From: Williamsia limnetica
Lineage (GTDB): Bacteria; Actinomycetota; Actinomycetes; Mycobacteriales; Mycobacteriaceae
Length of the DNA stretch: 64,000 nt
Direction: 5' to 3'
Assembly (NCBI RefSeq): GCF_003217475.1
Contig: NZ_QJSP01000009.1
Location: 186,001-250,000 of the forward strand
The notes beneath the pieces are model-generated. The model was not told the DNA's origin and searched no databases. It saw only the letters and a program-made list of their open reading frames with translations. Shown here one piece after another: positions 1 through 64,000 of this stretch (positions are counted from its first letter, which is position 1; each line of letters opens with the position of its first letter). Position numbers and translations under genes: made by a program.

Positions 1-290
1 ACGCGTTCGAGTGCTTCCTGCATGTACGGATTGCTGTCCAGGTCGAGGCGCTCACCGGTCTCGACGAGGAAATCGATGATCGTGTCGACCTTCACGTCGA
101 GCAGCGGTGGCAACTCTCTGCGCGGTGAAATGAGCTGATCCAAATCCATTGCCGGCGTGATGAAGTCGACACCGAGATCGCGAGAGCGGTGCCGCACCGC
201 CGCATCGGTGACAAGCGTTCCCCTGACGAAGAAATGCGCGGCCACGGCCGGATCCTGGGTAACAGGCTGGGTGGGAAGGTCGACACTCAT
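1..290 (-). CDS. LuxC-like acyl-CoA reductase, N-terminal part (cut by window edge)
   Basis: An open frame reads on the minus strand from an ATG at 290 to the window edge, giving 96 residues. Its ATG overlaps the TGA of the LuxE-like gene upstream (ATGA), so the two are translationally coupled. The visible part has the phrases FFVRGTLV and IIDFLVETGERLDLDSNPYMQEALE-like text typical, from memory, of the N-terminus of acyl-CoA reductases of the LuxC/aldehyde-dehydrogenase group. The catalytic domain lies outside the window, so the assignment rests on this short stretch and on pairing with an acyl-activating partner. The likely role is reduction of an activated acid to an aldehyde. Confidence 0.5.
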   Translation of the reverse strand, partial: MSVDLPTQPVTQDPAVAAHFFVRGTLVTDAAVRHRSRDLGVDFITPAMDLDQLISPRRELPPLLDVKVDTIIDFLVETGERLDLDSNPYMQEALER

Positions 291-1651
291 GAGATCCCCC
301 GAACATAGGCATCGGTTGTTCCCGAACAGCTGATCTTGTCGCCACCGGGTTGATCGGCGTAGCGCCCGATGTTGTCGCGGATGGACGGGCTGCGACTGCC
401 GCAGGCGCAGGGATTGTAGTCGGCAACGATCTTGTCGCCGGAGATGACGCCGTTCCAGCGACCGTTGACAGAGAGGTCGAAAAACGCGGCACGGCCCTCG
501 ACCTCACCGTCGGAAGCCGGCAAGAGGTTCTCGCCGCTTTCGTCGAGCAACAGCAGCATCAGCCAGGCTGGGACGTGGTAACGCTGGGCCCGACAACGCG
601 GCATCGCAGCATTCATCTCCTGCATCCCGTACATCTGGAAGGTGCGTTCGGGCGAGAGATTGAAGGTCTCTGCGATGTACTCCCGGTAATCGTCCGGAAG
701 GGTCGCGCCCTTCAGGCCACCGCCGATGTAGATCGTGTTCTCGGGGTGGAAGTCCTTGCCGCTGAAACCGAGTTCGCGGACGAGCTGAGCGAGGGGGTAG
801 AGGTTCGCGTACATACCCGAGAGCAGCAATTTCCGCTTGCGGGCCTTCAAGAGGGCTTCGGCGGAGATTGTTCGCGCGTCGTCCATCAGCTTCTGCCGCG
901 TGGCGGATGTTGCCTCGAACTCGGCGATCTCGGCGGGGCGAGCTGTTCCGTCGGCGATCGCTTTGCGCAACACCACCATGCCGGTGATCTGGCCGATGGA
1001 GATGGGCGGCACCGGATACATGAAAGGCTCGGTGTCTGGGTCGGTGAAGCCTTCGATGAGTGCGTCCCGTATCGCATTGTTGCGGGCCACCGTGGTCCCT
1101 GGGCCGAGGCCGAACATCATGCGGTTGTCGCCGATGACCGAACCCGAACCCCAGGCAAACGAACTCATCGCTTCTTTGCGGTTCCATTCGAGATCCGCTT
1201 TGGTGGAGTTCATCATCGCCGACTTGCCGGTTGTGCCACTCGAACAACACAGGTAGTGCCCCGATTGCTCCAACGCGCCCAGCCAGCCGTCGATGTTCGT
1301 GACGCCGTCGAGATCGACATCTTTGACCTCGTGGGTGGAGATGGTCGCGAGCCATCGCCCGAGACGATCCCACTTCTTTTCAGCCAGCCAGCCCTCGGGA
1401 TAGCTCTTGTACGCGGTGTGGGCGAACAGCAGCGGTAAGAGTTCTTCTCGAGATCTGACGGAGGTGATGCCGCCTTCTGCGGCACGGTTCTCGAGGAGCG
1501 GAATCTTCGCGAGCCGATCTCGGAAGAGGTCGTTGGCGGCCTCCAGCTGAGTGGCCAGCAGGTCGCCGGGTGGCACGTCGTACCGGTCCTTGTCGTCGAT
1601 CATGGCGGTGAGCCGTGAGACGGCCGACCCGGTTCGAGTGGGTGTTGACAT
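287..1651 (-). CDS. LuxE-like / phenylacetate-CoA-ligase-like acyl-activating enzyme
   Basis: A 454-residue protein with the adenylate-forming signature YLCCSSGTTGKS near residue 150 and downstream text (IYIGGGLKG, FQMYGMQEMNA) fitting the AMP-binding fold of acyl-protein synthetases. Such enzymes activate a carboxylic acid with ATP. With the coupled LuxC-like partner downstream this suggests a fatty-acid-reductase-type pair that makes an aldehyde. The frame stays open to 1819, but I chose ATG 1651 because GAGGAG lies seven bases upstream and the residues before it look non-coding. It is divergent from the CMD-fold gene at 1874. The substrate cannot be read from the sequence. Confidence 0.65.
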   Translation of the reverse strand: MSTPTRTGSAVSRLTAMIDDKDRYDVPPGDLLATQLEAANDLFRDRLAKIPLLENRAAEGGITSVRSREELLPLLFAHTAYKSYPEGWLAEKKWDRLGRWLATISTHEVKDVDLDGVTNIDGWLGALEQSGHYLCCSSGTTGKSAMMNSTKADLEWNRKEAMSSFAWGSGSVIGDNRMMFGLGPGTTVARNNAIRDALIEGFTDPDTEPFMYPVPPISIGQITGMVVLRKAIADGTARPAEIAEFEATSATRQKLMDDARTISAEALLKARKRKLLLSGMYANLYPLAQLVRELGFSGKDFHPENTIYIGGGLKGATLPDDYREYIAETFNLSPERTFQMYGMQEMNAAMPRCRAQRYHVPAWLMLLLLDESGENLLPASDGEVEGRAAFFDLSVNGRWNGVISGDKIVADYNPCACGSRSPSIRDNIGRYADQPGGDKISCSGTTDAYVRGIS

Positions 1652-1716
1652 GCAGATCTCCTCAGCCGTTGTGTCGCTTGTCGACTCCAGTAGACCGTTA
1701 ATGACACGGAAACGTT

Positions 1717-1734
1717 TCATTTTAGAGAAAATGA
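1717..1734. promoter_or_regulatory. Inverted repeat in divergent promoter (candidate operator)
   Basis: TCATTTT-AGAG-AAAATGA is a perfect 7-base inverted repeat with a 4-base spacer. It sits in the 222-base divergent gap between the LuxE-like gene and the CMD-fold gene, in an AT-rich pocket. That position suits a regulator controlling both directions. The regulator is not identified. Confidence 0.4.
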
Positions 1735-1873
1735 TCGATGTGGCATCGCGGCACCAAGTGGGCGTGGGGTGCGCGAAACGGGTTGGCGCCCATACCCGAG
1801 GAGAGCACATGCTGGACAAATTAGGACGTTGGCCTTAATCTTCAGTCCTATATCCACGAAAGTGAGTAACAAG

Positions 1874-2632
1874 ATGGAAAGCCTCGAGACTTCCGCTTAC
1901 CGCGAGGTCATGATGTCGGATCCGCCGCCGGCTACGACGCCGTTTCTCGACGCGCAGCGGGACTTCGTTTTCGACCAGATCTGGTCGCGCCCGGGGTTGA
2001 GTCGGCGGAACCGCCGGTGGGTGACTTTGACGTGTGTTGGCGCGGCTGATTCACTTCAGCCGATCGACGACCATGTTTGGGCCGCATTGAGTAGCGGAGA
2101 CATCACCGTCGACGAAATGCTCGAGTTCGTACTGCATTTCGCCGTCTACAACGGATGGCCCAAGGCCTCCCATCTCGAAGGTGTTGTCCGGCGCGCATGG
2201 GCAAAGATGGAAATTGCGGCGGGGCGAAAAGGAACCATCACACCTCCGGCCAACTCGACTCTCGGCCTCGACGACTGGGACGAGCGGATTGCGCGGGGGA
2301 CTCAGGAGTTCGTGGACGTGAACCTCATCAACGCACCTGAGCCCGAGACTCCCTATATTCACGCGGGCATTCTGAACTTCGTGTTCGGCCACGTCTGGCA
2401 ACGTCCGGGACTGTCGCGCCGCGACCGTAGGTTCATAACGGTTGCCTCTGTGGCCGTCTGCGATTCCGAGACTCCTCTGAACGCACACACCGGATCTGCG
2501 CTCGAATCCGGCGACATCACGAAAGCGGAGATGGATGAGGTCGTCCTACAGTTGGCGGCGTACTCCGGCTTCGCCAAGGCGCAGGCGCTTCACGCCGTCG
2601 CGGAAGCCGCTTGGTCCCGGATCAACAACTGA
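1874..2632 (+). CDS. Tandem carboxymuconolactone-decarboxylase-fold protein
   Basis: A 252-residue protein made of two CMD-like repeats. Repeat 1 covers roughly residues 15-120 (GLSRRNRRWVTLTCVGAADS, then LHFAVYNGWPKA). Repeat 2 covers roughly 155-250 (GLSRRDRRFITVASVAV, then LQLAAYSGFAKA). Neither has the CxxC of AhpD-type peroxidases, so a gamma-carboxymuconolactone-decarboxylase-like role in ring-fission catabolism is more likely. The His of the LHxAxYxG signature is kept in repeat 1 and is Gln in repeat 2. Start: ATG 1874; an in-frame GTG at 1862 is also possible. It leads a same-strand run with the SDR and the aldehyde dehydrogenase. Confidence 0.75.
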   Translation: MESLETSAYREVMMSDPPPATTPFLDAQRDFVFDQIWSRPGLSRRNRRWVTLTCVGAADSLQPIDDHVWAALSSGDITVDEMLEFVLHFAVYNGWPKASHLEGVVRRAWAKMEIAAGRKGTITPPANSTLGLDDWDERIARGTQEFVDVNLINAPEPETPYIHAGILNFVFGHVWQRPGLSRRDRRFITVASVAVCDSETPLNAHTGSALESGDITKAEMDEVVLQLAAYSGFAKAQALHAVAEAAWSRINN

Positions 2633-2730
2633 GCTGCCCGCTTCATCCGACCTACTCATCGTCGTCGACAAATCCAAGCTTCATCGAGAGCTGAATCACC
2701 GGCCGAGTGCCAGAACAGGAAGTCGCAATC

Positions 2731-3561
2731 ATGTCAGGACTTGAAGGTCACGTCGCATTCATCACCGGTGCCGCTCGCGGACAGGGTCGCGCACACGCGG
2801 TGCGACTCGCACGTGAGGGAGTCGACATCATCGCAGTCGACATCTGCGAAGACATCGCGTCGATGACCTATCCGAACGCGAGCGAGGATGACCTGGCCGA
2901 GACTGTTCGCCTGGTGGAGAAGGAAGACCGCCGGATCATCGCAAGGAAAGCCGACGTCAGGGACTTCGCAGCACTTTCCGCCGCATTCGAGGAGGGCTTT
3001 GCTGAGTTCGGTCGCGTCGACATCGTTCTCGCGAATGCCGGTATCATCCGGATGGGTTCCGAGTCCGAGGACTTCCTCAATGACTGGAATGACGTCATCG
3101 ACACCAACCTGACCGGTGTTTTCCACACCGTCCGGGCCGCACTTCCGGCACTGCGCGAAGGCGGCCGCGGTGGCTCGATCGTCATCACCAGTTCCACCGC
3201 CGGCCTGAAGGCGTCCGCCTCGCTGCACGCCAGCGGTATGGCCTACGCATCGGCCAAGCGCGGTTTGGTCGCGTTGATGCAGGGGCTCGCGAGCTACCTT
3301 GCTCCCGAATGGATTCGAGTGAACACGATCCATCCGACAGGCGTTGCCAGCGGCATGACGATGAACGAAGCCATGGCAAAGCTGTTCGAAGAGGCTTCCG
3401 CCGGTGGTGCGAACTCGATCTCGGGGATGCAGAACGCGCTGCCCATCGAGATGCTTCAACCCGAAGACGTGGCCAATGCCGTCGCCTTTCTGGTATCCGA
3501 AGAGGCAAAGTTCATCACCGGCACCGAGTGGGCGCTGGACGCCGGGTTCATGGTTCGCTGA
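2731..3561 (+). CDS. Mycofactocin-type SDR family oxidoreductase
   Basis: A 276-residue short-chain dehydrogenase. Visible features are the Rossmann motif TGAARGQG near residue 13, LANAG in the middle and the catalytic YASAK with an upstream Ser. The GAARGQGRAHAVRLA start, the long insert after VDIC and the length of about 275 are the marks I know from the SDR subfamily coupled to mycofactocin, in which the nicotinamide is thought not to exchange and the peptide-derived redox cofactor re-oxidises it. It probably oxidises an alcohol to a carbonyl. ATG 2731 was chosen for the AGGA about ten bases upstream. The aldehyde dehydrogenase follows 36 bases later. Confidence 0.8.
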   Translation: MSGLEGHVAFITGAARGQGRAHAVRLAREGVDIIAVDICEDIASMTYPNASEDDLAETVRLVEKEDRRIIARKADVRDFAALSAAFEEGFAEFGRVDIVLANAGIIRMGSESEDFLNDWNDVIDTNLTGVFHTVRAALPALREGGRGGSIVITSSTAGLKASASLHASGMAYASAKRGLVALMQGLASYLAPEWIRVNTIHPTGVASGMTMNEAMAKLFEEASAGGANSISGMQNALPIEMLQPEDVANAVAFLVSEEAKFITGTEWALDAGFMVR

Positions 3562-3597
3562 CGCCCGCATACGACGATCTCTGATAGCGAGGATGTC

Positions 3598-5073
3598 ATG
3601 ACCCATAGTGCAAAATCCGAAGCGCTCGCCGACACGTTGCCGACCGCGTTGCTCATCGGCGGTGACCAGGTCACCGGTTCGTCCGGCGGCAGATACGAGC
3701 ACATCTACCCGGTCACGGGGCAGCCCAATGCGACCATCGAACTCGCAGGCGACGTCGAGGTCGACCGGGCTGTCAAGGCGGCCAAAGAGGCTCAGCGCGA
3801 GTGGATTGCGATGACCCCGGCCCGTCGGCGCGACCTCATGATCGACCTTGCCGACGCCGTGAAGGCGGACGTCGACCGGCTGGCGCGGTACAACGTTCAC
3901 GACTTCGCTGTGACATACATGACGAGTCCCGGACACGTTATGCTCGCCGAGTCGTTCATCCGCTACTACGCCGGGTGGGTGGACAAGTCGACCGGCTCCA
4001 GCACCCCGGTGTCCGACAAGTTCGATGTCAATCTGATCGAGCGCGAGCCGTACGGCGTGGTGGGAATCATCGCTCCGTGGAACGGTTCGATGGTGGTGAT
4101 CGGTCTGAATGTGGCTCCGGCGCTGGCTGCCGGCAACGCAGTGATCCTCAAACCTTCAGAGTTGTCGCCTTTTTCGCCGTTGCGGTTCGGCGAAATCTGC
4201 CTCGAAGTCGGCTTGCCCGCGGGTCTGGTCAACGTTCTGCCCTCAGGGCCGGAGGGTGGCGAGGCACTTGTCCGTCACCCCGGCATCGATAAGATCCACT
4301 TCACCGGTGGAGGTGACACCGCCCGGAAGATCATCGCGACGGCGTCGCCGAACCTCACGCCGGTGGCAACGGAGTTGGGCGGCAAGTCCGCCAATCTGGT
4401 TTTCGATGACGCCGATCTCGACCAGGCCGCCATTCTCGCTGCGTGGCAAGGACCTCTCGGCCAATCCGGGCAGAGTTGTGCATGCGGCAGCCGAATCCTT
4501 GTCCAGAACAGTGTCTATGACGCCTTCATGGAGCGCTTCTTGGGCGTGTTGGGTGCCGCGACGATCGGCGATCCGTTTGATCCGTCGACCATGATGGGTC
4601 CAGTCGTCAGTCAGGCCGCGACTGATCGGATCCTGTCGATCGTCGACCGCGCGGTCGACGAGAAGATGGGCACCCTCATCACCGGCGGACGCCGTATGGG
4701 AGGTGACCTCAGCGAGGGCTTCTTCATCGAGCCCACCGTGTTCGCTGATGTCGACAACCGTTCATCGCTGGCGACCGTGGAGACCTTTGGCCCGGTCGTG
4801 TCGGTCATGCGGTTCACCGAGGAGTCCGAGGCGGTGGCTCTGGCCAATGACACCACCTTTGGCCTCAATGCGTTCCTTCAGACGACTGATCTTCGTCGTG
4901 CACACCGAGTCGCTCGAGCGCTCCAGTCGGGCTCGGTGTGGGTGAACCAGAACAGTGATATCCAGCCACAGAGTCCATACGGTGGCTACAAGCAGAGTGG
5001 CTCGGGTCGTGCGGGGGGCCTCGAGGGGCTCCACGAGTTCCAGCAGGTGAAGAACATCCGAATAGGTATGTGA
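3598..5073 (+). CDS. NAD(P)-dependent aldehyde dehydrogenase
   Basis: A 491-residue protein of normal family length. It shows the cofactor-binding APWNGSM and KPSELSPFSP, the active-site Glu in TELGGKS (about residue 259) and the catalytic Cys in GQSGQSCACGSR (about residue 294). EFQQVKNIRIGM at the end is typical of the family. It oxidises an aldehyde to the acid. Placed directly behind the SDR, it most simply forms an alcohol to aldehyde to acid pair. It could equally consume an aldehyde made by the P450 or the molybdenum hydroxylase. The substrate is unknown. Confidence 0.9.
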   Translation: MTHSAKSEALADTLPTALLIGGDQVTGSSGGRYEHIYPVTGQPNATIELAGDVEVDRAVKAAKEAQREWIAMTPARRRDLMIDLADAVKADVDRLARYNVHDFAVTYMTSPGHVMLAESFIRYYAGWVDKSTGSSTPVSDKFDVNLIEREPYGVVGIIAPWNGSMVVIGLNVAPALAAGNAVILKPSELSPFSPLRFGEICLEVGLPAGLVNVLPSGPEGGEALVRHPGIDKIHFTGGGDTARKIIATASPNLTPVATELGGKSANLVFDDADLDQAAILAAWQGPLGQSGQSCACGSRILVQNSVYDAFMERFLGVLGAATIGDPFDPSTMMGPVVSQAATDRILSIVDRAVDEKMGTLITGGRRMGGDLSEGFFIEPTVFADVDNRSSLATVETFGPVVSVMRFTEESEAVALANDTTFGLNAFLQTTDLRRAHRVARALQSGSVWVNQNSDIQPQSPYGGYKQSGSGRAGGLEGLHEFQQVKNIRIGM

Positions 5074-5174
5074 GTTGTCGTTTGTGCAACAGCATCAACG
5101 ACCTCGAGTCGGTGCCGGTGGGTATGGCGGCCGTGACGACATGAACGCTGAACGTCTGTGGATGGAGAGCTGAA

Positions 5175-5255
5175 ATGATGAGCGAGCATCTGGGGATTCG
5201 TGCCAGGCACGGAACATTGCCGATCGGATCACGGACCGGGCGGTCACTTCGATGA
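5175..5255 (+). CDS. Putative 26-residue leader ORF coupled to the molybdenum hydroxylase
   Basis: ATG 5175 follows GGAGAG at a good distance (six bases) and opens 26 codons. Its TGA overlaps the ATG of the large-subunit gene (ATGA at 5252-5255). The large-subunit gene has no clear ribosome site of its own, so translation of this leader may deliver ribosomes to it. The peptide is basic and has no recognisable domain. It could also be chance. Confidence 0.35.
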   Translation: MMSEHLGIRARHGTLPIGSRTGRSLR

Positions 5256-7585
5256 CCAGTACCGCCGTCCGGCCGTATGTCGGCACACGTGTGTCGAGGG
5301 TCGAAGACCCGCGGCTGCTGACCGGCGCAGGAACCTATGTCGACGACGTCACGCGGCCCGGAATGATGCACGTGTGTTTCGTTCGGAGTCCGATCGCCCG
5401 TGGGCGGATCGTCGACATCGACCTGACCGACGCCCTGGCGCTCGACGGGGTGACCGCCATCTTCACCGGCCATGACCTCAGCCCCCTCGTGCACGAGGTG
5501 CGTTATTCGCTCGACGGGATATTCGCCGCGACACATCAGTGGCCGCCGCTCGCCCTGGACGAGGTGCGATTCGTCGGAGACCCTGTGGCCTTGGTCGTGG
5601 CACGAGACCGGTACGTGGCGGAAGATGCCGCGGAACTGGTTGTGGTGGAGTACGACCCCCTTACTCCTGTGGTCGACTACACCACTGCGCCGACGTCGGA
5701 GCACCTGGTTCATGCCCAGCATCCAGGAAACAACGCAGGGGAGCTCGCGGGACGACCCGCCGCAGATCTCGCGCCGATCTTCGATGGCGCCGCACACGTC
5801 GTCAGCCAGACGATCTATCAACAGGCGTACATGCCGATGCCGATGGAAACCCGCGGTCTGATCGCCGAGTGGTCGGCATCCTCCGGCGAGATGCAGATCT
5901 GGACATCAACACAATCGCCGCACGAAACCAGGCTTGCCTGCGCGCGGCTACTGGGTATCGACGAGCACCGTGTACGTGTGGTGGTTCGCGACACCGGCGG
6001 CGGGTTCGGCCAGAAAGTGGCACCTCAGCGCGAGGACATGGCCGTGATGCTGGCCGCGACAAAGCTCACCGCTTCGGTGAAATGGATCGAGGACAGACAA
6101 GAACATCTCATGTCTGCAGGTATGGCGCGCCAAGAGCACGGCGAAGCGCGGATGGCATTCGATGAAGACGGACGCATACTCGCGGCCGAACTGATGCACG
6201 TTCAGAACGTCGGTGCGTACCCCATCACCTCGCCGATGACGGCCGCTTCTGTCGTGGGGATGCTGTTCCCCGGACCGTACAACGTCGCCGCCGCCACGTT
6301 CGGCCTGAAGTTGTACTACTCGAATACCGTCGGGCGGGTGGCGTACCGCGGTCCCTGGCAGTTCGAGTCGATGGCCCGCGAAGTGCTCCTTGACACCGCT
6401 GCCCGTCAGCTCGGCATAGATCCGGTGGAACTGCGTCGCCGAAATATACTGAGCGGCAGTGACATGCCGGTGACAAGCCCCAACGGGATGCCCTATAGCG
6501 ATGCCACGCCGGCCGAGACCTTCGAGCAGGCGCTATCGATACTCGACTATGCGGCTTTTCGCAGCGAACAGGAAGCGGCTCGGGCCGAGGGCCGGTACAT
6601 CGGCGTCGGAACGTGCACCTACCTCGAGCCCACCGCGGGTGCAGCTCCGTTCCATGTGACCGAGGGTGCCACGATCCGGATCGAGCCCACCGGGAAAGTC
6701 AACGTCTACGTTGCAGGTGGTTCTGCGGGTAACAGCTTGGAGACCACCGTCGTCCAGTTGACCGCGGACGCTCTGGGGGTCGACATCGACGATGTGCACA
6801 CGATTCAGGGAGACACAGCGGTCACCCCGTTCGGCGGCGGTACCGGCGGCAGTCGGTCGGGATCCATGACGGCGGGCGCAATCAATGAGACGGCAGTCGT
6901 TCTGCGCGAGCGGATTCTGGCAATCGCAGCGCATCGCCTCGGTGCGCCTGTCGACGACATCGAGTTCATCCGGAGCCGGGCGACAGTGCGCGGCATCCCG
7001 GAGGTGGAACTGTCCCTGGCGGAGATCGCCGACATCGCGTACTTCAAGGTCGATGGTCTTCCTGCAGGAGTGCCTGCAGGTCTGGAGGCAAGTGGCCGCT
7101 ATCGATCACCACTTCCGATGATCTGGGCCAACGCGACTCACCTGTGTACCTGTGAGGTCGACACCGGTACCGGTGCAGTCAAGTTGCTGCGCTACATCGT
7201 CAGCGACGACTGTGGCCCGATGATCAATCCGAGTGTGGTCGAGGGCCAGATATGGGGCGGCACAGTCCAGGGAATCGGCGGTGCGTTGTACGAGGAGTCG
7301 GCCTACGACGAGAGCGGGAACCCGGTGACGACAACATTCATGGACTATCTGCTACCGACAGCAACCGAGGTGCCGGTCATCGAACTGGGGCATGTGGAGA
7401 CCCCGAGCAAGGGCCCGGGTGGTCACAAGGGAGTCGGTGAGGGCGGCGCGATCGGATCGTCTCCAGCGGTCGTGAATGCCGTCGCTGACGCATTGGCGCC
7501 ATTGGGAGTGAAGGTCAGCCGGCTGCCACTGTCGCCGTCAAGGATCATCGATCTCATCGAAGCTGCGGGCGGAGGGGACAAGTGA
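5252..7585 (+). CDS. Xanthine-dehydrogenase-family molybdopterin-binding large subunit (CoxL-like, not CO dehydrogenase)
   Basis: A 777-residue aldehyde oxidase/xanthine dehydrogenase large subunit. The N-terminal a/b-hammerhead domain (VGTRVSRVEDPRLLTG onward) is followed by the Mo-binding domains with GGGFGQK and the active-site Glu in KGVGEGGAIG near residue 730. The loop that carries the Cys in true CO dehydrogenase (AYRGACSFR) here reads AYRGPWQFES, so this is a hydroxylase of another substrate. The enzyme would insert oxygen from water into an aromatic ring or aldehyde and pass electrons to its FAD and 2Fe-2S partners. The next gene overlaps by four bases (GTGA). Confidence 0.9.
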   Translation: MTSTAVRPYVGTRVSRVEDPRLLTGAGTYVDDVTRPGMMHVCFVRSPIARGRIVDIDLTDALALDGVTAIFTGHDLSPLVHEVRYSLDGIFAATHQWPPLALDEVRFVGDPVALVVARDRYVAEDAAELVVVEYDPLTPVVDYTTAPTSEHLVHAQHPGNNAGELAGRPAADLAPIFDGAAHVVSQTIYQQAYMPMPMETRGLIAEWSASSGEMQIWTSTQSPHETRLACARLLGIDEHRVRVVVRDTGGGFGQKVAPQREDMAVMLAATKLTASVKWIEDRQEHLMSAGMARQEHGEARMAFDEDGRILAAELMHVQNVGAYPITSPMTAASVVGMLFPGPYNVAAATFGLKLYYSNTVGRVAYRGPWQFESMAREVLLDTAARQLGIDPVELRRRNILSGSDMPVTSPNGMPYSDATPAETFEQALSILDYAAFRSEQEAARAEGRYIGVGTCTYLEPTAGAAPFHVTEGATIRIEPTGKVNVYVAGGSAGNSLETTVVQLTADALGVDIDDVHTIQGDTAVTPFGGGTGGSRSGSMTAGAINETAVVLRERILAIAAHRLGAPVDDIEFIRSRATVRGIPEVELSLAEIADIAYFKVDGLPAGVPAGLEASGRYRSPLPMIWANATHLCTCEVDTGTGAVKLLRYIVSDDCGPMINPSVVEGQIWGGTVQGIGGALYEESAYDESGNPVTTTFMDYLLPTATEVPVIELGHVETPSKGPGGHKGVGEGGAIGSSPAVVNAVADALAPLGVKVSRLPLSPSRIIDLIEAAGGGDK

Positions 7586-8457
7586 AGCCCGCGGCCTTCG
7601 ACTATCACTCCCCGGCAACCGTCGACGAGGCCGTGAAGCTCCTGGTCGAGCTGGGTGACGATGCCAAGATCATTGCCGGCGGGCAGAGCCTGATGCCGAT
7701 GCTCAATTTGCGACTTGCTGCATTCGACCATCTGGTGGATCTGCGACGTATCGACGCCCTTCGGGGCATCGAGGTCCGGGAAGACACGGTATGGATCGGC
7801 GCGGGCACCACACACAGCGAGATCGGCCGATCAACTGACATCCGGACGCACGTTCGTTTGCTCAACGAAGCCACTCCGCTGATCGGTCACTTCCCGATCC
7901 GCAACCGCGGCACGATCGGGGGATCCATCGCACACGCCGACGCCGCGGCTGAATACCCAGCAGTGACGCTGGCCCTGGACGCCGAGTTCGAGACGGTGTC
8001 GCCTCGCGGCGTGCGAAGAATCAAGGCCGCTGATTTTTTCAAGGGGTTGTGGAGTACTGAACTCGCCGAAGATGAACTGCTGACCGGGATCATCGTTCCG
8101 ATCACGCGTGGTCGTTGCGGATATGCGATCGAGGAGTTCGCGCGACGTAGTGGGGACTTCGCGATCGCCGGAGCGGTCGTCTTTGTCCGTCTCGATGCCG
8201 ACTCGAAGATCGAGCACTGTGGAATGGCCCTGTTCGGACTTGGGTCGTCGGTGATACGTGTTGCCTCGGTGGAACAATCAGTCATCGGGATGATCGTCGA
8301 CGAGGTGAATCCTGAGACGATCGGCACAGACGCGTTGTCGTCGCTCAGTTCCGTACCCGCCGATCTCCACGGATCAGCTGACTATCGCAAGCGTGTGGGT
8401 TCGTTGATGGTGGCGCGAGCCTGGTGTCGCGCCGTAGAGGAGGCCCGCAATGACTGA
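7582..8457 (+). CDS. FAD-binding medium subunit of molybdenum hydroxylase (CoxM-like)
   Basis: A 291-residue FAD-binding protein. Key text is AGGQSLMPMLNLRLA near residue 33 and RNRGTIGGSIAHADAAAEYP near residue 108, the two flavin pyrophosphate-binding motifs of the CoxM family. It carries electrons from the 2Fe-2S subunit to the acceptor. It starts with GTG inside the stop of the large subunit and runs eight bases into the small-subunit gene, so the three subunits should be made in fixed ratio. The gene order L-M-S differs from the more common M-S-L. Confidence 0.92.
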   Translation: MKPAAFDYHSPATVDEAVKLLVELGDDAKIIAGGQSLMPMLNLRLAAFDHLVDLRRIDALRGIEVREDTVWIGAGTTHSEIGRSTDIRTHVRLLNEATPLIGHFPIRNRGTIGGSIAHADAAAEYPAVTLALDAEFETVSPRGVRRIKAADFFKGLWSTELAEDELLTGIIVPITRGRCGYAIEEFARRSGDFAIAGAVVFVRLDADSKIEHCGMALFGLGSSVIRVASVEQSVIGMIVDEVNPETIGTDALSSLSSVPADLHGSADYRKRVGSLMVARAWCRAVEEARND

Positions 8458-8932
8458 AATCAATATCGAGGTTCGCGTGAACGGTGTGCCGCAGCGGCAC
8501 TCGGTTGCGCCGCGATTGACCCTCGCGGATTATCTGCGGGTCGACTGCGGTTTGACCGGCACACATCTGGGTTGCGAACACGGCGTGTGTGGGGCGTGCA
8601 CGGTGATGCTCGATGGTGAAGCTGTCCGCGCCTGCCTGGTGTTCGCTGTTCAGGCGGACGGTGCGGAGGTGACCACGATCGAGGGTATTGCCTCGGAAGA
8701 CGGCACATTGTCGACTGTTCAAGCTGCGTTCCGCGATAATCACGGATTGCAATGTGGTTTCTGCACGCCGGGGTTCGTCATGACGGCGACTGCGTTGCTG
8801 AAGGAAACTCCCCGGCCGTCGGATTCTGAGATTCGAGAAGGCATCTCAGGGAACATCTGCCGATGTACGGGCTACCAGGGAATCATCGCAGCCGTGCGTG
8901 CCGCCGCAGAGGCCAACGACCAACCGCACTGA
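8450..8932 (+). CDS. 2Fe-2S small subunit of molybdenum hydroxylase (CoxS-like)
   Basis: A 160-residue protein with both iron-sulfur clusters of the family. The plant-type cluster ligands are in GCEHGVCGACTV plus a later Cys (residues about 43-63). The C-terminal cluster is in CGFCTPGFVM and CRCTGYQGI (residues about 101-145). It transfers electrons from the Mo site to the FAD subunit. It overlaps the FAD subunit gene, and 15 bases separate it from the CoxG-like gene. Confidence 0.95.
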   Translation: MTEINIEVRVNGVPQRHSVAPRLTLADYLRVDCGLTGTHLGCEHGVCGACTVMLDGEAVRACLVFAVQADGAEVTTIEGIASEDGTLSTVQAAFRDNHGLQCGFCTPGFVMTATALLKETPRPSDSEIREGISGNICRCTGYQGIIAAVRAAAEANDQPH

Positions 8933-8947
8933 AGGACAGAGGGGTAT

Positions 8948-9643
8948 ATGAAGCTCGAGAACAACTTCAACATTCCGGTACCGACCGCCGACGCATGGAA
9001 GGTGCTGCTCGATCTCGAGCGGATCGCACCATGCGTCCCCGGTGCCGAGATCACCTCGCGCGACGGTGACGAGTTCAACGGGAAGATGAAGGTCAAGCTC
9101 GGCCCGATCGGCCTCACGTACAAGGGCGTCATCAAGATCGTGTCCCGGGATGAGGCGGAACACGTGGCGGTCTTGGAGGGCGGGGCAAGGGAAGCCCGCG
9201 GAAACGGTACAGCGAAAGCCTCGATCACCTGCCGACTTGTCGAATCGGGCACCACCACCGATGTATTCGTCGAAACGGATCTGGATATCACAGGCAAGCC
9301 AGCGCAGTTCGGACGCGGCACCCTCAACGAGGTCGCCGAGATGCTCATCGGGCAGTTCGCCGACAACCTGGCCTCGGAGCTGGCCGCGGGAAGCCCGGCA
9401 GCCGGGCCCGGCGTCCGCGAGCACGATGATGCGGGGACCGCCGCGCCGATTTCGTCGCCGAGTGGACAGGACACCGCTGCCGCCACCACGGTTGGGCAGC
9501 TGACCGCCGCCAGGGTGTCGCAGCCCCTGGACTTGTTGCAGGCAACCGGTGTCGATGCCGGCTTCAAGAAAGCGCTGCCCGCGGTTGTTCTGGGGCTGGT
9601 CGGCCTTGTCGCCGGGTTTGCGTTGGGCCGCAAGGTCCGTTAG
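8948..9643 (+). CDS. CoxG-like SRPBCC protein with C-terminal membrane anchor
   Basis: A 231-residue protein. Residues 1-150 match the CoxG/SRPBCC helix-grip fold (MKLENNFNIPVPTADAWKVL, CVPGAEI, LGPIGLTYKG). A low-complexity Ala/Ser/Thr linker follows. The end is one hydrophobic helix (VVLGLVGLVAGFALG) and a short basic tail. In the cox system CoxG is thought to attach the enzyme to the membrane and link it to the respiratory chain, and the tail anchor fits that. It is last in the hydroxylase operon. Confidence 0.85.
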   Translation: MKLENNFNIPVPTADAWKVLLDLERIAPCVPGAEITSRDGDEFNGKMKVKLGPIGLTYKGVIKIVSRDEAEHVAVLEGGAREARGNGTAKASITCRLVESGTTTDVFVETDLDITGKPAQFGRGTLNEVAEMLIGQFADNLASELAAGSPAAGPGVREHDDAGTAAPISSPSGQDTAAATTVGQLTAARVSQPLDLLQATGVDAGFKKALPAVVLGLVGLVAGFALGRKVR

Positions 9644-9661
9644 TTCGACACCGTTGGTCGG

Positions 9662-10408
9662 ATGGCGCTGCGATGTGAGGATGGGGATCTGTTGTACGTG
9701 CTGGTCACCGGAGGGTCCACCGGAATCGGTAAGGCCATTGCCAGGGAGTTCGCTGACATCAGCGGCGCCCGAGTCTTCATCACGGGTCGAACCGAGAGCG
9801 CTCTGAGAGCGACAGCCGAGGAACTCGGCGTCGAATACCTGGTATGCGACCACTCGAGCCCCGCACAGGTCGCCGCGATTGCTCGGAGGCTGCCTGCAGG
9901 TCTCGACGTCATCGTCAACAACGCCGGTGGCAATACGGGCTTCGGCAAGCCGACCCCGGACGGACTCGACGCCATCAAACACGCCTGGATCGACAACTAC
10001 ACCGCGAACGTTCTGACCGCGGTGTTGACGGTCAGCGCTTTGGCGGCGCGCATCAACGACAACGGACGCGTGATCAACATCGGCTCCATTGCCGCGGAGA
10101 ACGGTTCTGGTTCCTACGGCTGCGCCAAGGCCGCCGTCAGTTCCTGGACTGTCGGGCTCGCGAAGGAACTCGGACATCGGGGTATCACCGCCAATGCCAT
10201 CTCGCCGGGATTCATCGCCGACACAGAGTTCTTCAGAGGTCATCTGAGTGCGGAGAGGGAGCTCGCTGTCGTATCCCTCTCGCACAACAACCGGCGCGGA
10301 ACGCCCGAAGACATTGCTGCACTGGCAGTTTTCCTGGCATCGTCAGGTGCCGCCCACATCACGGGCCAGACACTCAATGTGAACGGTGGCTCGTTCACCA
10401 CGCGATGA
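9662..10408 (+). CDS. SDR family oxidoreductase
   Basis: A short-chain dehydrogenase of up to 248 residues with TGGSTGIGKA near the N-terminus, NNAGGNTG and the catalytic YGCAK with an upstream Ser. It ends with the classical NVNGGSF. It is a classical SDR, not the mycofactocin type. The first dozen residues before LVTGG look too long; TTG 9692 or GTG 9698 are alternative starts. It lies 18 bases behind the CoxG-like gene, so probably in the same transcript. The substrate is unknown; a hydroxyacyl or cyclic alcohol is likely. Confidence 0.8.
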   Translation: MALRCEDGDLLYVLVTGGSTGIGKAIAREFADISGARVFITGRTESALRATAEELGVEYLVCDHSSPAQVAAIARRLPAGLDVIVNNAGGNTGFGKPTPDGLDAIKHAWIDNYTANVLTAVLTVSALAARINDNGRVINIGSIAAENGSGSYGCAKAAVSSWTVGLAKELGHRGITANAISPGFIADTEFFRGHLSAERELAVVSLSHNNRRGTPEDIAALAVFLASSGAAHITGQTLNVNGGSFTTR

Positions 10409-10449
10409 AATCTTGGTGGGCGCACATGCCTGTCACAGTCAACGAGAAA

Positions 10450-10480
10450 TGGGACGACACGTTGTCTACGAGTCGTCCCA
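10450..10480. terminator. Hairpin between convergent SDR genes
   Basis: TGGGACGAC and GTCGTCCCA form a perfect 9-base stem around a 13-base loop in the 116-base gap between two convergent genes. No long T run follows, as is common in actinobacteria. It probably ends transcription from both sides. Confidence 0.55.
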
Positions 10481-10524
10481 CTCCAGGTCTGAAGTCCACA
10501 TCTGTAGCGTTCTGTCCAGTGTTG

Positions 10525-11364
10525 CTACTTGAGCATGCTTCCCGCGTCGACGGTGAGCGGAAGTCCGGTCACATAACGGGATTCGTCCGAGGCGAGGAAG
10601 AGTACCGCGTTGCTGATGTCAATGGTCTCCACCCAACCGACCGGCAGCACGTGCATGAACTGCGCGGCAACGGCCATGTCCTCTTTGGTGGGGTTTTCGA
10701 GATCAGGCCGGAACATCTTGATCGTGGCGTCGTGCATGAACATCGGCGAGTTGACGTTAGTCGGGTGCACCGAATTGGCGCGAATGGAGTACTGACCCAG
10801 TTCGATCGCGAAAGAACGCGCGAGCCCGACAACGCCGTGTTTGGCCGCTACGTAGGGCCCGATGTTCGGGTGTGCCTTCAAGCCGCCCACCGAGCTCGTC
10901 AAGATGATCGATCCACCGTTGCCACCTGCCATGAGATGGGGAACACCCGCCTTGACCGACTTCCAGACGCCGGTCAAGTTGATGTCGATCATCTCCTGCC
11001 ATTCGCTCTCGTCGACTTCATCGAGGCGCTTGCCACCAGTACCGATTCCGGCGTTGGCGACGATGATGTCCAGGCGACCCAGCTGCTCGACTCCGTTCTT
11101 CACCGCGGTCTTGACCGCATCGAAGTCACGAACGTCGACTTGTGCGGTGACAATTCTGCGGTCCAGTGCCTCGACCAACCGCGCTGTCTCGGCCAGATCT
11201 TCTGGCGTGGAGGGGGCGATGGACGAATCCGGCTGGATCGGACCACAGATGTCGATTGCGATGATGTCGGCGCCTTCTTCGGCCAGCCGCACAGCATGAC
11301 TACGTCCCTGACCTCTGGCCGCGCCCGTGATGAACGCGACCTTGCCCTCGACTCTACCTGGCAT
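10525..11364 (-). CDS. Mycofactocin-type SDR family oxidoreductase (second copy)
   Basis: A 279-residue SDR closely related in layout to the one at 2731. It has GKVAFITGAARGQGRSHA at the N-terminus, an insert after AIDICG, VANAGIGTGG, the catalytic YVAAK and a GLPLTVDAGSML end. These marks again point to the mycofactocin-coupled subfamily. It lies 116 bases downstream of the P450 gene, in the order ferredoxin, P450, SDR. A natural reading is that the P450 hydroxylates a substrate and this enzyme oxidises the alcohol. Confidence 0.8.
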   Translation of the reverse strand: MPGRVEGKVAFITGAARGQGRSHAVRLAEEGADIIAIDICGPIQPDSSIAPSTPEDLAETARLVEALDRRIVTAQVDVRDFDAVKTAVKNGVEQLGRLDIIVANAGIGTGGKRLDEVDESEWQEMIDINLTGVWKSVKAGVPHLMAGGNGGSIILTSSVGGLKAHPNIGPYVAAKHGVVGLARSFAIELGQYSIRANSVHPTNVNSPMFMHDATIKMFRPDLENPTKEDMAVAAQFMHVLPVGWVETIDISNAVLFLASDESRYVTGLPLTVDAGSMLK

Positions 11365-11480
11365 TGAGCACCTCTCTTGTTGTCCATCGCGTCTTCTGCG
11401 CGACGCCCTGTCTCTGAAAACCTGGTCCTGGAGTGGAACCGGGGGTTTGGTCTGGTGGAGAACCTGTCGATGATCCGAGA

Positions 11481-12755
11481 TCAGTCGGCGGGCGTGAACT
11501 CGACGTGCAGTTCTTTGAGTCCGCGCAAGAGGAACGTCGGCTCGTACTCATACCGTCGGTTCTCGACGGGCCCGTGTGCTGCTTCGCTGATCTTGAGATC
11601 TTGCATCCTGTCCAGGATGCGGTTGAGGGTCACCCGGCCTTCGACACGGGCCAGAGGTGCGCCGGCGCACGTGTGCAATCCGCGCCCGAATGCGACGTGA
11701 TCGTGAAGGTATTCTCGATCCAATCGGAACTCATTGGGGTTCTCGAACTTTCGGGGATCCCGATTGGCGCCTGCAAGCGACAACATCACGATGGTGCCTG
11801 CCTTGATCTCGACGCCACCGATGGTTGTGGTCTTGCTCGCCAGGCGGTGATCGACCTTGGTCGGACTGTCGAAGCGCAGCGACTCTTCCATGAACGGTCG
11901 GATGAGGCTTCGGTCGTCACGAAGCATCTTTTCGTACTCCGGCCGATCGCCGAGCATGCGGAGAGCCGAGCTGAGCAACTTGGTGACCGTCTCTTGCCCG
12001 GCGCCGAACAGGAAGGTTGCGGGCCGAACGACCTCGATCAGGTCGGGTGTCGATCCATCAGGGTAAGTGGCTGTGGCCAAACCGCTCAGGATGTCGTTGC
12101 GGGGGTCGCGGCGGCGTTCACCGAGATAGGCCATGAACTTGTCTTCGAGGTACTCGAGTGGGTTGACCCCGACCGGCGTCTTGTCGAGGGCCCCGACGGT
12201 GTGTGTGCCCTCTGCAGCCAGGATTGCGCGGAACTCCGCGCGCTCGGTTTCGGGCACGCCGAGCAAGTCGGTGATCGCGAGTGTGGCAAAAGGCTTCGCG
12301 TACTCACTCAGGAACTCGCAGCTACCGTTCGCGATGAACTCGTCGATCTGGGTGTCGGCGAGCTTCCAGATGTAATCCTCGTTCTCCTTCAACCTCTTCG
12401 GAGTCAAGAGGCGACCCAGAAGGGACCTTGCGAGGGTGTGATCCGGCGGATCCATGACCACCATGTGCTCCGCGATCGGGAACAGGTGGCGATGCGCTTT
12501 GATCTGATCGGTGATGTCATCACCCTCGGGCTCAAAAGGCATCGGTGGGAACGGCCCGCCGATGGCGTTGACAGCAGAGAGCGAGTCGGAATTCCTGAAC
12601 GCCTCGATCACTTCTTCGTGCCCGGTGACCACCACAACGCCATAGTGCGGCTCGCGAAACACGGGGTTCTGTTCCCTGAGACTGTCGAAGTAGGCAAATG
12701 GGTCCTGCGCCACCGTCTGATCGGTGTAATAGTCGGCTGTAACCAGGTCGGTCAT
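11481..12755 (-). CDS. Cytochrome P450
   Basis: A 424-residue bacterial P450. The I-helix reads LFGAGQETVTKL (A/G-G-x-E-T), the K-helix ESLRF gives ExxR, and the heme loop FGRGLHTCAGAPLAR carries the Cys ligand at about residue 363. It is soluble, with no membrane helix. The usual I-helix acid-Thr pair is E-T here. It hydroxylates an organic substrate with O2 and two electrons, probably delivered by the 3Fe-4S ferredoxin gene just upstream. No reductase gene is adjacent. The substrate is unknown. Confidence 0.93.
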   Translation of the reverse strand: MTDLVTADYYTDQTVAQDPFAYFDSLREQNPVFREPHYGVVVVTGHEEVIEAFRNSDSLSAVNAIGGPFPPMPFEPEGDDITDQIKAHRHLFPIAEHMVVMDPPDHTLARSLLGRLLTPKRLKENEDYIWKLADTQIDEFIANGSCEFLSEYAKPFATLAITDLLGVPETERAEFRAILAAEGTHTVGALDKTPVGVNPLEYLEDKFMAYLGERRRDPRNDILSGLATATYPDGSTPDLIEVVRPATFLFGAGQETVTKLLSSALRMLGDRPEYEKMLRDDRSLIRPFMEESLRFDSPTKVDHRLASKTTTIGGVEIKAGTIVMLSLAGANRDPRKFENPNEFRLDREYLHDHVAFGRGLHTCAGAPLARVEGRVTLNRILDRMQDLKISEAAHGPVENRRYEYEPTFLLRGLKELHVEFTPAD

Positions 12756-12855
12756 GAGGTTTGTGTCCCTTCGTAGGGTGGGGGTCGTCTGGAGGTGGTC
12801 GGAAATCGGAATGGCCCGAATCGGTAGTGACTCGGCGGTAGACAGGTCCTGGCGC

Positions 12856-13068
12856 TCAGGGGATGTCGGCCAGGCTGATCGCCTGCCGGGGGCAACCGCT
12901 GATCGCCGCTTTGACCTGCGGCATCAAGTCCTCGCGAGGATTCTCGTCGCAGGTGGCGACGTCGTCGTCATCGGGCAGGTCGAAGACCTCGGGTGCGATC
13001 TCTACGCACAGTGCATGCGCTTCACACATGTCGCGAGCAACTCGCAGTCGCCTCTGCGATGACGTCAT
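12856..13068 (-). CDS. 3Fe-4S ferredoxin, P450 partner
   Basis: A 70-residue ferredoxin. The cluster motif is CEAHALC followed much later by GCP, that is Cys-x2-His-x2-Cys, the variant with His in place of the second Cys that is frequent in mycobacterial P450-linked ferredoxins. ATG 13068 was chosen for AAAGGA seven bases upstream; the frame extends further but those residues have no ferredoxin similarity. It is first in the operon with the P450 100 bases downstream, and divergent from a TetR gene. Confidence 0.88.
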   Translation of the reverse strand: MTSSQRRLRVARDMCEAHALCVEIAPEVFDLPDDDDVATCDENPREDLMPQVKAAISGCPRQAISLADIP

Positions 13069-13384
13069 CGGGTGTCCTTTCGGGCGGATGGTGATCAGGT
13101 ACTCGTCAACTGCCGTGTTGAGTCGGCGGCCGAAAGCGGTCGTCCCGCAATGGAGTCCACAGGGTCGGGCGGCGGGCTGAGCCACCTGCGGGCGTCGAGG
13201 ACCGCCCATCCCAGGTCCGGAGCCTTCTTTCCATGAAGCTGCGGAAGCCTATGGAGTATTGCCGCTTTGAGTATTACATTCTCAGTATGAGAATACAACG
13301 TTCTACCGCACGCTCGGAGAATGATGTTCAGAACTCGGCATGACTCACAGGGTGCATGCCCATGCGACGGGTGGGGGTTGCGGA
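13069..13384. other. Divergent promoter region between ferredoxin and TetR genes
   Basis: About 315 bases with no convincing gene. It holds the inverted repeat at 13278-13294 in a short AT-rich stretch, and must contain the promoters of the ferredoxin-P450-SDR operon and of tetR. Confidence 0.6.
13278..13294. promoter_or_regulatory. Candidate TetR operator
   Basis: ATTCTCA-GTA-TGAGAAT is a perfect 7-base inverted repeat with a 3-base spacer between the divergent ferredoxin-P450-SDR operon and the tetR gene. Position and symmetry suit autoregulation plus control of the P450 operon by that TetR protein. Confidence 0.5.
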
Positions 13385-14017
13385 ATGTCCCGCGCTGACG
13401 ACAGGTCCCCGGCGATCCAGCGATCGCGTAATCGTGCGACCGAACAGGTTGATTCCATCCTGGCGGCGGCTCAACGCCTGATCGAGACCAGAGGGGATGA
13501 GTTCACGACTCAGGAGCTGATCAAAGAAGCAGGAGTTGCGCTGCAGACCTTCTACCGATGCTTCTCGAGCAAAGACGAGCTGCTACTTGCAGTCCTGGGG
13601 GATCAGATGACCACTGCGTGCGAACTGTGGGCCACTGAGGCATCGAACATGAACGACCCGTTACAAAGACTGCATTTCTATGTGGGCAACATCCTCGGCA
13701 CCCTGGGTCGAGACCCCCGGCGCGATGCGCTCGCGCGTTTCGTGATCATCACCCACGCACGCCTGCACCGGTTGTTTCCTGCGGAGCTGGCACGCGCGGA
13801 CAAGCCGTTCGTTGACCTGTTGCACAAGGAGATCAAGTCTGCGGTCGACGCTGGGCTGCTCAAAACGAAAGATCCCCAGGGCGATGCCTGGTTCATTGCC
13901 GAGCTCGTCCGGTCCGTCTACCACTACTGGGCCTACGCCCCGGGTGACCACGAAGGCGTACAAGAAAGATTGTGGCAGTTCTGCATTCGCGCGCTAGGTG
14001 CAGGAGAGAATTCGTAG
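13385..14017 (+). CDS. TetR family regulator
   Basis: A 210-residue protein with the TetR helix-turn-helix in residues about 35-70 (FTTQELIKEAGVALQTFYRCFSSKDELL). The C-terminal half is the variable ligand domain. It is divergent from the ferredoxin-P450-SDR operon and probably its repressor, with the inverted repeat at 13278 as candidate site. I prefer ATG 13385 (G-rich stretch upstream); an in-frame ATG at 13340 would add 15 residues. Its ligand should be a substrate or intermediate of that pathway. Confidence 0.85.
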   Translation: MSRADDRSPAIQRSRNRATEQVDSILAAAQRLIETRGDEFTTQELIKEAGVALQTFYRCFSSKDELLLAVLGDQMTTACELWATEASNMNDPLQRLHFYVGNILGTLGRDPRRDALARFVIITHARLHRLFPAELARADKPFVDLLHKEIKSAVDAGLLKTKDPQGDAWFIAELVRSVYHYWAYAPGDHEGVQERLWQFCIRALGAGENS

Positions 14018-14250
14018 ATAGTGTGGCACAACGAAATCTGAGACATTCTGATGAAAACTTGAGGTTGTGCTTGTCATTGGCGTCCGTTCTGGCTTATGGT
14101 GGCCTGGATCACTTCTGGACCTACATGGTCTTGAAAAACCCTGTGTATCTGAATGTTCGAATTCTGCGCGCGTTCTGGGCCGCTTCTCTGGCCAAGCCGA
14201 GGCAAGTCACGGCTTCGTAGGTCGCCGGCCACATCGTCGAAAGGTTGCCC

Positions 14251-15839
14251 ATGCTCTACCGAAGACGCTCTCCGAGAGTGACAGTTGCCGTATTGTCCGC
14301 AGCAGTAGTGATGTTCGTAGCAGCCTGTGGGGGATCGGGCGGCGGCGACGTGTCAACAACCGGCGGTGCCCCTGCTGAACAAGGTGACCCGGTTCCAGGG
14401 GGTACCGCTCAGATCATCCAGCACGCCGAACCCCAGTCACTGGATCCTGCCGCGCTATCCAATACCTGGGCCCACATGGCCACGCTCGGTAACGCGCTGT
14501 ACGGGACGCTCATCATCAACGATCAGGCGACGTTGGACACCCAATACAAGATGGCGACAGGCTTCGCCACGGCTGACGGAGGCAAGACCTTCGAATTGAC
14601 CCTGAGGCCAGGACTGATGTTCACCGACGGCACTCCTCTTGACTCATCGGCGGTGAAGTTCAATTGGGACAGGCTGAAAGATCGCGCACTCGGTTCGAAC
14701 AACACCCGGTATGCAGTGCTGGTGGAGAATACCGAAGTCGTCTCACCCACTGTGATGAGGGCGACCTTGGTCTCGCCGAATCCTCAATTCGCCGAAACAC
14801 TTGTCGCCTCGAGCATGAACTGGATTGCATCGCCGACCGCGTTGCAGAAGGGCGCGGAGTCCTATGGTGACAACCCGGTGGGAGCCGGGCCGTTCAAGCT
14901 GACCAAGTGGACACGGCAAGCCGAGATCGAACTCGAGAAGAACCCGGGCTACTGGGACGCGCCTAAGCCCTACCTCGATGGTTTGACGATTCGTACCGTG
15001 CATGATGCCGCGCAGCGTTTGAACGCAATCTCGACCGGTGGAGCCGACCTCGCCTCAGAATCAAGTATGGGCACGATCACCGAGGCCAACAGTCGGGGTC
15101 TGCACTATGAGATCGTTCCGACGGGCGGCGGCCAGATCGTCGCGATGAACCACAAACGTCCTCCATTTGATGACGTGCGGGCTCGGCGCGCGGTCCAGAT
15201 GGCACTCGATACTGAGGAGTTGAACACCATCGTATTCGGGGAAAGAACGAGGTGCCGCAGACCCTCTTCAACAAGGAGTCGGCGTATTACCTGGACATAC
15301 CGCTGCAGAACGAGAACCGTGAGGAAGCTCAGCGCCTGTTCAATGAGCTTGCAGCCGAGGGCAAACCGATTTCTGCCACCTTCATGTCGTACCCCGTGAG
15401 CGATTCACGGACGCTCGCGGAGGCGGTTCAGGCTCAGCTGAGCACCTTCGATAACGTTGAGGTGAAGGTAGACGTCCGAGACATCGGCGGTGCCACAAGG
15501 GCAACCTTGACAGGCGATTTTGATCTGACAATCTCGGCTGCAATCGTTCAAGGTCCCGACTTCGCGCTCTGGACCGCATTCCATTCGACGTCGACCGGTA
15601 ACCAGATGGGCGTCAGTGACCCGGAGCTGGACGCAGCCTTGGACAAGGGTCGGGTCGCGACGACCGATGCTGAACGGATGGAGGCGTACACCGAGGTTCA
15701 GAACCGCATCAAAGAGGTGGTTCCGGGCGTGTGGTACACGCGGGCCGTCCCGGCCGTGATCTACGGGAACAACGTGCGTGGCGTCACGATGTACACACTG
15801 GGATCGCCACTGCCGGAGGAGCTGTGGTTGACCAGCTGA
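14251..15839 (+). pseudogene. Family-5 solute-binding lipoprotein of an ABC transporter, frameshifted
   Basis: Two adjacent frames together give one DppA/OppA-like protein of about 529 residues. The first begins at ATG 14251 (AAAGG upstream) with a lipoprotein signal, Cys at about residue 26 (VAACGGS), then GGTAQIIQHAEPQSLDPA and DGTPLDSSAVKFNWDR. It leaves frame at NTIVFGE near 15240. The rest continues one frame over as KNEVPQTLFNKES to the stop at 15839. Adding one base in the GGGG run at 15237-15241 restores the reading. No permease or ATPase genes are next to it. Either a decayed gene or a homopolymer sequencing error. Confidence 0.85.
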
Positions 15840-15860
15840 CTTACTGAACTGTCACAAGGA

Positions 15861-15890
15861 CTCGGCCCCGATGGGAACATCGGGGCCGAG
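15861..15890. terminator. Strong hairpin terminator
   Basis: CTCGGCCCCGATG, loop GGAA, CATCGGGGCCGAG: a perfect 13-base stem with a tetraloop 21 bases after the binding-protein stop. It lies between convergent genes and has no T run. Confidence 0.75.
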
Positions 15891-15958
15891 TGCTTGGGTG
15901 GCAAATCGCAACGGTCGGTAAGCGAAAGCCGCGCGGACGTCGGGAGTCACAGGCCTTC

Positions 15959-16264
15959 CTATCCGCCAAGGATTCGGAAGTAGCGCTGAACTGGCGGCGG
16001 ATCCTGCTGTACAACAGTGGGTCTGGCGATGGAGCCGGCGAAGAAGGCAGCCCTCAGCCTGGCTCTGGCGGTCGCGATGTCTGTGTCGATTTCGTAGATG
16101 GCAACGAATGTGGAGCCGTCCTCGGATTCGAGACGGCGCGCCGAAACGAATCCGTCGACAGCGAGAATTGCCGGGATGTGGACCTCGTCGTACCACTGGT
16201 GAAACTCGGCTGTGTTTTCGGGCGTCAGCGGCTTACTTTCGACAAACATGATTCCGGTGGCCAT
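15959..16264 (-). CDS. Small dimeric alpha/beta-barrel-like protein
   Basis: A 101-residue protein. The phrases FHQWYDEVHIPAIL and DGFVSARRLE recall the EthD/DUF4286-type ferredoxin-fold proteins often found as small accessory or cyclase-like proteins in catabolic loci. ATG 16264 is preferred for AAAGGA five bases upstream; ATGs at 16270 and 16291 are in frame. It is transcribed towards the binding-protein remnant and divergent from a TetR gene. The precise role is unknown. Confidence 0.55.
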   Translation of the reverse strand: MATGIMFVESKPLTPENTAEFHQWYDEVHIPAILAVDGFVSARRLESEDGSTFVAIYEIDTDIATARARLRAAFFAGSIARPTVVQQDPPPVQRYFRILGG

Positions 16265-16617
16265 GGGCATCCTTTGATAGTTGGACGACACTTATCTCGT
16301 CCGAAGAAGTCGGGGGTGCAGGTTCGTTGCGGACCCCAGGTCATGCAGGGTTTCTCGGGCCGCGATCGTCAGCGGCATCAATGTCCGCCGGGCTGAACCC
16401 ACGCGGCAGGAACATGTCTATTGAATCACTGCCGACCTGCACCAGGCAACGGCGATCGCGCGGCGATAGAAGAGTTCGGATGTTGCTCGGCCCACCGATA
16501 GGTAGTCCCGGCTCGACGTTTGAACTATCGTTGTGCCGATTGGAGCCCGACAATTTGCTGAACGATATCTTGGAGATCTGATGTTGATCATGCCGACCGC
16601 GCGGCCGAGATGACCCA
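16265..16617. other. Divergent intergenic region, no convincing gene
   Basis: About 350 bases between the small barrel protein and a TetR gene. I see only short frames without family features and no strong symmetric site. It should hold promoters for both neighbours. Confidence 0.5.
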
Positions 16618-17280
16618 ATGCTGAGTGGGCCGGCTCAGGCCAAGGGTCCTGGCAGACCTACCAAGGCGGAAGCCGAGGCGAGGCACGAGCTCTTGCTGGA
16701 GCAGGCCTTTGAGATTTTCCTCGAAAAGGGCTACGACCAGGCGACCATCGATGGAATCGCGGCGTCTGTACACATGACCAAGCGCACCGTGTATGCCCGC
16801 TACGGGGACAAAGCGGCGCTGTTCCGTGCCGCGGTCCAGCGCTCGATCGATCGATGGATAGTTCCGGTCGAGACCATGCGGGCAGTCGAAACCGATGACC
16901 TCGAAGAGACGTTGACGGCGATCGCTCGTATCCGTGTGGCATCGGCACTGAGTCCGGCCGGCATTCAGATGCAGCGCATCCTTGACGCCGAAGCCTACCG
17001 GTTTCCTGACATCTACCGGCTGTTTTACGATCGAGGTACGCTGCCTGCCATTTCCTACATCGCCGAAGTGCTCGAGCGGCACGCCGAGTCGGGGGCGATC
17101 ATCCTCGCGGAGCCGCGACGACTCGGTAACGCGTTCTTGAGTTTGGTCGTGAGTGGTTTTGTGCGCGGCGCGATCTGGGGCGCGATTCTCGACGACGAGA
17201 CCATCGAGGAGGGGATCGCGTTCAACGTGAGACTCTTCCTCGATGGAGTGCGGACGCGGGACACACCAGCCGCTTCCTGA
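16618..17280 (+). CDS. TetR family regulator
   Basis: A 220-residue protein with a TetR DNA-binding domain (GRPTKAEAEARHELLLEQAF, then ATIDGIAASVHMTKRTVYARYGDKAALF, residues about 12-70). The C-terminal ligand domain resembles the AefR-like group. It is divergent from the small barrel protein and convergent with the broken XdhC gene. It may control the surrounding oxidation locus; the ligand is unknown. Confidence 0.85.
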   Translation: MLSGPAQAKGPGRPTKAEAEARHELLLEQAFEIFLEKGYDQATIDGIAASVHMTKRTVYARYGDKAALFRAAVQRSIDRWIVPVETMRAVETDDLEETLTAIARIRVASALSPAGIQMQRILDAEAYRFPDIYRLFYDRGTLPAISYIAEVLERHAESGAIILAEPRRLGNAFLSLVVSGFVRGAIWGAILDDETIEEGIAFNVRLFLDGVRTRDTPAAS

Positions 17281-17321
17281 TGCCGACGAGTGTTCGCCAA
17301 TCGCCGACATCAGGCGCGATG

Positions 17322-18443
17322 TCAGTCGTCGTGGTGGATACGGCCGCTGGTTTCGGTCAATGGTCGCCCGCCGCCGCCCCAGCGACGGGCGATGATCTCG
17401 GCGGCGATGGACACCGCAGTCTCCTCTGGAGTCCGAGCCCCCAGGTCGAGTCCGATCGGGCTCGCGAGGCGTGCGAAATGCGTATCGGTGAGTCCGACGT
17501 CGCGGAGGCGGTGGAGCCGGTCCTCGTGTGTTCGTCGTGACCCCATGGCTCCGACGTAGATGATGTCAGGCACTCGTAGCGCAACTTCGAGCAGTGGTAT
17601 GTCGAATTTCGGGTCGTGGGTGAGCACGCAGATGACGCTTCTGGAGTCGAGCGCACCTGCCTCGACTTGCCTTGTCAGATAGCGGTGGGGCCACTCGACG
17701 ACGACGTCGTCGGCTGTCGGGAACCGCGCAGAGGTGGCGAAGGTGGGGCGAGCATCGCACACCGTGACCCGATAGCCCAGAAACTAACCCTGTTCGGCGA
17801 CAGCCGCGGCGAAGTCAATGGCTCCGAACACCAGCATTCGCGGACGCGGCGCGTGACTGGCCACGAACACCGCCATTCCTTCTCCACGGCGTTGGCCGTT
17901 CGGTCCATACGACAACACCTCGCTGCGTCCCGATGCAAGTAGCCCGCGGGCGTCATCGACGACCGCACCGTCCATCCGCGACGAACCCAGAGTTCCTGAG
18001 ACATCGTCGGGCGTTATCACCAGACGCCTGCCTACTTCATCGGCGACGGTATGGGCGATGACGGTTGCCACGGCGACCGGCCGATGGTCAGCTATGGCTT
18101 CTGCGACGAGGCCGAGGTCGGAAAATGTCTTCTCCGAAATCGCCTCTGTGAAGATGTCTATGGTGCCACCGCACGTCAATCCGACGGCGAAGGCGTCGTC
18201 ATCGGAGACGCCGTACCTCGTAAGTGTGGGTTTCCCGGTCTGAATGGTCTCGGTGGCGAGTTCGTATACTGCACTCTCGACGCAGCCTCCCGACACCGAG
18301 CCGCTGACCGAACCGTCGGGAGCAACCACCATGTAGGCGCCCGGTGATCTCGGTGCAGAACTGAACGTGCGTACCACTGTTCCGACCCCGGCGGTGCCGC
18401 CCGACCGCCAAATCTTCACGAGGTCTGCGAGAACGTCCTGCAT
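17322..18443 (-). pseudogene. XdhC/CoxI-family molybdenum hydroxylase maturation factor, interrupted by TAG
   Basis: One frame of 374 codons matches XdhC over its length. The N-terminal domain has RTFSSAPRSPGAYM and the GSVSGGCVE motif. The C-terminal Rossmann domain has VCDARPTFA and the hallmark VGAMGSRRTHEDRL. A single in-frame TAG (complement of 17784-17786, codon 220) interrupts it right after FAAAVAEQG, and FLGYRVTVCDAR continues in the same frame. XdhC inserts or sulfurates the Mo cofactor of hydroxylases such as the one at 5252. The gene is nonfunctional unless the stop is suppressed, reinitiated past, or a sequencing error. Confidence 0.88.
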
Positions 18444-18453
18444 CTGGCAATCA

Positions 18454-19344
18454 CTATCCGATGGCGATGGGCGTGACAGGGCTGCCGGTGGCGCCGGTGA
18501 CCTTCAAAGCCCCGACCGTCAGCAGGAACTCGTGGCAATTGTCTTGTGCCAATTCGTCCAACGCCATGTTCTCGATGAGATGAATGCCGTTGTCCACCAA
18601 AAGCATGATGTGGCAACCCAGGTAGACCCCACTCTCGAAGGGGAGCGCCTCCACTGCGGAATTGTCGGCTCCGACAATTGCGACGTCCTGTTCGACGAGG
18701 TAAGCGGCAGCGTCGAGGCCGATGCCGGGCTGAGGGTGTATGGCCACTCGTTCATCCATGAACGCCCCGACCCAGCCAGTCCGTATGAGCACCAGGTCTC
18801 CGGGCTCAAGCGCGGTGCCCTGGTGTCGCAACGTATCGGTCAACTCCGTTCGGGAGATTATGTGACCCGGTTCGAGGACGTCGACGCCCAGTGCGGAGGC
18901 GACGTCAATGAGTACTCCGCGGCCGGCGATTGCTCCGACCTTGTCGATGCCGCATCGCTGGGCCCCGGAATACGGTGCTACCTGGTCGTGCGGAAAACCG
19001 TTGTACAGCTTGTTATCTGCGTACACATGGCATAGAGCATCCATGTGTGTGGAAGTGTGCGAAGCCATCACGAGCATGTCTTCGCTGGAGCCGACTCCTG
19101 GCACCCCACCGTTTGAGATCGACATCTGTTCGTCGTCGTGGTTCGTCAAGGTCAGCCGCTGCGGAACACCCCGGAACGGGAGATTGGGAACCCCCGTTCG
19201 TTGAATCGGGATGCTGAGCGCGTATGCCTTCCCTGTGGTCGGCACTCCCAACGCCGCGGTGACCACTTCGGGCGTCAATAGATTGAGTGCGCCTCGTTCA
19301 TCGTCGGTACCCCATCGACCCCAGCTGGTCTTCTTCTCACTCAC
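18454..19344 (-). CDS. Cyclase-family metal-dependent hydrolase (kynurenine-formamidase-like fold)
   Basis: A 296-residue protein with the family signature ASHTSTHMDALCH (HxGxHxDxPxH type, residues about 95-107), whose His and Asp bind metal. The middle part ALEPGDLVLIRTGW is also characteristic. Members hydrolyse amides, esters or cyclic substrates. It starts with GTG 19344, five bases after GGAGG. Ten bases separate it from the XdhC gene downstream, so the two share a transcript. Its own promoter region contains two TGAGAAT/GGAGAAT-like half-sites near 19374-19405. Confidence 0.85.
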   Translation of the reverse strand: MSEKKTSWGRWGTDDERGALNLLTPEVVTAALGVPTTGKAYALSIPIQRTGVPNLPFRGVPQRLTLTNHDDEQMSISNGGVPGVGSSEDMLVMASHTSTHMDALCHVYADNKLYNGFPHDQVAPYSGAQRCGIDKVGAIAGRGVLIDVASALGVDVLEPGHIISRTELTDTLRHQGTALEPGDLVLIRTGWVGAFMDERVAIHPQPGIGLDAAAYLVEQDVAIVGADNSAVEALPFESGVYLGCHIMLLVDNGIHLIENMALDELAQDNCHEFLLTVGALKVTGATGSPVTPIAIG

Positions 19345-19485
19345 GGATCCTCCGTTGGCCTGGCGCCTGTTCTGATGAGAATGACGTTACCTCAATGGAG
19401 AATGCAGCCAACGCGTATTGCTGTGGTCGGTTGCTCGAATCGCTGCCCGGCAAAGTGATTCACCTTGGCGCCGGCTACTAGCCGT

Positions 19486-20568
19486 CTACGAGGTGGTGCC
19501 GGCGCGCGGGACGACACCGCGTGCTGCTGTCAAGGGCAAGTCGTTGTAGGTGGCGATGCCGGGAGCCGCGGTGACCACCGCGGAGATCGCATGGACAGGA
19601 GGCATCGCGGTCATGATGGTTCCGAGTTTCATGAAATCGGCCATCGTTTTCCCCTCGAAATACGGTGGCGGAAGAAACCCGACTGTCATGTTCACTGTCG
19701 GACGTCCGTCAATGGTGATCTGCCAACCCTCAGCGTCGATCTGCCAGTCCGGTTCCAGGGTTTGACCTTTGCGCCACCGCACGTTGATGTCGATCAGCGT
19801 GGTACCTGCCACTCGCCCTTGCCAACTCGCGTACACCCCGGCAACGCACCCTGCAGCTATCGTCCACGAACCGAGGTCAACATCGGCTGTGGTCTGCGCA
19901 TACTCTGCCTCGCAGACGATTTCATCGAGTTCGACGCCGAGGGAATCAGCTACCAGTTGGACTGCTTCGGCGAAGATCGCTGTCCCGTCTGCCGCCATCG
20001 ATGCCAGGTCGGGATCGTCGGCGGGCGTTCCGAAACCGACCGGGATTTCGGTTGAAGGGGAGTCGTAGAACGTGGTGTCTGAGGTTTCGGCGATCGTGAC
20101 CTTGTCGACCCGGTCGCATGCGGTGGTTGCCACTATCGCCAGTAGCTCTGCAAAGCCGGGGCTGACTCCCGACCCGAATATCGTCGATTCTCCCTTCTCG
20201 CAGGCCTCGAGGATTCGATCACGTCCCTCACCGAGATTGTGTCCGGTGATGAACGAGGCAGAGGTCACCACATTGGCGCCGGAGGACAGGATCATCACCA
20301 ATTCATCGACATCGATCCACATGGGGTTGTAGACCACAACGTCCGGCCGAAGGGCAAGCAGTGCGTCGACATCGTTTGTTGCGTGCACACCGACCGGCGC
20401 GATGCCGCAGATGTCGCCGACGTCGCGACCCACCTTGTCTGCTGACCATGCGAAGCAGCCGACGAGTTCCAACATAGGGTTTGTCACCACTGACTTGGCG
20501 GCTTCTACGCCCACATTGCCTGTGGTCCACTGAACCACACGGTGGGGAGTAGTTGTCTTCTCTGGCAT
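19486..20568 (-). CDS. Dihydrodipicolinate-reductase-like NAD(P)-dependent dehydrogenase
   Basis: A 360-residue protein with an N-terminal Rossmann motif VVQWTTGNVGVEAAKSV and LRPDVVVYNPMWID. This pattern is that of the DapB-like amine/diaminopentanoate dehydrogenase group abundant in mycobacteria and relatives. In this setting it more likely acts on a pathway intermediate than on an amino acid, but the substrate cannot be inferred. It lies 141 bases downstream of the cyclase promoter region on the same strand and ahead of it in transcription order. TetR follows upstream. Confidence 0.75.
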   Translation of the reverse strand: MPEKTTTPHRVVQWTTGNVGVEAAKSVVTNPMLELVGCFAWSADKVGRDVGDICGIAPVGVHATNDVDALLALRPDVVVYNPMWIDVDELVMILSSGANVVTSASFITGHNLGEGRDRILEACEKGESTIFGSGVSPGFAELLAIVATTACDRVDKVTIAETSDTTFYDSPSTEIPVGFGTPADDPDLASMAADGTAIFAEAVQLVADSLGVELDEIVCEAEYAQTTADVDLGSWTIAAGCVAGVYASWQGRVAGTTLIDINVRWRKGQTLEPDWQIDAEGWQITIDGRPTVNMTVGFLPPPYFEGKTMADFMKLGTIMTAMPPVHAISAVVTAAPGIATYNDLPLTAARGVVPRAGTTS

Positions 20569-20681
20569 TGGTACCTCGATTCGGGTCCGTACGTGTCCTC
20601 TATGACTACACCTCCGCGTGACGGTTGTGGGCGGCTTCCGCGGAATTTTCTCCGGCCGGTAAAAAAGTGCCCCGAGAGACG

Positions 20682-21374
20682 TCAGCGACCGGAGTCGTCA
20701 GGCAGTCGACGCTCGAGGCCTGTGAGAATCACGGTGAGATCGAATTCGAGTTGGCCATCAGCGGACCGTTCGTTCTGACGCGCTTCCACCAGTCGTCGCA
20801 GCATCGGGAAGTCGGACGGTGAGGCGGCGGCCAATGTGCGGGCCACGTCGGGCACGTCTGGGTGGACACTGCTCGAGTGGTTGGCACGCAATGTGTCTCG
20901 CCCGGTCGAGTACGCCACTTCGGTCAACAACGTGAGAATGCGTCCGGCCTCGTTTACGTCGAATCCGGCGTCCACCATGCTGCGCAGCAAAACCTCGACA
21001 GTCACGAGGTTGCGTGTGCCTTCGGCACTGGGAAGGCGGATGTAGGTGGCGAGTGGGCCTACCTTGACGACGGCGTCACGCGTTGCCCGGGCGTATTGAC
21101 GGGCCACTTCACGCCAATCGCCCCCCGCCGGGAATTCAACCCGACTCAGTTCTGTCTCGAAGATGTCGAGGGCCACCAACTCACGCAACCCCGTCACGTC
21201 ACTTACGTGGTAGCTGAGCGCTTTACGGTCCACGTGCAGGACATCGGCCACCGCCTGCATCGTCATGGTCTCCAGCGGCAGGGTCCGCGCGGCCTGGAGA
21301 ATGCTGTCGCGGCTTATTTTGGAGGGCCTCCCGCGACGAGAGGTGCCGGCGCGTTCATTGACCGGATCAGACAT
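20682..21374 (-). CDS. TetR family regulator
   Basis: A 230-residue regulator. The helix-turn-helix region is MQAVADVLHVDRKALSYHVSDVTGLRELV (residues about 35-70) after RRGRPSKISRDSILQAA, and the C-terminal half fits the TetR_C type. ATG 21374 has AGGAGG six bases upstream. It lies just upstream of the DapB-like dehydrogenase on the same strand (113-base gap) and probably regulates it or itself. Confidence 0.85.
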   Translation of the reverse strand: MSDPVNERAGTSRRGRPSKISRDSILQAARTLPLETMTMQAVADVLHVDRKALSYHVSDVTGLRELVALDIFETELSRVEFPAGGDWREVARQYARATRDAVVKVGPLATYIRLPSAEGTRNLVTVEVLLRSMVDAGFDVNEAGRILTLLTEVAYSTGRDTLRANHSSSVHPDVPDVARTLAAASPSDFPMLRRLVEARQNERSADGQLEFDLTVILTGLERRLPDDSGR

Positions 21375-21440
21375 GCCGCACCTCCTTGAGCTCACCTTAG
21401 TTCAGCGATCACGAGGACCCTGGACGAGTGCAAGCGACGC

Positions 21441-21917
21441 GTGCGGTTTCGGCGCGACGGGCGTCGTAGTCTTCTGAGTGTGTCGGCACTGAGAGTGGTC
21501 TGGTTGGGTTTGGCCGTGGTAGCGGTGCTGTTCACGGTCTGGACCGCCCTGTCGCCTGCAGGAGGAGTGTCACTGTCGTGTTCGAAATCCGGGCAGTTGG
21601 GTCTCGAAGGTAGCCGAGCCGCGCTTAATTGTGATGATTCGATCGTGCGCGTCTTCGGTGTGTGGCCGCTCGTTCAGCTCGGGCAGCTGCTTGCGATTCC
21701 ACCTGCAGTGGCGGCGCTGGTCATGAAGCGATGGGTGTCGTGGCTGGTTGTTCTCACATTCCTTGTGCTCGCCTTCGTAGCTGTCGCGAACTGGACGTCG
21801 TTCTGGGTTTCGCTGAGCTTCGCGGTTCCGATGGCCGCGGTCGGTTTGGTGGCCGCCTCCGTTCAGCACATTGTACCGCCCGCGGGACCGAGAGTGGTTA
21901 CGGCCCCGAGGAACTGA
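21441..21917 (+). CDS. Hypothetical membrane protein
   Basis: A 158-residue protein with about four hydrophobic segments (roughly residues 18-36, 74-92, 99-117 and 122-142). Between the first two is an extracytoplasmic loop with two Cys (SLSCSKSG and LNCDDS) that may form a disulfide. I do not recognise a family. The start is uncertain: GTG 21441 or GTG 21480. It is divergent from TetR and followed by the ZapE-like gene. Confidence 0.55.
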   Translation: MRFRRDGRRSLLSVSALRVVWLGLAVVAVLFTVWTALSPAGGVSLSCSKSGQLGLEGSRAALNCDDSIVRVFGVWPLVQLGQLLAIPPAVAALVMKRWVSWLVVLTFLVLAFVAVANWTSFWVSLSFAVPMAAVGLVAASVQHIVPPAGPRVVTAPRN

Positions 21918-22000
21918 CACAGTCGAGGTCGAACAGCCTTCGCGAGCGATGTCGGTCACATGCGCCGGATCTGGTCGGACCGACGTGGCACTATCGCGTG

Positions 22001-23005
22001 GTGTCCTCTCAGCGACAAAGCATCATCTCCGCGATCGACGCGTCTGCGGCGGCGGAGGGGATCGTGCTGGATGCGCAGCAGCGGCAGCTCGCTGCACGGC
22101 TCGCTGACCTGGGCCCCCCGCCCCGAAGCTTGCGTGGATCGTCCCGTGGCTTGTACATCTACGGGCCAGCAGGACGCGGCAAATCGTGGCTGGCTGATGC
22201 TTTCTTCGACGCGGTACCCACCAGGCGTAAGGCGCGGGTGCATTTCCACAGCTTCTTCGATGACCTGCACCGTCACATCCACGACCACCGTGATGATCAT
22301 CGGGCCCTACGGCGCGCCATGGACGACGTCACGGGCCACAGTAGTTTGCTCCTCTTCGACGAGCTCCATGTACATGATTCCGGCGACGCCAGGCTCTTGA
22401 CCCGACTACTCGAGCACGTCTTCGACCGAAAGATCGCCGTGGTGGCCACCTCCAACTATGCTCCCGATTCGTTGCTGCCCAACCCCATCTGGCACCACAT
22501 CTTCGAACCCGGTATCACGCTGATCAAAATGCACCTGGATACTTTCAATCTTACTGGGGCTACTGACTATCGGGCGGTCGCCCAGACGAACGCCACGGGA
22601 TTTGCTGCCGGGGAATGGACGACAGGGACCAGTCATCCGCACGGAAGTTACGAGCCAACCTTCCTTGCCGTCCGAGGCCGCCATTTCCCGGTGCTCTCGG
22701 TACGTCCTGGGCGACTGTCGGCCACCTTTGCTCAGCTCTGCGCAGCGCCGGTGTCAGCGATCGAATACCTGGAATGGGCGCGGACCTACGAACGCTGGGT
22801 CATCTCTGAGATCCCGCGGTTCGACGACATGGACCCAGAGGCACAGCAGCGCTTCATCAACCTCGTTGACATCCTCGTCGAGATCGACGTCAGAGTCTCT
22901 TTCGTCTCCCCTCACAGCTTGCCCGAATTCCTCACCGCAGCGACCGACCACCGGCCCGACGCCTTTCGCATGAGTAGCCGTATGCAGCTTGTACGACACT
23001 GTTAG
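22001..23005 (+). CDS. zapE: ZapE/AFG1-like P-loop ATPase
   Basis: A 334-residue ATPase with Walker A GPAGRGKSWLAD near residue 52 and Walker B SLLLFDELHVHD near residue 113, followed by VVATSNYAPDSLLPN, the sensor region typical of AFG1/ZapE. In E. coli ZapE acts at the division septum; mitochondrial AFG1 works in protein quality control. GTG 22001 (or the GTG just before it) is the likely start, but no clear ribosome site is visible. The spelling is somewhat diverged from housekeeping ZapE, so it may be a second paralogue. Confidence 0.8.
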   Translation: MSSQRQSIISAIDASAAAEGIVLDAQQRQLAARLADLGPPPRSLRGSSRGLYIYGPAGRGKSWLADAFFDAVPTRRKARVHFHSFFDDLHRHIHDHRDDHRALRRAMDDVTGHSSLLLFDELHVHDSGDARLLTRLLEHVFDRKIAVVATSNYAPDSLLPNPIWHHIFEPGITLIKMHLDTFNLTGATDYRAVAQTNATGFAAGEWTTGTSHPHGSYEPTFLAVRGRHFPVLSVRPGRLSATFAQLCAAPVSAIEYLEWARTYERWVISEIPRFDDMDPEAQQRFINLVDILVEIDVRVSFVSPHSLPEFLTAATDHRPDAFRMSSRMQLVRHC

Positions 23006-23026
23006 GAGTGTCCGCGAGCCACCTCT

Positions 23027-23103
23027 CCACCACATTCGTCCCGCTGCAGTACCGCCGAGGGCATCGTTCCCTCGGCGACCCCAGAAGGGGCCGAATGTGG
23101 TGG
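23027..23103. repeat. Nested inverted repeat (12-base outer arms, 8-base inner hairpin)
   Basis: The outer arms CCACCACATTCG (23027-23038) and CGAATGTGGTGG (23092-23103) are perfectly complementary. Inside is GCCGAGGG, loop CATCGTT, CCCTCGGC (23054-23076), a second perfect hairpin. It sits between convergent genes, so it could be a two-way terminator or a tiny mobile-element relic. Confidence 0.65.
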
Positions 23104-23221
23104 TCAAAGCGTCAACACAACTTTCCTGTGGCACTGACGCAGTCCCGCAAGTCATGGGCGTCCGCTTGCGCGAAGGTTGCCACCGGTGTTGCCTCCACGG
23201 AGTCATACGTGGACACGGTCT

Positions 23222-23794
23222 TCACTGCTGCTTCGAATCGGTCCTGTCAGGGAGGCGATGTCGCGCGCAGATCGCCGATGGCGAGGTGCCAGATCGGTCC
23301 ACGCAGTTCGCGCCGCAGGCAATGATGCCTGCCCACGCGCCGTCGAGCGAACGGACCACGGCCGCTGGAGTATCAGACGCCACCAGCGGTGCACAGTAAG
23401 ACACCGTCAGCAGAATATGGTCCTGCTCGGCGAGTGCGGAGACCCATGCGGCGGGATGCTCGTCGGCGAAGAACTCCTGTGCCAGCGGTGTTTCGGCGTC
23501 GTCGCTGTGCTCCCGGTAGGTGATGGACAGCGCATGCGGGTTGGTGATGTCCACCGCCAATCGGCTCACCACCGGCAGTGGCCGCGCGGGGGTACGCCAC
23601 CGGTCCAGGCGAGTCAGTCCAAGTCCTGCCAGGCTGAAGGGGCTCAGCACCGAGGGGTCGACGACTAGTCCTGCTGAGGGCAGTAGCCCGAACTCGCGGA
23701 CCCACAGGTTCTGTGCACCTGTGTTGACGGGCGCTCTCGGCACCACAGCGCGACCCGGCCACGCGGTGCGAGTGCCGCAATCGATATTCGTCAT
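23222..23794 (-). CDS. Hypothetical protein
   Basis: A 190-residue protein of unknown family. It has no signal peptide or membrane segment. It contains WVREFGLLPSAGLVVDPS and SITYREHSDDAETPLAQEFF, mixed polar and hydrophobic text consistent with a soluble globular protein. ATG 23794 has only a weak AGAGA ribosome site. Codon use is ordinary for the window. It is convergent with the ZapE-like gene; no functional context is clear. Confidence 0.5.
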   Translation of the reverse strand: MTNIDCGTRTAWPGRAVVPRAPVNTGAQNLWVREFGLLPSAGLVVDPSVLSPFSLAGLGLTRLDRWRTPARPLPVVSRLAVDITNPHALSITYREHSDDAETPLAQEFFADEHPAAWVSALAEQDHILLTVSYCAPLVASDTPAAVVRSLDGAWAGIIACGANCVDRSGTSPSAICARHRLPDRTDSKQQ

Positions 23795-24157
23795 TGATTT
23801 GTTCTCTCTGAGAACCGTTTTCGTTATGCGCCGACGTGTGCCGGTGACAACACAACTATGGGCCCGTACGCCTCAACGCCGCGTCCACCATGAGGTTGAT
23901 CTGCCGGAGGACACCGGGTGTCCACCGATTGCAGGACACCCACGCTCCCCGGAAACGCTGCCGGATGGTGCCGTGAGCGCAATCCCGACTGTCTACTCAG
24001 CGCGGTTGAGATGGCGAAGATGGTGGCGGTTTCTCTTCACCTGGGGAAGGTGAAGGTGGGGGAGTCCGGTGCCGGAGCCGATGGTCTCTGCCGTTGAGTG
24101 CCTCGATCAGCTTCGCCGAAGTCTCCTCGAAACCGCGTTTGGACGGTCAGTGCGGTC
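23795..24157. other. Intergenic region with two symmetric elements
   Basis: About 360 bases with no convincing gene. It contains the near-palindrome at 23909-23923, a nearby GGACACCC repeat, and an 8-base hairpin (CTTCACCT, loop GGGGA, AGGTGAAG, 24035-24055) that may terminate the metal ATPase transcript ending at 24158. Confidence 0.5.
23909..23923. promoter_or_regulatory. Palindrome upstream of hypothetical gene
   Basis: GGACACC-G-GGTGTCC has 7-base arms around one central base, about 115 bases upstream of the start at 23794. GGACACCC recurs about 25 bases further on. A regulator site is possible; no regulator is adjacent. Confidence 0.3.
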
Positions 24158-26248
24158 CTATCTCCTGAGTGTGGCGGTCGCGCTCACTTCTGGTCGTAAG
24201 TCCAGCCGCCGCAGCATCTGTGCGTTGAGTGCGACAACGACAGTCGACACCGACATCAGGATTGCACCGACCGACATGGGCAGGATGAATCCGATACCCG
24301 CGAGGACTCCGGCAGCCAAGGGCACGGAGATCAGGTTGTAGCCGGCGGCCCACCACAAGTTCTGCTTCATCTTGCGGTAGCTGGCCTTGGACAGCTCGAT
24401 CACCGACAGCACCGACCGGGGATCGTCGCTGGCGAGGATGACGCCGGCCGAGGCGATCGCGACGTCGGTGCCGGCGCCGATGGCGATTCCGACGTCGGCT
24501 TGGGCTAGCGCGGGGGCGTCGTTGACACCGTCGCCGATCATGGCCGTCTTCTTGCCCTCGCGTTGAAGCTCCTGAACTTTGGACGCTTTGTCCTCGGGGC
24601 GGACGCCGGCGAACACGCGATCGATGCCGAGTTCAGTGGCGACAGACCGGGCCACTGCTTCTGCGTCGCCGGTGATCATGACGACCTGGATACCGAGCTT
24701 GTGTAGCGCGGTGACGGCCTGACGCGATTCGCTACGTACCTCATCGGCCAGTTTGAGGGCGCCGATCACATGGCGGTCGGCCAGCACGTGCAGGATGATT
24801 GCGCCGTCGGACCGCCAGCTGTCGGCGATGGCGAGCTCGCCGCGCTGGTATTCGTCGAGCAATCGGGGCCCGCCGACCTGGATATGGCGGCCGTCGACGG
24901 TGGCCGAGACACCTACCGCGGGGGATGAGGTGAAGCCGACGGCGGTTGTGTGGGTGAGGTTGCGGGTCATTGCCGCATGCACGATGGCTTTGCCCAGGGG
25001 GTGTTCGCTGTCGGCTTCGGCCGCTGCGGCCCACGCCAGCACTTCGTCGTCGGTGTGGCCGGCGACAGCGTGAACGGCGGTGACGGTGGGTTCGCCTTTG
25101 GTCAGGGTGCCGGTCTTGTCAAAGAGCACCGTGTCCACGGTGCGCATGCTTTCCAGCGCGAGCCGATCTTTGATCAACACACCTCCGCGCGCAGCGCGTT
25201 CGGTGGCGATGGCCACCACGAGCGGGATGGCCAAGCCCAGGGCGTGCGGGCAGGCGATGACCAGGACAGTGATGGTGCGCACCACCGCGTCGTCGGGGTA
25301 ACCGAGCACGGTCCAGGCGATGGCGGTCAGTACCGCAGATCCCAGAGCGAACCAGAACAGCCACGCGGCGGCGGTGTCGGCGAGCCGCTGGGCCCGGGAC
25401 GTCGAGTTCTGGGCGTCGGCGACGAGTCGTTGAATACCGGCCAACGCAGTGTTGTCGCCGGTGGCGGTGACCTGCACACGCACGCCTGAGTCAGTGGCCA
25501 CCGTGCCGGCGACCACGGGATCGCTCACCGTGCGGCGCACTGTCCTCGATTCCCCGGTCACCATGGATTCGTCCATCTCGGCAGCACCGTCGACAATTGT
25601 CCCGTCAGCCGGCACTCCACCCCCGGGGCGCACGATGACCACGTCACCGACCTGAAGCTGCGATGGTGACACAGTGACTGTGGTGTCGCCGTCGACGAGC
25701 TCGGCCTCATCGGGCAACAGCGCGGCCAAAGAGTCCAGCGCGGAGGTGGTTTGGGCCAGGGATCGCATCTCGATCCAGTGCCCCAGCAACATGATCACGA
25801 TCAACAGGGCCAGTTCCCACCAGAAATCGAGCTGGTGGTCGAGTAACTCCAAGGTCGAACCCCATGATGCGACGAACGCCACCGTGATCGCCAGGGCGAT
25901 GAGCAGCATCATCCCGGGCGCCCGCGATCGCACTTCACCGACTGCACCGGCCAGAAATGGCCGGCCGCCCCACGCGAACATCACTGTGCCCAGGATCGGC
26001 GAAATCCATGACAACGCTTCGATGTCGGGCAATTCATAGCCGACGAGCGTGGCGAACATGCTCGAGAATCCGACCACCGGAATGGCCAGCACAAGCATGA
26101 TCCAGAACAGGCGCCGGAACTGTCCGACATGGTCGCCGTGGCCCGCGTGGCCGGCGTGACCCTGGGGGTCGCCGTGGTCGCCGTGGTGGCCGGTGTGTGC
26201 CGCCGGTGCGGCGGTGTCGTGCGGGTTGCCGTGGGATGAAGCGCTCAT
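24158..26248 (-). CDS. CopB-type heavy-metal P1B-ATPase
   Basis: A 696-residue metal-transporting P-type ATPase. The N-terminus is His-rich (many GHxGH pairs in residues about 5-45). The transmembrane metal site is CPH (VIACPHALGLAIPLV), which marks the P1B-3/CopB group rather than the CPC of CopA. Also present are TGES, the phosphorylated Asp in DKTGTLTKGEP, the HP of SEHPLGKAI and GDGVNDAPAL. It exports copper or silver. ATG 26248 has no ribosome site but lies right behind a TATACC -10-like element, so the mRNA may be leaderless. A copper-type operator overlaps the promoter. Confidence 0.9.
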   Translation of the reverse strand: MSASSHGNPHDTAAPAAHTGHHGDHGDPQGHAGHAGHGDHVGQFRRLFWIMLVLAIPVVGFSSMFATLVGYELPDIEALSWISPILGTVMFAWGGRPFLAGAVGEVRSRAPGMMLLIALAITVAFVASWGSTLELLDHQLDFWWELALLIVIMLLGHWIEMRSLAQTTSALDSLAALLPDEAELVDGDTTVTVSPSQLQVGDVVIVRPGGGVPADGTIVDGAAEMDESMVTGESRTVRRTVSDPVVAGTVATDSGVRVQVTATGDNTALAGIQRLVADAQNSTSRAQRLADTAAAWLFWFALGSAVLTAIAWTVLGYPDDAVVRTITVLVIACPHALGLAIPLVVAIATERAARGGVLIKDRLALESMRTVDTVLFDKTGTLTKGEPTVTAVHAVAGHTDDEVLAWAAAAEADSEHPLGKAIVHAAMTRNLTHTTAVGFTSSPAVGVSATVDGRHIQVGGPRLLDEYQRGELAIADSWRSDGAIILHVLADRHVIGALKLADEVRSESRQAVTALHKLGIQVVMITGDAEAVARSVATELGIDRVFAGVRPEDKASKVQELQREGKKTAMIGDGVNDAPALAQADVGIAIGAGTDVAIASAGVILASDDPRSVLSVIELSKASYRKMKQNLWWAAGYNLISVPLAAGVLAGIGFILPMSVGAILMSVSTVVVALNAQMLRRLDLRPEVSATATLRR

Positions 26249-26261
26249 AGCGACGAGGGTA

Positions 26262-26276
26262 TACCCCCTAGGGGTA
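26262..26276. promoter_or_regulatory. RicR/CsoR-like copper operator
   Basis: TACCCCCTAGGGGTA fits TACCC-N5-GGGTA, the palindrome known for the mycobacterial copper repressor RicR. It overlaps the -10-like TATACC (minus strand, 26263-26258) and lies 14-28 bases upstream of the CopB start, ideal for repression. No csoR/ricR gene is in the window. Confidence 0.65.
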
Positions 26277-26318
26277 CCTGTCGAGGAGGTCAGCGCACGC
26301 GAATCGATTCCGGCGCGC

Positions 26319-26558
26319 TCAACCGCCCGCGACCGGCGGAAGGATCGCCAGCTCGTCGCCGGGGGCGCAGGTGGCATTCATGTCGTCCACGGCCTCGCCG
26401 TTCAGCCACACGCGTGAATGATCGAGAATCGACGAGAACTGCGGACCGTACTGCTCCCGCGCCACGAGGAGAACGTCTCCGACGCTATTCCCCGCGAACT
26501 CGCCAGTGCTTGCGCCGGCGGCGACCCGCGCCGTCGCGAACATCACTACCGTGACCAT
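26319..26558 (-). CDS. moaD: MoaD-like molybdopterin synthase small subunit
   Basis: A 79-residue ubiquitin-like protein ending in the diagnostic Gly-Gly (LAILPPVAGG), where sulfur is carried as thiocarboxylate. With MoaE it forms molybdopterin synthase, which adds the dithiolene sulfurs in molybdenum cofactor synthesis. It is last in the moaE-moaA-moaD run, 21 bases after moaA, and its product serves the molybdenum enzymes in this window. Confidence 0.88.
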   Translation of the reverse strand: MVTVVMFATARVAAGASTGEFAGNSVGDVLLVAREQYGPQFSSILDHSRVWLNGEAVDDMNATCAPGDELAILPPVAGG

Positions 26559-26579
26559 CTTTCGTATTCCTTCCAGGCG

Positions 26580-27626
26580 TCAGCCGCCGATATATGACAT
26601 CTCGATTTTGTTCGTCGTCACCGAATCGGTGGCTGCCGAACGTAATTCGGAGTATCTATCCTTGCGTCCGAGCCAGAGGCGTCGAAGTATTGCTTCCAGT
26701 TCGAGGTCGCTGGCCCCGGATCGTAAGTGCGACCGGAGATCGAACCCGCCGGAGGAGAACAGGCACGTGTGCACCTGTCCATCGGCCGACAGGCGCGCTC
26801 GAGTGCAACTGCGGCAGAAAGGATTGGTGACCGAACTGATCACACCGATCTCGCCCATTCCGTCGCGGTAGCGGTAGCGGGCGGCGACCTCTCCCGGGTA
26901 CCGCGGGGGCACAAGAGCGAGCGGGAAGACCGCGGAAATCGTGTCTACTATGATTCGAGCCGGCACGACTTCACCGAGATTCCAGCCGTTCGTGGTCCCG
27001 ACGTCCATGTACTCGATGAACCGGACTGTCGTATCGGTGCCGCGGAAGTGGTCGGCCAGGGCGAGTAGATGATCGTGACCGCCGTTGATCTCGCGGCGGA
27101 CGACGGCATTCAGTTTCACCGGTCCGAGGCCGGCTTCGGCCGCCGCAGCAATGCCGGCCAAGACTCGGGACAGTGGGATGCGGGTGTCGCTCATCTGCTC
27201 GAACACAACCGGATTGATCGAATCGAGACTGACCGTCACACGATCGAGTCCCGCAGCCTTCAGCGACACGGCGTGGGCGCCCAGCAGAGCACCGTTGGTC
27301 GTCATCGCGATGTCGAGGTCGGGATTGATGCGCAGCTCGGCGATGAGATCGGCGATTCCAGCCCGAAGCAGCGGTTCCCCGCCGGTGAGCCGGATCTTTC
27401 GGATACCTAGCCGGCCACCTACCCGGGCGACTCTCGCTATCTCGTCGAACGTCAGCAGGTCGCTGCGGGGGAGATAGGAATGGTCAGCACCGAACTTTTC
27501 CCGCGGCATGCAGTAGACACACCGGAAATTGCAGCGGTCGGTGACAGAGATTCGAAGATCGTGGAGTGGGCGCTCGAGTGTGTCTCGGACCACGCCGCTC
27601 GGGGCGCTCACGAGTACGGCTCCCAC
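26580..27626 (-). CDS. moaA: GTP 3',8-cyclase MoaA
   Basis: A 348-residue radical SAM enzyme. The SAM-binding cluster motif is CNFRCVYC (residues about 32-39), the second 4Fe-4S site is in PFCRSCTRARLSADGQVHTC near residue 265, and the C-terminus ends in GG (MSYIGG) as the family requires. It converts GTP to the cyclic precursor of molybdopterin. It overlaps moaE by 19 bases. Confidence 0.95.
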   Translation of the reverse strand: MGAVLVSAPSGVVRDTLERPLHDLRISVTDRCNFRCVYCMPREKFGADHSYLPRSDLLTFDEIARVARVGGRLGIRKIRLTGGEPLLRAGIADLIAELRINPDLDIAMTTNGALLGAHAVSLKAAGLDRVTVSLDSINPVVFEQMSDTRIPLSRVLAGIAAAAEAGLGPVKLNAVVRREINGGHDHLLALADHFRGTDTTVRFIEYMDVGTTNGWNLGEVVPARIIVDTISAVFPLALVPPRYPGEVAARYRYRDGMGEIGVISSVTNPFCRSCTRARLSADGQVHTCLFSSGGFDLRSHLRSGASDLELEAILRRLWLGRKDRYSELRSAATDSVTTNKIEMSYIGG

Positions 27627-28183
27627 TCATGGGCGGCGACGGCGACATCGGTGATCAGATTGCCCGTTTCGACCCAGGACGTCCCCTGTCCCTGGCGATG
27701 TTCCAGTTTCCAGACCGGTACGGCCGCTTTGAGGACGTCGATACAGAACTGTGCTGCGAGAAAGGCCTGCGTCCGATGTCCGGCTGACACGGCGACGAGT
27801 ACGGCGGCTTCGCCGGTGGCCACCAGGCCGGCTCTGTGGACGAGGGCGATGCGCCGGGTCTGCGGCCAGCGATCGAGCGCTGCTTCGGCGACCTCTTGCA
27901 TGCGGGAGACCGCACTGGTGGCGAACGTCTCGTACTCGATAGCGGTGACGTTGCCGGCGCTCGGGCCGCCGAGTGGGACCGAGTACTCGCGGACGGTGCC
28001 GGTGAACGTGACCACCGCGCCACACTCGGGGACAGTGGCCCAGTCGATCATCTCGGCGACCGGCAACGGACTGTCCGTGACGTCGATGTGCAGGGCCGTG
28101 CGAGGGCTGGTGCGCAGTGGTACGGGGGTCATGGGACTCAGTGTGATGCTCGATGAGCCCGTGTAATCGTCGTAGCGCGCCAA
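27608..28183 (-). CDS. moaE: Molybdopterin synthase catalytic subunit MoaE
   Basis: A protein of up to 191 residues; the MoaE domain starts near residue 40 with VAEMIDWATVPECGAVVTFTG. The two active-site lysines are in IDVLKAAVPVWKLEHRQG and HRTQAF precedes them. The 30-residue N-terminal lead is longer than usual, so an internal start such as the Met at about residue 18 is possible. First gene of the moa run, divergent from the AraC regulator. Confidence 0.9.
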   Translation of the reverse strand: MARYDDYTGSSSITLSPMTPVPLRTSPRTALHIDVTDSPLPVAEMIDWATVPECGAVVTFTGTVREYSVPLGGPSAGNVTAIEYETFATSAVSRMQEVAEAALDRWPQTRRIALVHRAGLVATGEAAVLVAVSAGHRTQAFLAAQFCIDVLKAAVPVWKLEHRQGQGTSWVETGNLITDVAVAAHEWEPYS

Positions 28184-28358
28184 GAAGTTGACGCTCAGTG
28201 ACGTCGCCGGCGACTTCCTCTGACCAGCGTAGAAGCCGTCTACACACTGTTACCGAACCCCAACACGCACGTAACAACGCGGCTTACAGTTGAAGGTGAA
28301 CTGCCGAGGGCCTGCGGTCAGCCCCGCTCGGGCGCTCGGTGAGGAATCGAGGACGACT

Positions 28359-29369
28359 ATGCAAACTTCCGGGTTTTCGCTGCCGCAACGCACGAGCAGC
28401 ACTGCGGACTGGGCGGATATGCTTCATCAGCACTTTGTCGCGCTCGATGTCAGGGACACCGAGTCGGAACAGTTCACGGGTGCGGTCCGTAGTCATTCGC
28501 TGGCGCATCTTCAGGTGTCGAGCGTGCAATCACGTACCCAGAGAATCGAACGCAGTGGGTCATTGATCCGGGGCGACACCAGGGCCTACCTTCAGCTCGG
28601 CATGATGCGCAGAGGAAATGCGGTGGTCCGGCAAGACGGGCGGGAAGCGCTCGTCGGACGGGGCGACTACGTCTTGTACGAGACCAGCCGGCCCTTCGAT
28701 TGGATGGTCAACGGCGACGCCGCCGACGATCAATGGGTACTGGAGGTCTTCACGTGGCCGCGTTCGATGATTTCGCTGGGTGTCGACGAGTCGCGGGGGC
28801 TGACCGCGCGGACCTTTGACGGCGCCAGCGGGATGACGGGCGTCCTCGGACGGTTCCTGCACGATATCGTCACCGCCCGACCCGAGGTCGATCTGTCGAT
28901 GGGCGGGTCAGTGGCCGACGAGGTCGCAGACCTGGTCAGCGTGATTGCGCACACCATCGTCACCGGCGATGACCTGCGCCAGAACGTGGGGCTCAGCCGC
29001 AAGATCGATCAATACATCGACCAGCACCTGGGTGACCCGGATCTGTCGCCGACGGTGATCGCGCAGGCAACCTCGATCTCCAACCGGCAGCTCCACCGCA
29101 TCTTCGCCGACAGGGACCTCACCGTGTCGCGGACCATCCGGATGAAGCGCCTGGAGAGTTGCCGGCGAGAGATCATCGCGTCGATCGCGAAGGACCGGTC
29201 GCTGACAGAGATCAGCCGGAAATGGGGTTTCACCGATCTGGCGGTCTTCGGTCGAGCGTTCAAGGATGTGTACGGGGTCAGTCCGCGGCAGTATCGCGCT
29301 GCGGCGTCTGCGGCTTCGAACGATCCCCGCGCGGTGACTCGGCCGCGCCGAACACACGACATCGAGTAG
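28359..29369 (+). CDS. AraC family regulator
   Basis: A 336-residue regulator. The N-terminal two thirds resemble the AraC-binding-like cupin (RGDYVLYETSRPFDW). The C-terminal AraC/XylS domain has two helix-turn-helix units (LSPTVIAQATSISNRQLHRIF and LTEISRKWGFTDLAVFGRAF) and ends with YGVSPRQYR. ATG 28359 has GAGGA six bases upstream. It lies between the moa genes and the ferredoxin reductase, convergent with the latter. This type often activates alkane, aromatic or nitrile oxidation genes, but the target here is unknown. Confidence 0.9.
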   Translation: MQTSGFSLPQRTSSTADWADMLHQHFVALDVRDTESEQFTGAVRSHSLAHLQVSSVQSRTQRIERSGSLIRGDTRAYLQLGMMRRGNAVVRQDGREALVGRGDYVLYETSRPFDWMVNGDAADDQWVLEVFTWPRSMISLGVDESRGLTARTFDGASGMTGVLGRFLHDIVTARPEVDLSMGGSVADEVADLVSVIAHTIVTGDDLRQNVGLSRKIDQYIDQHLGDPDLSPTVIAQATSISNRQLHRIFADRDLTVSRTIRMKRLESCRREIIASIAKDRSLTEISRKWGFTDLAVFGRAFKDVYGVSPRQYRAAASAASNDPRAVTRPRRTHDIE

Positions 29370-29371
29370 GT

Positions 29372-30361
29372 CTACCCCACGGCGTCGCTCGAGTGGCCCG
29401 GCATGACGGGTGCGGACGCGTCCAGGAGCGCTGCGATGTGATTGACCGCTATGGCGGCCTCGGCGAATCCGACCGAGATCAGCTTGACCTTGTCATCGTG
29501 CCCTGCGACGTCGCCGGCTGCGAAGACTCTGGGGCGACTGGTCCGCATCGCCCGATCGACCGCGATGTCGCGGCCCGCCTTGTCCAATCCCCATGAATTG
29601 ATCGGGCCCAGTGCGGCTTTGAAGCCGAGTGCGGCGACCACTGCCGACACGGCGAACTGGTGGCGGGCATCGGTGGTGCAGTGCGCGAGTGTCACGCCGT
29701 CGATGATCCCGGCGCCGCTGATGCTGTCGACCTCGAACGGCGTCATCACCTGAACCGTGGACGCCGCCAGGAGACCGACGCTGTGCTCATGCGCCCTGAA
29801 CTGTTCGCGTCGGTGAACGAGCACAACGGATTTGGCGATCGACTCCAGGCTGAGGGCCCAATCGACTGCAGAATCACCCCCGCCGACCACGACGACGTCT
29901 TCGCCGGTCAGCTCATCGAGCCGGGGCACGAAATAGCGCAGCCCACGACCTGCATAGTCGTTGCCGACCGGCAGGGGGCGAGGAGTGAACTTCCCGATCC
30001 CTGCGGTCACGAGAACGGCTCCGCCGGTCACGGTCTCACCGAGGTCGGTGGTGACGGCAATCCCGTCTGGGATATCCACCAGTTCCGTTGCCACATGGCC
30101 GAAGAGATAGCGCGGTTTGGATTGATCGGCCTGCTCGGTGAGAGCGTCGACGAGGCTCTGCGCGCGGATCGCCGGGTATCCGGCCACGTCGAAGATCTTC
30201 TTCTCCGGGTACAGGGTGGTCATCTGGCCGCCGGCTTGCGGGAGCGAGTCGATCACGGTCACCCGCATCCCGCGGAACCCGGCGTAGTAGGCGCCGTAAA
30301 GGCCTGCCGGGCCGGCGCCGACGATGATCAGATCGCAGTCGAGACTGTGGTCACTGTTCAC
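29372..30361 (-). CDS. Ferredoxin-NADP+ reductase (thioredoxin-reductase type)
   Basis: A 329-residue FAD/NAD(P)H enzyme with the FAD motif VGAGPAGLYGAYYAGFRG, the nucleotide motif VVVGGGDSAVDWAL near residue 155 and FAAGDVAGHDDKVKLISVGFAEA near residue 285. There is no CxxC, so it is not thioredoxin reductase but the Bacillus YumC-like ferredoxin reductase type. It overlaps the ferredoxin gene by eleven bases and is last in the molybdoenzyme-ferredoxin-reductase operon, an obvious electron link between NADPH and the ferredoxin. Confidence 0.9.
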   Translation of the reverse strand: MNSDHSLDCDLIIVGAGPAGLYGAYYAGFRGMRVTVIDSLPQAGGQMTTLYPEKKIFDVAGYPAIRAQSLVDALTEQADQSKPRYLFGHVATELVDIPDGIAVTTDLGETVTGGAVLVTAGIGKFTPRPLPVGNDYAGRGLRYFVPRLDELTGEDVVVVGGGDSAVDWALSLESIAKSVVLVHRREQFRAHEHSVGLLAASTVQVMTPFEVDSISGAGIIDGVTLAHCTTDARHQFAVSAVVAALGFKAALGPINSWGLDKAGRDIAVDRAMRTSRPRVFAAGDVAGHDDKVKLISVGFAEAAIAVNHIAALLDASAPVMPGHSSDAVG

Positions 30362-30671
30362 GAGTCGCGAATCCTTCCACGATGGGGTGATCGTGCCCGA
30401 TCGGTCCGAAATCCTCTGCGCCGCCCTCGGCTTCGGTTTCCTCGATGAACTCGGCCGCAGCTTCCCGGAACGGTTCCTTGTCCTCCGGCAGTTTGTGCTC
30501 GGAGAAGATCGCGTCGTTGGGACAGACCGGCATGCACTTGCCGCAGTCGACGCACTCGTCCGGGTTGATGTACATCATCCTGGCGCCCTCGTAGATGCAA
30601 TCCACGGGGCATTCCTCCATGCACGCCTTGTCGAGGATGTCGAGGCAGGGATCGGTGATCACGTAGGTCAT
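30351..30671 (-). CDS. 7Fe ferredoxin (FdxA type)
   Basis: A 106-residue ferredoxin. The N-terminal half has the 3Fe-4S and 4Fe-4S ligands CLDILDKACMEECPVDC and ECVDCGKCMPVCP, followed by the long acidic tail normal for actinobacterial FdxA. It overlaps the molybdoenzyme gene upstream (ATGA) and the reductase downstream, so all three are probably made together and work as one electron chain. Confidence 0.93.
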   Translation of the reverse strand: MTYVITDPCLDILDKACMEECPVDCIYEGARMMYINPDECVDCGKCMPVCPNDAIFSEHKLPEDKEPFREAAAEFIEETEAEGGAEDFGPIGHDHPIVEGFATREQ

Positions 30672-32833
30672 GACGCCAGCTCCACCTGGACGAGGGTGTC
30701 GGAGAAGGTGGGCGCGTTTCCGAGGTCGGCGAACCTGGTGGGGTTCAACGATGCGGGGGTCGACAGCGACTTTGCGTTCTTGCGCCAGTAGCCCATGTTG
30801 CAGACGGTCACACCGGTCAGGACGCTCTTGTCGAGTTTGGCGAGCACAGAGAACTCACCGCGGTCATTGAAGATCCTCACGGTGTCGCCATTGCCGATAC
30901 CACGCGCTTCTGCGTCGGCGGGGTTGATGAGAAGCATGGGCTCTTTCTGTACTTTGCGATGGAAGTCGAGGTTGCCGAAGCTGGAGTTGAGGTAGGCATG
31001 GGACTTGGGAGTGATCAGGTTGAGTGGGTATCGGGCGGCGAGTTCCGGATTGGTCCGCAGGGACTCGTTCGGCGCGATGTAGTGGGGAAGTGGGTCGATG
31101 GGCTGGCCGGGCTGATGGTCGTTGGAGCCTTGCCGGAAGAGTGGAAGGACGAAGTTGCCGCCGGCAGCCATCGACGACAGGAACTCTGTTTTGCCGGATG
31201 GGGTGCGGAAGTTACCTTCGGCATGGGGTGCGTACTCGTCGGGGGACGGCAGATTCAATCGCTGCCAACCCTTTTGCTTGAGTGACTCGATGGTGATGCC
31301 CTCCATTGCGGGTGCGTCCCAGTCGAACGATTCTGCGATGAGCTCCTCATCTGACCGCAGGAACGCCGCGTCGGTGAAGCCCATAGCCGCGGCCAGGCGC
31401 CGGAACATTTCACTGTTCGGGACCGCTTCGCCCCGGGGTTGGATGGAGCGGTTGTTGTAGGTGACGAACAGGTGGCCCCAGGAGAAGTTGATGTCGTCCT
31501 GTTCGAGCTGGGTGGTGGCGGGCAAGATGATGTCGGCGTAATCGGCCGTATCGGTGATGAAGTGCTCACTGACCACCGTGAACAGATCCTCGCGGCTCAG
31601 ACCGGCGATCATTCGTTCCTGGTCTGGGCACACCACCACCGGGTTGGAGTTGTAGACCATGAGTGCCTTGAGCGGCGTGTCGAGGTTCAGGCCCCCGGTG
31701 AGCGCCTCGCCGAGCTGATAGAGATTGATGACTCGTGTACCCGGGGTTTGTAATTCGGGGTGTAGGAAGGCAGGCCAGTTCACGGGGAATGCCCACAGCG
31801 GCAGTTGCAGCAGGCCGCCGCCGGGCTTGCGCCAGGCACCGATCAGCGCGGGCAGGCAGGAGATTGCGCGCACGGTCTGGCCGCCGCCGGCGGAGCGCTC
31901 GATGGCGACACCGATCCGGATGACGGCAGGTGCGTTCTGAGCGTATTCGCGGGCCAGGGTGTAGATGTCGTCGACCGGGATCCCGGTCTCTTCGGACGCC
32001 CACTCGGGGGTGTACTGCGCCACCCGCTCGGTCAGTTCGTCGTAGCCGACCGTGTACTTGTCGATGTAGTCGGCGTCGGTCAGTCCCTCGGCGATGATGA
32101 CGTTCATCATCGCGAGCGCCAATGCGCCGTCGGTCCCGGGCCGGATGGGGATGTACCAGCTCGCGGCTTTCGCCGTCCGCGTCTTGACTGGGTCGATCAC
32201 GACCACCTTGGCGCCGCGTTTCTTCGCTTCTGCGATGTACGGCCATAGGTGCAGGTTGGTGCTCATGACGTTCGCGGCCCAGATGACGATGTATTTCGAG
32301 TGCACAAAACTCTCGGGGTCGACACCTGCGCTGTCACCGATGGTCATCGCATAGGCGGTACACGAGCCCGCGTCGCAGTAGGTCCGTTCGGCCACCGTCG
32401 CGCCGAGCTTGTTGAAAAATGCGTCGCCGACGTTCAGTCCCTGGGTGATGCCCTGGGTGCCGAGATAGTTGCACGGCATGATCGCTTCGGGGCCGAACTC
32501 TTCGCTGATCGACCTGAACTTCGAGGCGATCGTGGCGATGGCCTCATCCCATGAAATACGCTCGAACTCGCCCGCCCCTTTCGGCCCGACGCGTTTGAGC
32601 GGATAGAGGACTCGATCCGGGCTGTAGACCTTGTCGAGGTAGTTGTCGACCTTGACGCAGAGCCCGCCGTTGGTGAACGGCATCGCCTTGCTGCCACGGA
32701 TGTCGGTGGCGACGCCGTCCTCGACGGTGACGACCATCGAGCACGAATCGGGGCAGTCCTGCGCACAGGCACCGAGAATGGTGATTGGGTCGGTGGGGGC
32801 TGACGTCTGCAACGGAATGTCTTGAACTGACAT
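30668..32833 (-). CDS. DMSO-reductase-family molybdopterin oxidoreductase
   Basis: A 721-residue bis-molybdopterin enzyme. The N-terminal 4Fe-4S site is CAQDCPDSCS with a later Cys in GGLCVK. Then come FERISWDEAI, TYCDAGSCTAYAMTIGDS where the metal ligand would lie, and the C-terminal MopB domain with LITPKSHAYLNSSFGN. There is no signal peptide, so it acts in the cytoplasm. The family covers formate dehydrogenases, reductases and hydratases; the substrate here is not evident. The directly coupled ferredoxin and ferredoxin reductase imply NADPH-linked electron transfer. Confidence 0.88.
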   Translation of the reverse strand: MSVQDIPLQTSAPTDPITILGACAQDCPDSCSMVVTVEDGVATDIRGSKAMPFTNGGLCVKVDNYLDKVYSPDRVLYPLKRVGPKGAGEFERISWDEAIATIASKFRSISEEFGPEAIMPCNYLGTQGITQGLNVGDAFFNKLGATVAERTYCDAGSCTAYAMTIGDSAGVDPESFVHSKYIVIWAANVMSTNLHLWPYIAEAKKRGAKVVVIDPVKTRTAKAASWYIPIRPGTDGALALAMMNVIIAEGLTDADYIDKYTVGYDELTERVAQYTPEWASEETGIPVDDIYTLAREYAQNAPAVIRIGVAIERSAGGGQTVRAISCLPALIGAWRKPGGGLLQLPLWAFPVNWPAFLHPELQTPGTRVINLYQLGEALTGGLNLDTPLKALMVYNSNPVVVCPDQERMIAGLSREDLFTVVSEHFITDTADYADIILPATTQLEQDDINFSWGHLFVTYNNRSIQPRGEAVPNSEMFRRLAAAMGFTDAAFLRSDEELIAESFDWDAPAMEGITIESLKQKGWQRLNLPSPDEYAPHAEGNFRTPSGKTEFLSSMAAGGNFVLPLFRQGSNDHQPGQPIDPLPHYIAPNESLRTNPELAARYPLNLITPKSHAYLNSSFGNLDFHRKVQKEPMLLINPADAEARGIGNGDTVRIFNDRGEFSVLAKLDKSVLTGVTVCNMGYWRKNAKSLSTPASLNPTRFADLGNAPTFSDTLVQVELAS

Positions 32834-33025
32834 GCGGATCTCCTCTGGGCCGGCGGCGAGATGGGAATCAGCCTGCCAATTCCGTGGCCCTAAAAGTTGA
32901 TTCAGCGTGCCAACCTGTATGCGGTCAGCGCCCGATGAGAGTTCCGCAGTCGAACGGACGGGGGCTTTGCGGCCACTTCCTGGCTGGCTTACCCGATCAG
33001 ACCTTGGGAACCGCGTATGCGCTTG

Positions 33026-34039
33026 TCACAGCCATTGCTGGCGGCGGAACACGATGTAGAGGGCGATGGAGGAGGTCACCATCGCCAGCACGGCCATCGG
33101 GTATCCGCCCAACCATCGTAATTCGGGCATGTGCTCGAAGTTCATTCCGTAGATGCCGGCGATCAGGGTTGGGGCGAACAGTATTGCGCCCCAAGCAGAT
33201 ATCTTCTTGACTTGTTCGTTTTGCTCGATACTGACCTGGGTCATCGCCCGGATCTCTTCGTTCTGTTGCTGGGTCACCAGCGTGGCGTGGACGGTCAGTG
33301 CGTTCTGCAGGGTCATCCGGAAGGCATCCGCGCGTTCGGTGACGCGCAGGATGTGATCGAGGACGTCGCGGAAGCTGCGGCGCAACTCGAGGTTACCGTC
33401 GTTCTTGGCGTCTTCGCGCATCGCTTCGACCATGACGACCAGGGGTGCGGTGGCCCGCTGAAACTCCATCACTTCCCGGGACAAGTCGTAGATGCGGCGT
33501 GCGACTTCCGGTTGGCCGGTAAACAGCTGGTCTTCGATTTCATCGATATCGGTCTGCAGTCCTTCGATGACCGGCTCGTATTCGTCGACGACCTGATCGA
33601 TGATGGCGTAGAGCACCGCGTCGGTACCAAGTCCCAGTAAGTCGGGGGTGTCTTCGAGGCGATGGCGCACCCGCCCGAGGTCGGGGGCCTCTGCATGGCG
33701 AATGGTGACCACAAAGTCTGGGCCCACGAAGATGTGGACTTCGCCGAACTCGACCTTCTCGGTGTCTTCGATATACCGGGCCGGTCGCAGCACAACAAAC
33801 AGTTGATCGCCGTACCCTTCGAGCTTGGGTCGCTGATGCGCCGCGATCGCATCCTCGACCGCAAGATGATGCAGATTGAATTCGGAGGCGACGGAATCGA
33901 TCTCGGTCCGTCCGGGACGGTACAGCCCGATCCACGCCATGCCGCCACGTTCGCGCATCACTTCGTACGTCAGGTCGAGGCTTTCAGGGTTTTTTGTTCG
34001 TTTACCGTCGACATACACGGCGTTGTCGATGATCGCCAC
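33026..34039 (-). CDS. corA: CorA-like divalent cation transporter
   Basis: A 337-residue protein with the large cytoplasmic funnel domain and two C-terminal membrane helices. The family pore motif YGMNF sits at the end of the first helix, and the second (PMAVLAMVTSSIALYIVF) follows after a short loop. It mediates Mg2+ or Co2+ passage as a pentamer. It lies alone between the molybdoenzyme operon and the oxidoreductase gene, all on the minus strand. Confidence 0.9.
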   Translation of the reverse strand: MAIIDNAVYVDGKRTKNPESLDLTYEVMRERGGMAWIGLYRPGRTEIDSVASEFNLHHLAVEDAIAAHQRPKLEGYGDQLFVVLRPARYIEDTEKVEFGEVHIFVGPDFVVTIRHAEAPDLGRVRHRLEDTPDLLGLGTDAVLYAIIDQVVDEYEPVIEGLQTDIDEIEDQLFTGQPEVARRIYDLSREVMEFQRATAPLVVMVEAMREDAKNDGNLELRRSFRDVLDHILRVTERADAFRMTLQNALTVHATLVTQQQNEEIRAMTQVSIEQNEQVKKISAWGAILFAPTLIAGIYGMNFEHMPELRWLGGYPMAVLAMVTSSIALYIVFRRQQWL

Positions 34040-34164
34040 CGCTCACCCCCAATCGCTGCCTCTGATGACATCTGCTCGCTCGTATCGTAAACCCAGGTCC
34101 GGGACAGGCCTCCGCTTTGCGGTCAGGTCGGACCTACCGCGGTCGGCCCCGGCTCGGGCTGCGT

Positions 34165-35094
34165 TCAAGGCAGCACGATCACCTTGCCTGCGATTGGCCC
34201 GGCAGCTGCCTGCATGTGGAGGTCGGGCAGTTCGGCGAGTGGTATCCGTTGTGTTACCTCAACGGTCAGCGCGCCGGCGTCGACCAGGGACACGATCTCG
34301 GCAAGACGTGTGCGGTTCGGCTGAACGAACACGGTGGCAGCCCGCACATTCCGGGTCTTGTCGTCGGGGGTCGCCATGAACGCGGTGGTGCTGACCACGA
34401 CGCCGCCGTCGCGAACGGCTGTGACATACGTGGCGAATTGTTCGGGTTCGATGGGAGCGAGGTTGAGCAGTACGTCGACCTGCCCGTCGAGGACATCGAG
34501 TAACGCGGTGTTGGTGTGGTCGATGACGTGGTCGGCGCCAGCGGCGCGGACAGCGTCAATGCTGCGTGGGCTTCCTGTCGCAATGACCTGGACGCCTGCG
34601 CGCTTGGCCAGTTGAATCGCGTATTTGCCGACAACACCGCCCGCGCCGACGATCAGCACGCTCTGGCCGGCGATCAGTTGTCCGTCGTCGAACAGCGCCT
34701 GCCAGGCCGTGAGGGCCACAGAGGGTAGTGCCGCGGCGTCGGCCAACTGAATGCTGTTGGGGGCGTGCACCAGCGCCTCGGCCGGGGCGATCACGTACTC
34801 GGCTGCGCCGCCGTCAAGTTCCATCGGCAGGAACCCGATGACGGCGTCCCCGAGCGCAAGGCCTCTCACCCCTTCGCCGAGCGCATCAACCGTGCCCGAG
34901 ACGTCATATCCGGGGATGTGTGGCAAGACGATCGGGATCGGCAGAAATCCGGCTCGCATTCCGTTGTCGGCAGCGTTGAACGCTGACGCTGCCACACGCA
35001 CGCGAACCTGCCCGGCGGCCGGTGTCGGTAGCTCCACATCTCCGTACTGGAGGACCTCGGGACCGCCGACTTCGTGGAACTGAACTGCTTTCAT
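34165..35094 (-). CDS. Quinone-oxidoreductase-like zinc-free medium-chain dehydrogenase
   Basis: A 309-residue MDR-family enzyme. N-terminal MKAVQFHEVGGPEVLQYG, catalytic-domain IPGYDVSGTVDALG, and the NADPH site VLIVGAGGVVGKYAIQLAKR. No zinc-binding Cys cluster is seen, which fits the quinone oxidoreductase group. ATG 35094 has AGGAG six bases upstream. It is divergent from a MarR gene, with two matching operator-like repeats between them, so it is probably induced by an electrophile or quinone. Confidence 0.88.
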   Translation of the reverse strand: MKAVQFHEVGGPEVLQYGDVELPTPAAGQVRVRVAASAFNAADNGMRAGFLPIPIVLPHIPGYDVSGTVDALGEGVRGLALGDAVIGFLPMELDGGAAEYVIAPAEALVHAPNSIQLADAAALPSVALTAWQALFDDGQLIAGQSVLIVGAGGVVGKYAIQLAKRAGVQVIATGSPRSIDAVRAAGADHVIDHTNTALLDVLDGQVDVLLNLAPIEPEQFATYVTAVRDGGVVVSTTAFMATPDDKTRNVRAATVFVQPNRTRLAEIVSLVDAGALTVEVTQRIPLAELPDLHMQAAAGPIAGKVIVLP

Positions 35095-35114
35095 GGTGAA
35101 CTCCTCCGACAAAG

Positions 35115-35132
35115 TGCTTCGAATGTGAAGCA
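35115..35132. promoter_or_regulatory. Candidate MarR operator, site 1
   Basis: TGCTTCGAATGTGAAGCA has perfect TGCTTC/GAAGCA arms with a 6-base spacer. It lies about 20 bases upstream of the oxidoreductase start. Site 2 repeats the same arms 37 bases away. Confidence 0.6.
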
Positions 35133-35151
35133 ACTTTGACCAAGGTAACAG

Positions 35152-35169
35152 TGCTTTGGAATCGAAGCA
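35152..35169. promoter_or_regulatory. Candidate MarR operator, site 2
   Basis: TGCTTTGGAATCGAAGCA has TGCTT/AAGCA arms and the same 18-base length as site 1. It lies 17 bases upstream of the marR start, as expected for autorepression. Confidence 0.6.
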
Positions 35170-35186
35170 ACCGGTAGGCTGCTGTC

Positions 35187-35702
35187 ATGAGTGGAATCAG
35201 TGGGGAACAGGGGCTGACCCCTGTGGAGCTGGGCGCGTACCTAGCGTTGATAGAGGTGAGCAGCTTGGTGCGTCACGCAGTGGAACAGCAGCTACAGGAG
35301 GCGGGGAATCTCAGTTACGTGCAGTTCCAGTTGCTCGCCACACTCGGCGACGCACCGACCGGCAACCGGCGAATGACCGAACTGGCCGACGGCGTGGTCT
35401 ACAGCAGAAGCGGACTCACGTACCAGGTGGGTCTCCTTGAACGAGCGGGATTGGTGACGCGCAGCCCGTCCGAAGAAGACGAACGCGGAATCACCGTCAC
35501 AGTGACCGAAGCTGGACGCCGAGTGCTCGCGGCCGTGTTCCCCGGGCACATCGCCATAGTCCGGCAGCTACTCTTCGACGCATTGGACCAAAACGATGTC
35601 GACGACCTTGCCCGCGTACTCGCCAAAGCCCGAGACCACATGCGGACGATCCCGCCACGCTCGGCCAAACCCCGCCGAGGCGCCGGTCGACGGTCGGAGT
35701 GA
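35187..35702 (+). CDS. MarR family regulator
   Basis: A 171-residue MarR protein. The winged helix covers RRMTELADGVVYSRSGLTYQVGLLERAGLVTRSPSEEDERGITVTVTEAG-like text (residues about 50-110, here abbreviated: the RxMTELAD helix and the DERG wing). It is divergent from the quinone-oxidoreductase-like gene and most likely represses both genes through the two 18-base repeats. Its C-terminus is basic (RSAKPRRGAGRRSE). Confidence 0.9.
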   Translation: MSGISGEQGLTPVELGAYLALIEVSSLVRHAVEQQLQEAGNLSYVQFQLLATLGDAPTGNRRMTELADGVVYSRSGLTYQVGLLERAGLVTRSPSEEDERGITVTVTEAGRRVLAAVFPGHIAIVRQLLFDALDQNDVDDLARVLAKARDHMRTIPPRSAKPRRGAGRRSE

Positions 35703-36467
35703 CAAGCTGGACTCCTGGGGCTCGCGCTTCGTCGCTGGAGCAAACGACGACACATTCAAGTTTCGTGCTGGTCGTCGTCACCGTGTGTTGCTGCTGATGT
35801 ATCACGTAGTGGCGCAGATCTTTAGGTGGATACGAAGCGTTTGCACGCCGCCCGAATTCCTGCTGTTAGTCGAGGATGGCGGTCGCTTCGACTTCGACGA
35901 GGACGTCGGGTTCGAAGAGGTAGTCGACTCCGATCAAGGATGCGGGTGACATAGGATGTCAGCCGCAGGACGTGACAAACAACCCGAACTCACACATCGA
36001 TCCAGATCGCCGGATCCCTAGGTGCAGCGAAGGCCCGCCCACATACCGCTCTTGGCGCCTGAACAACACCGCAGAATGAGCCGCCAGACCTATCCGCCCA
36101 AGATAAACCCGCGTACGCGTATGCACACCAAATGCAAGCGACCTACCTGCCACTGGTTCTTAGCTGGCGAGTACACAGAGCCAGTGGGCAACTTTAGCTC
36201 GACGCTCTGTGCGGGCTTCAAGTGCACGCCGCACGGCCACATGATCGCCGGGGCAGGCCCATTTGACGAGTCAGAGCGGTCAGCGTTTCAGTGAGTTGCC
36301 GTGCCTACAAATGATTCTCAGGTCTTTGCCACTATGAATGGGTCGGGCTTCGTCTGCCCGTGTGGCCTAGACGACTGCTGGTGGGGAATAGCCCCGACGA
36401 GCCGCACTTTGCAAACCGACTCGACTCGTCGCCCCATCTCGCTTACCGGATCGGGTAGTCGGCGGGC
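35703..36467. other. Gene-poor stretch at a probable rearrangement junction
   Basis: About 765 bases whose only recognisable content is a 28-residue RidA remnant (35866-35952). The part from about 35953 to 36467 shows short frames without family features and looks less GC-rich than the flanks. It separates the MarR locus from the catabolic cluster. Confidence 0.5.
35866..35952 (-). pseudogene. RidA/YjgF C-terminal remnant
   Basis: On the minus strand 28 codons read MSPASLIGVDYLFEPDVL and then VEVEATAILD before TAA. This is the usual C-terminus of RidA (enamine/imine deaminase) family proteins. The first 100 or so residues of the family are absent: upstream sequence on that strand does not continue the match. 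The gene was cut at about 35950, probably by insertion or deletion. Confidence 0.7.
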
Positions 36468-36878
36468 TCAAGCGGTCGGGAGTTGTTCGACGTAGGCGAG
36501 TACCTGGAATGGGTCGAGCGATTCGGTCACTTTGATCAGTTTGCCGTCTCGTAGGCGGAACATGATCAGGTAGTTGTTGTTGTACTTGGCCTCGCCCGGA
36601 CCGATTCCTTCCGTCGTGGCTTCCACGACGACGCGGTCCTCTTCGCCGGTCACGCTGTGTACATCGAATCGGAACTGGTCGAAGGGTCCTAGGAACCCCT
36701 CTAGGAGGGCCTTGGTGCCGGCCTTGTCGTTGGGGCCACCGTATTCGAAGCGATCTTTGCGATTTGGGAGTGTCCATGTTCCTTCGTCGTCGATGAGGTC
36801 GAACAATGCTGGGAAGTTGCGGTCGCTGATGTACTGGCAGGCGTTGAGGACAATTTCTTTGTTCTTCTCGACGGACAT
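36468..36878 (-). CDS. SnoaL-like / NTF2-fold small protein
   Basis: A 136-residue protein of the NTF2-like fold: N-terminal helix NKEIVLNACQYISDRNFPALFDLIDD, then GTWTLPNR and C-terminal strands LIMFRLRDGKLIKVTESLDPFQVL. Such proteins act as isomerases, cyclases or hydrolases of small hydrophobic substrates or as binding proteins. It has its own promoter region carrying the shared palindrome at 37057, so it probably belongs to the regulon of the TetR gene next to it. Confidence 0.75.
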   Translation of the reverse strand: MSVEKNKEIVLNACQYISDRNFPALFDLIDDEGTWTLPNRKDRFEYGGPNDKAGTKALLEGFLGPFDQFRFDVHSVTGEEDRVVVEATTEGIGPGEAKYNNNYLIMFRLRDGKLIKVTESLDPFQVLAYVEQLPTA

Positions 36879-37403
36879 TGAGAGCCTCCTGGGGTAGCGG
36901 ATTGAGCCGATGAACGCGGGGCCGCAGGCGGTGTGGGGCCTTGTATCGCTAGAACACGGAACCTATTTCAGTGTTGTCGCGCGTGACGCGCCTCGCTGGT
37001 GCTTTCGTGGTGGCGGAGAACGTCACCCTTGAAACACAGTGTGATTGTAAGCAGAGTTGACTAACGAGTCAATCGTGATGGTGGGTTAATTGCGTGAGTT
37101 TCTACGAAATTGCCAGCTCGAGCCAAAGGGCGTGGGGATGAAATCTGACTGCAAAGTCAACTTTCGGCACGCTGAGAATGCTCGGTCCTCGACAAGGCAG
37201 ACGGGGCCCCGTCAACTGACGAGTGACACCTACGGGGGACTGCCCGTGTATGAGCGCGAAATATCCTGCCACCAAGTGGATTAAACCTCTTCGATGCGGC
37301 GCGACTCAGATAGTGGTGTGTACTTCCCCTGAAGCTGAGCGTTTGGCATGACTTGCCAGAGGGGATCGCGGGTGCCGCGCCAGCTATGTACCGGGCGGCT
37401 GGT
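36879..37403. other. Promoter region upstream of SnoaL-like gene
   Basis: About 525 bases without a convincing gene. It includes the palindrome at 37057-37072 and further AGTCAAC half-sites near 37155 and 37209. The rest shows no feature I recognise. Confidence 0.5.
37057..37072. promoter_or_regulatory. Shared operator TTGACT-N4-AGTCAA, copy 1
   Basis: TTGACT-AACG-AGTCAA is a perfect 6-base inverted repeat, about 180 bases upstream of the SnoaL-like start. The same arms and spacing recur at 42998 in the divergent promoter of the same gene cluster. Confidence 0.7.
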
Positions 37404-38075
37404 TTACTTCAGGCCGAGAGCTTGAGACCACAACCGGGTCAGGGTGGTGATGGCAGCTTCCTCATCAAACCTGACCCCGTGGATGAACCACATCTGAGTG
37501 AAGGATTCGATCATCCCGCCGAGCGCGGCGGCGGCGATGGTGGGGTCGAGGCTAGGGTCTACGTCGCCAGTTCGTTGCAGGTGGCGGATACCGGCTTCGT
37601 TGCGCCGGAGAAATAGATCTCTGATCTGCAGTTTTAGTGTCCGGAACTGGTCGTCGCGGATCGCCATCTCGTCTATGACGGCGATGAGCCTGGCGTTTCG
37701 TGCTGCGGCGTTGAAGTACTGGCGGTTCGCCGCCTCGATCTTGGTGATGGCGTCGTCGCCGACGGTGCCGGTGGTCTGCGATGCGGTGAACATCTCGCCT
37801 GCGACCACACTGAACAGTTCGTGTAAGACGTCGTCTTTTGTTTCGAAGTAGTGGTAGAAAGTGCCATACGACGTACCGGAGCGCTCAGCTATATCCGAGA
37901 TTCGTGTATCTCGAAATCCCTTTTCTTCGAACAATTCCCGCGCTGCAGCGACCAGTGCGCCGCGGGTACGCCACCCACGTTGGGTAGTGGGCTTTTCTTG
38001 CTGGGAGGGCCGCGTTGGTGCCACCGGGGCAGTGGCAATTCCGGTATTGGACCGGCTGCCGTCTTGTAGTGTCAC
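37404..38075 (-). CDS. TetR family regulator of the catabolic cluster
   Basis: A 223-residue TetR protein. After a flexible 30-residue lead, the DNA-binding domain is TRGALVAAARELFEEKGFRDTRISD with GTSYGTFYHYFETKDDVL (residues about 35-85). The ligand domain has the FadR/KstR-like look (IESFTQMWFIHGVRFD). It is last in the hydrolase-to-ligase run, 52 bases from the ligase gene, and is the natural owner of the TTGACT-N4-AGTCAA sites. The inducer is probably an acyl-CoA or the pathway substrate. Confidence 0.88.
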   Translation of the reverse strand: MTLQDGSRSNTGIATAPVAPTRPSQQEKPTTQRGWRTRGALVAAARELFEEKGFRDTRISDIAERSGTSYGTFYHYFETKDDVLHELFSVVAGEMFTASQTTGTVGDDAITKIEAANRQYFNAAARNARLIAVIDEMAIRDDQFRTLKLQIRDLFLRRNEAGIRHLQRTGDVDPSLDPTIAAAALGGMIESFTQMWFIHGVRFDEEAAITTLTRLWSQALGLK

Positions 38076-38127
38076 GTCGTCCTTCCGGGAGATCGGCCGC
38101 AGATCAAATGTAGTTTACGGTACCGAG

Positions 38128-39720
38128 TCAGGTCGCCGCCGCCTCGCGCAGAGCCACCTTCTTGATTTTTCCAGAGGGGGTGAGTGGGAGTGAGTCGACA
38201 ACGTGGATGTGGGCAGGAACTTTGTACTTTGCCAGCTGCTGGCGACATCTGTTGAGAAGCGCCTCGACATCGACGGTGGCTCCTGGTGTCGGCACGACGT
38301 AGGCGTGACCGACTTCGCCGTAGAGGGCGTCGGGTACTCCGATGACCGCGCTCATAGCCACAGCCTCGTCGCTGGCCAGGACGTTCTCTATTTCCACGGG
38401 ATAGACGTTGTATCCGCTACGGACGTACATCTCTTTCCTGCGCCCGCACAGCGCTATTCGTCCATCTGAGCGCTGGGTGGCCATGTCGCCGGTGTCGAGC
38501 CACCCATCGGAGTGAAACGTTCGTTGGGTATCGGCCGGGTTGTCCCAGTAGCCGCCGGCGACGCAGCCACCGCGGATGTGCAGTTCGCCCTCAGTGTCGG
38601 GGGGCAAGGGTTGTCCGGTGTCGTCGGCGATGCGCGCTTGGAAGTCTCCGATTGCCACACCTAAGGTCGCAACCAAGGTTTCGAGGTCGTCGCCGAGCGC
38701 TGAGATGATGCATCCGCCCGAGGTCTCGGACAAGCCGTAGAGGTTGGCCATCCGGGCGCCGGGGAACGTGTCGAGGATGCGGCGACCCATGGCGGGTTCG
38801 ACGTTCGAACCTCCGATGATGCAGGTCCGGACCGAAGAAGTGTCCGTGCCCGCGAACTCCTCGAGGTCCATCATCATGGTGTACATGGTCGGTACACCGA
38901 TGTAGATGGTGACTTTGTGGCGCTCGATCGTCGTTAGTGCCAGCTGGGGGTTGTAGCGAGGCAGTAGTGCCACGGTGCTTCCGGCGACCATGGAAGCGGT
39001 GACGGTGCAGGTCATCCCGCCCACGTGATTGAGCGGCATATGGCCGATGGCGACGTCGTTGGCAGTTTGGTGCAGATGGCCCGCCTGGGCAGTGGCCGAC
39101 GACAGGATGCTGGCGTGCGTCAGAGTGGCGCCCTTTGGCCGGCCGGTGGTGCCCGAGGTGTACAGGATCACCGCCGGATCGTCCGGTTGCACTTGTGCCT
39201 GAAGAGCGGTGAGGGTCTGCGAATCAGGCGCAGTGACAAGGTCCTCCCAGCGGTGACTACCGGCAAAGCCTTCGCCGCTGAGGAAAACGAAGTGGCGCAC
39301 CGCCTGAATGCGGGGGCGCAGACCTTGAAGGAATTCGACGAAGTCGAAGTTGTTGTCGCTGGTGCAGCACACGAGCATGACGGCGCCGGATTGGTTCAGC
39401 ATGTAGTCGAACTCGCGGTCCCGGTAGGCAACGTTCAGTGTGACCAGCACGGCGCCGATCTTCGCTGCGGCAAACCAGGTAATCAGCCACTGGGCGGAGT
39501 TGGGTGCGGCGATGGCGATGCGGTCGTGGCGCGTAATTCCCAATGAGAGCAGACCCGCGGCGAACTGGTCGACCTGCTCAGCGAACTGGCCGTAGCTCAA
39601 GCTCTGGTCTGGACACAGTAGGAACGGCGTGGATGCGTGAAGCGATGTTTCGTCCAGCAGGGCCGGCAGGGTCGCGGCGCTGTGGGTGAGCGTGTGATCG
39701 TGCTCGGCATCGATGGTCAT
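38128..39720 (-). CDS. Acyl-CoA synthetase (AMP-forming, FadD-like)
   Basis: A 530-residue adenylate-forming ligase. It shows the P-loop ILYTSGTTGRPKGATLTH near residue 190, YGLSETSG near residue 325, the hinge GWLDTGDMATQRSDGRIALCGR and the C-terminal catalytic Lys in LTPSGKIKKVALRE. It converts a free acid to its CoA thioester. AAAAGGA precedes ATG 39720. In this cluster it should act on the acid released by the Baeyer-Villiger and hydrolase steps. The chain length cannot be read from the sequence. Confidence 0.92.
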   Translation of the reverse strand: MTIDAEHDHTLTHSAATLPALLDETSLHASTPFLLCPDQSLSYGQFAEQVDQFAAGLLSLGITRHDRIAIAAPNSAQWLITWFAAAKIGAVLVTLNVAYRDREFDYMLNQSGAVMLVCCTSDNNFDFVEFLQGLRPRIQAVRHFVFLSGEGFAGSHRWEDLVTAPDSQTLTALQAQVQPDDPAVILYTSGTTGRPKGATLTHASILSSATAQAGHLHQTANDVAIGHMPLNHVGGMTCTVTASMVAGSTVALLPRYNPQLALTTIERHKVTIYIGVPTMYTMMMDLEEFAGTDTSSVRTCIIGGSNVEPAMGRRILDTFPGARMANLYGLSETSGGCIISALGDDLETLVATLGVAIGDFQARIADDTGQPLPPDTEGELHIRGGCVAGGYWDNPADTQRTFHSDGWLDTGDMATQRSDGRIALCGRRKEMYVRSGYNVYPVEIENVLASDEAVAMSAVIGVPDALYGEVGHAYVVPTPGATVDVEALLNRCRQQLAKYKVPAHIHVVDSLPLTPSGKIKKVALREAAAT

Positions 39721-39823
39721 GGGTAGGTCCTTTTACTAGCGTCAGGCGAGGGTCGGACTTGTAGTGGATCGGCGACGTGCCAGGTCGGTATGTCGAGACT
39801 GGCACGTCGCCTGGTGGTGCGTC

Positions 39824-40108
39824 CTACGATTCGACGAGGTCGGGATGCACTGCCCTCGATGGGTGAAAGTGCAGGTAGTCGTAGTGAGCGACTCCCGCGC
39901 GCACCATGGGATCGTTACCCATGAGAGCGCGAACTTCGTTCTCGTCGTCGCCCCTCGCGATGATCAGACCGCCGGTGAACGGGCGGCGGGGTCCTGAGGC
40001 GATGAATCGTCCAGCGTCATAACATTGGTCGAGGAACGCCAAGTGTTGGGTAACGACTGATTCACCCCGTTCCAGGGGACGGGTGTAGGTGCTGGAGATG
40101 ACGAACAT
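39824..40108 (-). CDS. YciI-like protein
   Basis: A 94-residue protein of the YciI fold with the conserved HLAFLDQCYDAGRFIASGPRRP and LMGNDPMVRAGVAHYDYLHF. The His and Asp of this signature are thought to form an active site, but the family function is poorly defined. It lies 28 bases behind the monooxygenase gene, so a role in handling a lactone or ester product is conceivable. Confidence 0.8.
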   Translation of the reverse strand: MFVISSTYTRPLERGESVVTQHLAFLDQCYDAGRFIASGPRRPFTGGLIIARGDDENEVRALMGNDPMVRAGVAHYDYLHFHPSRAVHPDLVES

Positions 40109-40136
40109 GCGCGCCTGCTTTCGTTTGTACGGTCGG

Positions 40137-41783
40137 TCAGTTGTGGGCTTTGACGGGAACGTTCGAGAACTCGAAGCCGGCGAAATCGTTGCCTGCGCTC
40201 TTCTCGAGTTCCTGGAAGTATCCGGCGGCCCCGCCGAAGTAGAACAGCACGCGGCGCGGTTTGCCGGGGGTGTTGGCGCCCAGGTACCAACTGTTCGCCG
40301 ATTCCCCGCTGGGGAGCAGAGTCATGTTGAATACGTCCGATACGTGCGCAGTCCACTGCTCGGCGGCCTCCTCGGTGGGCTGCATTCGGTCATAACCGTT
40401 GTCTTTCATGAAGTTCAGGGCGCGGCTGAGCCAGTTGACGACCCCTTCGATGATGACCGGAATGTTGGCGTACGCGCTCTGCGGTCCGCAAATCATGAGC
40501 ATGTTGGGAAATCCTGGTGTCCCAATACCCAAGAATGTTTCGGGGCCGCCAGCCCAGTACTGGGACAACTTCACCCGGTCCTCGCCGCGGATATCGATGT
40601 TGTTCAAAGCGCCGGTGACCGCGTCGAACCCGGTAGCGAGGATGATGACGTCGAACTTGTAGTCACGGTCGCTGGTGCGCAGACCGTTGGCGGTGATCGC
40701 CTCGATCGGGTTGCTCTGAATGTCGACGAGGGTGACGTTGTCACGGTTGAAGGTTTCGTAGTAGTTGGTGCCTGAGGGTGGCCGCTTGGACACGTATGGG
40801 TACCCACGTGGGGTGAGTAGTTCGGCGACCGCTGGATCTTTGACGGTCTCTGCGATCTTCTTGCGGATGAAATCGGCAGCAGCATCGTTGGATCGCTGAT
40901 CGAGAATCAGATCGTCGAAGGTCTCGAAGACGAAGTGGAAACCGCCGTTCTGCCAGCCTTCTTCGAAGATGCGCTCGCGTTCGGCCTCCACAACGACATC
41001 GTCATACATTCGCCCCGCCGGGTCCATGGGGAACCCGAAGACGTGGCCTCGGGCTTTGTCCCACACCGCGGCATAATCCGCTTTGATCTTTTGGCGAAAC
41101 TCATCGTCGAGATCGTGGTTCTGGGCGGGCATGACGTAGTTGGGGGTCCGCTGGAACACGGTCAGATGCTCGGCGGCTTCGGCCACGTGTGGGATGGTCT
41201 GGATGCCGGAGGCACCGGTGCCGATTACGGCCACTCGCTTGCCGGTCAGGTCGACGTGCTCCTTGGGCCACTGCGAGGTGCGGTAGATGTTTCCGGTGAA
41301 ACTGTTGATGCCCTCGAACTGAGGTTCCTGCGGCACCGACAGATGCCCCAGCGCGGGCAGGAAGTACGTGCAGGTGAACTGCTGCCCGTTCTCTGTGGTG
41401 ATGGTCCACAAGTTGCTCGGCTTGTCGTACGTCGCGGCCAGGACGCGGTGGCTGAAACGGATGTTGCGACGTACGTCGAATCGGTCGGCGACGAACGCGA
41501 TGTACTTCTGCACTTCCACCTGACCGGGGTAACGCTCGGACCAGTTCCATTCCTGTTCGATTTCCGGGAAAGGGAAGCAGTACGACCAACTTTCGCTGTC
41601 AGTACGAGCTCCTGGGTAGCGGTTCCAATACCACGTTCCTCCGACGTCTGTTCCCGCTTCGAGTGCTACCGCAGAGAGCCCGAGTTTCTGCAGTTCGATG
41701 AGCATGCGTATGCCGCCGAATCCAGCACCGATGACCACGGCATCGGTGTGTACGGGCGTTGCGGTTGATCCCTGGTCGGACAT
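40137..41783 (-). CDS. Flavin-containing (Baeyer-Villiger-type) monooxygenase
   Basis: A 548-residue class B flavoprotein monooxygenase. The FAD motif is VIGAGFGGIRMLIEL, then GGTWYWNRYPGARTDSES, and the NADPH motif VAVIGTGASGIQTIP. The Baeyer-Villiger fingerprint FxGxxxHxxxWP is present as FTGNIYRTSQWP with Arg (about residue 168) in place of His. It would insert oxygen next to a carbonyl to give an ester, using NADPH and O2. The esterase gene lies immediately upstream, as in many BVMO operons. The altered fingerprint leaves plain hydroxylation as an alternative. Confidence 0.88.
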   Translation of the reverse strand: MSDQGSTATPVHTDAVVIGAGFGGIRMLIELQKLGLSAVALEAGTDVGGTWYWNRYPGARTDSESWSYCFPFPEIEQEWNWSERYPGQVEVQKYIAFVADRFDVRRNIRFSHRVLAATYDKPSNLWTITTENGQQFTCTYFLPALGHLSVPQEPQFEGINSFTGNIYRTSQWPKEHVDLTGKRVAVIGTGASGIQTIPHVAEAAEHLTVFQRTPNYVMPAQNHDLDDEFRQKIKADYAAVWDKARGHVFGFPMDPAGRMYDDVVVEAERERIFEEGWQNGGFHFVFETFDDLILDQRSNDAAADFIRKKIAETVKDPAVAELLTPRGYPYVSKRPPSGTNYYETFNRDNVTLVDIQSNPIEAITANGLRTSDRDYKFDVIILATGFDAVTGALNNIDIRGEDRVKLSQYWAGGPETFLGIGTPGFPNMLMICGPQSAYANIPVIIEGVVNWLSRALNFMKDNGYDRMQPTEEAAEQWTAHVSDVFNMTLLPSGESANSWYLGANTPGKPRRVLFYFGGAAGYFQELEKSAGNDFAGFEFSNVPVKAHN

Positions 41784-41841
41784 TCGGTCACTCCTTGATT
41801 GGTTCGATGAAAGGTGCAGCGAGCGCGCGGTTACCCACCCG

Positions 41842-42753
41842 TCAGTTCACTGCCAGGTGGGGGCGCAGCCAGGCCGCCGCCGCTGCAATGGCCGCGTCTG
41901 CTTCTGGTGCGCGCCCGGCCATGAAGGTGAACACGTGCTGCTGATCGGGCACTGTACGAAGTTCGACGTCCACGCCGGCCTGCCCGGCCCGCTCGGCGAG
42001 ACGCTCGGAGTCGCTGAGCAACGCTTCAGCTTCGCTGACGGTGATGTGCAGCGGTGGGATGCCGGAGAAATCGGCGTGCAACGGGTTGGCGAGGCCGTCT
42101 GTCGCGGAACCGTCTGATCCCAAATACATTTGCGACATCATGGTCACCACTCCGAGGCTGATCAACGCGTCGTTGTCGGCGTTGCTCTCGAGGGTTTTGC
42201 CCACCAGTTCCATATCCAACCAGGGGGACACGGTGACGATGGCGGCCGGGAGTTCCTCACCGAGGTCGCGTAGTTTCAAGACCGAACTGATAGCAAGGTT
42301 CCCGCCGGCCGAGTCGCCGGCAACCGCTAGGTCCGCACCCGAGAATCCCTGCGCATGTAACCACTGGTGCGCGGCGACCGCATCATCGATCTGAGCCGGG
42401 AACGGGTGCTCGGGGGCGAGTCGGTAGTCGAGCACAAACGCCCGCACGCCAGCGGCTTTGGCCAGATGGCCGGCGACTTTACGGTGACTATGGACAGTGT
42501 TTCCTACGAAACCACCACCATGCGTATACAGGATCGCCTTATCCGCAGGTGCGCCAGCGGGCACGCACCACAGCCCGCGGACTTCCTCGGTGTCGACCTC
42601 GGCGTAGGTGACGTCTTCGGGTTCGGCGGCCTGAACCGCGAGCTCTTCGAAAATCGACCGCATCGCAGCCAGGCCCATCTCCGGGTTCGCTGCCAAACGG
42701 TCAGTAATCGATCGGTAGTGCGCCTTCAAAGCTGCGGACTCGGTACTGGGCAT
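41842..42753 (-). CDS. Alpha/beta hydrolase, hormone-sensitive-lipase family
   Basis: A 303-residue esterase. The oxyanion-hole motif is HGGGFVGN near residue 85, the nucleophile elbow GDSAGGN near residue 155, and the catalytic His lies in VPDQQHVFTFMAG. ATG 42753 has GAGGAGG four bases upstream. It is first in the operon with the monooxygenase 58 bases downstream and would split the ester made by it into an alcohol and an acid. Confidence 0.92.
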   Translation of the reverse strand: MPSTESAALKAHYRSITDRLAANPEMGLAAMRSIFEELAVQAAEPEDVTYAEVDTEEVRGLWCVPAGAPADKAILYTHGGGFVGNTVHSHRKVAGHLAKAAGVRAFVLDYRLAPEHPFPAQIDDAVAAHQWLHAQGFSGADLAVAGDSAGGNLAISSVLKLRDLGEELPAAIVTVSPWLDMELVGKTLESNADNDALISLGVVTMMSQMYLGSDGSATDGLANPLHADFSGIPPLHITVSEAEALLSDSERLAERAGQAGVDVELRTVPDQQHVFTFMAGRAPEADAAIAAAAAWLRPHLAVN

Positions 42754-42895
42754 GATGCCTCCTCGGCGTAACGGTTGTGCCAGTTGAAACGGGGCGCGTC
42801 GTGGGCGTCGCAGGCTGTCCGCCGCACGGCCACATCTGGATCGATTCGTGTGCGCGGTCACCACTAACAGGCCTTGGCTGTGATCGTAGACACAG

Positions 42896-42911
42896 TTGAT
42901 CGAGCAGTCAA
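42896..42911. promoter_or_regulatory. Degenerate operator copy
   Basis: TTGATC-GAGC-AGTCAA keeps one perfect half-site and the 4-base spacing of the shared operator; the other half differs at two positions. It lies on the hydrolase side of the divergent promoter. Confidence 0.45.
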
Positions 42912-42997
42912 CTAAAAGGTAAACATGACTCGGGGTCTGTCGGAATACTCGTAGTGTTGCGGCCCTCAAGCTGCGAAGACTTATCGAAATCGCCGAC

Positions 42998-43013
42998 TTG
43001 ACTGACAAGTCAA
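42998..43013. promoter_or_regulatory. Shared operator TTGACT-N4-AGTCAA, copy 2
   Basis: TTGACT-GACA-AGTCAA, perfect arms, identical half-sites and spacing to the copy at 37057. It lies about 170 bases upstream of the carboxylase start. Confidence 0.7.
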
Positions 43014-43180
43014 CTAAGAGTTATATGAGACAGGCAAGGCTTGGCGGGTAGTCGACCCAGACCCAGCGATGCTGCAGCGTCGGACAGCGCGACCAGGTAT
43101 TGGCGATCTCAACAAACGAGGTTGATATTCGTGCTCTCGCGACTTGTTCACTTGACTTCACTTATCGATCGAGGTGTTTT

Positions 43181-44779
43181 ATGACTGTCATTTCCACACA
43201 GTTCGATACTGAGTCCGAGCAGTTTCATCTCGACAGTCAGGCGATGCTCGACGCGCTCGAACCGTTGCAGACCCTGTCCGCTCAGGTGCTCGCGGCAGGT
43301 GGGGACAAGTCTGTCGAGCGGCATCGGGCGCGAGGCAAACTCCTCGCTCGCGAGCGGGTGGATCTGCTCCTCGACGAGGATGCGCCATTTCTTGAATTGT
43401 CCTGCTACGCAGGTGCACACGACTCCTCCGAGCAACCTGGTGGCCGGCTCATCACCGGGATCGGGCCGATCCAAGGTGTGGAGTGCATGGTCATCGCCAA
43501 TCAGTCGACGGTCAAAGGCGGATCGCTCAATCCTGATGCCGTCGCCAAACAGCTCCGCGCTCTGGATATAGCCGAACGCAATCGGCTTCCGGTGGTGACC
43601 ATCATCGAATCTGGAGGCGCAGACCTGCCGCAACAGGCCGACATTTTCGTCCCCGGCGGGCGTACCTTTCGCGAGTTGACCAGGCTCACTGCTGCCGGGA
43701 TTCCCACCATCTCGTTGGTGTTCGGGAGTTCGACCGCGGGCGGGGCCTATATGCCGGGTATGAGCCAATACACAGTGCTGGTCAAGCAGGCCGCGTCGGT
43801 GTACTTGGGCGGCCCACCGTTGGTGAAGATGGCCATCAACGAGGACATCGATGACGAGTCCCTCGGCGGCGCCGAAATGCACGCCCGCGTCTCCGGGCTA
43901 GCTGACTACCTCGCCGAGGACGAACGTGACGCGCTGCGCCTCGGCCGACAAATAGTGGCCGATCTGCAGTGGACCAAGGCTGGGCCCGGGCCCACGTTGC
44001 CCGCCGATCCACCGGCCTATGACCCCGAGGAGCTGCTTGCGTGCGCGGCAGCCGACGCCAAACGATCGGTCGAGGTCCGCGAGATTCTGGCCCGGGTCCT
44101 CGACGGATCACGGTTCAACGAGTTCAAACCGTTGTACGGCACCCAGTTGGTCACGGGGTGGGGATCGATCGCCGGGTTTCCGGTCGGCATCCTCGCCAAC
44201 AACGGCATCCTGTTCTCCGACGAGGCCAACAAGGGCGCACACTTCATTCAGCTGGCCAATGCACGCAACATTCCGTTGGTGTTCGTCCAGAACATCACCG
44301 GGTTCATGGTCGGATCGGCCGCAGAACGCGGCGGCATCATCAAAGACGGCGCCAAGCTGATCAACGCGGTATCCAATTCGGCTGTCCCGCACCTGACTTT
44401 GATGATCGGCGCATCCTATGGCGCGGGCAACTATGCGATGTCCGGACGTGCATACGACCCCCGCTTTGTCTTCAGCTGGCCCAACCACCGAATCGCGGTC
44501 ATGGGCGGGCCCCAGCTCGGAGGCGTTATGTCGATCATCCGCAGGTCTGCTGCCGACCGCGCGGGAGTGCCCTACAGCGACACCGAAGACGCCCGGGTTC
44601 GCCGCGAGACCGAAGAAATGATCGACAGCCAGTCCGGCGCGATCTACGCCACCGGAAGGATCTGGGACGACGGCGTGATCGACCCCCGCGACACCCGGGC
44701 CGTCCTGGGTCTGGCGCTGTCGGCCACCCACTCGGCTCCGGTCCGCGGCACCGACCACTTCGCCACCTTCCGATTGTGA
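43181..44779 (+). CDS. Acyl-CoA carboxylase carboxyltransferase (beta) subunit
   Basis: A 532-residue carboxyltransferase of the methylcrotonyl/geranyl-CoA carboxylase type. It has RGKLLARERVDLLLDEDAPF at the N-terminus, SGGADLPQQ near residue 145, STAGGAYMPGMS near residue 185 and MSGRAYDPRFVFSWPN in the C-terminal half. It transfers carboxyl from biotin to the gamma-carbon of a beta-methyl enoyl-CoA in these relatives. ATG 43181 has GAGGTG upstream. The alpha subunit follows after one base. Confidence 0.9.
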   Translation: MTVISTQFDTESEQFHLDSQAMLDALEPLQTLSAQVLAAGGDKSVERHRARGKLLARERVDLLLDEDAPFLELSCYAGAHDSSEQPGGRLITGIGPIQGVECMVIANQSTVKGGSLNPDAVAKQLRALDIAERNRLPVVTIIESGGADLPQQADIFVPGGRTFRELTRLTAAGIPTISLVFGSSTAGGAYMPGMSQYTVLVKQAASVYLGGPPLVKMAINEDIDDESLGGAEMHARVSGLADYLAEDERDALRLGRQIVADLQWTKAGPGPTLPADPPAYDPEELLACAAADAKRSVEVREILARVLDGSRFNEFKPLYGTQLVTGWGSIAGFPVGILANNGILFSDEANKGAHFIQLANARNIPLVFVQNITGFMVGSAAERGGIIKDGAKLINAVSNSAVPHLTLMIGASYGAGNYAMSGRAYDPRFVFSWPNHRIAVMGGPQLGGVMSIIRRSAADRAGVPYSDTEDARVRRETEEMIDSQSGAIYATGRIWDDGVIDPRDTRAVLGLALSATHSAPVRGTDHFATFRL

Positions 44780-44780
44780 G

Positions 44781-46805
44781 ATGACTGTGAACACCACCCC
44801 CATCAGGACACTGCTCATTGCCAACCGCGGCGAGATCGCCCGGCGCGTCATCCGTACCGCCCGCGCCTTGGGTATACGGACGGTTGCGGTCTACTCGACC
44901 CCCGACGTCCGATCCCCCCACGTCACCGACGCCGACTTCGCGGTGCCCATCGGTGGTGCCAGCAGTGCCGAGTCCTACCTGATGTGGGACAAAATACTCG
45001 ACGCCGCCACGCGCACAGGCGCAGACGCCATCCATCCCGGATATGGCTTCCTCTCAGAAAATGCAGAGTTCGCCGAGGCCTGTGAGGCGGCAGGCATCGT
45101 CTTCGTCGGCCCTGACCCGGACTCCATCCGAGAGATGGGTCTGAAAGACAGGGCCAAAGAGTGGGCCCGCAAGGCCGAGGTACCGGTCCTGCTCGACGCG
45201 GTCATCACCGGCGAGGACACCGATGCGTGGACAGCCGCCGCCGCCGAGGTCGGCTTCCCATTGCTGGTCAAAGCCGTCGCGGGAGGCGGCGGTAAGGGGA
45301 TGCGCTTGGTCGAACGTCCTGTCGATGTTGTCGAGGCCATCGCCGCCGCGCGGCGCGAGGGATTGAATCTGTTCGGCAACGCCACCGTGTTTCTCGAGCG
45401 CTACCTGAGTGCATCCCGGCACATCGAGATCCAGGTCTTCGGAGACAAGCATGGCAATGCCGTACACCTCGGGGAACGGGAATGTTCCATCCAGCGGCGA
45501 CATCAAAAGGTGCTCGAAGAAGCGCCCTCGCCGGTCATCACCGCCGATGTTCGGCAACGCATGGGCGCCACCGCCGTGTCGCTGGTCCGCGAACTCGGTT
45601 ACATCGGCGCCGGCACCGTGGAGTATCTGTTCGACGACACCACCGGTGGCTTCTACTTCCTGGAGATGAACACCAGGCTGCAGGTCGAACACCCGGTCAC
45701 CGAAGAGGTCACCGGGCTAGATCTGGTCGCGCTTCAACTAAGAGTGGCACGCGGCGAGCAGCTCGGCTTCGAACAATCCGATGTCCAGATCAATGGTCAT
45801 GCCATCGAAGTCCGGCTCTACGCTGAAGACCCTGCCGCCGACTACGCGCCCACGCCGGGCACCCTGCATCGCTACGAACATCCGGATCGAGCTGGGCTGC
45901 GGTACGAGGACGGAATCGCCGCGCCGTCACAAATCTCCTCGTTCTACGACCCCATGATCGCCAAGATCATCGCCCATGGCGCGACCCGTTCCGAAGCTGC
46001 GTTCACTTTGGCCGCAGCCCTCGACGGCACCCAGGTGCACGGCGTCACCACCAACAGAGCCTTCCTGGCGGCACTGCTACGCGATCCGGACTACCTCGCA
46101 GGGGCAACCCGGACCGACTTCCTCGAGCACCACCCCCAGTTGCTCGACCCGCCGATGTCGACCCCATGGCCCGTGCACCTGGCCGCCGCCGTCGCCACTG
46201 GCACCGCCCGCCGCAAGGCCTCGGACCCAACTCACGGTCTCGCCCGGCCGGGATTTCGGCCCCTGGCCACCCGGCTGCTGACTCACGCAACGTGGCATCG
46301 CGCCGGGGACTCGACGCCGTTGGAGGCGAACTATCACCTCGGTGGGTGGTCCGGCCAGACCGACCTGACCATCGTCGTCGACGACGAGTCACACGGATTC
46401 ACCCTCAGCGACCTCACCACCGACAGCGTGCGCATCAACTACGACGGTGTGGACTACCCGTGCACGGTCTGGACCTATCCCGATGGGTCCGTATGGGTCA
46501 ATGACGCCGGCAGCCAGTCCGGTTGGCACCCAGCGCCCCGACTGCCCGACCCCGACGATCTCGCCGCCACCGCTCTAGGACCGGTCAACGAAATCCCCGG
46601 AACCGTGGTCCACATCGGCGTCAAGGTGGGAGACAGCGTCACTGCCGGCCAGAAACTGGTGGTGGTCGAGGCGATGAAGATGGAACACCCAGCCACCGCG
46701 GCGACTGATGGCGTTGTCGAGAAGATCAACGTCTCCGTCGGCCAGTACGTCGACGCGCACACCGTCCTGGTCACCCTCACCGCACCGCAAGAGGAGCAGT
46801 CATGA
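44781..46805 (+). CDS. Acyl-CoA carboxylase biotin carboxylase/carrier (alpha) subunit
   Basis: A 674-residue fused subunit. Residues about 8-450 are biotin carboxylase (LLIANRGEIARRVIRTARALG, the ATP-grasp loop AVAGGGGKGMRLV, EMNTRLQVEHPVTEEVTG). The C-terminal 70 residues are the biotinyl domain with EAMKMEHP, the Lys being biotinylated. Length and layout match methylcrotonyl- or geranyl-CoA carboxylase alpha subunits. It overlaps the DUF1446 gene by four bases (ATGA). Confidence 0.93.
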   Translation: MTVNTTPIRTLLIANRGEIARRVIRTARALGIRTVAVYSTPDVRSPHVTDADFAVPIGGASSAESYLMWDKILDAATRTGADAIHPGYGFLSENAEFAEACEAAGIVFVGPDPDSIREMGLKDRAKEWARKAEVPVLLDAVITGEDTDAWTAAAAEVGFPLLVKAVAGGGGKGMRLVERPVDVVEAIAAARREGLNLFGNATVFLERYLSASRHIEIQVFGDKHGNAVHLGERECSIQRRHQKVLEEAPSPVITADVRQRMGATAVSLVRELGYIGAGTVEYLFDDTTGGFYFLEMNTRLQVEHPVTEEVTGLDLVALQLRVARGEQLGFEQSDVQINGHAIEVRLYAEDPAADYAPTPGTLHRYEHPDRAGLRYEDGIAAPSQISSFYDPMIAKIIAHGATRSEAAFTLAAALDGTQVHGVTTNRAFLAALLRDPDYLAGATRTDFLEHHPQLLDPPMSTPWPVHLAAAVATGTARRKASDPTHGLARPGFRPLATRLLTHATWHRAGDSTPLEANYHLGGWSGQTDLTIVVDDESHGFTLSDLTTDSVRINYDGVDYPCTVWTYPDGSVWVNDAGSQSGWHPAPRLPDPDDLAATALGPVNEIPGTVVHIGVKVGDSVTAGQKLVVVEAMKMEHPATAATDGVVEKINVSVGQYVDAHTVLVTLTAPQEEQS

Positions 46806-48616
46806 CTCTGGGCCCACTTCGCATCGCAAACTGCTCGGGATTCTTCGGGGACCGGCTGTCGGCGGCGTACGACATGGTCCACGGCGAAGCGATCGACGTC
46901 CTCACCGGCGACTGGCTCGCAGAGCTCACCATGGGGGTGCTGGTCAAACAACGAAAGCGGAACGCAGACAAAGGTTTTGCAGGGACATTTGTCAGCCAGC
47001 TTGATCAGGTCCTCGAGACCTGTCTCGACCAAGGCATCAAGGTGGTCTCGAACGCCGGCGGACTCAACCCGCACGGGTGTGCCGCCCAGATCGCCGACAT
47101 CGCCCACCGCATCAACCGGCCGGTAACAATCGCCGTAGTCGACGGCGACGACGCCACTGATGCATTCGAGGAAGCCCGTCGAAGTGGCTGGCTCGCAGAG
47201 CACCTAGATACCGGCGAGCCATTCTCCATAGCGGGCCAAGATCCCGACGTTGTCAGTGCCTACCTCGGCGGGTGGGCGATCAAAGAAGCTCTCGATGCCG
47301 GCGCCGACGTCGTCGTAACTGGTCGTGTCACCGACGCCGCCATCATCCTGGGGCCGGCGGCCTGGCACTTCAGCTGGTCCAGAACGGACTGGGATGCTCT
47401 GGCGGGCGCAGTGGTTGCCGGGCACATCATCGAGTGCGGCGCCCAAGCCACAGGGGGAAACTTCTCGTTCTTCACCGAATTGGCCGGCATGGAAAGGACG
47501 GGGTTTCCCATCGCCGAGATCAGCGAAGACGGATCCTCAGTGATCACCAAACAGCCAGGCACCGGGGGCGCGGTCACTGTCGAAACCGTCACCGCCCAAC
47601 TGCTGTATGAGATCGACGGCCCTCGATACGCCAACCCCGACGTCATCGCTCGACTCGACACCGTGCGGCTCGCGCACATCGGAGAGGACAGAGTTCAGGT
47701 CTCGGGCGTCAAGGGTGAACCCGCACCCACGCACGTCAAGGTTGGGGCTTTGGTCTCCGGCGGATGGCGGAATGAGATCACCTTCGTCCTCACCGGTTCG
47801 GATATCGAAGCGAAAGCCGAACTCGCGCAAAGTGCTCTATGGGCAGCATTGCCCGAGGGCAAAGACTCGTTCCAGAACGTGACCGTCCGCCTGCTGCGCG
47901 CTGATCAACCCGATCCGGTCACCATGTCTGAGGCGGTTGCTCTGCTGACCATCACCGTGAACGACCCGTCACGGGAGAAGGCAACAGCCTTTCCGCGGGT
48001 GGCCATCGAAACAGGCTTGGCAAGCTACCCCGGGCTCTACTTCACGGCCCCGCCCTCACCGGCGAGTGAGATCAGTGTGTTCTGGCCGACTCTGATGCCG
48101 GCGGCCATCTTCCCGCAACGGTTCACGGTGGGGGAGAGGCACGTCGTCGTACCACCGCCATCGATGGACAGCACAGCGTCACCGATGGCTGCCCCCACCT
48201 CGGAGCCACGGTCTGAATTACCCACCGGCCCCACGGTGCGTCAGCCCCTGGGCTCACTGTTCGGGAGCCGCTCCGGTGACAAAGCAGGCAACGCGACACT
48301 AGGGGTCTGGGCGCGCACCGACGCCGCGCACGATTGGCTCCGGTCGTGGTGGACGCCTGATGCAATTCGTGAGCTGATCCCGGAAGCTGGGGAGTGCAGC
48401 CTGCGGGTGTGGGAGCTGCCGCACCTTCGAGCCTGCGGTGTGACCGTGGTGGGGCTGCTTGGTCGCGGCGTCGCGGCCAACCTCGACCTCGATTCGCAGG
48501 GTAAAGGTCTCGGGGAATACGTACGCGCGAAAGCAATCGACATCCCTACTGTCCTCGCCAACGAAAATCGCTATGTGGCGGGTCAATTCAGGACAACCGA
48601 AAGGATCGCGAGATGA
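46802..48616 (+). CDS. AtuA-like DUF1446 protein with C-terminal AtuA domain
   Basis: A 604-residue protein. Residues about 1-430 are the DUF1446 domain (LRIANCSGFFGDRLSAAYDM, KVVSNAGGLNPHG, VVVTGRVTDAAI). Residues about 480-590 are the smaller AtuA-type domain (LFGSRSGDKAGNATLGVWAR). AtuA is needed for citronellol and geraniol breakdown in Pseudomonas, but its reaction is not established to my knowledge. It overlaps both neighbours by four bases, so its product is tied to the carboxylase and hydratase steps. Confidence 0.88.
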   Translation: MTLGPLRIANCSGFFGDRLSAAYDMVHGEAIDVLTGDWLAELTMGVLVKQRKRNADKGFAGTFVSQLDQVLETCLDQGIKVVSNAGGLNPHGCAAQIADIAHRINRPVTIAVVDGDDATDAFEEARRSGWLAEHLDTGEPFSIAGQDPDVVSAYLGGWAIKEALDAGADVVVTGRVTDAAIILGPAAWHFSWSRTDWDALAGAVVAGHIIECGAQATGGNFSFFTELAGMERTGFPIAEISEDGSSVITKQPGTGGAVTVETVTAQLLYEIDGPRYANPDVIARLDTVRLAHIGEDRVQVSGVKGEPAPTHVKVGALVSGGWRNEITFVLTGSDIEAKAELAQSALWAALPEGKDSFQNVTVRLLRADQPDPVTMSEAVALLTITVNDPSREKATAFPRVAIETGLASYPGLYFTAPPSPASEISVFWPTLMPAAIFPQRFTVGERHVVVPPPSMDSTASPMAAPTSEPRSELPTGPTVRQPLGSLFGSRSGDKAGNATLGVWARTDAAHDWLRSWWTPDAIRELIPEAGECSLRVWELPHLRACGVTVVGLLGRGVAANLDLDSQGKGLGEYVRAKAIDIPTVLANENRYVAGQFRTTERIAR

Positions 48617-49398
48617 CCACATCGGATTCGGGTGCCGTGGTGCATCTTACGGTGGCACACGGCGTTGCGACCATCACCCTCGATTCCCCCGCGAACCGCA
48701 ATGCTCTGTCCAATCAACTACGCGCAGAGCTCGCCGAGAGCATCGAGAACGCCCTACGCGACGACTCCGTGCGGCTGTTGGTCCTAACCCACGCCGGGCC
48801 GGTCTTCTGCGCAGGAGCCGACCTCAAAGAGGCCCGCGACGCCGCCGCGTCACCTGCAGGTTTCGAGTTGGCTGGATTGCTTACCGCCGTGATGACAGCA
48901 GACAAACCGGTGATTGCACGCGTTGCCGGGCCGGCACGAGCCGGCGGTATCGGTCTGGTCGCCGCATGTGATCTCGTGGTCGCCACCGAAGCAGCAACCT
49001 TCGCTTTTTCGGAGGTCCGCATCGGCGTGGTCCCAGCGATCATCTCGGTTCCCCTGCGAGGCCGGGTCGCACCTCAAGCACTCCGAGAGCTCTTTTTGAC
49101 CGGCAACTACTTCGATGCGAAGCACGCGGCACAGATCGGTCTGGTCGACACCGTGACCAGCGAGGCTGACCTGGATGACGCCATCGACACACTGGCCGCC
49201 ACCCTGAAGTTGGCATCGCCGAACGCACTCAACGGTGCTAAGAAGCTACTGGGGCCGAACCGGCGTGACTTGGCCGAGGAAATGGCCCAGATGCAACAGC
49301 TCACCGCCCACTACTTCTCCTCCGAAGACGGCCAAGAGGGCATCCGTGCATTCGGTGAAAAACGTCTGCCATCCTGGGCCTCGTCTCTCCAGACCTGA
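48613..49398 (+). CDS. Enoyl-CoA hydratase/isomerase family protein
   Basis: A 261-residue crotonase-fold enzyme. It shows ITLDSPANRNALSNQLRAEL, the oxyanion-hole segment FCAGADLKEARD, and the second segment AGGIGLVAACDLVVATEAATFAFSEVRIG. Glu in SEVRIG is the likely catalytic residue. By position it corresponds to the methylglutaconyl- or isohexenylglutaconyl-CoA hydratase that follows the carboxylase in the Liu and Atu routes. Last gene of the four-gene operon. Confidence 0.9.
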   Translation: MTTSDSGAVVHLTVAHGVATITLDSPANRNALSNQLRAELAESIENALRDDSVRLLVLTHAGPVFCAGADLKEARDAAASPAGFELAGLLTAVMTADKPVIARVAGPARAGGIGLVAACDLVVATEAATFAFSEVRIGVVPAIISVPLRGRVAPQALRELFLTGNYFDAKHAAQIGLVDTVTSEADLDDAIDTLAATLKLASPNALNGAKKLLGPNRRDLAEEMAQMQQLTAHYFSSEDGQEGIRAFGEKRLPSWASSLQT

Positions 49399-50365
49399 CT
49401 TCGCGTCGACGTGAGCTCCCGAGACAGGCACGTGGGCCGAACATCGTCCGCAGAACGGTGGAACCTATTCATTCGGTATGCAACGAGCGAAAGGCAACGC
49501 ACGGTGGCGTCTCACCCACCCACCGACTCGACTAGCCACCCATCAGCGAGGCCGCCGCGTTGCGCTCGCTGAGGCCGTCACGAGTGCAGTGCGTGATGTG
49601 GGTCTTCGGGTCGCAGTCACCGCGCGTTGTCCGTGTTGTTGCTCGACAGCAATCAGGCCGCGATGGTGGCGGCGGCTTGAGGCCGGGCTGAAGCCGAAAA
49701 CCTTGTCGGTTAATACTGTTAGCTTGCCGCAGTTATGCTGCGCCGTTCGGAAGACGAACGGCTGGCTGATATTGACTTCGCCTCGGATAAAATGTGAGGG
49801 CTCGAGTCGCCGACACGGGGGCTTTTCCCATCATGAGTTATACGGGCGCACCAGACACTCTCGGCTGCTGAAGTTCCCGTGAGAAGTGGGTTGTTGTTGA
49901 AAAAACCGGCCGACGACGACGGCCGTCCCCGGGAAAATGAGACCGAGTATGTTTACCGCGACTCCGTTTAGCCATGGCAACCGGCAGATGTGTGCGTGCG
50001 CTTCGAATCACTGGTGTGGTGCTCGCACATTCTGTGCGACAGTGTAGGCGTCTGCGTTCGTTCCGGCGGGCCTGCCGGCTAAGAAAGCCTGCGACAGCGG
50101 ATGAACCCGCCGTCCGCCGGGGTCCGCCTGCACCACTTCGTGCGGTATGCCTTGCGAAGATCCAACTTTCGGCGGGGGTGCACTTCATGCAGGTTTCCAA
50201 ATGGCTGGGCCACGGGTCGTACACGCTGACCCTGGATACCTATGGGGATTGGATCCCCGAAGATGACGTCGGGGCGGCTAACCACCTCCCCGAACCGATC
50301 TCGCCGCGCGTTGGGTCAGTGTAGGCGCAACCGACGAACGTAATCCGGCTGTTCGGCCGGTAACT
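49399..50365. other. Gene-poor stretch with integrase remnants
   Basis: About 970 bases without an intact gene. Pieces of a tyrosine recombinase are visible on the plus strand (about 49640-49800 and 50118-50324). The remainder has no feature I recognise. Confidence 0.6.
49640..50324 (+). pseudogene. Tyrosine-recombinase (phage integrase) remnant
   Basis: The C-terminal end is clear: LSAGVHFMQVSKWLGHGSYT is the box-II region with its His, followed by TLDTYGDWIPEDD carrying the catalytic Tyr. Further upstream, in another frame, AGLKPKTLSVNTVSL resembles the core-binding domain region. The part between is not readable as integrase, the Arg-rich box I is scrambled, and the frames do not join. 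This is a decayed integrase, probably of the element that brought in neighbouring DNA. Confidence 0.7.
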
Positions 50366-51478
50366 CTATTGGTGAAACGGGGCTTCTATGATAATCGAAT
50401 TGCTGGACATCAAATGCAAATTCTGATGCTGCGGGAGCATGCCTAGCCGTGGTTTTCGCGTGAGCGTCTTGGTTGCAAAACCTGGTTGAGATGACTGCAG
50501 GGGGAACGCTGCCTCGACTACCTGCGCGGCCGCTCTTATCGCAGCCCGAGCTGTGGCTCCCGACAGGGTTGCGCCTTGATGGGCCGCTCTATTGCGCGGC
50601 GCCCCCACCTCTTCAACTAGCTTCTTGGGCAGCCTTGCAGGCACCTTCGTTTTCTTGTGAAGAAGTACGAGATTACTGATTCCGTGGTGTGCCTTGAACT
50701 TCTTCTTTCGTTCTGATGGGGCCAACTTGTCGGCATCAAATTGCTTGTCGATCAGGGCCGTCAGAGCCAACTCGGTTGCAGTGCAAGCGTCTATCACCGC
50801 GCGTCTATGGTCTCCCGCCCTGAGATACATTTTCGCGTCACGGATGAACAGCCATTCTGTCTCGGGGCTCCTGCCGGTGGCCGCGAGATCCATTGCGGCC
50901 TGAGTTTGGTCGCGGTCTAGGACCTCCACTTGGTGAATGCCACCGGGGAACACCTGGTACGTGACGCCAGCTTTTCTGACGCCTTCGTCGTCGCCGCTCC
51001 ACATGTGGACCGCGTGGTGCAGGATGCTGCGCTGAGCTGCGCCGAGCTTGGCAAATTCTTGCAGTGAAACTAGGTCTAGCCAATCGCACAGCTTGTTCCA
51101 CCAAGCGGCCAGCTCCTTCGCTACTGTCTTTGCGACAGCTGCAAACTCGTCCGCGTCTGCCGCACTGACCTGAGCGCGGAACCCGCAGTGCAGAATGTGG
51201 GCATAGACGGGCGATTCTCTCGTGCCCCCGGCAATCGATCCCCATTCGGTTCTGCCATCCGACTCAGAATCGTCAGCAACAGCTGGTGGGACAAACCGCC
51301 TAAGCGGGCGGGTTAGGTCCGAGCCACCAGAAGCGTCGTCGACTTGCGGAAGGAGGATGGAAACGTCGTATGACGCGGTTTTCGATACGAAGGTCTCACC
51401 CAGGCAGTCGGGCGTTACAAGGAAACCGCTACCACACGCGAACTGACCCTCGAGAGACCACTGGGTCTGCCCAGCCAA
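50366..51478 (-). CDS. HEPN-motif protein, hypothetical
   Basis: A 370-residue soluble protein with no close family that I recognise. The C-terminal third is helical and contains RNRAAH (residues about 295-300), which fits the R-x4-H motif of HEPN nucleases, with the preferred polar Asn after Arg. It is preceded by EWLFIRDAKMYLRAGDHRRA and ACTATELALTALID helices typical of HEPN bundles. TTG 51478 is chosen because AAAGGAG lies six bases upstream; a GTG at 51520 is in frame. It sits between an integrase remnant and a tRNA gene, a usual place for defence or toxin genes. Confidence 0.6.
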   Translation of the reverse strand: MAGQTQWSLEGQFACGSGFLVTPDCLGETFVSKTASYDVSILLPQVDDASGGSDLTRPLRRFVPPAVADDSESDGRTEWGSIAGGTRESPVYAHILHCGFRAQVSAADADEFAAVAKTVAKELAAWWNKLCDWLDLVSLQEFAKLGAAQRSILHHAVHMWSGDDEGVRKAGVTYQVFPGGIHQVEVLDRDQTQAAMDLAATGRSPETEWLFIRDAKMYLRAGDHRRAVIDACTATELALTALIDKQFDADKLAPSERKKKFKAHHGISNLVLLHKKTKVPARLPKKLVEEVGAPRNRAAHQGATLSGATARAAIRAAAQVVEAAFPLQSSQPGFATKTLTRKPRLGMLPQHQNLHLMSSNSIIIEAPFHQ

Positions 51479-51574
51479 TTGAGACTCCTTTGGTATGTCT
51501 CTATCGCGCCAGACGGCCACGGCAACCAGCGCCGGGGTGGCGCTGTCACGAGATGGGCCTGAAACCCTGCTACC

Positions 51575-51651
51575 TGGTGCCCCCGGTCAGACTCGAACTG
51601 ACACTGGACGGGTTTTGAATCCGTTGCCTCTGCCAATTGGGCTACGGGGGC
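51575..51651 (-). tRNA. tRNA with CAA anticodon (Leu by anticodon), short variable arm
   Basis: The minus strand folds as a 74-base tRNA with an encoded CCA (51575-51577). The acceptor stem GCCCCCG/CGGGGGC and T arm GTCAG-TTCGAGT-CTGAC are perfect. The anticodon loop TTCAAAA gives CAA (complement of 51615-51617). The variable loop is only five bases, unlike normal class II tRNA-Leu, the last anticodon-stem pair is A-C and the D stem pairs poorly. Confidence 0.8.
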
Positions 51652-51796
51652 GTCTTCCTGCAGAGGTCACTTTAGATGACGCGCCCGGTGAGAATCCAAC
51701 CGGTACTGTTGCGTCCTATCGTGGTGCGTGTGGCGGGGGTGAAAGTCCTGGCCGAGCTGCGCCAGTGTGCAGGCAATTCAACGTGGAGGTGGACCG

Positions 51797-52426
51797 ATGG
51801 CGACGACGGACGCAAGTGCAGCTGGGGCCAAGGAATCGACACCCACGACGCGACGGGTTCTGGTCGCAGAGGATGACTCCCTCATCCGGATGGACCTCAT
51901 CGAGATGCTTCGAGAAGAGGGCTACGACGTCGTGGGGGAGGCCCCGAACGGGCAGGTGGCCGTCGACCTCACCGAGGAGCTCCGCCCCGACCTGGTGATC
52001 ATGGACGTCAAGATGCCGGTGCGTGACGGCATCGACGCTGCCGCCGAGATCGCGAGCAAGCGGTTGTCGGCGGTGGTGATGTTGACCGCGTTCAGTCAGC
52101 GCGAGTTCGTGGAGAAGGCGCGCGATGCCGGCGCGATGGCGTACCTCGTCAAGCCGTTCACCAAAGCGGACCTGGTGCCGGCGATCGAGGTGGCTGTCAG
52201 TCGCTACACGGAGCTGCATCTTCTCGAGGCCGATGTTGCCGATCTCACGGAGCGTCTGGAGATCCGCAAATTGGTCGAACGTGCGAAGGGCATTTTGATG
52301 CAGACGCATGCGTTTACCGAACCCGAGGCCTTCAAGTGGATCCAGCGGGCCGCGATGGATCGGCGAACGACCATGAAGGCGGTCGCTGAAGTGGTCATCG
52401 AGACCCTGGGGGCCAAGGCCAAATAG
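51797..52426 (+). CDS. pdtaR: PdtaR-like response regulator with ANTAR domain
   Basis: A 209-residue two-domain protein. The receiver domain has RVLVAEDDSLIRMDL, the phospho-acceptor Asp in DLVIMDVKMP (about residue 70) and the Lys in AYLVKPF. The C-terminal ANTAR domain (LVERAKGILMQTHAFTEPEA, then FKWIQRAAMDRR) binds RNA hairpins and antiterminates transcription. Length and sequence match mycobacterial PdtaR (Rv1626), whose partner kinase PdtaS is encoded elsewhere. ATG 51797 has GGAGGT upstream. The position near polA is also the mycobacterial one. Confidence 0.92.
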   Translation: MATTDASAAGAKESTPTTRRVLVAEDDSLIRMDLIEMLREEGYDVVGEAPNGQVAVDLTEELRPDLVIMDVKMPVRDGIDAAAEIASKRLSAVVMLTAFSQREFVEKARDAGAMAYLVKPFTKADLVPAIEVAVSRYTELHLLEADVADLTERLEIRKLVERAKGILMQTHAFTEPEAFKWIQRAAMDRRTTMKAVAEVVIETLGAKAK

Positions 52427-52668
52427 CCTGCCGGGCAATCAAATATCTGGTCCCTACCTGGGGCTGGGGCGGGCGCCGGGGGCGTTGTTGCGACAGCCGC
52501 AACAAGCTATGGTCTCGATCTGGTCACAGCCTGGGCTGACGTCAGCGGAGTTTCACGAACGTTACTCGTGGGCAACACGATCGCGCTAGCTTTACCCGAG
52601 CGAGTGGCGGTCGTATGCGTCGTAAAAGTCGCGCCGCGCTCGAGTGATTTACCGCGAGGAGAATATTG

Positions 52669-53988
52669 ATGGCCCACAGATATCTCTTGAGGGGAACAGT
52701 CGCAGCGGCTGTTGCCGCACTGGCGTTGGCTGGTTGTAGCAGTTCAGATGACTCCGAAGACTCGTCATCGAGCGAGACCACGACAGCCACCGCAGATTGC
52801 GGCGACAACGTCGACCAGGCCACCCCCGGCCCGGTCAGCACCAATCCCTTGAAGATCGGCACCCTGCTTCCTGCCACAGGCAGCCTCGCGTTCCTCGGCC
52901 CGCCCGAGTTCGCCGGCGTCACCCTTGCAGTCAACGACATCAACGCCGCAGGTGGCGTGCTGGACAAGCCCGTTGAAGAAGTCAACGGCGACTCCGGCGA
53001 CACCACCACCGACACCGCCAGCGCCACCGTCGACCGCGAACTCGCGGCCGGTACCCAGGTCATCATCGGTGCCGCATCGTCCTCGGTGTCCCTGAAGGTC
53101 ATCGACAAGATCGCCAGCGCCGGAGCAGTCATGTTCTCGCCGGCCAACACCTCCGACGAGTTCACCTGCTACAAGGACAAGGGCATGTACTTCCGTACCG
53201 CCCCTGCCGACAAGCTGCAGGCACAGGCGCTCGCTCAGGTGATCGCTGAGGGCGGCGTCCAGCGCGTCTCCATCCTGGCGATGAACGACCCGTACGGAAC
53301 CGGTCTGGCCGACAACACCGTTGCCGACCTCGAGGCCGCGGGCATCCCGTCCGACCAGATCCAGAAGATCATCTACGACCCCAACGCGCAGTCGTTCAAC
53401 GCTGAGGTCGACCAGGTCAAGAACTTCAACCCGGACGGCATCGCTGTCATCGGGTTCGAAGAAAGCGCCAAGATCATCACCCGCATGAACGAGGTCCAGA
53501 TCGGACCGAAGGACAAGCTCGTCTTCGGCGTCGACGGCAACATGGGCAACGCGCTGGGCGAGTCGGTCGGACCCGGCATCCTCGAGGGCATGAAGGGCAC
53601 CACGCCGCTGACTGCACTGGGACCGGACTTCGAAGCCCGGCTCAAGCAGGTCGACCCGGCCCTGATCGACTTCAACTACGCGCAAGAGAGCTATGACGCC
53701 ACCGTCATCTCCGCTCTGGCTGCAGAGATCGCGAAGTCGACGAACGGTATGGCAATCGCCTCGGAGATCAATGGCGTCACCAAGGACGGCACCAAGTGCA
53801 CCACCTACGAGCAGTGCCTGGCACTGGTCAAGGCGGGCACCGACATCGACTACGACGGTGTCACCGGTGAACTGGCCTTCGTGACCGCAGGCGAGCCGTC
53901 AGTCGGTTCGTACGGTGTGCTCGAGTTCGACGCCAACAACAAGACGATCACCCCGGTCGCCGATTACAAGGTGGTTTCAGACAATTGA
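52669..53988 (+). CDS. Branched-chain amino acid-type ABC transporter substrate-binding lipoprotein
   Basis: A 439-residue LivK-like binding protein. The lipoprotein signal ALALAGC places the lipidated Cys at about residue 23. A Ser/Thr-rich linker follows, then LKIGTLLPATGSLAFLGPPEFAGVTLAVNDINAAGG-type periplasmic-binding fold (abbreviated: GTLLPATGSLAFLG), VIIGAASSSVSL and FSPANTSDEF. GAGGAG lies seven bases upstream of ATG 52669. It ends in a strong terminator, convergent with the four livFGMH genes that should use it. Confidence 0.9.
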   Translation: MAHRYLLRGTVAAAVAALALAGCSSSDDSEDSSSSETTTATADCGDNVDQATPGPVSTNPLKIGTLLPATGSLAFLGPPEFAGVTLAVNDINAAGGVLDKPVEEVNGDSGDTTTDTASATVDRELAAGTQVIIGAASSSVSLKVIDKIASAGAVMFSPANTSDEFTCYKDKGMYFRTAPADKLQAQALAQVIAEGGVQRVSILAMNDPYGTGLADNTVADLEAAGIPSDQIQKIIYDPNAQSFNAEVDQVKNFNPDGIAVIGFEESAKIITRMNEVQIGPKDKLVFGVDGNMGNALGESVGPGILEGMKGTTPLTALGPDFEARLKQVDPALIDFNYAQESYDATVISALAAEIAKSTNGMAIASEINGVTKDGTKCTTYEQCLALVKAGTDIDYDGVTGELAFVTAGEPSVGSYGVLEFDANNKTITPVADYKVVSDN

Positions 53989-54018
53989 TGTCCTGACATC
54001 AACCAACTGAACACACGA

Positions 54019-54050
54019 GAGGGCCCGGACCGAGAGGTTCGGGCCCTCTT
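54019..54050 (+). terminator. Terminator of the binding-protein gene
   Basis: AGAGGGCCCGGACC, loop GAGA, GGTTCGGGCCCTCT: a 14-base stem with one G-T pair, 30 bases after the stop codon and followed by TTGC. Confidence 0.8.
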
Positions 54051-54087
54051 GCAGTTGGATCGGGCTCAGGCGGCGCGATGACCAAAA

Positions 54088-54117
54088 CACCCGCTCCCGA
54101 TGATCGGGGAGCGGGTG
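54088..54117 (-). terminator. Terminator of the livHMGF operon
   Basis: On the minus strand CACCCGCTCCC pairs with GGGAGCGGGTG in an 11-base stem, followed by TTTTGG. It lies 25 bases beyond the livF stop. Confidence 0.8.
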
Positions 54118-54141
54118 TCGTGACCTCGAAAGGTGCTGGCG

Positions 54142-54978
54142 CTACTTCTTCTCAGAGCTTCCGGCGAGTGTGCCCAGGTACAGCTCAATGATCTTCGGGT
54201 CGTTCGCGAGGTTGAGACCGGTGTCGGTGTAGGCGTTGCGGCCCTGATCGAGCACGTAACCACGATCGCAGATCTGCAGGCAGCGACGGGCATTCTGCTC
54301 CACCAAGATCACCGAGACGCCGGTGGCATTGATCTTCTTGATCCGGATGAAGACCTCGTCCTGGAACATCGGCGACAAGCCCGCTGACGGCTCATCGAGC
54401 AGCAGCACCGACGGCTCCATCATCAGCGCGCGACCCATGGCCACCATCTGACGTTCGCCACCCGACAGCGCGCCGGCCTTGACCTTGCGACGCTCGGCCA
54501 GCAGCGGGAACAACTCGGAGACGAACTCGAAGCGCTCGTTGAACTTCTTGGGGCGCAAATAGATCCCCATCTCGAGGTTCTCTTCGATCGTCAACGCAGG
54601 GAAGACGTTCAGTGTCTGTGGCACGTAGCCGACGCCCTTGGTCACCAGCACATGTGCCTTGGCGGAAGTGATGTTCTCCCCGCGCAAGCTGACCGCTCCC
54701 ACGCGCACGGGGATCAACCCGAACAGCGTTTTGAGCAACGTCGACTTCCCGGCCCCGTTGGGGCCGATGATGCCGACGATCTCACCGTCGTCGAGGTAGA
54801 AGTTGCACTCTTCGAGGATGTTGATGCCCGGAAGGTAGCCGGCGGTGATGTCGTCTGCACGCAGCAGGGCGTTGACGGCCTGCTCGCGATGCACCTCGGG
54901 GGTCGCGGCCAGTTCGGCGTGCGTCAGCTGTTTATTGCGTTGTGCCGGCGTCGATTTGGACATGTCGGGACCGCTCAT
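54142..54978 (-). CDS. livF: Branched-chain amino acid ABC transporter ATP-binding protein LivF
   Basis: A 278-residue ABC ATPase with an extra 35-residue N-terminal lead. Walker A is GPNGAGKST, the signature is LSGGERQ, and Walker B is VLLLDEPSAGL. The size and the TLNVFPALTIEENLEMG region match LivF. It powers import together with LivG. The ATG overlaps the livG stop (ATGA). Confidence 0.93.
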   Translation of the reverse strand: MSGPDMSKSTPAQRNKQLTHAELAATPEVHREQAVNALLRADDITAGYLPGINILEECNFYLDDGEIVGIIGPNGAGKSTLLKTLFGLIPVRVGAVSLRGENITSAKAHVLVTKGVGYVPQTLNVFPALTIEENLEMGIYLRPKKFNERFEFVSELFPLLAERRKVKAGALSGGERQMVAMGRALMMEPSVLLLDEPSAGLSPMFQDEVFIRIKKINATGVSVILVEQNARRCLQICDRGYVLDQGRNAYTDTGLNLANDPKIIELYLGTLAGSSEKK

Positions 54979-56099
54979 GCCTTGTCCTTTCTGTCCGTGG
55001 TGTCTAGACCGTCAGTGCTGCCCAGAGGTTTGTCGTGCGTGGGAACGATGGGTTCGGACAGGTCGCCGCCTGCTTTCAACGTCTGTTCCATGGCCGCCTC
55101 GACCTCTTCGGCCAGCACTGCTGTCTGGCCGACGGGGTTACCGTCGGCGTCGAACTCCAGTGCTTGATCGTGGTGGCCACCCAGGTAGGCATCGACGACG
55201 GCCTCGTTGTCGCCGAGTCGTTCGGGCAGCGATTCGGCGATCACCTTGCCCTGTGCCATCACCACCACCCAGTCACTGATGTCGCGGATCACGTCCATGT
55301 CATGTTCGACGAACACCACGCTCATGCCCTCGTCGCGCAACGACTTGATGTGTTCGAGCAGGCTCTGGGTCAGGGCAGGGTTCACGCCGGCCATCGGCTC
55401 GTCGAGCATGACGACCTCGGGGTTGGTCATCAATGCGCGCGCCATCTCCAGCAGCTTGCGCTGACCACCCGACAACGAACCGGCGTAGTCGTCGGCCTTC
55501 GTGTCGAGCTTGAATCGCTTGAGCAATTCGTAAGCACGTTCGGTGGTTTCGGCCTCCTGCTTGCGCCACACCCAGGGCGCGAGCGCCGCGAACATGTGCT
55601 CGCCCTTCTGGTGGCGCGCGCCGAGTCGGACGTTGTCGAGCACCGACAGTTTCGACAGTGCTTTGGTCAGCTGAAACGTCCGGACCATCCCGTTGCGCGC
55701 AACCTTGTGCGGCACAACCCGTCCCATCGGGTTGCCATTCAGTTCCCACGTGCCGGTGTCGGGTTTGTCGAAACCGGTGATGAGGTTGAAGAACGTGGTC
55801 TTGCCGGCCCCGTTGGGTCCGATCAGACCCGTGATGCAGCCACGCTGGATTTCCAGGTGGTGCACATCGACGGCCTTGAGACCACCGAACGTTCGCGTGA
55901 TCCCGTCGACGGTGATGATCGGATCGGGCTTGCGCGACCCGGCTTCGGGGCTCACCCCGGCGAAGATCGCAGCGCGTTCTTCGGCGCCGAGCACTTTGAG
56001 CTCGGCCAGCGTGGCCGGTGCCGCTTCTTTCGTCAGTGTCGCTGCGTCGACACTGAGGTCGGGCTCGCCGGAGTCTTTTCCGTGGCGTCCGTCAGGCAT
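54975..56099 (-). CDS. livG: Branched-chain amino acid ABC transporter ATP-binding protein LivG
   Basis: A 374-residue ABC ATPase, longer than usual LivG (about 255). Residues about 60-310 hold the ATPase core: Walker A GPNGAGKTT, NLITGFDKPDTG, LSGGQRK, VVMLDEPMAGVNP. It has a 55-residue N-terminal and a 65-residue acidic C-terminal extension without known domains. It overlaps livM by eight bases. Confidence 0.92.
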   Translation of the reverse strand: MPDGRHGKDSGEPDLSVDAATLTKEAAPATLAELKVLGAEERAAIFAGVSPEAGSRKPDPIITVDGITRTFGGLKAVDVHHLEIQRGCITGLIGPNGAGKTTFFNLITGFDKPDTGTWELNGNPMGRVVPHKVARNGMVRTFQLTKALSKLSVLDNVRLGARHQKGEHMFAALAPWVWRKQEAETTERAYELLKRFKLDTKADDYAGSLSGGQRKLLEMARALMTNPEVVMLDEPMAGVNPALTQSLLEHIKSLRDEGMSVVFVEHDMDVIRDISDWVVVMAQGKVIAESLPERLGDNEAVVDAYLGGHHDQALEFDADGNPVGQTAVLAEEVEAAMEQTLKAGGDLSEPIVPTHDKPLGSTDGLDTTDRKDKA

Positions 56100-57081
56100 C
56101 GAGCTGCACCTCCCGCTTGTTGCCCAGAATTCCTTGCGGTCTGAAGACCATCATCAGGGCTATCGCCAATCCCAACAAGACGTAGCGGATGGCGCCGACC
56201 TGCTGCTGGCTCAGATCGAACCAGGCATCAGGCCCAGAGGTGACCTGCCGCAGGAGCGCATCGGGGATCGCCAGCAGGAACCAGAACAGCATGGCTCCGA
56301 CCACTGGTCCGAAGACGGTTGCCGCCCCACCGAGGATCAGTGCGCCGTAGGCGAAGAACGTCTGGGCCGTCGAATAGAAGTCGGGGTTGATCGACTGCGT
56401 CTGTAGTGCGTTGTAGACACCGGCGATACCGCCGATACAGCCACCGAGGATCAGGGCCTGCATCTTGTAGAAGTAGGCATTCTTGCCGAGCGAGCGGGCG
56501 GCATCCTCGTCCTCGCGGACGGCCTTGAGTACGCGGCCCCACGGGCTGCGGACCAGGAGCCAGACCAGTAGGCAGAGCAACAGCACGATCGCCCAGCCGA
56601 CCACCATGGCCCAGAGATCGGTGCCCTGGAACTTCACGCCGAAGAAGTCGTACTGCTTGCCGTTGTCGAACGGGCTGTACTCGAAGAAACCAGAGGCGTA
56701 CCCGAAGATGCCGTTGGTGGAGTGGGTGAGATCGTCGGCGGCCGTCGACCGGAACACCAACCGAAGGATCTCCGAGGCGGCGATCGTCACGATCGCCAAA
56801 TAGTCTGCCCGGAGTCTGAGGGTGGGGAAGCCGAGCACCAGGGCCAAGACCCCGGCCGCAACGATGCCGACGATGGCGCCGACCCACAAAGGCTGGTCGT
56901 AGTTCTCGGCCATGATGCCCACGCCATATGCACCGAGCAGGGCGAAACCGATCTGACCGAAGTTGAGCAACCCGGCATAGCCGAAGTGCAGGTTGAGGCC
57001 GATGGCGAGCAGCGCGTAGAAGATCGCTGACGGGCCGACCAGCTGGGCGATCGAGATCTGAAGTGCGGAGATGATGTCCAT
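56092..57081 (-). CDS. livM: Branched-chain amino acid ABC transporter permease LivM
   Basis: A 329-residue membrane protein with eight or more hydrophobic helices. It shows LNLHFGYAGLLNFGQIGFALLGAY, the LivM signature, and the cytoplasmic coupling loop GRVLKAVREDEDAARSLG. It pairs with LivH to form the membrane channel. Three bases separate it from livH. Confidence 0.92.
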   Translation of the reverse strand: MDIISALQISIAQLVGPSAIFYALLAIGLNLHFGYAGLLNFGQIGFALLGAYGVGIMAENYDQPLWVGAIVGIVAAGVLALVLGFPTLRLRADYLAIVTIAASEILRLVFRSTAADDLTHSTNGIFGYASGFFEYSPFDNGKQYDFFGVKFQGTDLWAMVVGWAIVLLLCLLVWLLVRSPWGRVLKAVREDEDAARSLGKNAYFYKMQALILGGCIGGIAGVYNALQTQSINPDFYSTAQTFFAYGALILGGAATVFGPVVGAMLFWFLLAIPDALLRQVTSGPDAWFDLSQQQVGAIRYVLLGLAIALMMVFRPQGILGNKREVQLDA

Positions 57082-57084
57082 GTG

Positions 57085-58410
57085 TCAGCCGATCCTCGCT
57101 TTGGACCCGAGAATGCCCTGCGGTCTGATGGTCAAAATGATGATCAGGACCAGCAGGCCACCGATGTACTTGAGATCGGGATCGATCCAGTACGTCGACA
57201 GCTGCACCAGCAGACCGACGATCACGCAACCGAGGAGCGCACCGTAGGCGGTACCGAGCCCGCCGAGGGTGATACCGGCGAACATCAGCAGCAACAGCTT
57301 GAAGCCCATCTCCCATTGGACGCGTCCGCCGAGTTCGGACATGGCGAACAGCACGCCACCGAGTGTCGCCAGCCCACCGGCCATCGCCCAGACGAACAGG
57401 ATGACGCGGTCGACGTTGATGCCCGACGACGCCGCCAGGTCGCGGTTGTCGGCGACGGCGCGCATGGCCTTGCCGATCCGCGTCTTCTGCAGCATGACGG
57501 CCACCGCGACCAACACGACGAGGCTGATGATGATGCACCAGAGGTTGACCGGGGTGATCGCAAAAGCGCCCGACCCGATCTGCTTCTGCACCTGGTAGTC
57601 GTCGAACGGTTCGGCGCGATCGGAGAAGAAGATCAGGATCAGATAGCGCATGACCAGCGCGAGTCCGATCGAGACGACGAGCATCGCGATGAGCCCGGAT
57701 CGGCGTCGTCGCAGGGGACGCCAGATCCCGAGTTCGTTGAGTATGCCGATCCCGATACCGACCACGATCGCCAGGATCGTCGCGGGTATCAGCTGGATAC
57801 CCATCTTGACGTTGAAGAACCAGGCGACAACGGCGCCGAGGGTCACGAGTTCGCCGTGGGCGAAGTTGGTGAGGCCGGTGGTACCGAAGATCAGGCTCAG
57901 GCCTACACCGCAGATGGCGATGATGAGACCGAACCGCAGGCCGTCGATCGCCAGCCTGGTCAGTTCTTCGGCCGGGGAGACCTCGTTTGCGCTTCGTTCG
58001 GCACCGAACAAGAAGATGACCGGGCGGGGCGATCCTTGGACGACGGCAACCGCGACGGTGTCCTTCTGGACCTCGACGCCGTCCGGGACGGTCGTCTTGT
58101 CGATGACCACCGAGTAGTTGCCCGGTGGGACGTTCACCTCCCAGGTACCGGTGTTCGACGAGGTGGCCGATTCGACGATCGCGCCGGCCCCGTCCTTCGC
58201 GTCGACCTTGACGCCGGCGACGGGTTCGGAACCATTACGCAAGGTTCCGAAGACGCGCACGGTGTCGTCGGTGGTGGGGGCCGGTGCCGCAGCTGCGATA
58301 CCTGAGCCCATGAGTCCGGCGAACATGAGTGACGCAAGCAGGGTGAGCAGAGCGCCCGCCCCCAGCCTGGCTCCCAATACCCGTGCTCGTTGAGCAGGAC
58401 GGGGCATCAC
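57085..58410 (-). CDS. livH: LivH-type permease with N-terminal secreted beta-sandwich domain
   Basis: A 441-residue permease, about 150 residues longer than normal LivH. It begins with a signal-peptide-like segment (LLTLLASLMFAGLMGSGIAAAAPA). Residues about 45-130 read like a carboxypeptidase-regulatory/CNA-B beta-sandwich (VRVFGTLRNGSEPVAGVKVD, TGTWEVNVPPGNYSV). The permease core starts near residue 150 (GLSLIFGTTGLTNFAHGELVTLG) with coupling loop GKAMRAVADNRDLAASSG. GTG 58410 has GGGAGG eight bases upstream; ATG 58407 is the alternative. The extra domain faces outside and may meet the binding lipoprotein. Confidence 0.88.
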   Translation of the reverse strand: MMPRPAQRARVLGARLGAGALLTLLASLMFAGLMGSGIAAAAPAPTTDDTVRVFGTLRNGSEPVAGVKVDAKDGAGAIVESATSSNTGTWEVNVPPGNYSVVIDKTTVPDGVEVQKDTVAVAVVQGSPRPVIFLFGAERSANEVSPAEELTRLAIDGLRFGLIIAICGVGLSLIFGTTGLTNFAHGELVTLGAVVAWFFNVKMGIQLIPATILAIVVGIGIGILNELGIWRPLRRRRSGLIAMLVVSIGLALVMRYLILIFFSDRAEPFDDYQVQKQIGSGAFAITPVNLWCIIISLVVLVAVAVMLQKTRIGKAMRAVADNRDLAASSGINVDRVILFVWAMAGGLATLGGVLFAMSELGGRVQWEMGFKLLLLMFAGITLGGLGTAYGALLGCVIVGLLVQLSTYWIDPDLKYIGGLLVLIIILTIRPQGILGSKARIG

Positions 58411-58631
58411 GCTTGAATCCTCCCGAAGGTGGTCGTGGTCCGGCCGTGTGCCGGACATCAAAAGTCGTCTGGCCGGACTCTATAACCCGTAACCGCGCTC
58501 GGCAGGCTTTCTAAGTTTCCGCCCAGTTACTGTTGAGTTAAGGGCCCTGTGACCTCGAAAAACGGTGTGCGATTTCATCTTTTTGGGCCGTACCGACGGG
58601 CCTGTCACCCCTGCTCCATACACTTGGGACC

Positions 58632-61376
58632 GTGAGTCCTGCACAGACAAGTCAGCCCGGCCGTTCTACGGCGAAGTCCTCGACGAAGGCGGCCGAGCCG
58701 CCGACGCTGATGTTGCTCGACGGACACTCCCTCGCGTTCCGGGCCTTCTTCGCGTTGCCCGCCGAGAACTTCAAGACGGCGTCGGGGCAGACCACCAACG
58801 CGGTGTACGGGTTCACCTCGATGCTGATCAACCTGCTCCGCGACGAGAACCCCTCGCACATCGCCGCCGCATTCGATGTGTCGCGCCAGACGTTTCGCGC
58901 CGAAGTGTTCCCGGAGTACAAGGCGCAGCGCAGCTCGGCCCCGGATGAGTTCCGTGGTCAGGTCGACCTGACCAAAGATGTGTTGGGCGCAATGGGGATT
59001 CCGGTGCTCTTCCGCGAGGGCTACGAGGCCGATGACATCATCGCCACGCTGACCACGCGGGCGGAGGAGGAGGGCTACCGGGTGCTGGTGGTCACCGGAG
59101 ACCGGGATTCGCTGCAGCTCGTGAGCGACAACGTCACCGTCCTCTACCCGAAGAAGGGGGTCTCCGAGCTCACCCGGTTCACCCCGGAGGCCGTCGAGAC
59201 GAAGTACGGATTGACCCCGGCGCAGTATCCCGATTTCGCCGCGCTTCGCGGAGACCCCTCCGACAACCTTCCGGGAATCCCGGGGGTGGGGGAGAAGACG
59301 GCGACGAAGTGGATTCGCGAATACGGGTCGCTGTCGGGGCTGGTCGACAATGCCGACCAGGTCAAAGGCAAAGTGGGAGAAGCATTTCGCGCCCACATCG
59401 CCAGTGTCCAGATGAATCGGCAGCTCACCGAACTCGTGCGGGATATGGATCTGCCCCTGCAGCCGGACGAGCTCGCCCTGGCACCCTGGGACCGCGACAA
59501 GATCCATCAGCTGTTCGACGATCTCGAGTTCCGGGTGCTGCGGGACCGTTTGTTCACCACACTGACCTCAGCAGCGCCCGAAGCCGAATCAGGATTCGAT
59601 CTCCGGGGCAGCATGCTCGGCGCCGGCGAGGTGGCCGCCTGGCTGGCCGCGCATGCCGCACCGGGAACCGGTCGCAGCGGACTGACGATTCTGGGGCCGC
59701 GGCAGGTCTACGGATCGGACGTCACCGGCATCGCGATCGCGGCGGCCGACGGGGAGTCGGGCTATCTCGATCCCGCAGAGATCGGCCCGGAAGACGAGAC
59801 GGCCCTCGCGGACTGGCTGGCCGATGCCGATGTACCGAAGGCGATCCACGAGGCCAAGTGGGCATTCCACGCATTGCGTGGTCGGGGATGGCAGCTCGGT
59901 GGCGTCACCAGCGACACCACCCTGGCGGCCTACCTCATCCTTCCCGGTCAACGGTCGTTCAACCTCGACGATCTCGCGCTGCGGTACCTGCGCCGGGAAC
60001 TGCGCGCCGATGCCGTCGCCGACGACGGACAGATGTCGCTGCTCGACGAGGATTCCGGCATGCAGGCGGCGGCCGATCAGGCCATGCTGCAGGCGCAGGC
60101 CGTCGCCGAACTGGCGGATCGGTTCGACGAAGAACTGGCCAAGATCGATTCGGGCTCGCTCCTGACCGACATGGAACTGCCGCTGCTGTTCGTCCTGGCA
60201 GAACTCGAGGCGGCCGGAATAGGCATCGACGTCCCGCATCTGGAAGACCTCGAGTCCGGGTTTGCTGCGCGTGTCCGGGAATCGGCTGAACTCGCCTACG
60301 AGGTGATCGGCAAGCAGATCAACCTCGGTTCGCCGAAGCAACTGCAGGTGGTGCTCTTCGACGAGCTCGAGATGCCGAAGACGAAGAAGACCAAGACCGG
60401 CTACACCACCGACGCCGACGCCTTGGCCGGGCTGTTCGAGAAGACCGGACATCCGTTCCTCGAGCACATGCTGGCTCACCGCGACGCCACGCGGCTCAAG
60501 GTCACCGTCGCGGGTTTGCTCAAAACGGTCGCCGACGACGCCCGGATCCACACGACGTTCAACCAGACCGTCGCCGCGACCGGACGACTCTCGTCGACCG
60601 AACCGAATCTGCAGAACATCCCGGTCCGCACCGACGCCGGACGTCAGATCCGGCAGGGGTTCGTGGTCGCCGACGGATACGACTCCCTGATGACTGCCGA
60701 CTACAGCCAGATCGAGATGCGGATCATGGCGCATCTTTCCAAGGACGAAGGGCTGATCGAGGCGTTCAACACCGGCGAAGATCTGCACAGCTTTGTCGGA
60801 TCACGGGCATTCGGCGTACCGATCGAAGAGGTCACCCCGGACATGCGTCGCCGCGTGAAGGCCATGAGCTACGGCCTCGCGTATGGGCTGAGCGCGTTCG
60901 GCCTCTCGGCTCAGCTCAAGATCAGTACCGGCGAGGCAAAAGAACAGATGGAGGCGTACTTCACCCGGTTCGGCGGGGTACGCGACTACCTGCGTGAGAC
61001 CGTCGAGGAGGCCCGGCGCAACGAGTACACGTCGACGCTGTTCGGGCGCCGGCGCTACCTCCCCGATCTGAACAGCGACAATCGGCAACGTCGCGACGTC
61101 GCCGAGCGGGCGGCCCTCAACGCGCCCATCCAGGGCACCGCTGCTGACATCATCAAGGTGGCGATGATCGACGTCCAGCGGTCGCTGGCCGAGGAGAAGT
61201 TGTCCTCGCGGATGCTGCTGCAGGTTCACGACGAACTCGTCTTCGAGGTCGCCACCGGTGAGCAGGAGCAGCTCGAGGCGCTGGTGCGGGCAAAGATGGG
61301 TGGTGCGATCGAGCTGTCGGTGCCCCTCGATGTGTCCATCGGCTACGGCAGATCCTGGGACGACGCCGCGCACTGA
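58632..61376 (+). CDS. polA: DNA polymerase I
   Basis: A 914-residue family A polymerase. Residues about 20-310 form the 5'-3' exonuclease (LMLLDGHSLAFRAFFAL, EADDIIATL, GDRDSLQLV, GVGEKTA). Residues about 330-520 form a 3'-5' exonuclease-like domain that lacks the usual acidic metal residues, as in mycobacteria. The polymerase domain has MTADYSQIEMRIMAHLS, RRRVKAMSYGLAYG and LLQVHDELVFE. It fills gaps in repair and Okazaki fragment processing. The start is GTG 58632, divergent from livH. Confidence 0.96.
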   Translation: MSPAQTSQPGRSTAKSSTKAAEPPTLMLLDGHSLAFRAFFALPAENFKTASGQTTNAVYGFTSMLINLLRDENPSHIAAAFDVSRQTFRAEVFPEYKAQRSSAPDEFRGQVDLTKDVLGAMGIPVLFREGYEADDIIATLTTRAEEEGYRVLVVTGDRDSLQLVSDNVTVLYPKKGVSELTRFTPEAVETKYGLTPAQYPDFAALRGDPSDNLPGIPGVGEKTATKWIREYGSLSGLVDNADQVKGKVGEAFRAHIASVQMNRQLTELVRDMDLPLQPDELALAPWDRDKIHQLFDDLEFRVLRDRLFTTLTSAAPEAESGFDLRGSMLGAGEVAAWLAAHAAPGTGRSGLTILGPRQVYGSDVTGIAIAAADGESGYLDPAEIGPEDETALADWLADADVPKAIHEAKWAFHALRGRGWQLGGVTSDTTLAAYLILPGQRSFNLDDLALRYLRRELRADAVADDGQMSLLDEDSGMQAAADQAMLQAQAVAELADRFDEELAKIDSGSLLTDMELPLLFVLAELEAAGIGIDVPHLEDLESGFAARVRESAELAYEVIGKQINLGSPKQLQVVLFDELEMPKTKKTKTGYTTDADALAGLFEKTGHPFLEHMLAHRDATRLKVTVAGLLKTVADDARIHTTFNQTVAATGRLSSTEPNLQNIPVRTDAGRQIRQGFVVADGYDSLMTADYSQIEMRIMAHLSKDEGLIEAFNTGEDLHSFVGSRAFGVPIEEVTPDMRRRVKAMSYGLAYGLSAFGLSAQLKISTGEAKEQMEAYFTRFGGVRDYLRETVEEARRNEYTSTLFGRRRYLPDLNSDNRQRRDVAERAALNAPIQGTAADIIKVAMIDVQRSLAEEKLSSRMLLQVHDELVFEVATGEQEQLEALVRAKMGGAIELSVPLDVSIGYGRSWDDAAH

Positions 61377-61489
61377 CGACGCACGAAAAGTTTTTCGCCA
61401 CACGTGTCGATCTGGTCGATGCTCGTTCGACGAATGGGTGAGGACCACCGACGGAACCTCGAAAACACCTATCGAATGAGGAGAACATC

Positions 61490-61915
61490 ATGCGTTACAT
61501 GCTGATCATGCGGGACTCGCAGGAAGCCATCGACGCCAGTAAGGAGATCCCGTTCGACGAGATCATCGCGGCGATGGGTGCGTACAACGAGTCCCTGATG
61601 AAGGCAGGTGTGTTGCTGTCCGGTGAGGGGCTGGCCGACGCGTCCGAGGGCTTCGTCGTCGACTTCGACGCCGACCCACCAGTGGTGACAGACGGTCCTT
61701 ACGCGGAAGCGAAAGAACTGTTCAGCGGTTTCTGGATGCTAGAGGTGTCGAGCAAGGAAGAGGCCGCGCAGTGGGCGTCACGATGCCCTTTGGGTCCGGG
61801 CAGCAAGCTCGAGGTGCGCCGGGTCGCCGGTCCCGAGGACTTTCCTGCGGACAACGAGTGGATTCAGAAGGAAGAGCAGTGGCGCGAGGAGCAGGCCGAC
61901 CGCGCGTCCCGGTGA
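61490..61915 (+). CDS. DGPF-type YCII-related protein
   Basis: A 141-residue protein with MRYMLIMRDSQEA at the start and TDGPYAEAKELFSGFWMLEV in the middle, the DGPF signature of YCII-related proteins. The family is regularly encoded next to ECF42-type sigma factors, as here. GAGGAG precedes ATG 61490. Molecular function is unknown; it may sense or process a small compound or modulate the sigma factor. Confidence 0.85.
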   Translation: MRYMLIMRDSQEAIDASKEIPFDEIIAAMGAYNESLMKAGVLLSGEGLADASEGFVVDFDADPPVVTDGPYAEAKELFSGFWMLEVSSKEEAAQWASRCPLGPGSKLEVRRVAGPEDFPADNEWIQKEEQWREEQADRASR

Positions 61916-61922
61916 GGTGGCG

Positions 61923-63194
61923 GTGAGCGGTCCGGCAGCCATCAGCCGCACCATCGATGCGGTGTGGCGGATCGAGGCCGCCAAGATCATCGCCACGCTG
62001 ACGCGGTTGGTCGGTGACGTCGGCCTGGCCGAAGACCTCGCGCAGGAGGCGCTGGTCGAGGCGATGTCGAAATGGCCGGAGTCGGGTGTCCCGCGAAATG
62101 CGGGCGCCTGGCTCACCACCGTTGCCAAGCGCCGCGCAGTGGACGGCTGGCGGCGCCAGGAACGGCTCGACAAGAAGTACGTCGCCATCGCTCGTGATCT
62201 CGAAACCCGGCCGGACGCCGAGCTGGGGTGGGATCCCGACCACATCGATGACGATGTGCTGCGGTTGGTGTTCGTTGCAGCGCACCCCGTGGTGGCCCGC
62301 GAAGGGCAGATCGCTCTCACGTTGCGGGTCGTCGGTGGCCTGACCACCGACGAGATCGCGCGAGCATTTCTGACTTCGACGGCCACGATCCAGCAGCGGA
62401 TCGTCCGCGCGAAGAAGACGCTGAAAGCGGCTGACGTCCCCTTCGAGGTCCCGTCTCGTGAGGAGTATCCCCAGCGCCTGTCGTCGGTGCTCAGCGTTCT
62501 CTATCTCGTTTTCAACGAGGGGTACTCGGCGTCGTCGGGGGATCGATGGATCCGGTCCGAACTGTGTACCGAGGCACTGCGGCTCGGCAGGATCCTCGCG
62601 GGGCTCGTGCCGGACGAACCCGAGGTGCATTCGTTGGTTGCGCTGATGGAGTTCCAGGCGTCGCGGTTCGGTGCGCGGACCACCAAGGACGGGACCCCGA
62701 TCTTGCTCTCGGATCAGGATCGCGGGCGGTGGGATCACGCGCAGATCCGCCGCGGTGTGCAGGCGCTGGCCCGCGCCGACGAGTGTGGGCGTGGCCGCGG
62801 GCCCTATGGACTGCAGGCCGCACTGGCGCAGTGCCACGCCACCGCGCCGACTACCCACGACACCGACTGGCAGCGCATCGTGATCCTTTATGAGGCGTTG
62901 GGGCGTATTGCCCCGTCACCCGTCGTCGACCTCAACCGCGCTGTCGCGGTGTCGATGGCGTCAGGGCCGGGGCCGGCGTTGGAGATAGTGGATGGCCTGG
63001 TCGCCGCGGGGTCGTTGTCGCGTTCCCATCTGCTGCCTGCGGTCCGGGGCGAACTGCTCGCGCGCCTCCATCGTCACGAGGAGGCACGTGCGGACTTGCT
63101 GACCGCAGCGGAGATGGCCGGAAACCGAAGGGAGAGCGAGGTTCTGCGTGAGAAAGCGGCAGCGCTGGGCGACACGTTCAGCGAAAACCGTTGA
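61923..63194 (+). CDS. ECF42-like RNA polymerase sigma factor with TPR-like C-terminal extension
   Basis: A 423-residue sigma factor. The sigma-70 region 2 is EDLAQEALVEAMSKWPESG, with AWLTTVAKRRAVDGWRR, and region 4 is VVGGLTTDEIARAFLTSTATIQQRIVRAKK (abbreviated from residues about 140-170). The remaining 230 residues (from VLYLVFNEGYSAS) form the helical TPR-like extension characteristic of ECF42, which needs no anti-sigma gene. GTG 61923 is preferred over GTG 61917. It is seven bases behind the DGPF gene, its likely partner and target. Confidence 0.88.
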   Translation: MSGPAAISRTIDAVWRIEAAKIIATLTRLVGDVGLAEDLAQEALVEAMSKWPESGVPRNAGAWLTTVAKRRAVDGWRRQERLDKKYVAIARDLETRPDAELGWDPDHIDDDVLRLVFVAAHPVVAREGQIALTLRVVGGLTTDEIARAFLTSTATIQQRIVRAKKTLKAADVPFEVPSREEYPQRLSSVLSVLYLVFNEGYSASSGDRWIRSELCTEALRLGRILAGLVPDEPEVHSLVALMEFQASRFGARTTKDGTPILLSDQDRGRWDHAQIRRGVQALARADECGRGRGPYGLQAALAQCHATAPTTHDTDWQRIVILYEALGRIAPSPVVDLNRAVAVSMASGPGPALEIVDGLVAAGSLSRSHLLPAVRGELLARLHRHEEARADLLTAAEMAGNRRESEVLREKAAALGDTFSENR

Positions 63195-63251
63195 CTCGGG
63201 AGACCCGAGCAGTAATGTGGTGTGAGTCACATAGCCCTCGGAGGTAACGCC

Positions 63252-63545
63252 ATGGCATCTGCCGGAATGAACGAACTCCATCGCAGCATCGGAGCTCTGC
63301 GGCACCATATCGTCGCATTGAAGCTGCAATATGGAGACGTCGACTCCGTGCGACGCATGACAAACGATCTCGATCGACTCGAGATCGATCTGCACGACTT
63401 CGAGAAGTCGCCGCCGCCGCTCATGCGTCCACCGGTGAACAAGAACGATGTGGTCTACGTCCCCGACAGCAAGTCCGACGAGTCCGCGTGGCTCGGCGCG
63501 CAGGATGAGGGGTTGGGGTTCCATTCGCGTGAGCGGACGAAGTGA
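63252..63545 (+). CDS. Conserved hypothetical protein (Rv0250c-like)
   Basis: A 97-residue, partly helical protein (MNELHRSIGALRHHIVALKL, then VRRMTNDLDRLEIDLHDFEK). Size and position directly before the Sdh1 membrane anchor match the mycobacterial protein Rv0250c. The function is unknown. GGAGGT six bases before ATG 63252 decides the start. Its stop overlaps the GTG of the next gene. Confidence 0.75.
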   Translation: MASAGMNELHRSIGALRHHIVALKLQYGDVDSVRRMTNDLDRLEIDLHDFEKSPPPLMRPPVNKNDVVYVPDSKSDESAWLGAQDEGLGFHSRERTK

Positions 63546-64000
63546 GCGCGCCCGCGACTGAGCGGGAGAAAACCGGGGTCTTCTCACCCGGCCGAGCGCG
63601 AATACTCGTACGCACGTTTCGCAGAGACCGGTGGTGGCTGTCCCCGCTGTTGACGGCGGTGGGCCTGTCAGCGTTCGTGATCTACGCGACGATTCGGTCC
63701 TTTGTCCGCACCGCCTACTGGGTTGAGGACTATCACTATCTGACGCCGTTCTACTCGCCTTGTCTGAGCGAGTCCTGCGTCCCCGGATCCAGTCATTTCG
63801 GAACTCCCTTCCCGGAGCTGCCGATGATCATCCCGCTCGGGTTCGTGGTCCTCCCGTTCTTGCTGGGGTTTCGCCTCACCTGTTATTACTACCGCAAGGC
63901 CTACTACCGCTCGTTCTGGTTCTCCCCGCCGGCCTGTGCCGTTGCCGAGCCGCACGCCAAGTATTCCGGCGAGACCAAACTGCCGCTGATCATCCAGAAT
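63542..64000 (+). CDS. Succinate dehydrogenase (Sdh1) membrane anchor, N-terminal part (cut by window edge)
   Basis: GTG 63542 overlaps the previous stop (GTGA) and the frame stays open to the end, 153 residues. There are two hydrophobic helices (PLLTAVGLSAFVIYATI and LPMIIPLGFVVLPFLLGF) with the phrases TAYWVEDYHYLTPFYSPC and CYYYRKAYYRSFWFSPPAC. These match, from memory, the membrane subunit of the mycobacterial Sdh1 complex (Rv0249c). The flavoprotein and iron-sulfur genes should follow outside the window. Confidence 0.85.
   Translation, partial: MSAPATEREKTGVFSPGRARILVRTFRRDRWWLSPLLTAVGLSAFVIYATIRSFVRTAYWVEDYHYLTPFYSPCLSESCVPGSSHFGTPFPELPMIIPLGFVVLPFLLGFRLTCYYYRKAYYRSFWFSPPACAVAEPHAKYSGETKLPLIIQN

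Follow-up and report, generated by a model that had tools for sequence, protein, structure and literature searches.

A putative TetR-regulated gene module of Williamsia limnetica that may join a Baeyer-Villiger entry to a GCC-type carboxylation route

The balance of the evidence favors reading ten genes of Williamsia limnetica as one catabolic module under TetR control that would serve a cyclic, 3-branched and most likely terpenoid ketone; the catalytic steps, their order and the substrate are what we infer. This reading is based on gene content, co-conservation, operator conservation and the carboxylase subtype assigned by sequence. From the interpretation put forward in the first-pass annotation, three parts stand: the functional unit (conserved block, shared operators and recurring gene set), the entry by a Baeyer-Villiger monooxygenase (BVMO) plus hydrolase, and the carboxylase lineage. 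Its AtuE-type hydratase does not.

Gene content and conservation of the block

The window analyzed is a stretch of 64,000 nucleotides. A profile search of its translations confirmed ten open ORFs with the domains claimed for them (Table 1), six on the minus strand opposite four on the plus strand across a divergent gap of 427 bp. The gene set is real and located as first annotated, except that two starts shift. Those at 42753 (hydrolase) and 43181 (carboxylase beta) are preferred over the first ORF starts at 43008 and 43100, which are probably too early, because an RBS-like sequence precedes each preferred start and no family match lies upstream of it.

Table 1 Genes, putative operators and candidate promoters of the block, in window coordinates
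Feature	Position	Strand	Remarks
SnoaL_2-domain protein, 136 aa	36468..36878	-	SnoaL_2; two operator copies upstream
TetR-family regulator, 223 aa	37404..38075	-	TetR_N; closes minus operon
AMP-forming acyl-CoA ligase, 530 aa	38128..39720	-	AMP-binding and C-terminal domains
YciI-like protein, 94 aa	39824..40108	-	YCII domain
Type I BVMO-like flavoprotein, 548 aa	40137..41783	-	FAD/NAD(P)-binding monooxygenase
HSL-family alpha/beta hydrolase (esterase/lactonase), 303 aa	41842..42753	-	Abhydrolase_3; preferred start
Acyl-CoA carboxylase beta (carboxyltransferase), 532 aa	43181..44779	+	Carboxyl_trans; preferred start; GCC-type pocket FVPGGRTF
Acyl-CoA carboxylase alpha	44781..46805	+	Biotin carboxylase and biotinyl domains; AMKM biotin site in translation
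AtuA-family protein (DUF1446), 604 aa	46802..48616	+	AtuA and AtuA_ferredoxin domains
Enoyl-CoA hydratase/isomerase family protein, 261 aa	48613..49398	+	ECH_1
Putative operator TTGACTAACGAGTCAA	37057..37072	.	Exact palindrome
Putative operator CTGACTGCAAAGTCAA	37145..37160	.	One mismatch; matching site in G001
Putative operator TTGATCGAGCAGTCAA	42896..42911	.	Two mismatches; also in G001
Putative operator TTGACTGACAAGTCAA	42998..43013	.	Exact palindrome
Sigma-70-like promoter TTGACT-N17-TACAAT, SnoaL gene	37044..37072	-	Overlaps exact operator; scan: 1 found, shuffles mean 0.2
Sigma-70-like promoter TTGACT-N17-TACGAT, hydrolase-to-tetR operon	42883..42911	-	Overlaps operator; scan: 1 found, shuffles mean 0.4
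Candidate promoter TTGACT-N17-TTATAT, plus operon	42998-43026	+	By eye; not called by scan

A second species of the genus (G001) has a block of ~13.07 kb with 94% DNA identity, set between unrelated flanks, in which all ten genes recur at 89-99% protein identity. Since most gene kinds also recur in Dietzia kunjamensis pDK58, on the WAY2 and ZPP plasmids and in Rhodococcus EPR-157, the block is more than a chance assembly. The pDK58 set is alike in its TetR regulator (69%), YciI protein (49%), hydrolase (55%), BVMO (54%), carboxylase beta (58%) and alpha (45%), AtuA (46%) and hydratase (46%), and in its type of operator. It differs in an extra acyl-CoA dehydrogenase, a mycofactocin-coupled SDR and further SDRs, in a distant ligase (29%), and in that no SnoaL homologue was found in the 34 kb examined. 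Among the 14 loci compared, a SnoaL homologue (E<=1e-6) is present only in the G001 block. The relatives' clusters go further, with an acyl-CoA dehydrogenase and a mycofactocin-coupled dehydrogenase that are both missing from the window block.

The ligase is 69% identical to the one adjoining the EPR-157 carboxylase operon but shares only 29-32% identity with the ligases of Dietzia and WAY2. The hydrolase is 55-60% identical to those of the Dietzia, WAY2 and ZPP clusters, and in Dietzia (49% identity) and EPR-157 (46%), YciI homologues adjoin the matching genes. For the SnoaL and YciI proteins, we found no basis for a pathway step beyond the conservation of YciI. Two neighboring groups were rejected as members, both lying outside the block shared with G001: a zinc-type reductase with a MarR gene to the left (34165-35702), the reductase being ~31% identical to that of WAY2, and a Leu-type ABC transporter to the right (52666-58461), for which no evidence supported a role as uptake system.

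Operators and regulation

The palindrome TTGACT-N4-AGTCAA has exactly two exact copies in the W. limnetica genome, one in the divergent promoter region and one ahead of the SnoaL gene. In Dietzia pDK58, it lies ahead of each half of the corresponding set, and in EPR-157, it is exact or has one mismatch at the carboxylase half and has two mismatches at the BVMO half. A variant lies ~50 bp ahead of the BVMO2-reductase-hydrolase run of WAY2 and ZPP and also ahead of their dehydrogenase-ligase genes; the gap preceding their carboxylase holds just a weak, two-mismatch site of this variant. Two loci with close carboxylases, one in Pseudonocardia and one in a further genome, G003, speak against the favored reading: the stretches examined hold no BVMO, and no operator with up to two mismatches was found at the Pseudonocardia locus or in the first 20 kb of the G003 locus.

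The motif was first read off the window, so that counting it there does not test it independently. A loose scan of the window allowing three mismatches was uninformative, with 16 sites where 13.9 were expected, and sites with at most one mismatch are not enriched genome-wide (7 versus 11 for the reversed control). Four other one-mismatch sites (contigs C1, C2, C3 and C23) were rejected as extra regulon members, as their nearest genes look unrelated: a MarR-type regulator, an AbiEi_4 protein, a permease, and a CoA-transferase with a solute-binding protein. In the window, in G001 and in Dietzia, each of the two operons has this operator at its promoter, and this conservation suggests that the two operons are probably one TetR regulon. 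The first-pass reading hinged on their co-regulation, towards which the shared palindromes point.

The regulator is 65-69% identical to that of Dietzia pDK58, depending on the start chosen, and 60% identical to that of EPR-157. Among 401 genomes of the family, W. limnetica included, four of the best five matches (E<=1e-50) share a gene run with an AtuA-carboxylase operon, and the fifth adjoins the EPR-157 BVMO operon. A first look in this comparison had scored 7 regulator candidates and 3 AtuA candidates in each genome. The genomes holding the regulator and those holding the carboxylase clade (5 and 5 of 401) overlap in 4 (hypergeometric P of 2e-8), which is only a guide, kinship being ignored and the threshold set after viewing the list.

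Entry enzyme, carboxylase and AtuA

Type I BVMOs carry the fingerprint FxGxxxHxxxW(P/D). The window protein reads FTGNIYRTSQWP, with Arg at the usual His position, as might be expected if it were another FMO-type oxygenase and the route had no ketone-to-ester step; nine of the ten proteins in its supported tree group also lack the His. This explanation is improbable, given that the protein matches phenylacetone monooxygenase (521 bits) and OTEMO (471 bits) over its full length and keeps the KR and RYPGxxxD segments. Its homology to solved BVMOs along the full length and its two nucleotide-binding motifs agree with type I, and a hydrolase gene lies beside or near the BVMO in the Dietzia, EPR-157, WAY2 and ZPP sets. 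For the carboxylase, the alternative is a second methylcrotonyl-CoA carboxylase (MCC) of the leucine route. Over the whole length, the beta subunit does score highest with the MCC beta of Pseudomonas aeruginosa (551 bits), the beta subunit of geranyl-CoA carboxylase (GCC) coming sixth (491 bits). Over the pocket segment, however, GCC beta scores best in a gap-free alignment (109 bits versus 95 and 93 for the two best MCCs). GCC beta is told from MCC by Gly at the Gly162 position and by the lack of a three-residue insertion (PMC4673880). The window protein has Gly where MCC has Phe and lacks the insertion, the aligned Gly being residue 161 of the 5ikl chain by count, taken as Gly162. Moreover, a separate methylcrotonyl-type enzyme with the MCC form and without the GCC signature is encoded on contig C3. 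A second leucine-route enzyme is thus the least probable of the alternatives considered. Assignment to the gamma-carboxylating MCC/GCC lineage, made in the first-pass annotation, is borne out, and the larger-pocket signature supports a GCC-type enzyme, which may take substrates of geranyl-CoA size.

In the tree, the window BVMO groups with two Rhodococcus ruber plasmid BVMOs, which have no annotated carboxylase nearby in an incomplete gene table, and not with the Dietzia, EPR-157 and WAY2_1 enzymes. An exchange of the entry enzyme is therefore possible, and with it a ketone other than that of the relatives. A single origin of carboxylase-linked BVMOs was rejected, as that label must change three times on the tree.

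The AtuA protein scores 525-526 bits against a curated cut-off of 22.8 (PF07287), and no solved structural relative was found at E<=1. The hydratase reaches 148 bits with the AtuE-type model NF004227, far below its cut-off of 426, so that the AtuE label is dropped. All ORFs and domains of the block were inspected, and no AtuD-type acyl-CoA dehydrogenase is among them, as first annotated. One HMG-CoA-lyase-type gene above the family cut-off is present elsewhere in the genome, on contig C12.

Proposed pathway and its alternatives

Ordinary beta-oxidation cannot proceed past a branch on carbon 3. In the proposed route, the BVMO would insert oxygen into the ketone to give a lactone (or ester), which the HSL-family hydrolase would open to a hydroxy acid branched at carbon 3, and the AMP-forming ligase would convert this to its CoA thioester. 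The GCC-type carboxylase would then add CO2 at the gamma carbon of a 3-branched 2-enoyl-CoA, getting past the branch; the crotonase would hydrate the carboxylated product, and HMG-CoA-lyase-type cleavage and thiolysis would end the route. AtuA would be required somewhere along it. As long as no inducer is present, TetR would occupy the palindromes that cover the -35 boxes.

The 2,3 double bond would either come with an enone substrate or be introduced by a dehydrogenase whose gene lies elsewhere. In the second case, the same module would act on a saturated, menthone- or dihydrocarvone-like ketone, desaturated before carboxylation. This is a serious possibility, if short of an even one, and a sub-case of the favored explanation whose likelihood is not separate from it. 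The clusters of Dietzia, EPR-157, WAY2 and ZPP include acyl-CoA dehydrogenase genes, a second AtuA operon of W. limnetica (contig C24) has two, and its genome gave 103 candidates at first look. Against this, the conserved block has none, no orthologue of the Dietzia dehydrogenase was found in W. limnetica or G001 at E<=1e-90, and the four other sites with one mismatch have the unrelated-looking neighbors listed above. The dehydrogenase-free shortcut is more doubtful: with a piperitone-like 3-methyl cyclic enone as substrate, the ring double bond would outlast the BVMO and lactone opening and give directly a cis-3-methyl-2-enoyl-CoA for the GCC-type enzyme. Neither half of the reduce-then-desaturate pair of WAY2 (a reductase and a dehydrogenase) is present in the blocks of the window and G001, and their BVMO lacks the fingerprint His. 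The first-pass proposal that the released acid is already unsaturated is weakened because relatives with the same module hold an acyl-CoA dehydrogenase; it keeps some room because the block has neither that gene nor the reductase-like gene of the WAY2 BVMO2 run. Less probable still are two pathways under one inducer, with the BVMO, hydrolase and ligase serving one ketone and the carboxylase operon acyclic terpenes or branched fatty acids. Close carboxylase operons do go with other entry genes, that of G003 being preceded by an FAD-binding hydroxylase, an FAA hydrolase and an amidohydrolase, and in EPR-157, the two halves sit on different contigs. Yet the halves move as a single block in G001, lie in one island in Dietzia, WAY2 and ZPP, and have their operators in common in the window, in G001 and in Dietzia.

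Comparison with known systems

With the Atu pathway of Pseudomonas (atuABCDEFGH), in which AtuB and AtuG are SDRs, the block has in common AtuA, the alpha and beta subunits of a GCC-type carboxylase, a crotonase and a CoA ligase. It differs in having no SDR and no AtuD-type gene, in its sub-threshold hydratase, and in its extra BVMO, HSL hydrolase, YciI and SnoaL proteins. The MCC of leucine/isovalerate utilisation (Liu) is alike in carboxylase lineage and subunit layout but differs in pocket signature, and W. limnetica keeps its separate MCC-type enzyme. OTEMO is a type I BVMO that turns a 3-methyl cyclopentenone substrate into an unsaturated lactone. The camphor route of Pseudomonas putida, which includes the OTEMO step, is thus akin to the proposed one; it differs in that OTEMO takes a CoA ester, and the portion of the review consulted mentions no AtuA-carboxylase operon for it (PMC4097962).

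In Rhodococcus erythropolis DCL14, monocyclic monoterpenes (carveol/dihydrocarvone and menthone) pass, according to the portions of two reviews used here, from ketone through a BVMO, an epsilon-lactone hydrolase and CoA activation to 3-branched acids (PMC4097962, PMC7794910). By these described steps, the proposed route resembles that of DCL14 up to the CoA stage, a likeness on which the first-pass annotation was silent. In the same portions, the later steps are given only as beta-oxidation, with no acyl-CoA carboxylase named, and the accounts of monocyclic monoterpene ketones end there after lactone opening (PMC4097962, PMC7794910); a GCC-type carboxylase under the regulator of the BVMO and hydrolase would fill this gap. 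Each half is known, and the joining of a BVMO entry to a carboxylation route is apparently undescribed. If the module acts as proposed, AtuA-family operons would gain a role beyond acyclic terpenes, and the regulator and its operator would allow further such modules to be found by sequence.

Gene content and conservation of the module

All ten genes that the first-pass annotation had described as a divergent catabolic cluster were found in the window, intact and in the order it gave. On the minus strand, the SnoaL-domain gene comes last, after a gap of 525 bp from the TetR gene. On the plus strand, carboxylase alpha starts 1 bp past carboxylase beta, and the AtuA and crotonase genes each overlap the preceding gene by 4 bp. 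The starts of the hydrolase and carboxylase beta genes are probably shifted, and with the revised starts the divergent gap is 427 bp. A few kilobases to the left lie genes of a molybdopterin oxidoreductase and its neighbors, and a Leu-type ABC transporter is located between the module and polA.

Comparison with 28 kb of a second species of the genus (G001) gave a single aligned stretch of ∼13.07 kb with 94% identity, also under blastn sensitive mode (E ≤ 1e-5); for the same two genomes, identity is 92% for polA and 86% for the second AtuA operon region. Because this lone stretch is shared, and resolvase and phage-type integrase genes lie ∼4 kb from the block in G001, the ten genes seem to travel together as a module.

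Features of the window and of the loci compared with it
Feature	Position	Strand	Remark
MoaA-like gene, molybdopterin oxidoreductase with reductase, AraC-type regulator	26580-32833		left of module
Stretch aligned with G001	36336-49379		
Ten-gene module	36468-49398	both	divergent
SnoaL-domain gene		minus	transcribed sixth
Operator	37057		exact, before SnoaL gene
Operator	37145		one mismatch
TetR regulator		minus	fifth
Acyl-CoA ligase		minus	fourth
YciI-like protein		minus	third
BVMO-like flavoprotein	40137-41783	minus	second
Hydrolase	probable start 42753	minus	first
Operator	42896		two mismatches
Operator	42998		exact, divergent gap
Carboxylase beta	probable start 43181	plus	first
Carboxylase alpha		plus	second
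AtuA		plus	third
Crotonase		plus	fourth
Leu-type ABC transporter	52666-58461		binding protein, two ATPases, two permeases
Second AtuA operon (L083)	G000:C24:1-20000		same genome
G174 locus (L264)	G174:C15:146001-166000		other family genome
G003 locus (L165)	G003:C7:48001-68000		other family genome
WAY2 carboxyltransferase fragment	NZ_CP046573.1 588585-588980 (L175:3586-3981)		68% to window beta

The monooxygenase and the carboxylase

The putative Baeyer-Villiger monooxygenase (BVMO) of the window gave full-length matches to phenylacetone monooxygenase (521 bits), OTEMO (471 bits), and steroid monooxygenase (467 bits). Among 60 relatives searched, only G001 encodes a protein more than 50% identical, and two plasmid records of R. 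ruber reach 66 to 67%. In a tree of 42 rows, it falls inside a supported set of ten (100/99), formed with proteins of G001, Dietzia, EPR-157, WAY2_1, R. oxybenzonivorans, DMU1, and DK180 and two of R. ruber, with G001 and then R. ruber nearest (100/100). The fingerprint His is replaced in nine of the ten rows, by Arg, Asn, Val, Gln, or Ser. The window protein retains the segments in which the catalytic Arg and Asp of PAMO lie. This actinobacterial set of mostly His-less BVMO-like proteins, several encoded beside hydrolase genes, may constitute a functional subgroup.

Against solved structures, the full-length beta subunit scored 551 bits with the methylcrotonyl-CoA carboxylase (MCC) beta of P. 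aeruginosa and 491 bits with geranyl-CoA carboxylase (GCC) beta, which ranked sixth. For the 101-residue pocket segment, GCC beta was the best match, in a gapless alignment. A passage of PMC4673880 describes GCC beta as having Gly and no insertion where MCC beta has Phe after a three-residue insertion. The pocket reads FVPGGRTF in the window, FIPGGAMF in the paralogue on contig C24, and FPDRdhfGRIFF in the enzyme on contig C3; since these forms follow the rule in that passage, the window carboxylase is classed, from its sequence, as GCC type, and contig C3 is predicted to encode a separate MCC-type enzyme. The GCC-like form is common to most close beta-subunit relatives in the loci fetched and is therefore not peculiar to BVMO-linked carboxylases. 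The second AtuA operon, on C24, holds a hydratase, two acyl-CoA dehydrogenases, and a GCC-type carboxylase, with a P450 gene some kilobases away.

Regulator and candidate operators

TetR matches at E ≤ 1e-50 occur in 5 of 401 family genomes (W. limnetica, G001, G209, G174, and Rhodococcus EPR-157). The gene lies within the gene run of the AtuA-carboxylase operon in the first four; in EPR-157 it is on the BVMO-operon contig, with the carboxylase operon on a different contig. AtuA of at least 65% identity is also present in five of the 401 (W. limnetica, G001, G003, G209, and EPR-157), four of them among the five TetR genomes. The carboxylase is tracked by the TetR regulator. Adjacency is what counts here, because genomes of the order often encode an AtuA-type carboxylase at some locus (233 of 397 have a beta-subunit match at E ≤ 1e-178). 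In the G174 locus, the subfamily TetR gene immediately follows the carboxylase-AtuA operon, then come a Peripla_BP_6 gene and another pair of carboxylase genes, and one operator with one mismatch precedes the carboxylase.

A candidate operator for joint control of the two operons, the palindrome TTGACT-N4-AGTCAA, occurs exactly at two sites in the whole 6.35-Mb genome, both in the module, a count that is no independent test given that the motif was chosen from these regions. With up to one mismatch there is no genome-wide enrichment (7 sites versus 11 for the reversed control). Support comes from the recurrence of sites in loci outside those that defined the motif. G001 has four sites at the same positions as the window. 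The Dietzia kunjamensis plasmid pDK58 has two one-mismatch operators in the interval separating YciI from the carboxylase and one ahead of the BVMO gene, as well as a two-mismatch copy within an SDR gene. In EPR-157, an exact operator precedes the mycofactocin-coupled dehydrogenase, a one-mismatch site precedes carboxylase beta, and the 236-bp gap before the BVMO gene holds two operators with two mismatches each. The related clusters on the WAY2 and ZPP plasmids, whose TetR is only ∼45% identical, have the form TTGACA-N4-TGTCAA. Exact copies precede an SDR gene and a run of acyl-CoA dehydrogenase, hydratase, ligase, and tetR genes, a one-mismatch copy lies ∼50 bp before BVMO2, and just one copy, with two mismatches, is found in the gap before the carboxylase. 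No operator with up to two mismatches was found in the stretches of G003, Pseudonocardia, and two R. ruber plasmids. A promoter scan of the window gave one call in each gap (shuffle means, 0.4 and 0.2), and in both cases an operator overlaps the −35 box.

Recurrence of the gene set in relatives

The pDK58 cluster matches the window in TetR (69%), YciI (49%), hydrolase (55%), BVMO (54%), carboxylase beta (58%) and alpha (45%), AtuA (46%), and hydratase (46%), and also has a ligase (29%), an acyl-CoA dehydrogenase, a mycofactocin-coupled SDR, and SDRs. WAY2 and ZPP share carboxylase beta (90 to 91%), hydrolase (60%), TetR (44 to 46%), and two BVMOs (55% and 49% in WAY2), and their island also holds two acyl-CoA dehydrogenases, a thiolase, a mycofactocin-coupled SDR, and a zinc-type reductase. 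A short carboxyltransferase fragment lies near the mycofactocin-coupled SDR in WAY2, and the ZPP annotation includes an even shorter fragment. The BVMO contig of EPR-157 carries BVMO (53%), YciI (46%), and TetR (60%), together with a hydrolase and an acyl-CoA dehydrogenase 75% and 82% identical to those of Dietzia; its carboxylase contig carries carboxylase beta (86%), ligase (69%), another acyl-CoA dehydrogenase, and a mycofactocin-coupled SDR.

A further comparison covered 80 AtuA loci, kept among the matches listed for species genomes. A BVMO-like gene (29 to 42%) was present in 6 of these loci, and homologues of the hydrolase, YciI, and TetR were absent from all 80 at E ≤ 1e-10; only 37 loci extended to 20 kb, and EPR-157 was represented by the contig without the BVMO half. 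The 6 loci are Gammaproteobacterial and SAR86 loci (L042, L049, L053, L062, L065, and L069) with the BVMO-like gene no more than 10 kb away; in SAR86 locus L053, this gene and the carboxylase operon are transcribed away from each other. Close carboxylase operons had no BVMO in the stretches read of G003 (48 kb) and Pseudonocardia (L004; 22 kb). The G003 operon (beta, 78%) has a different upstream set, namely an FAD-binding hydroxylase, SnoaL_4, an amidohydrolase, and an FAA hydrolase, which suggests that the carboxylase module pairs with several entry routes.

Proposed pathway and comparison with known systems

A branch at carbon 3 blocks ordinary beta-oxidation, and gamma-carboxylation of the GCC/MCC type serves to pass it. 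In R. erythropolis DCL14, according to passages of PMC4097962 and PMC7794910, monocyclic monoterpene ketones are converted by a BVMO to epsilon-lactones, which are opened by the lactone hydrolase MlhB, activated with CoA, and passed to “beta-oxidation”; MlhB also takes menthone-derived lactones, and dihydrocarvone yields 6-hydroxy-3-isopropenylheptanoate. By ordinary chemistry, menthone would yield 6-hydroxy-3,7-dimethyloctanoate. Both products would be branched at carbon 3 and suited to gamma-carboxylation, and the window module is predicted to provide exactly the activities called for: BVMO, lactone hydrolase, CoA activation, and gamma-carboxylation.

The Dietzia, EPR-157, and WAY2 sets add alcohol dehydrogenase and acyl-CoA dehydrogenase, as would be required for a saturated alcohol or ketone. 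The window/G001 block is without the WAY2 reductase, and no acyl-CoA dehydrogenase orthologous to that of Dietzia was found in W. limnetica or G001 at E ≤ 1e-90. An enone carrying its double bond through the pathway would need neither enzyme. The substrate given for GCC in PMC4097962 is cis-geranyl-CoA. A 3-methyl-2-enoate derived from a ring would share this cis geometry. The enone reading, which we consider rather unlikely, is attractive but unproved, as the double bond may instead be made by dehydrogenases from other loci, for example the two of the C24 operon. Contig C37 of the same genome encodes a mycofactocin-coupled SDR 56% identical to that of Dietzia.

In a literature search that lay mostly outside subscription papers, no paper joined geranyl-CoA carboxylase with Baeyer-Villiger chemistry, and because of this scope the status of the pathway as undescribed is provisional. 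In the portion of the menthone/Baeyer-Villiger review PMC7794910 covered, the sole “carboxylase” is epoxide carboxylase. The parts of the module are already known, and it is their combination and the proposed regulon that are apparently new.
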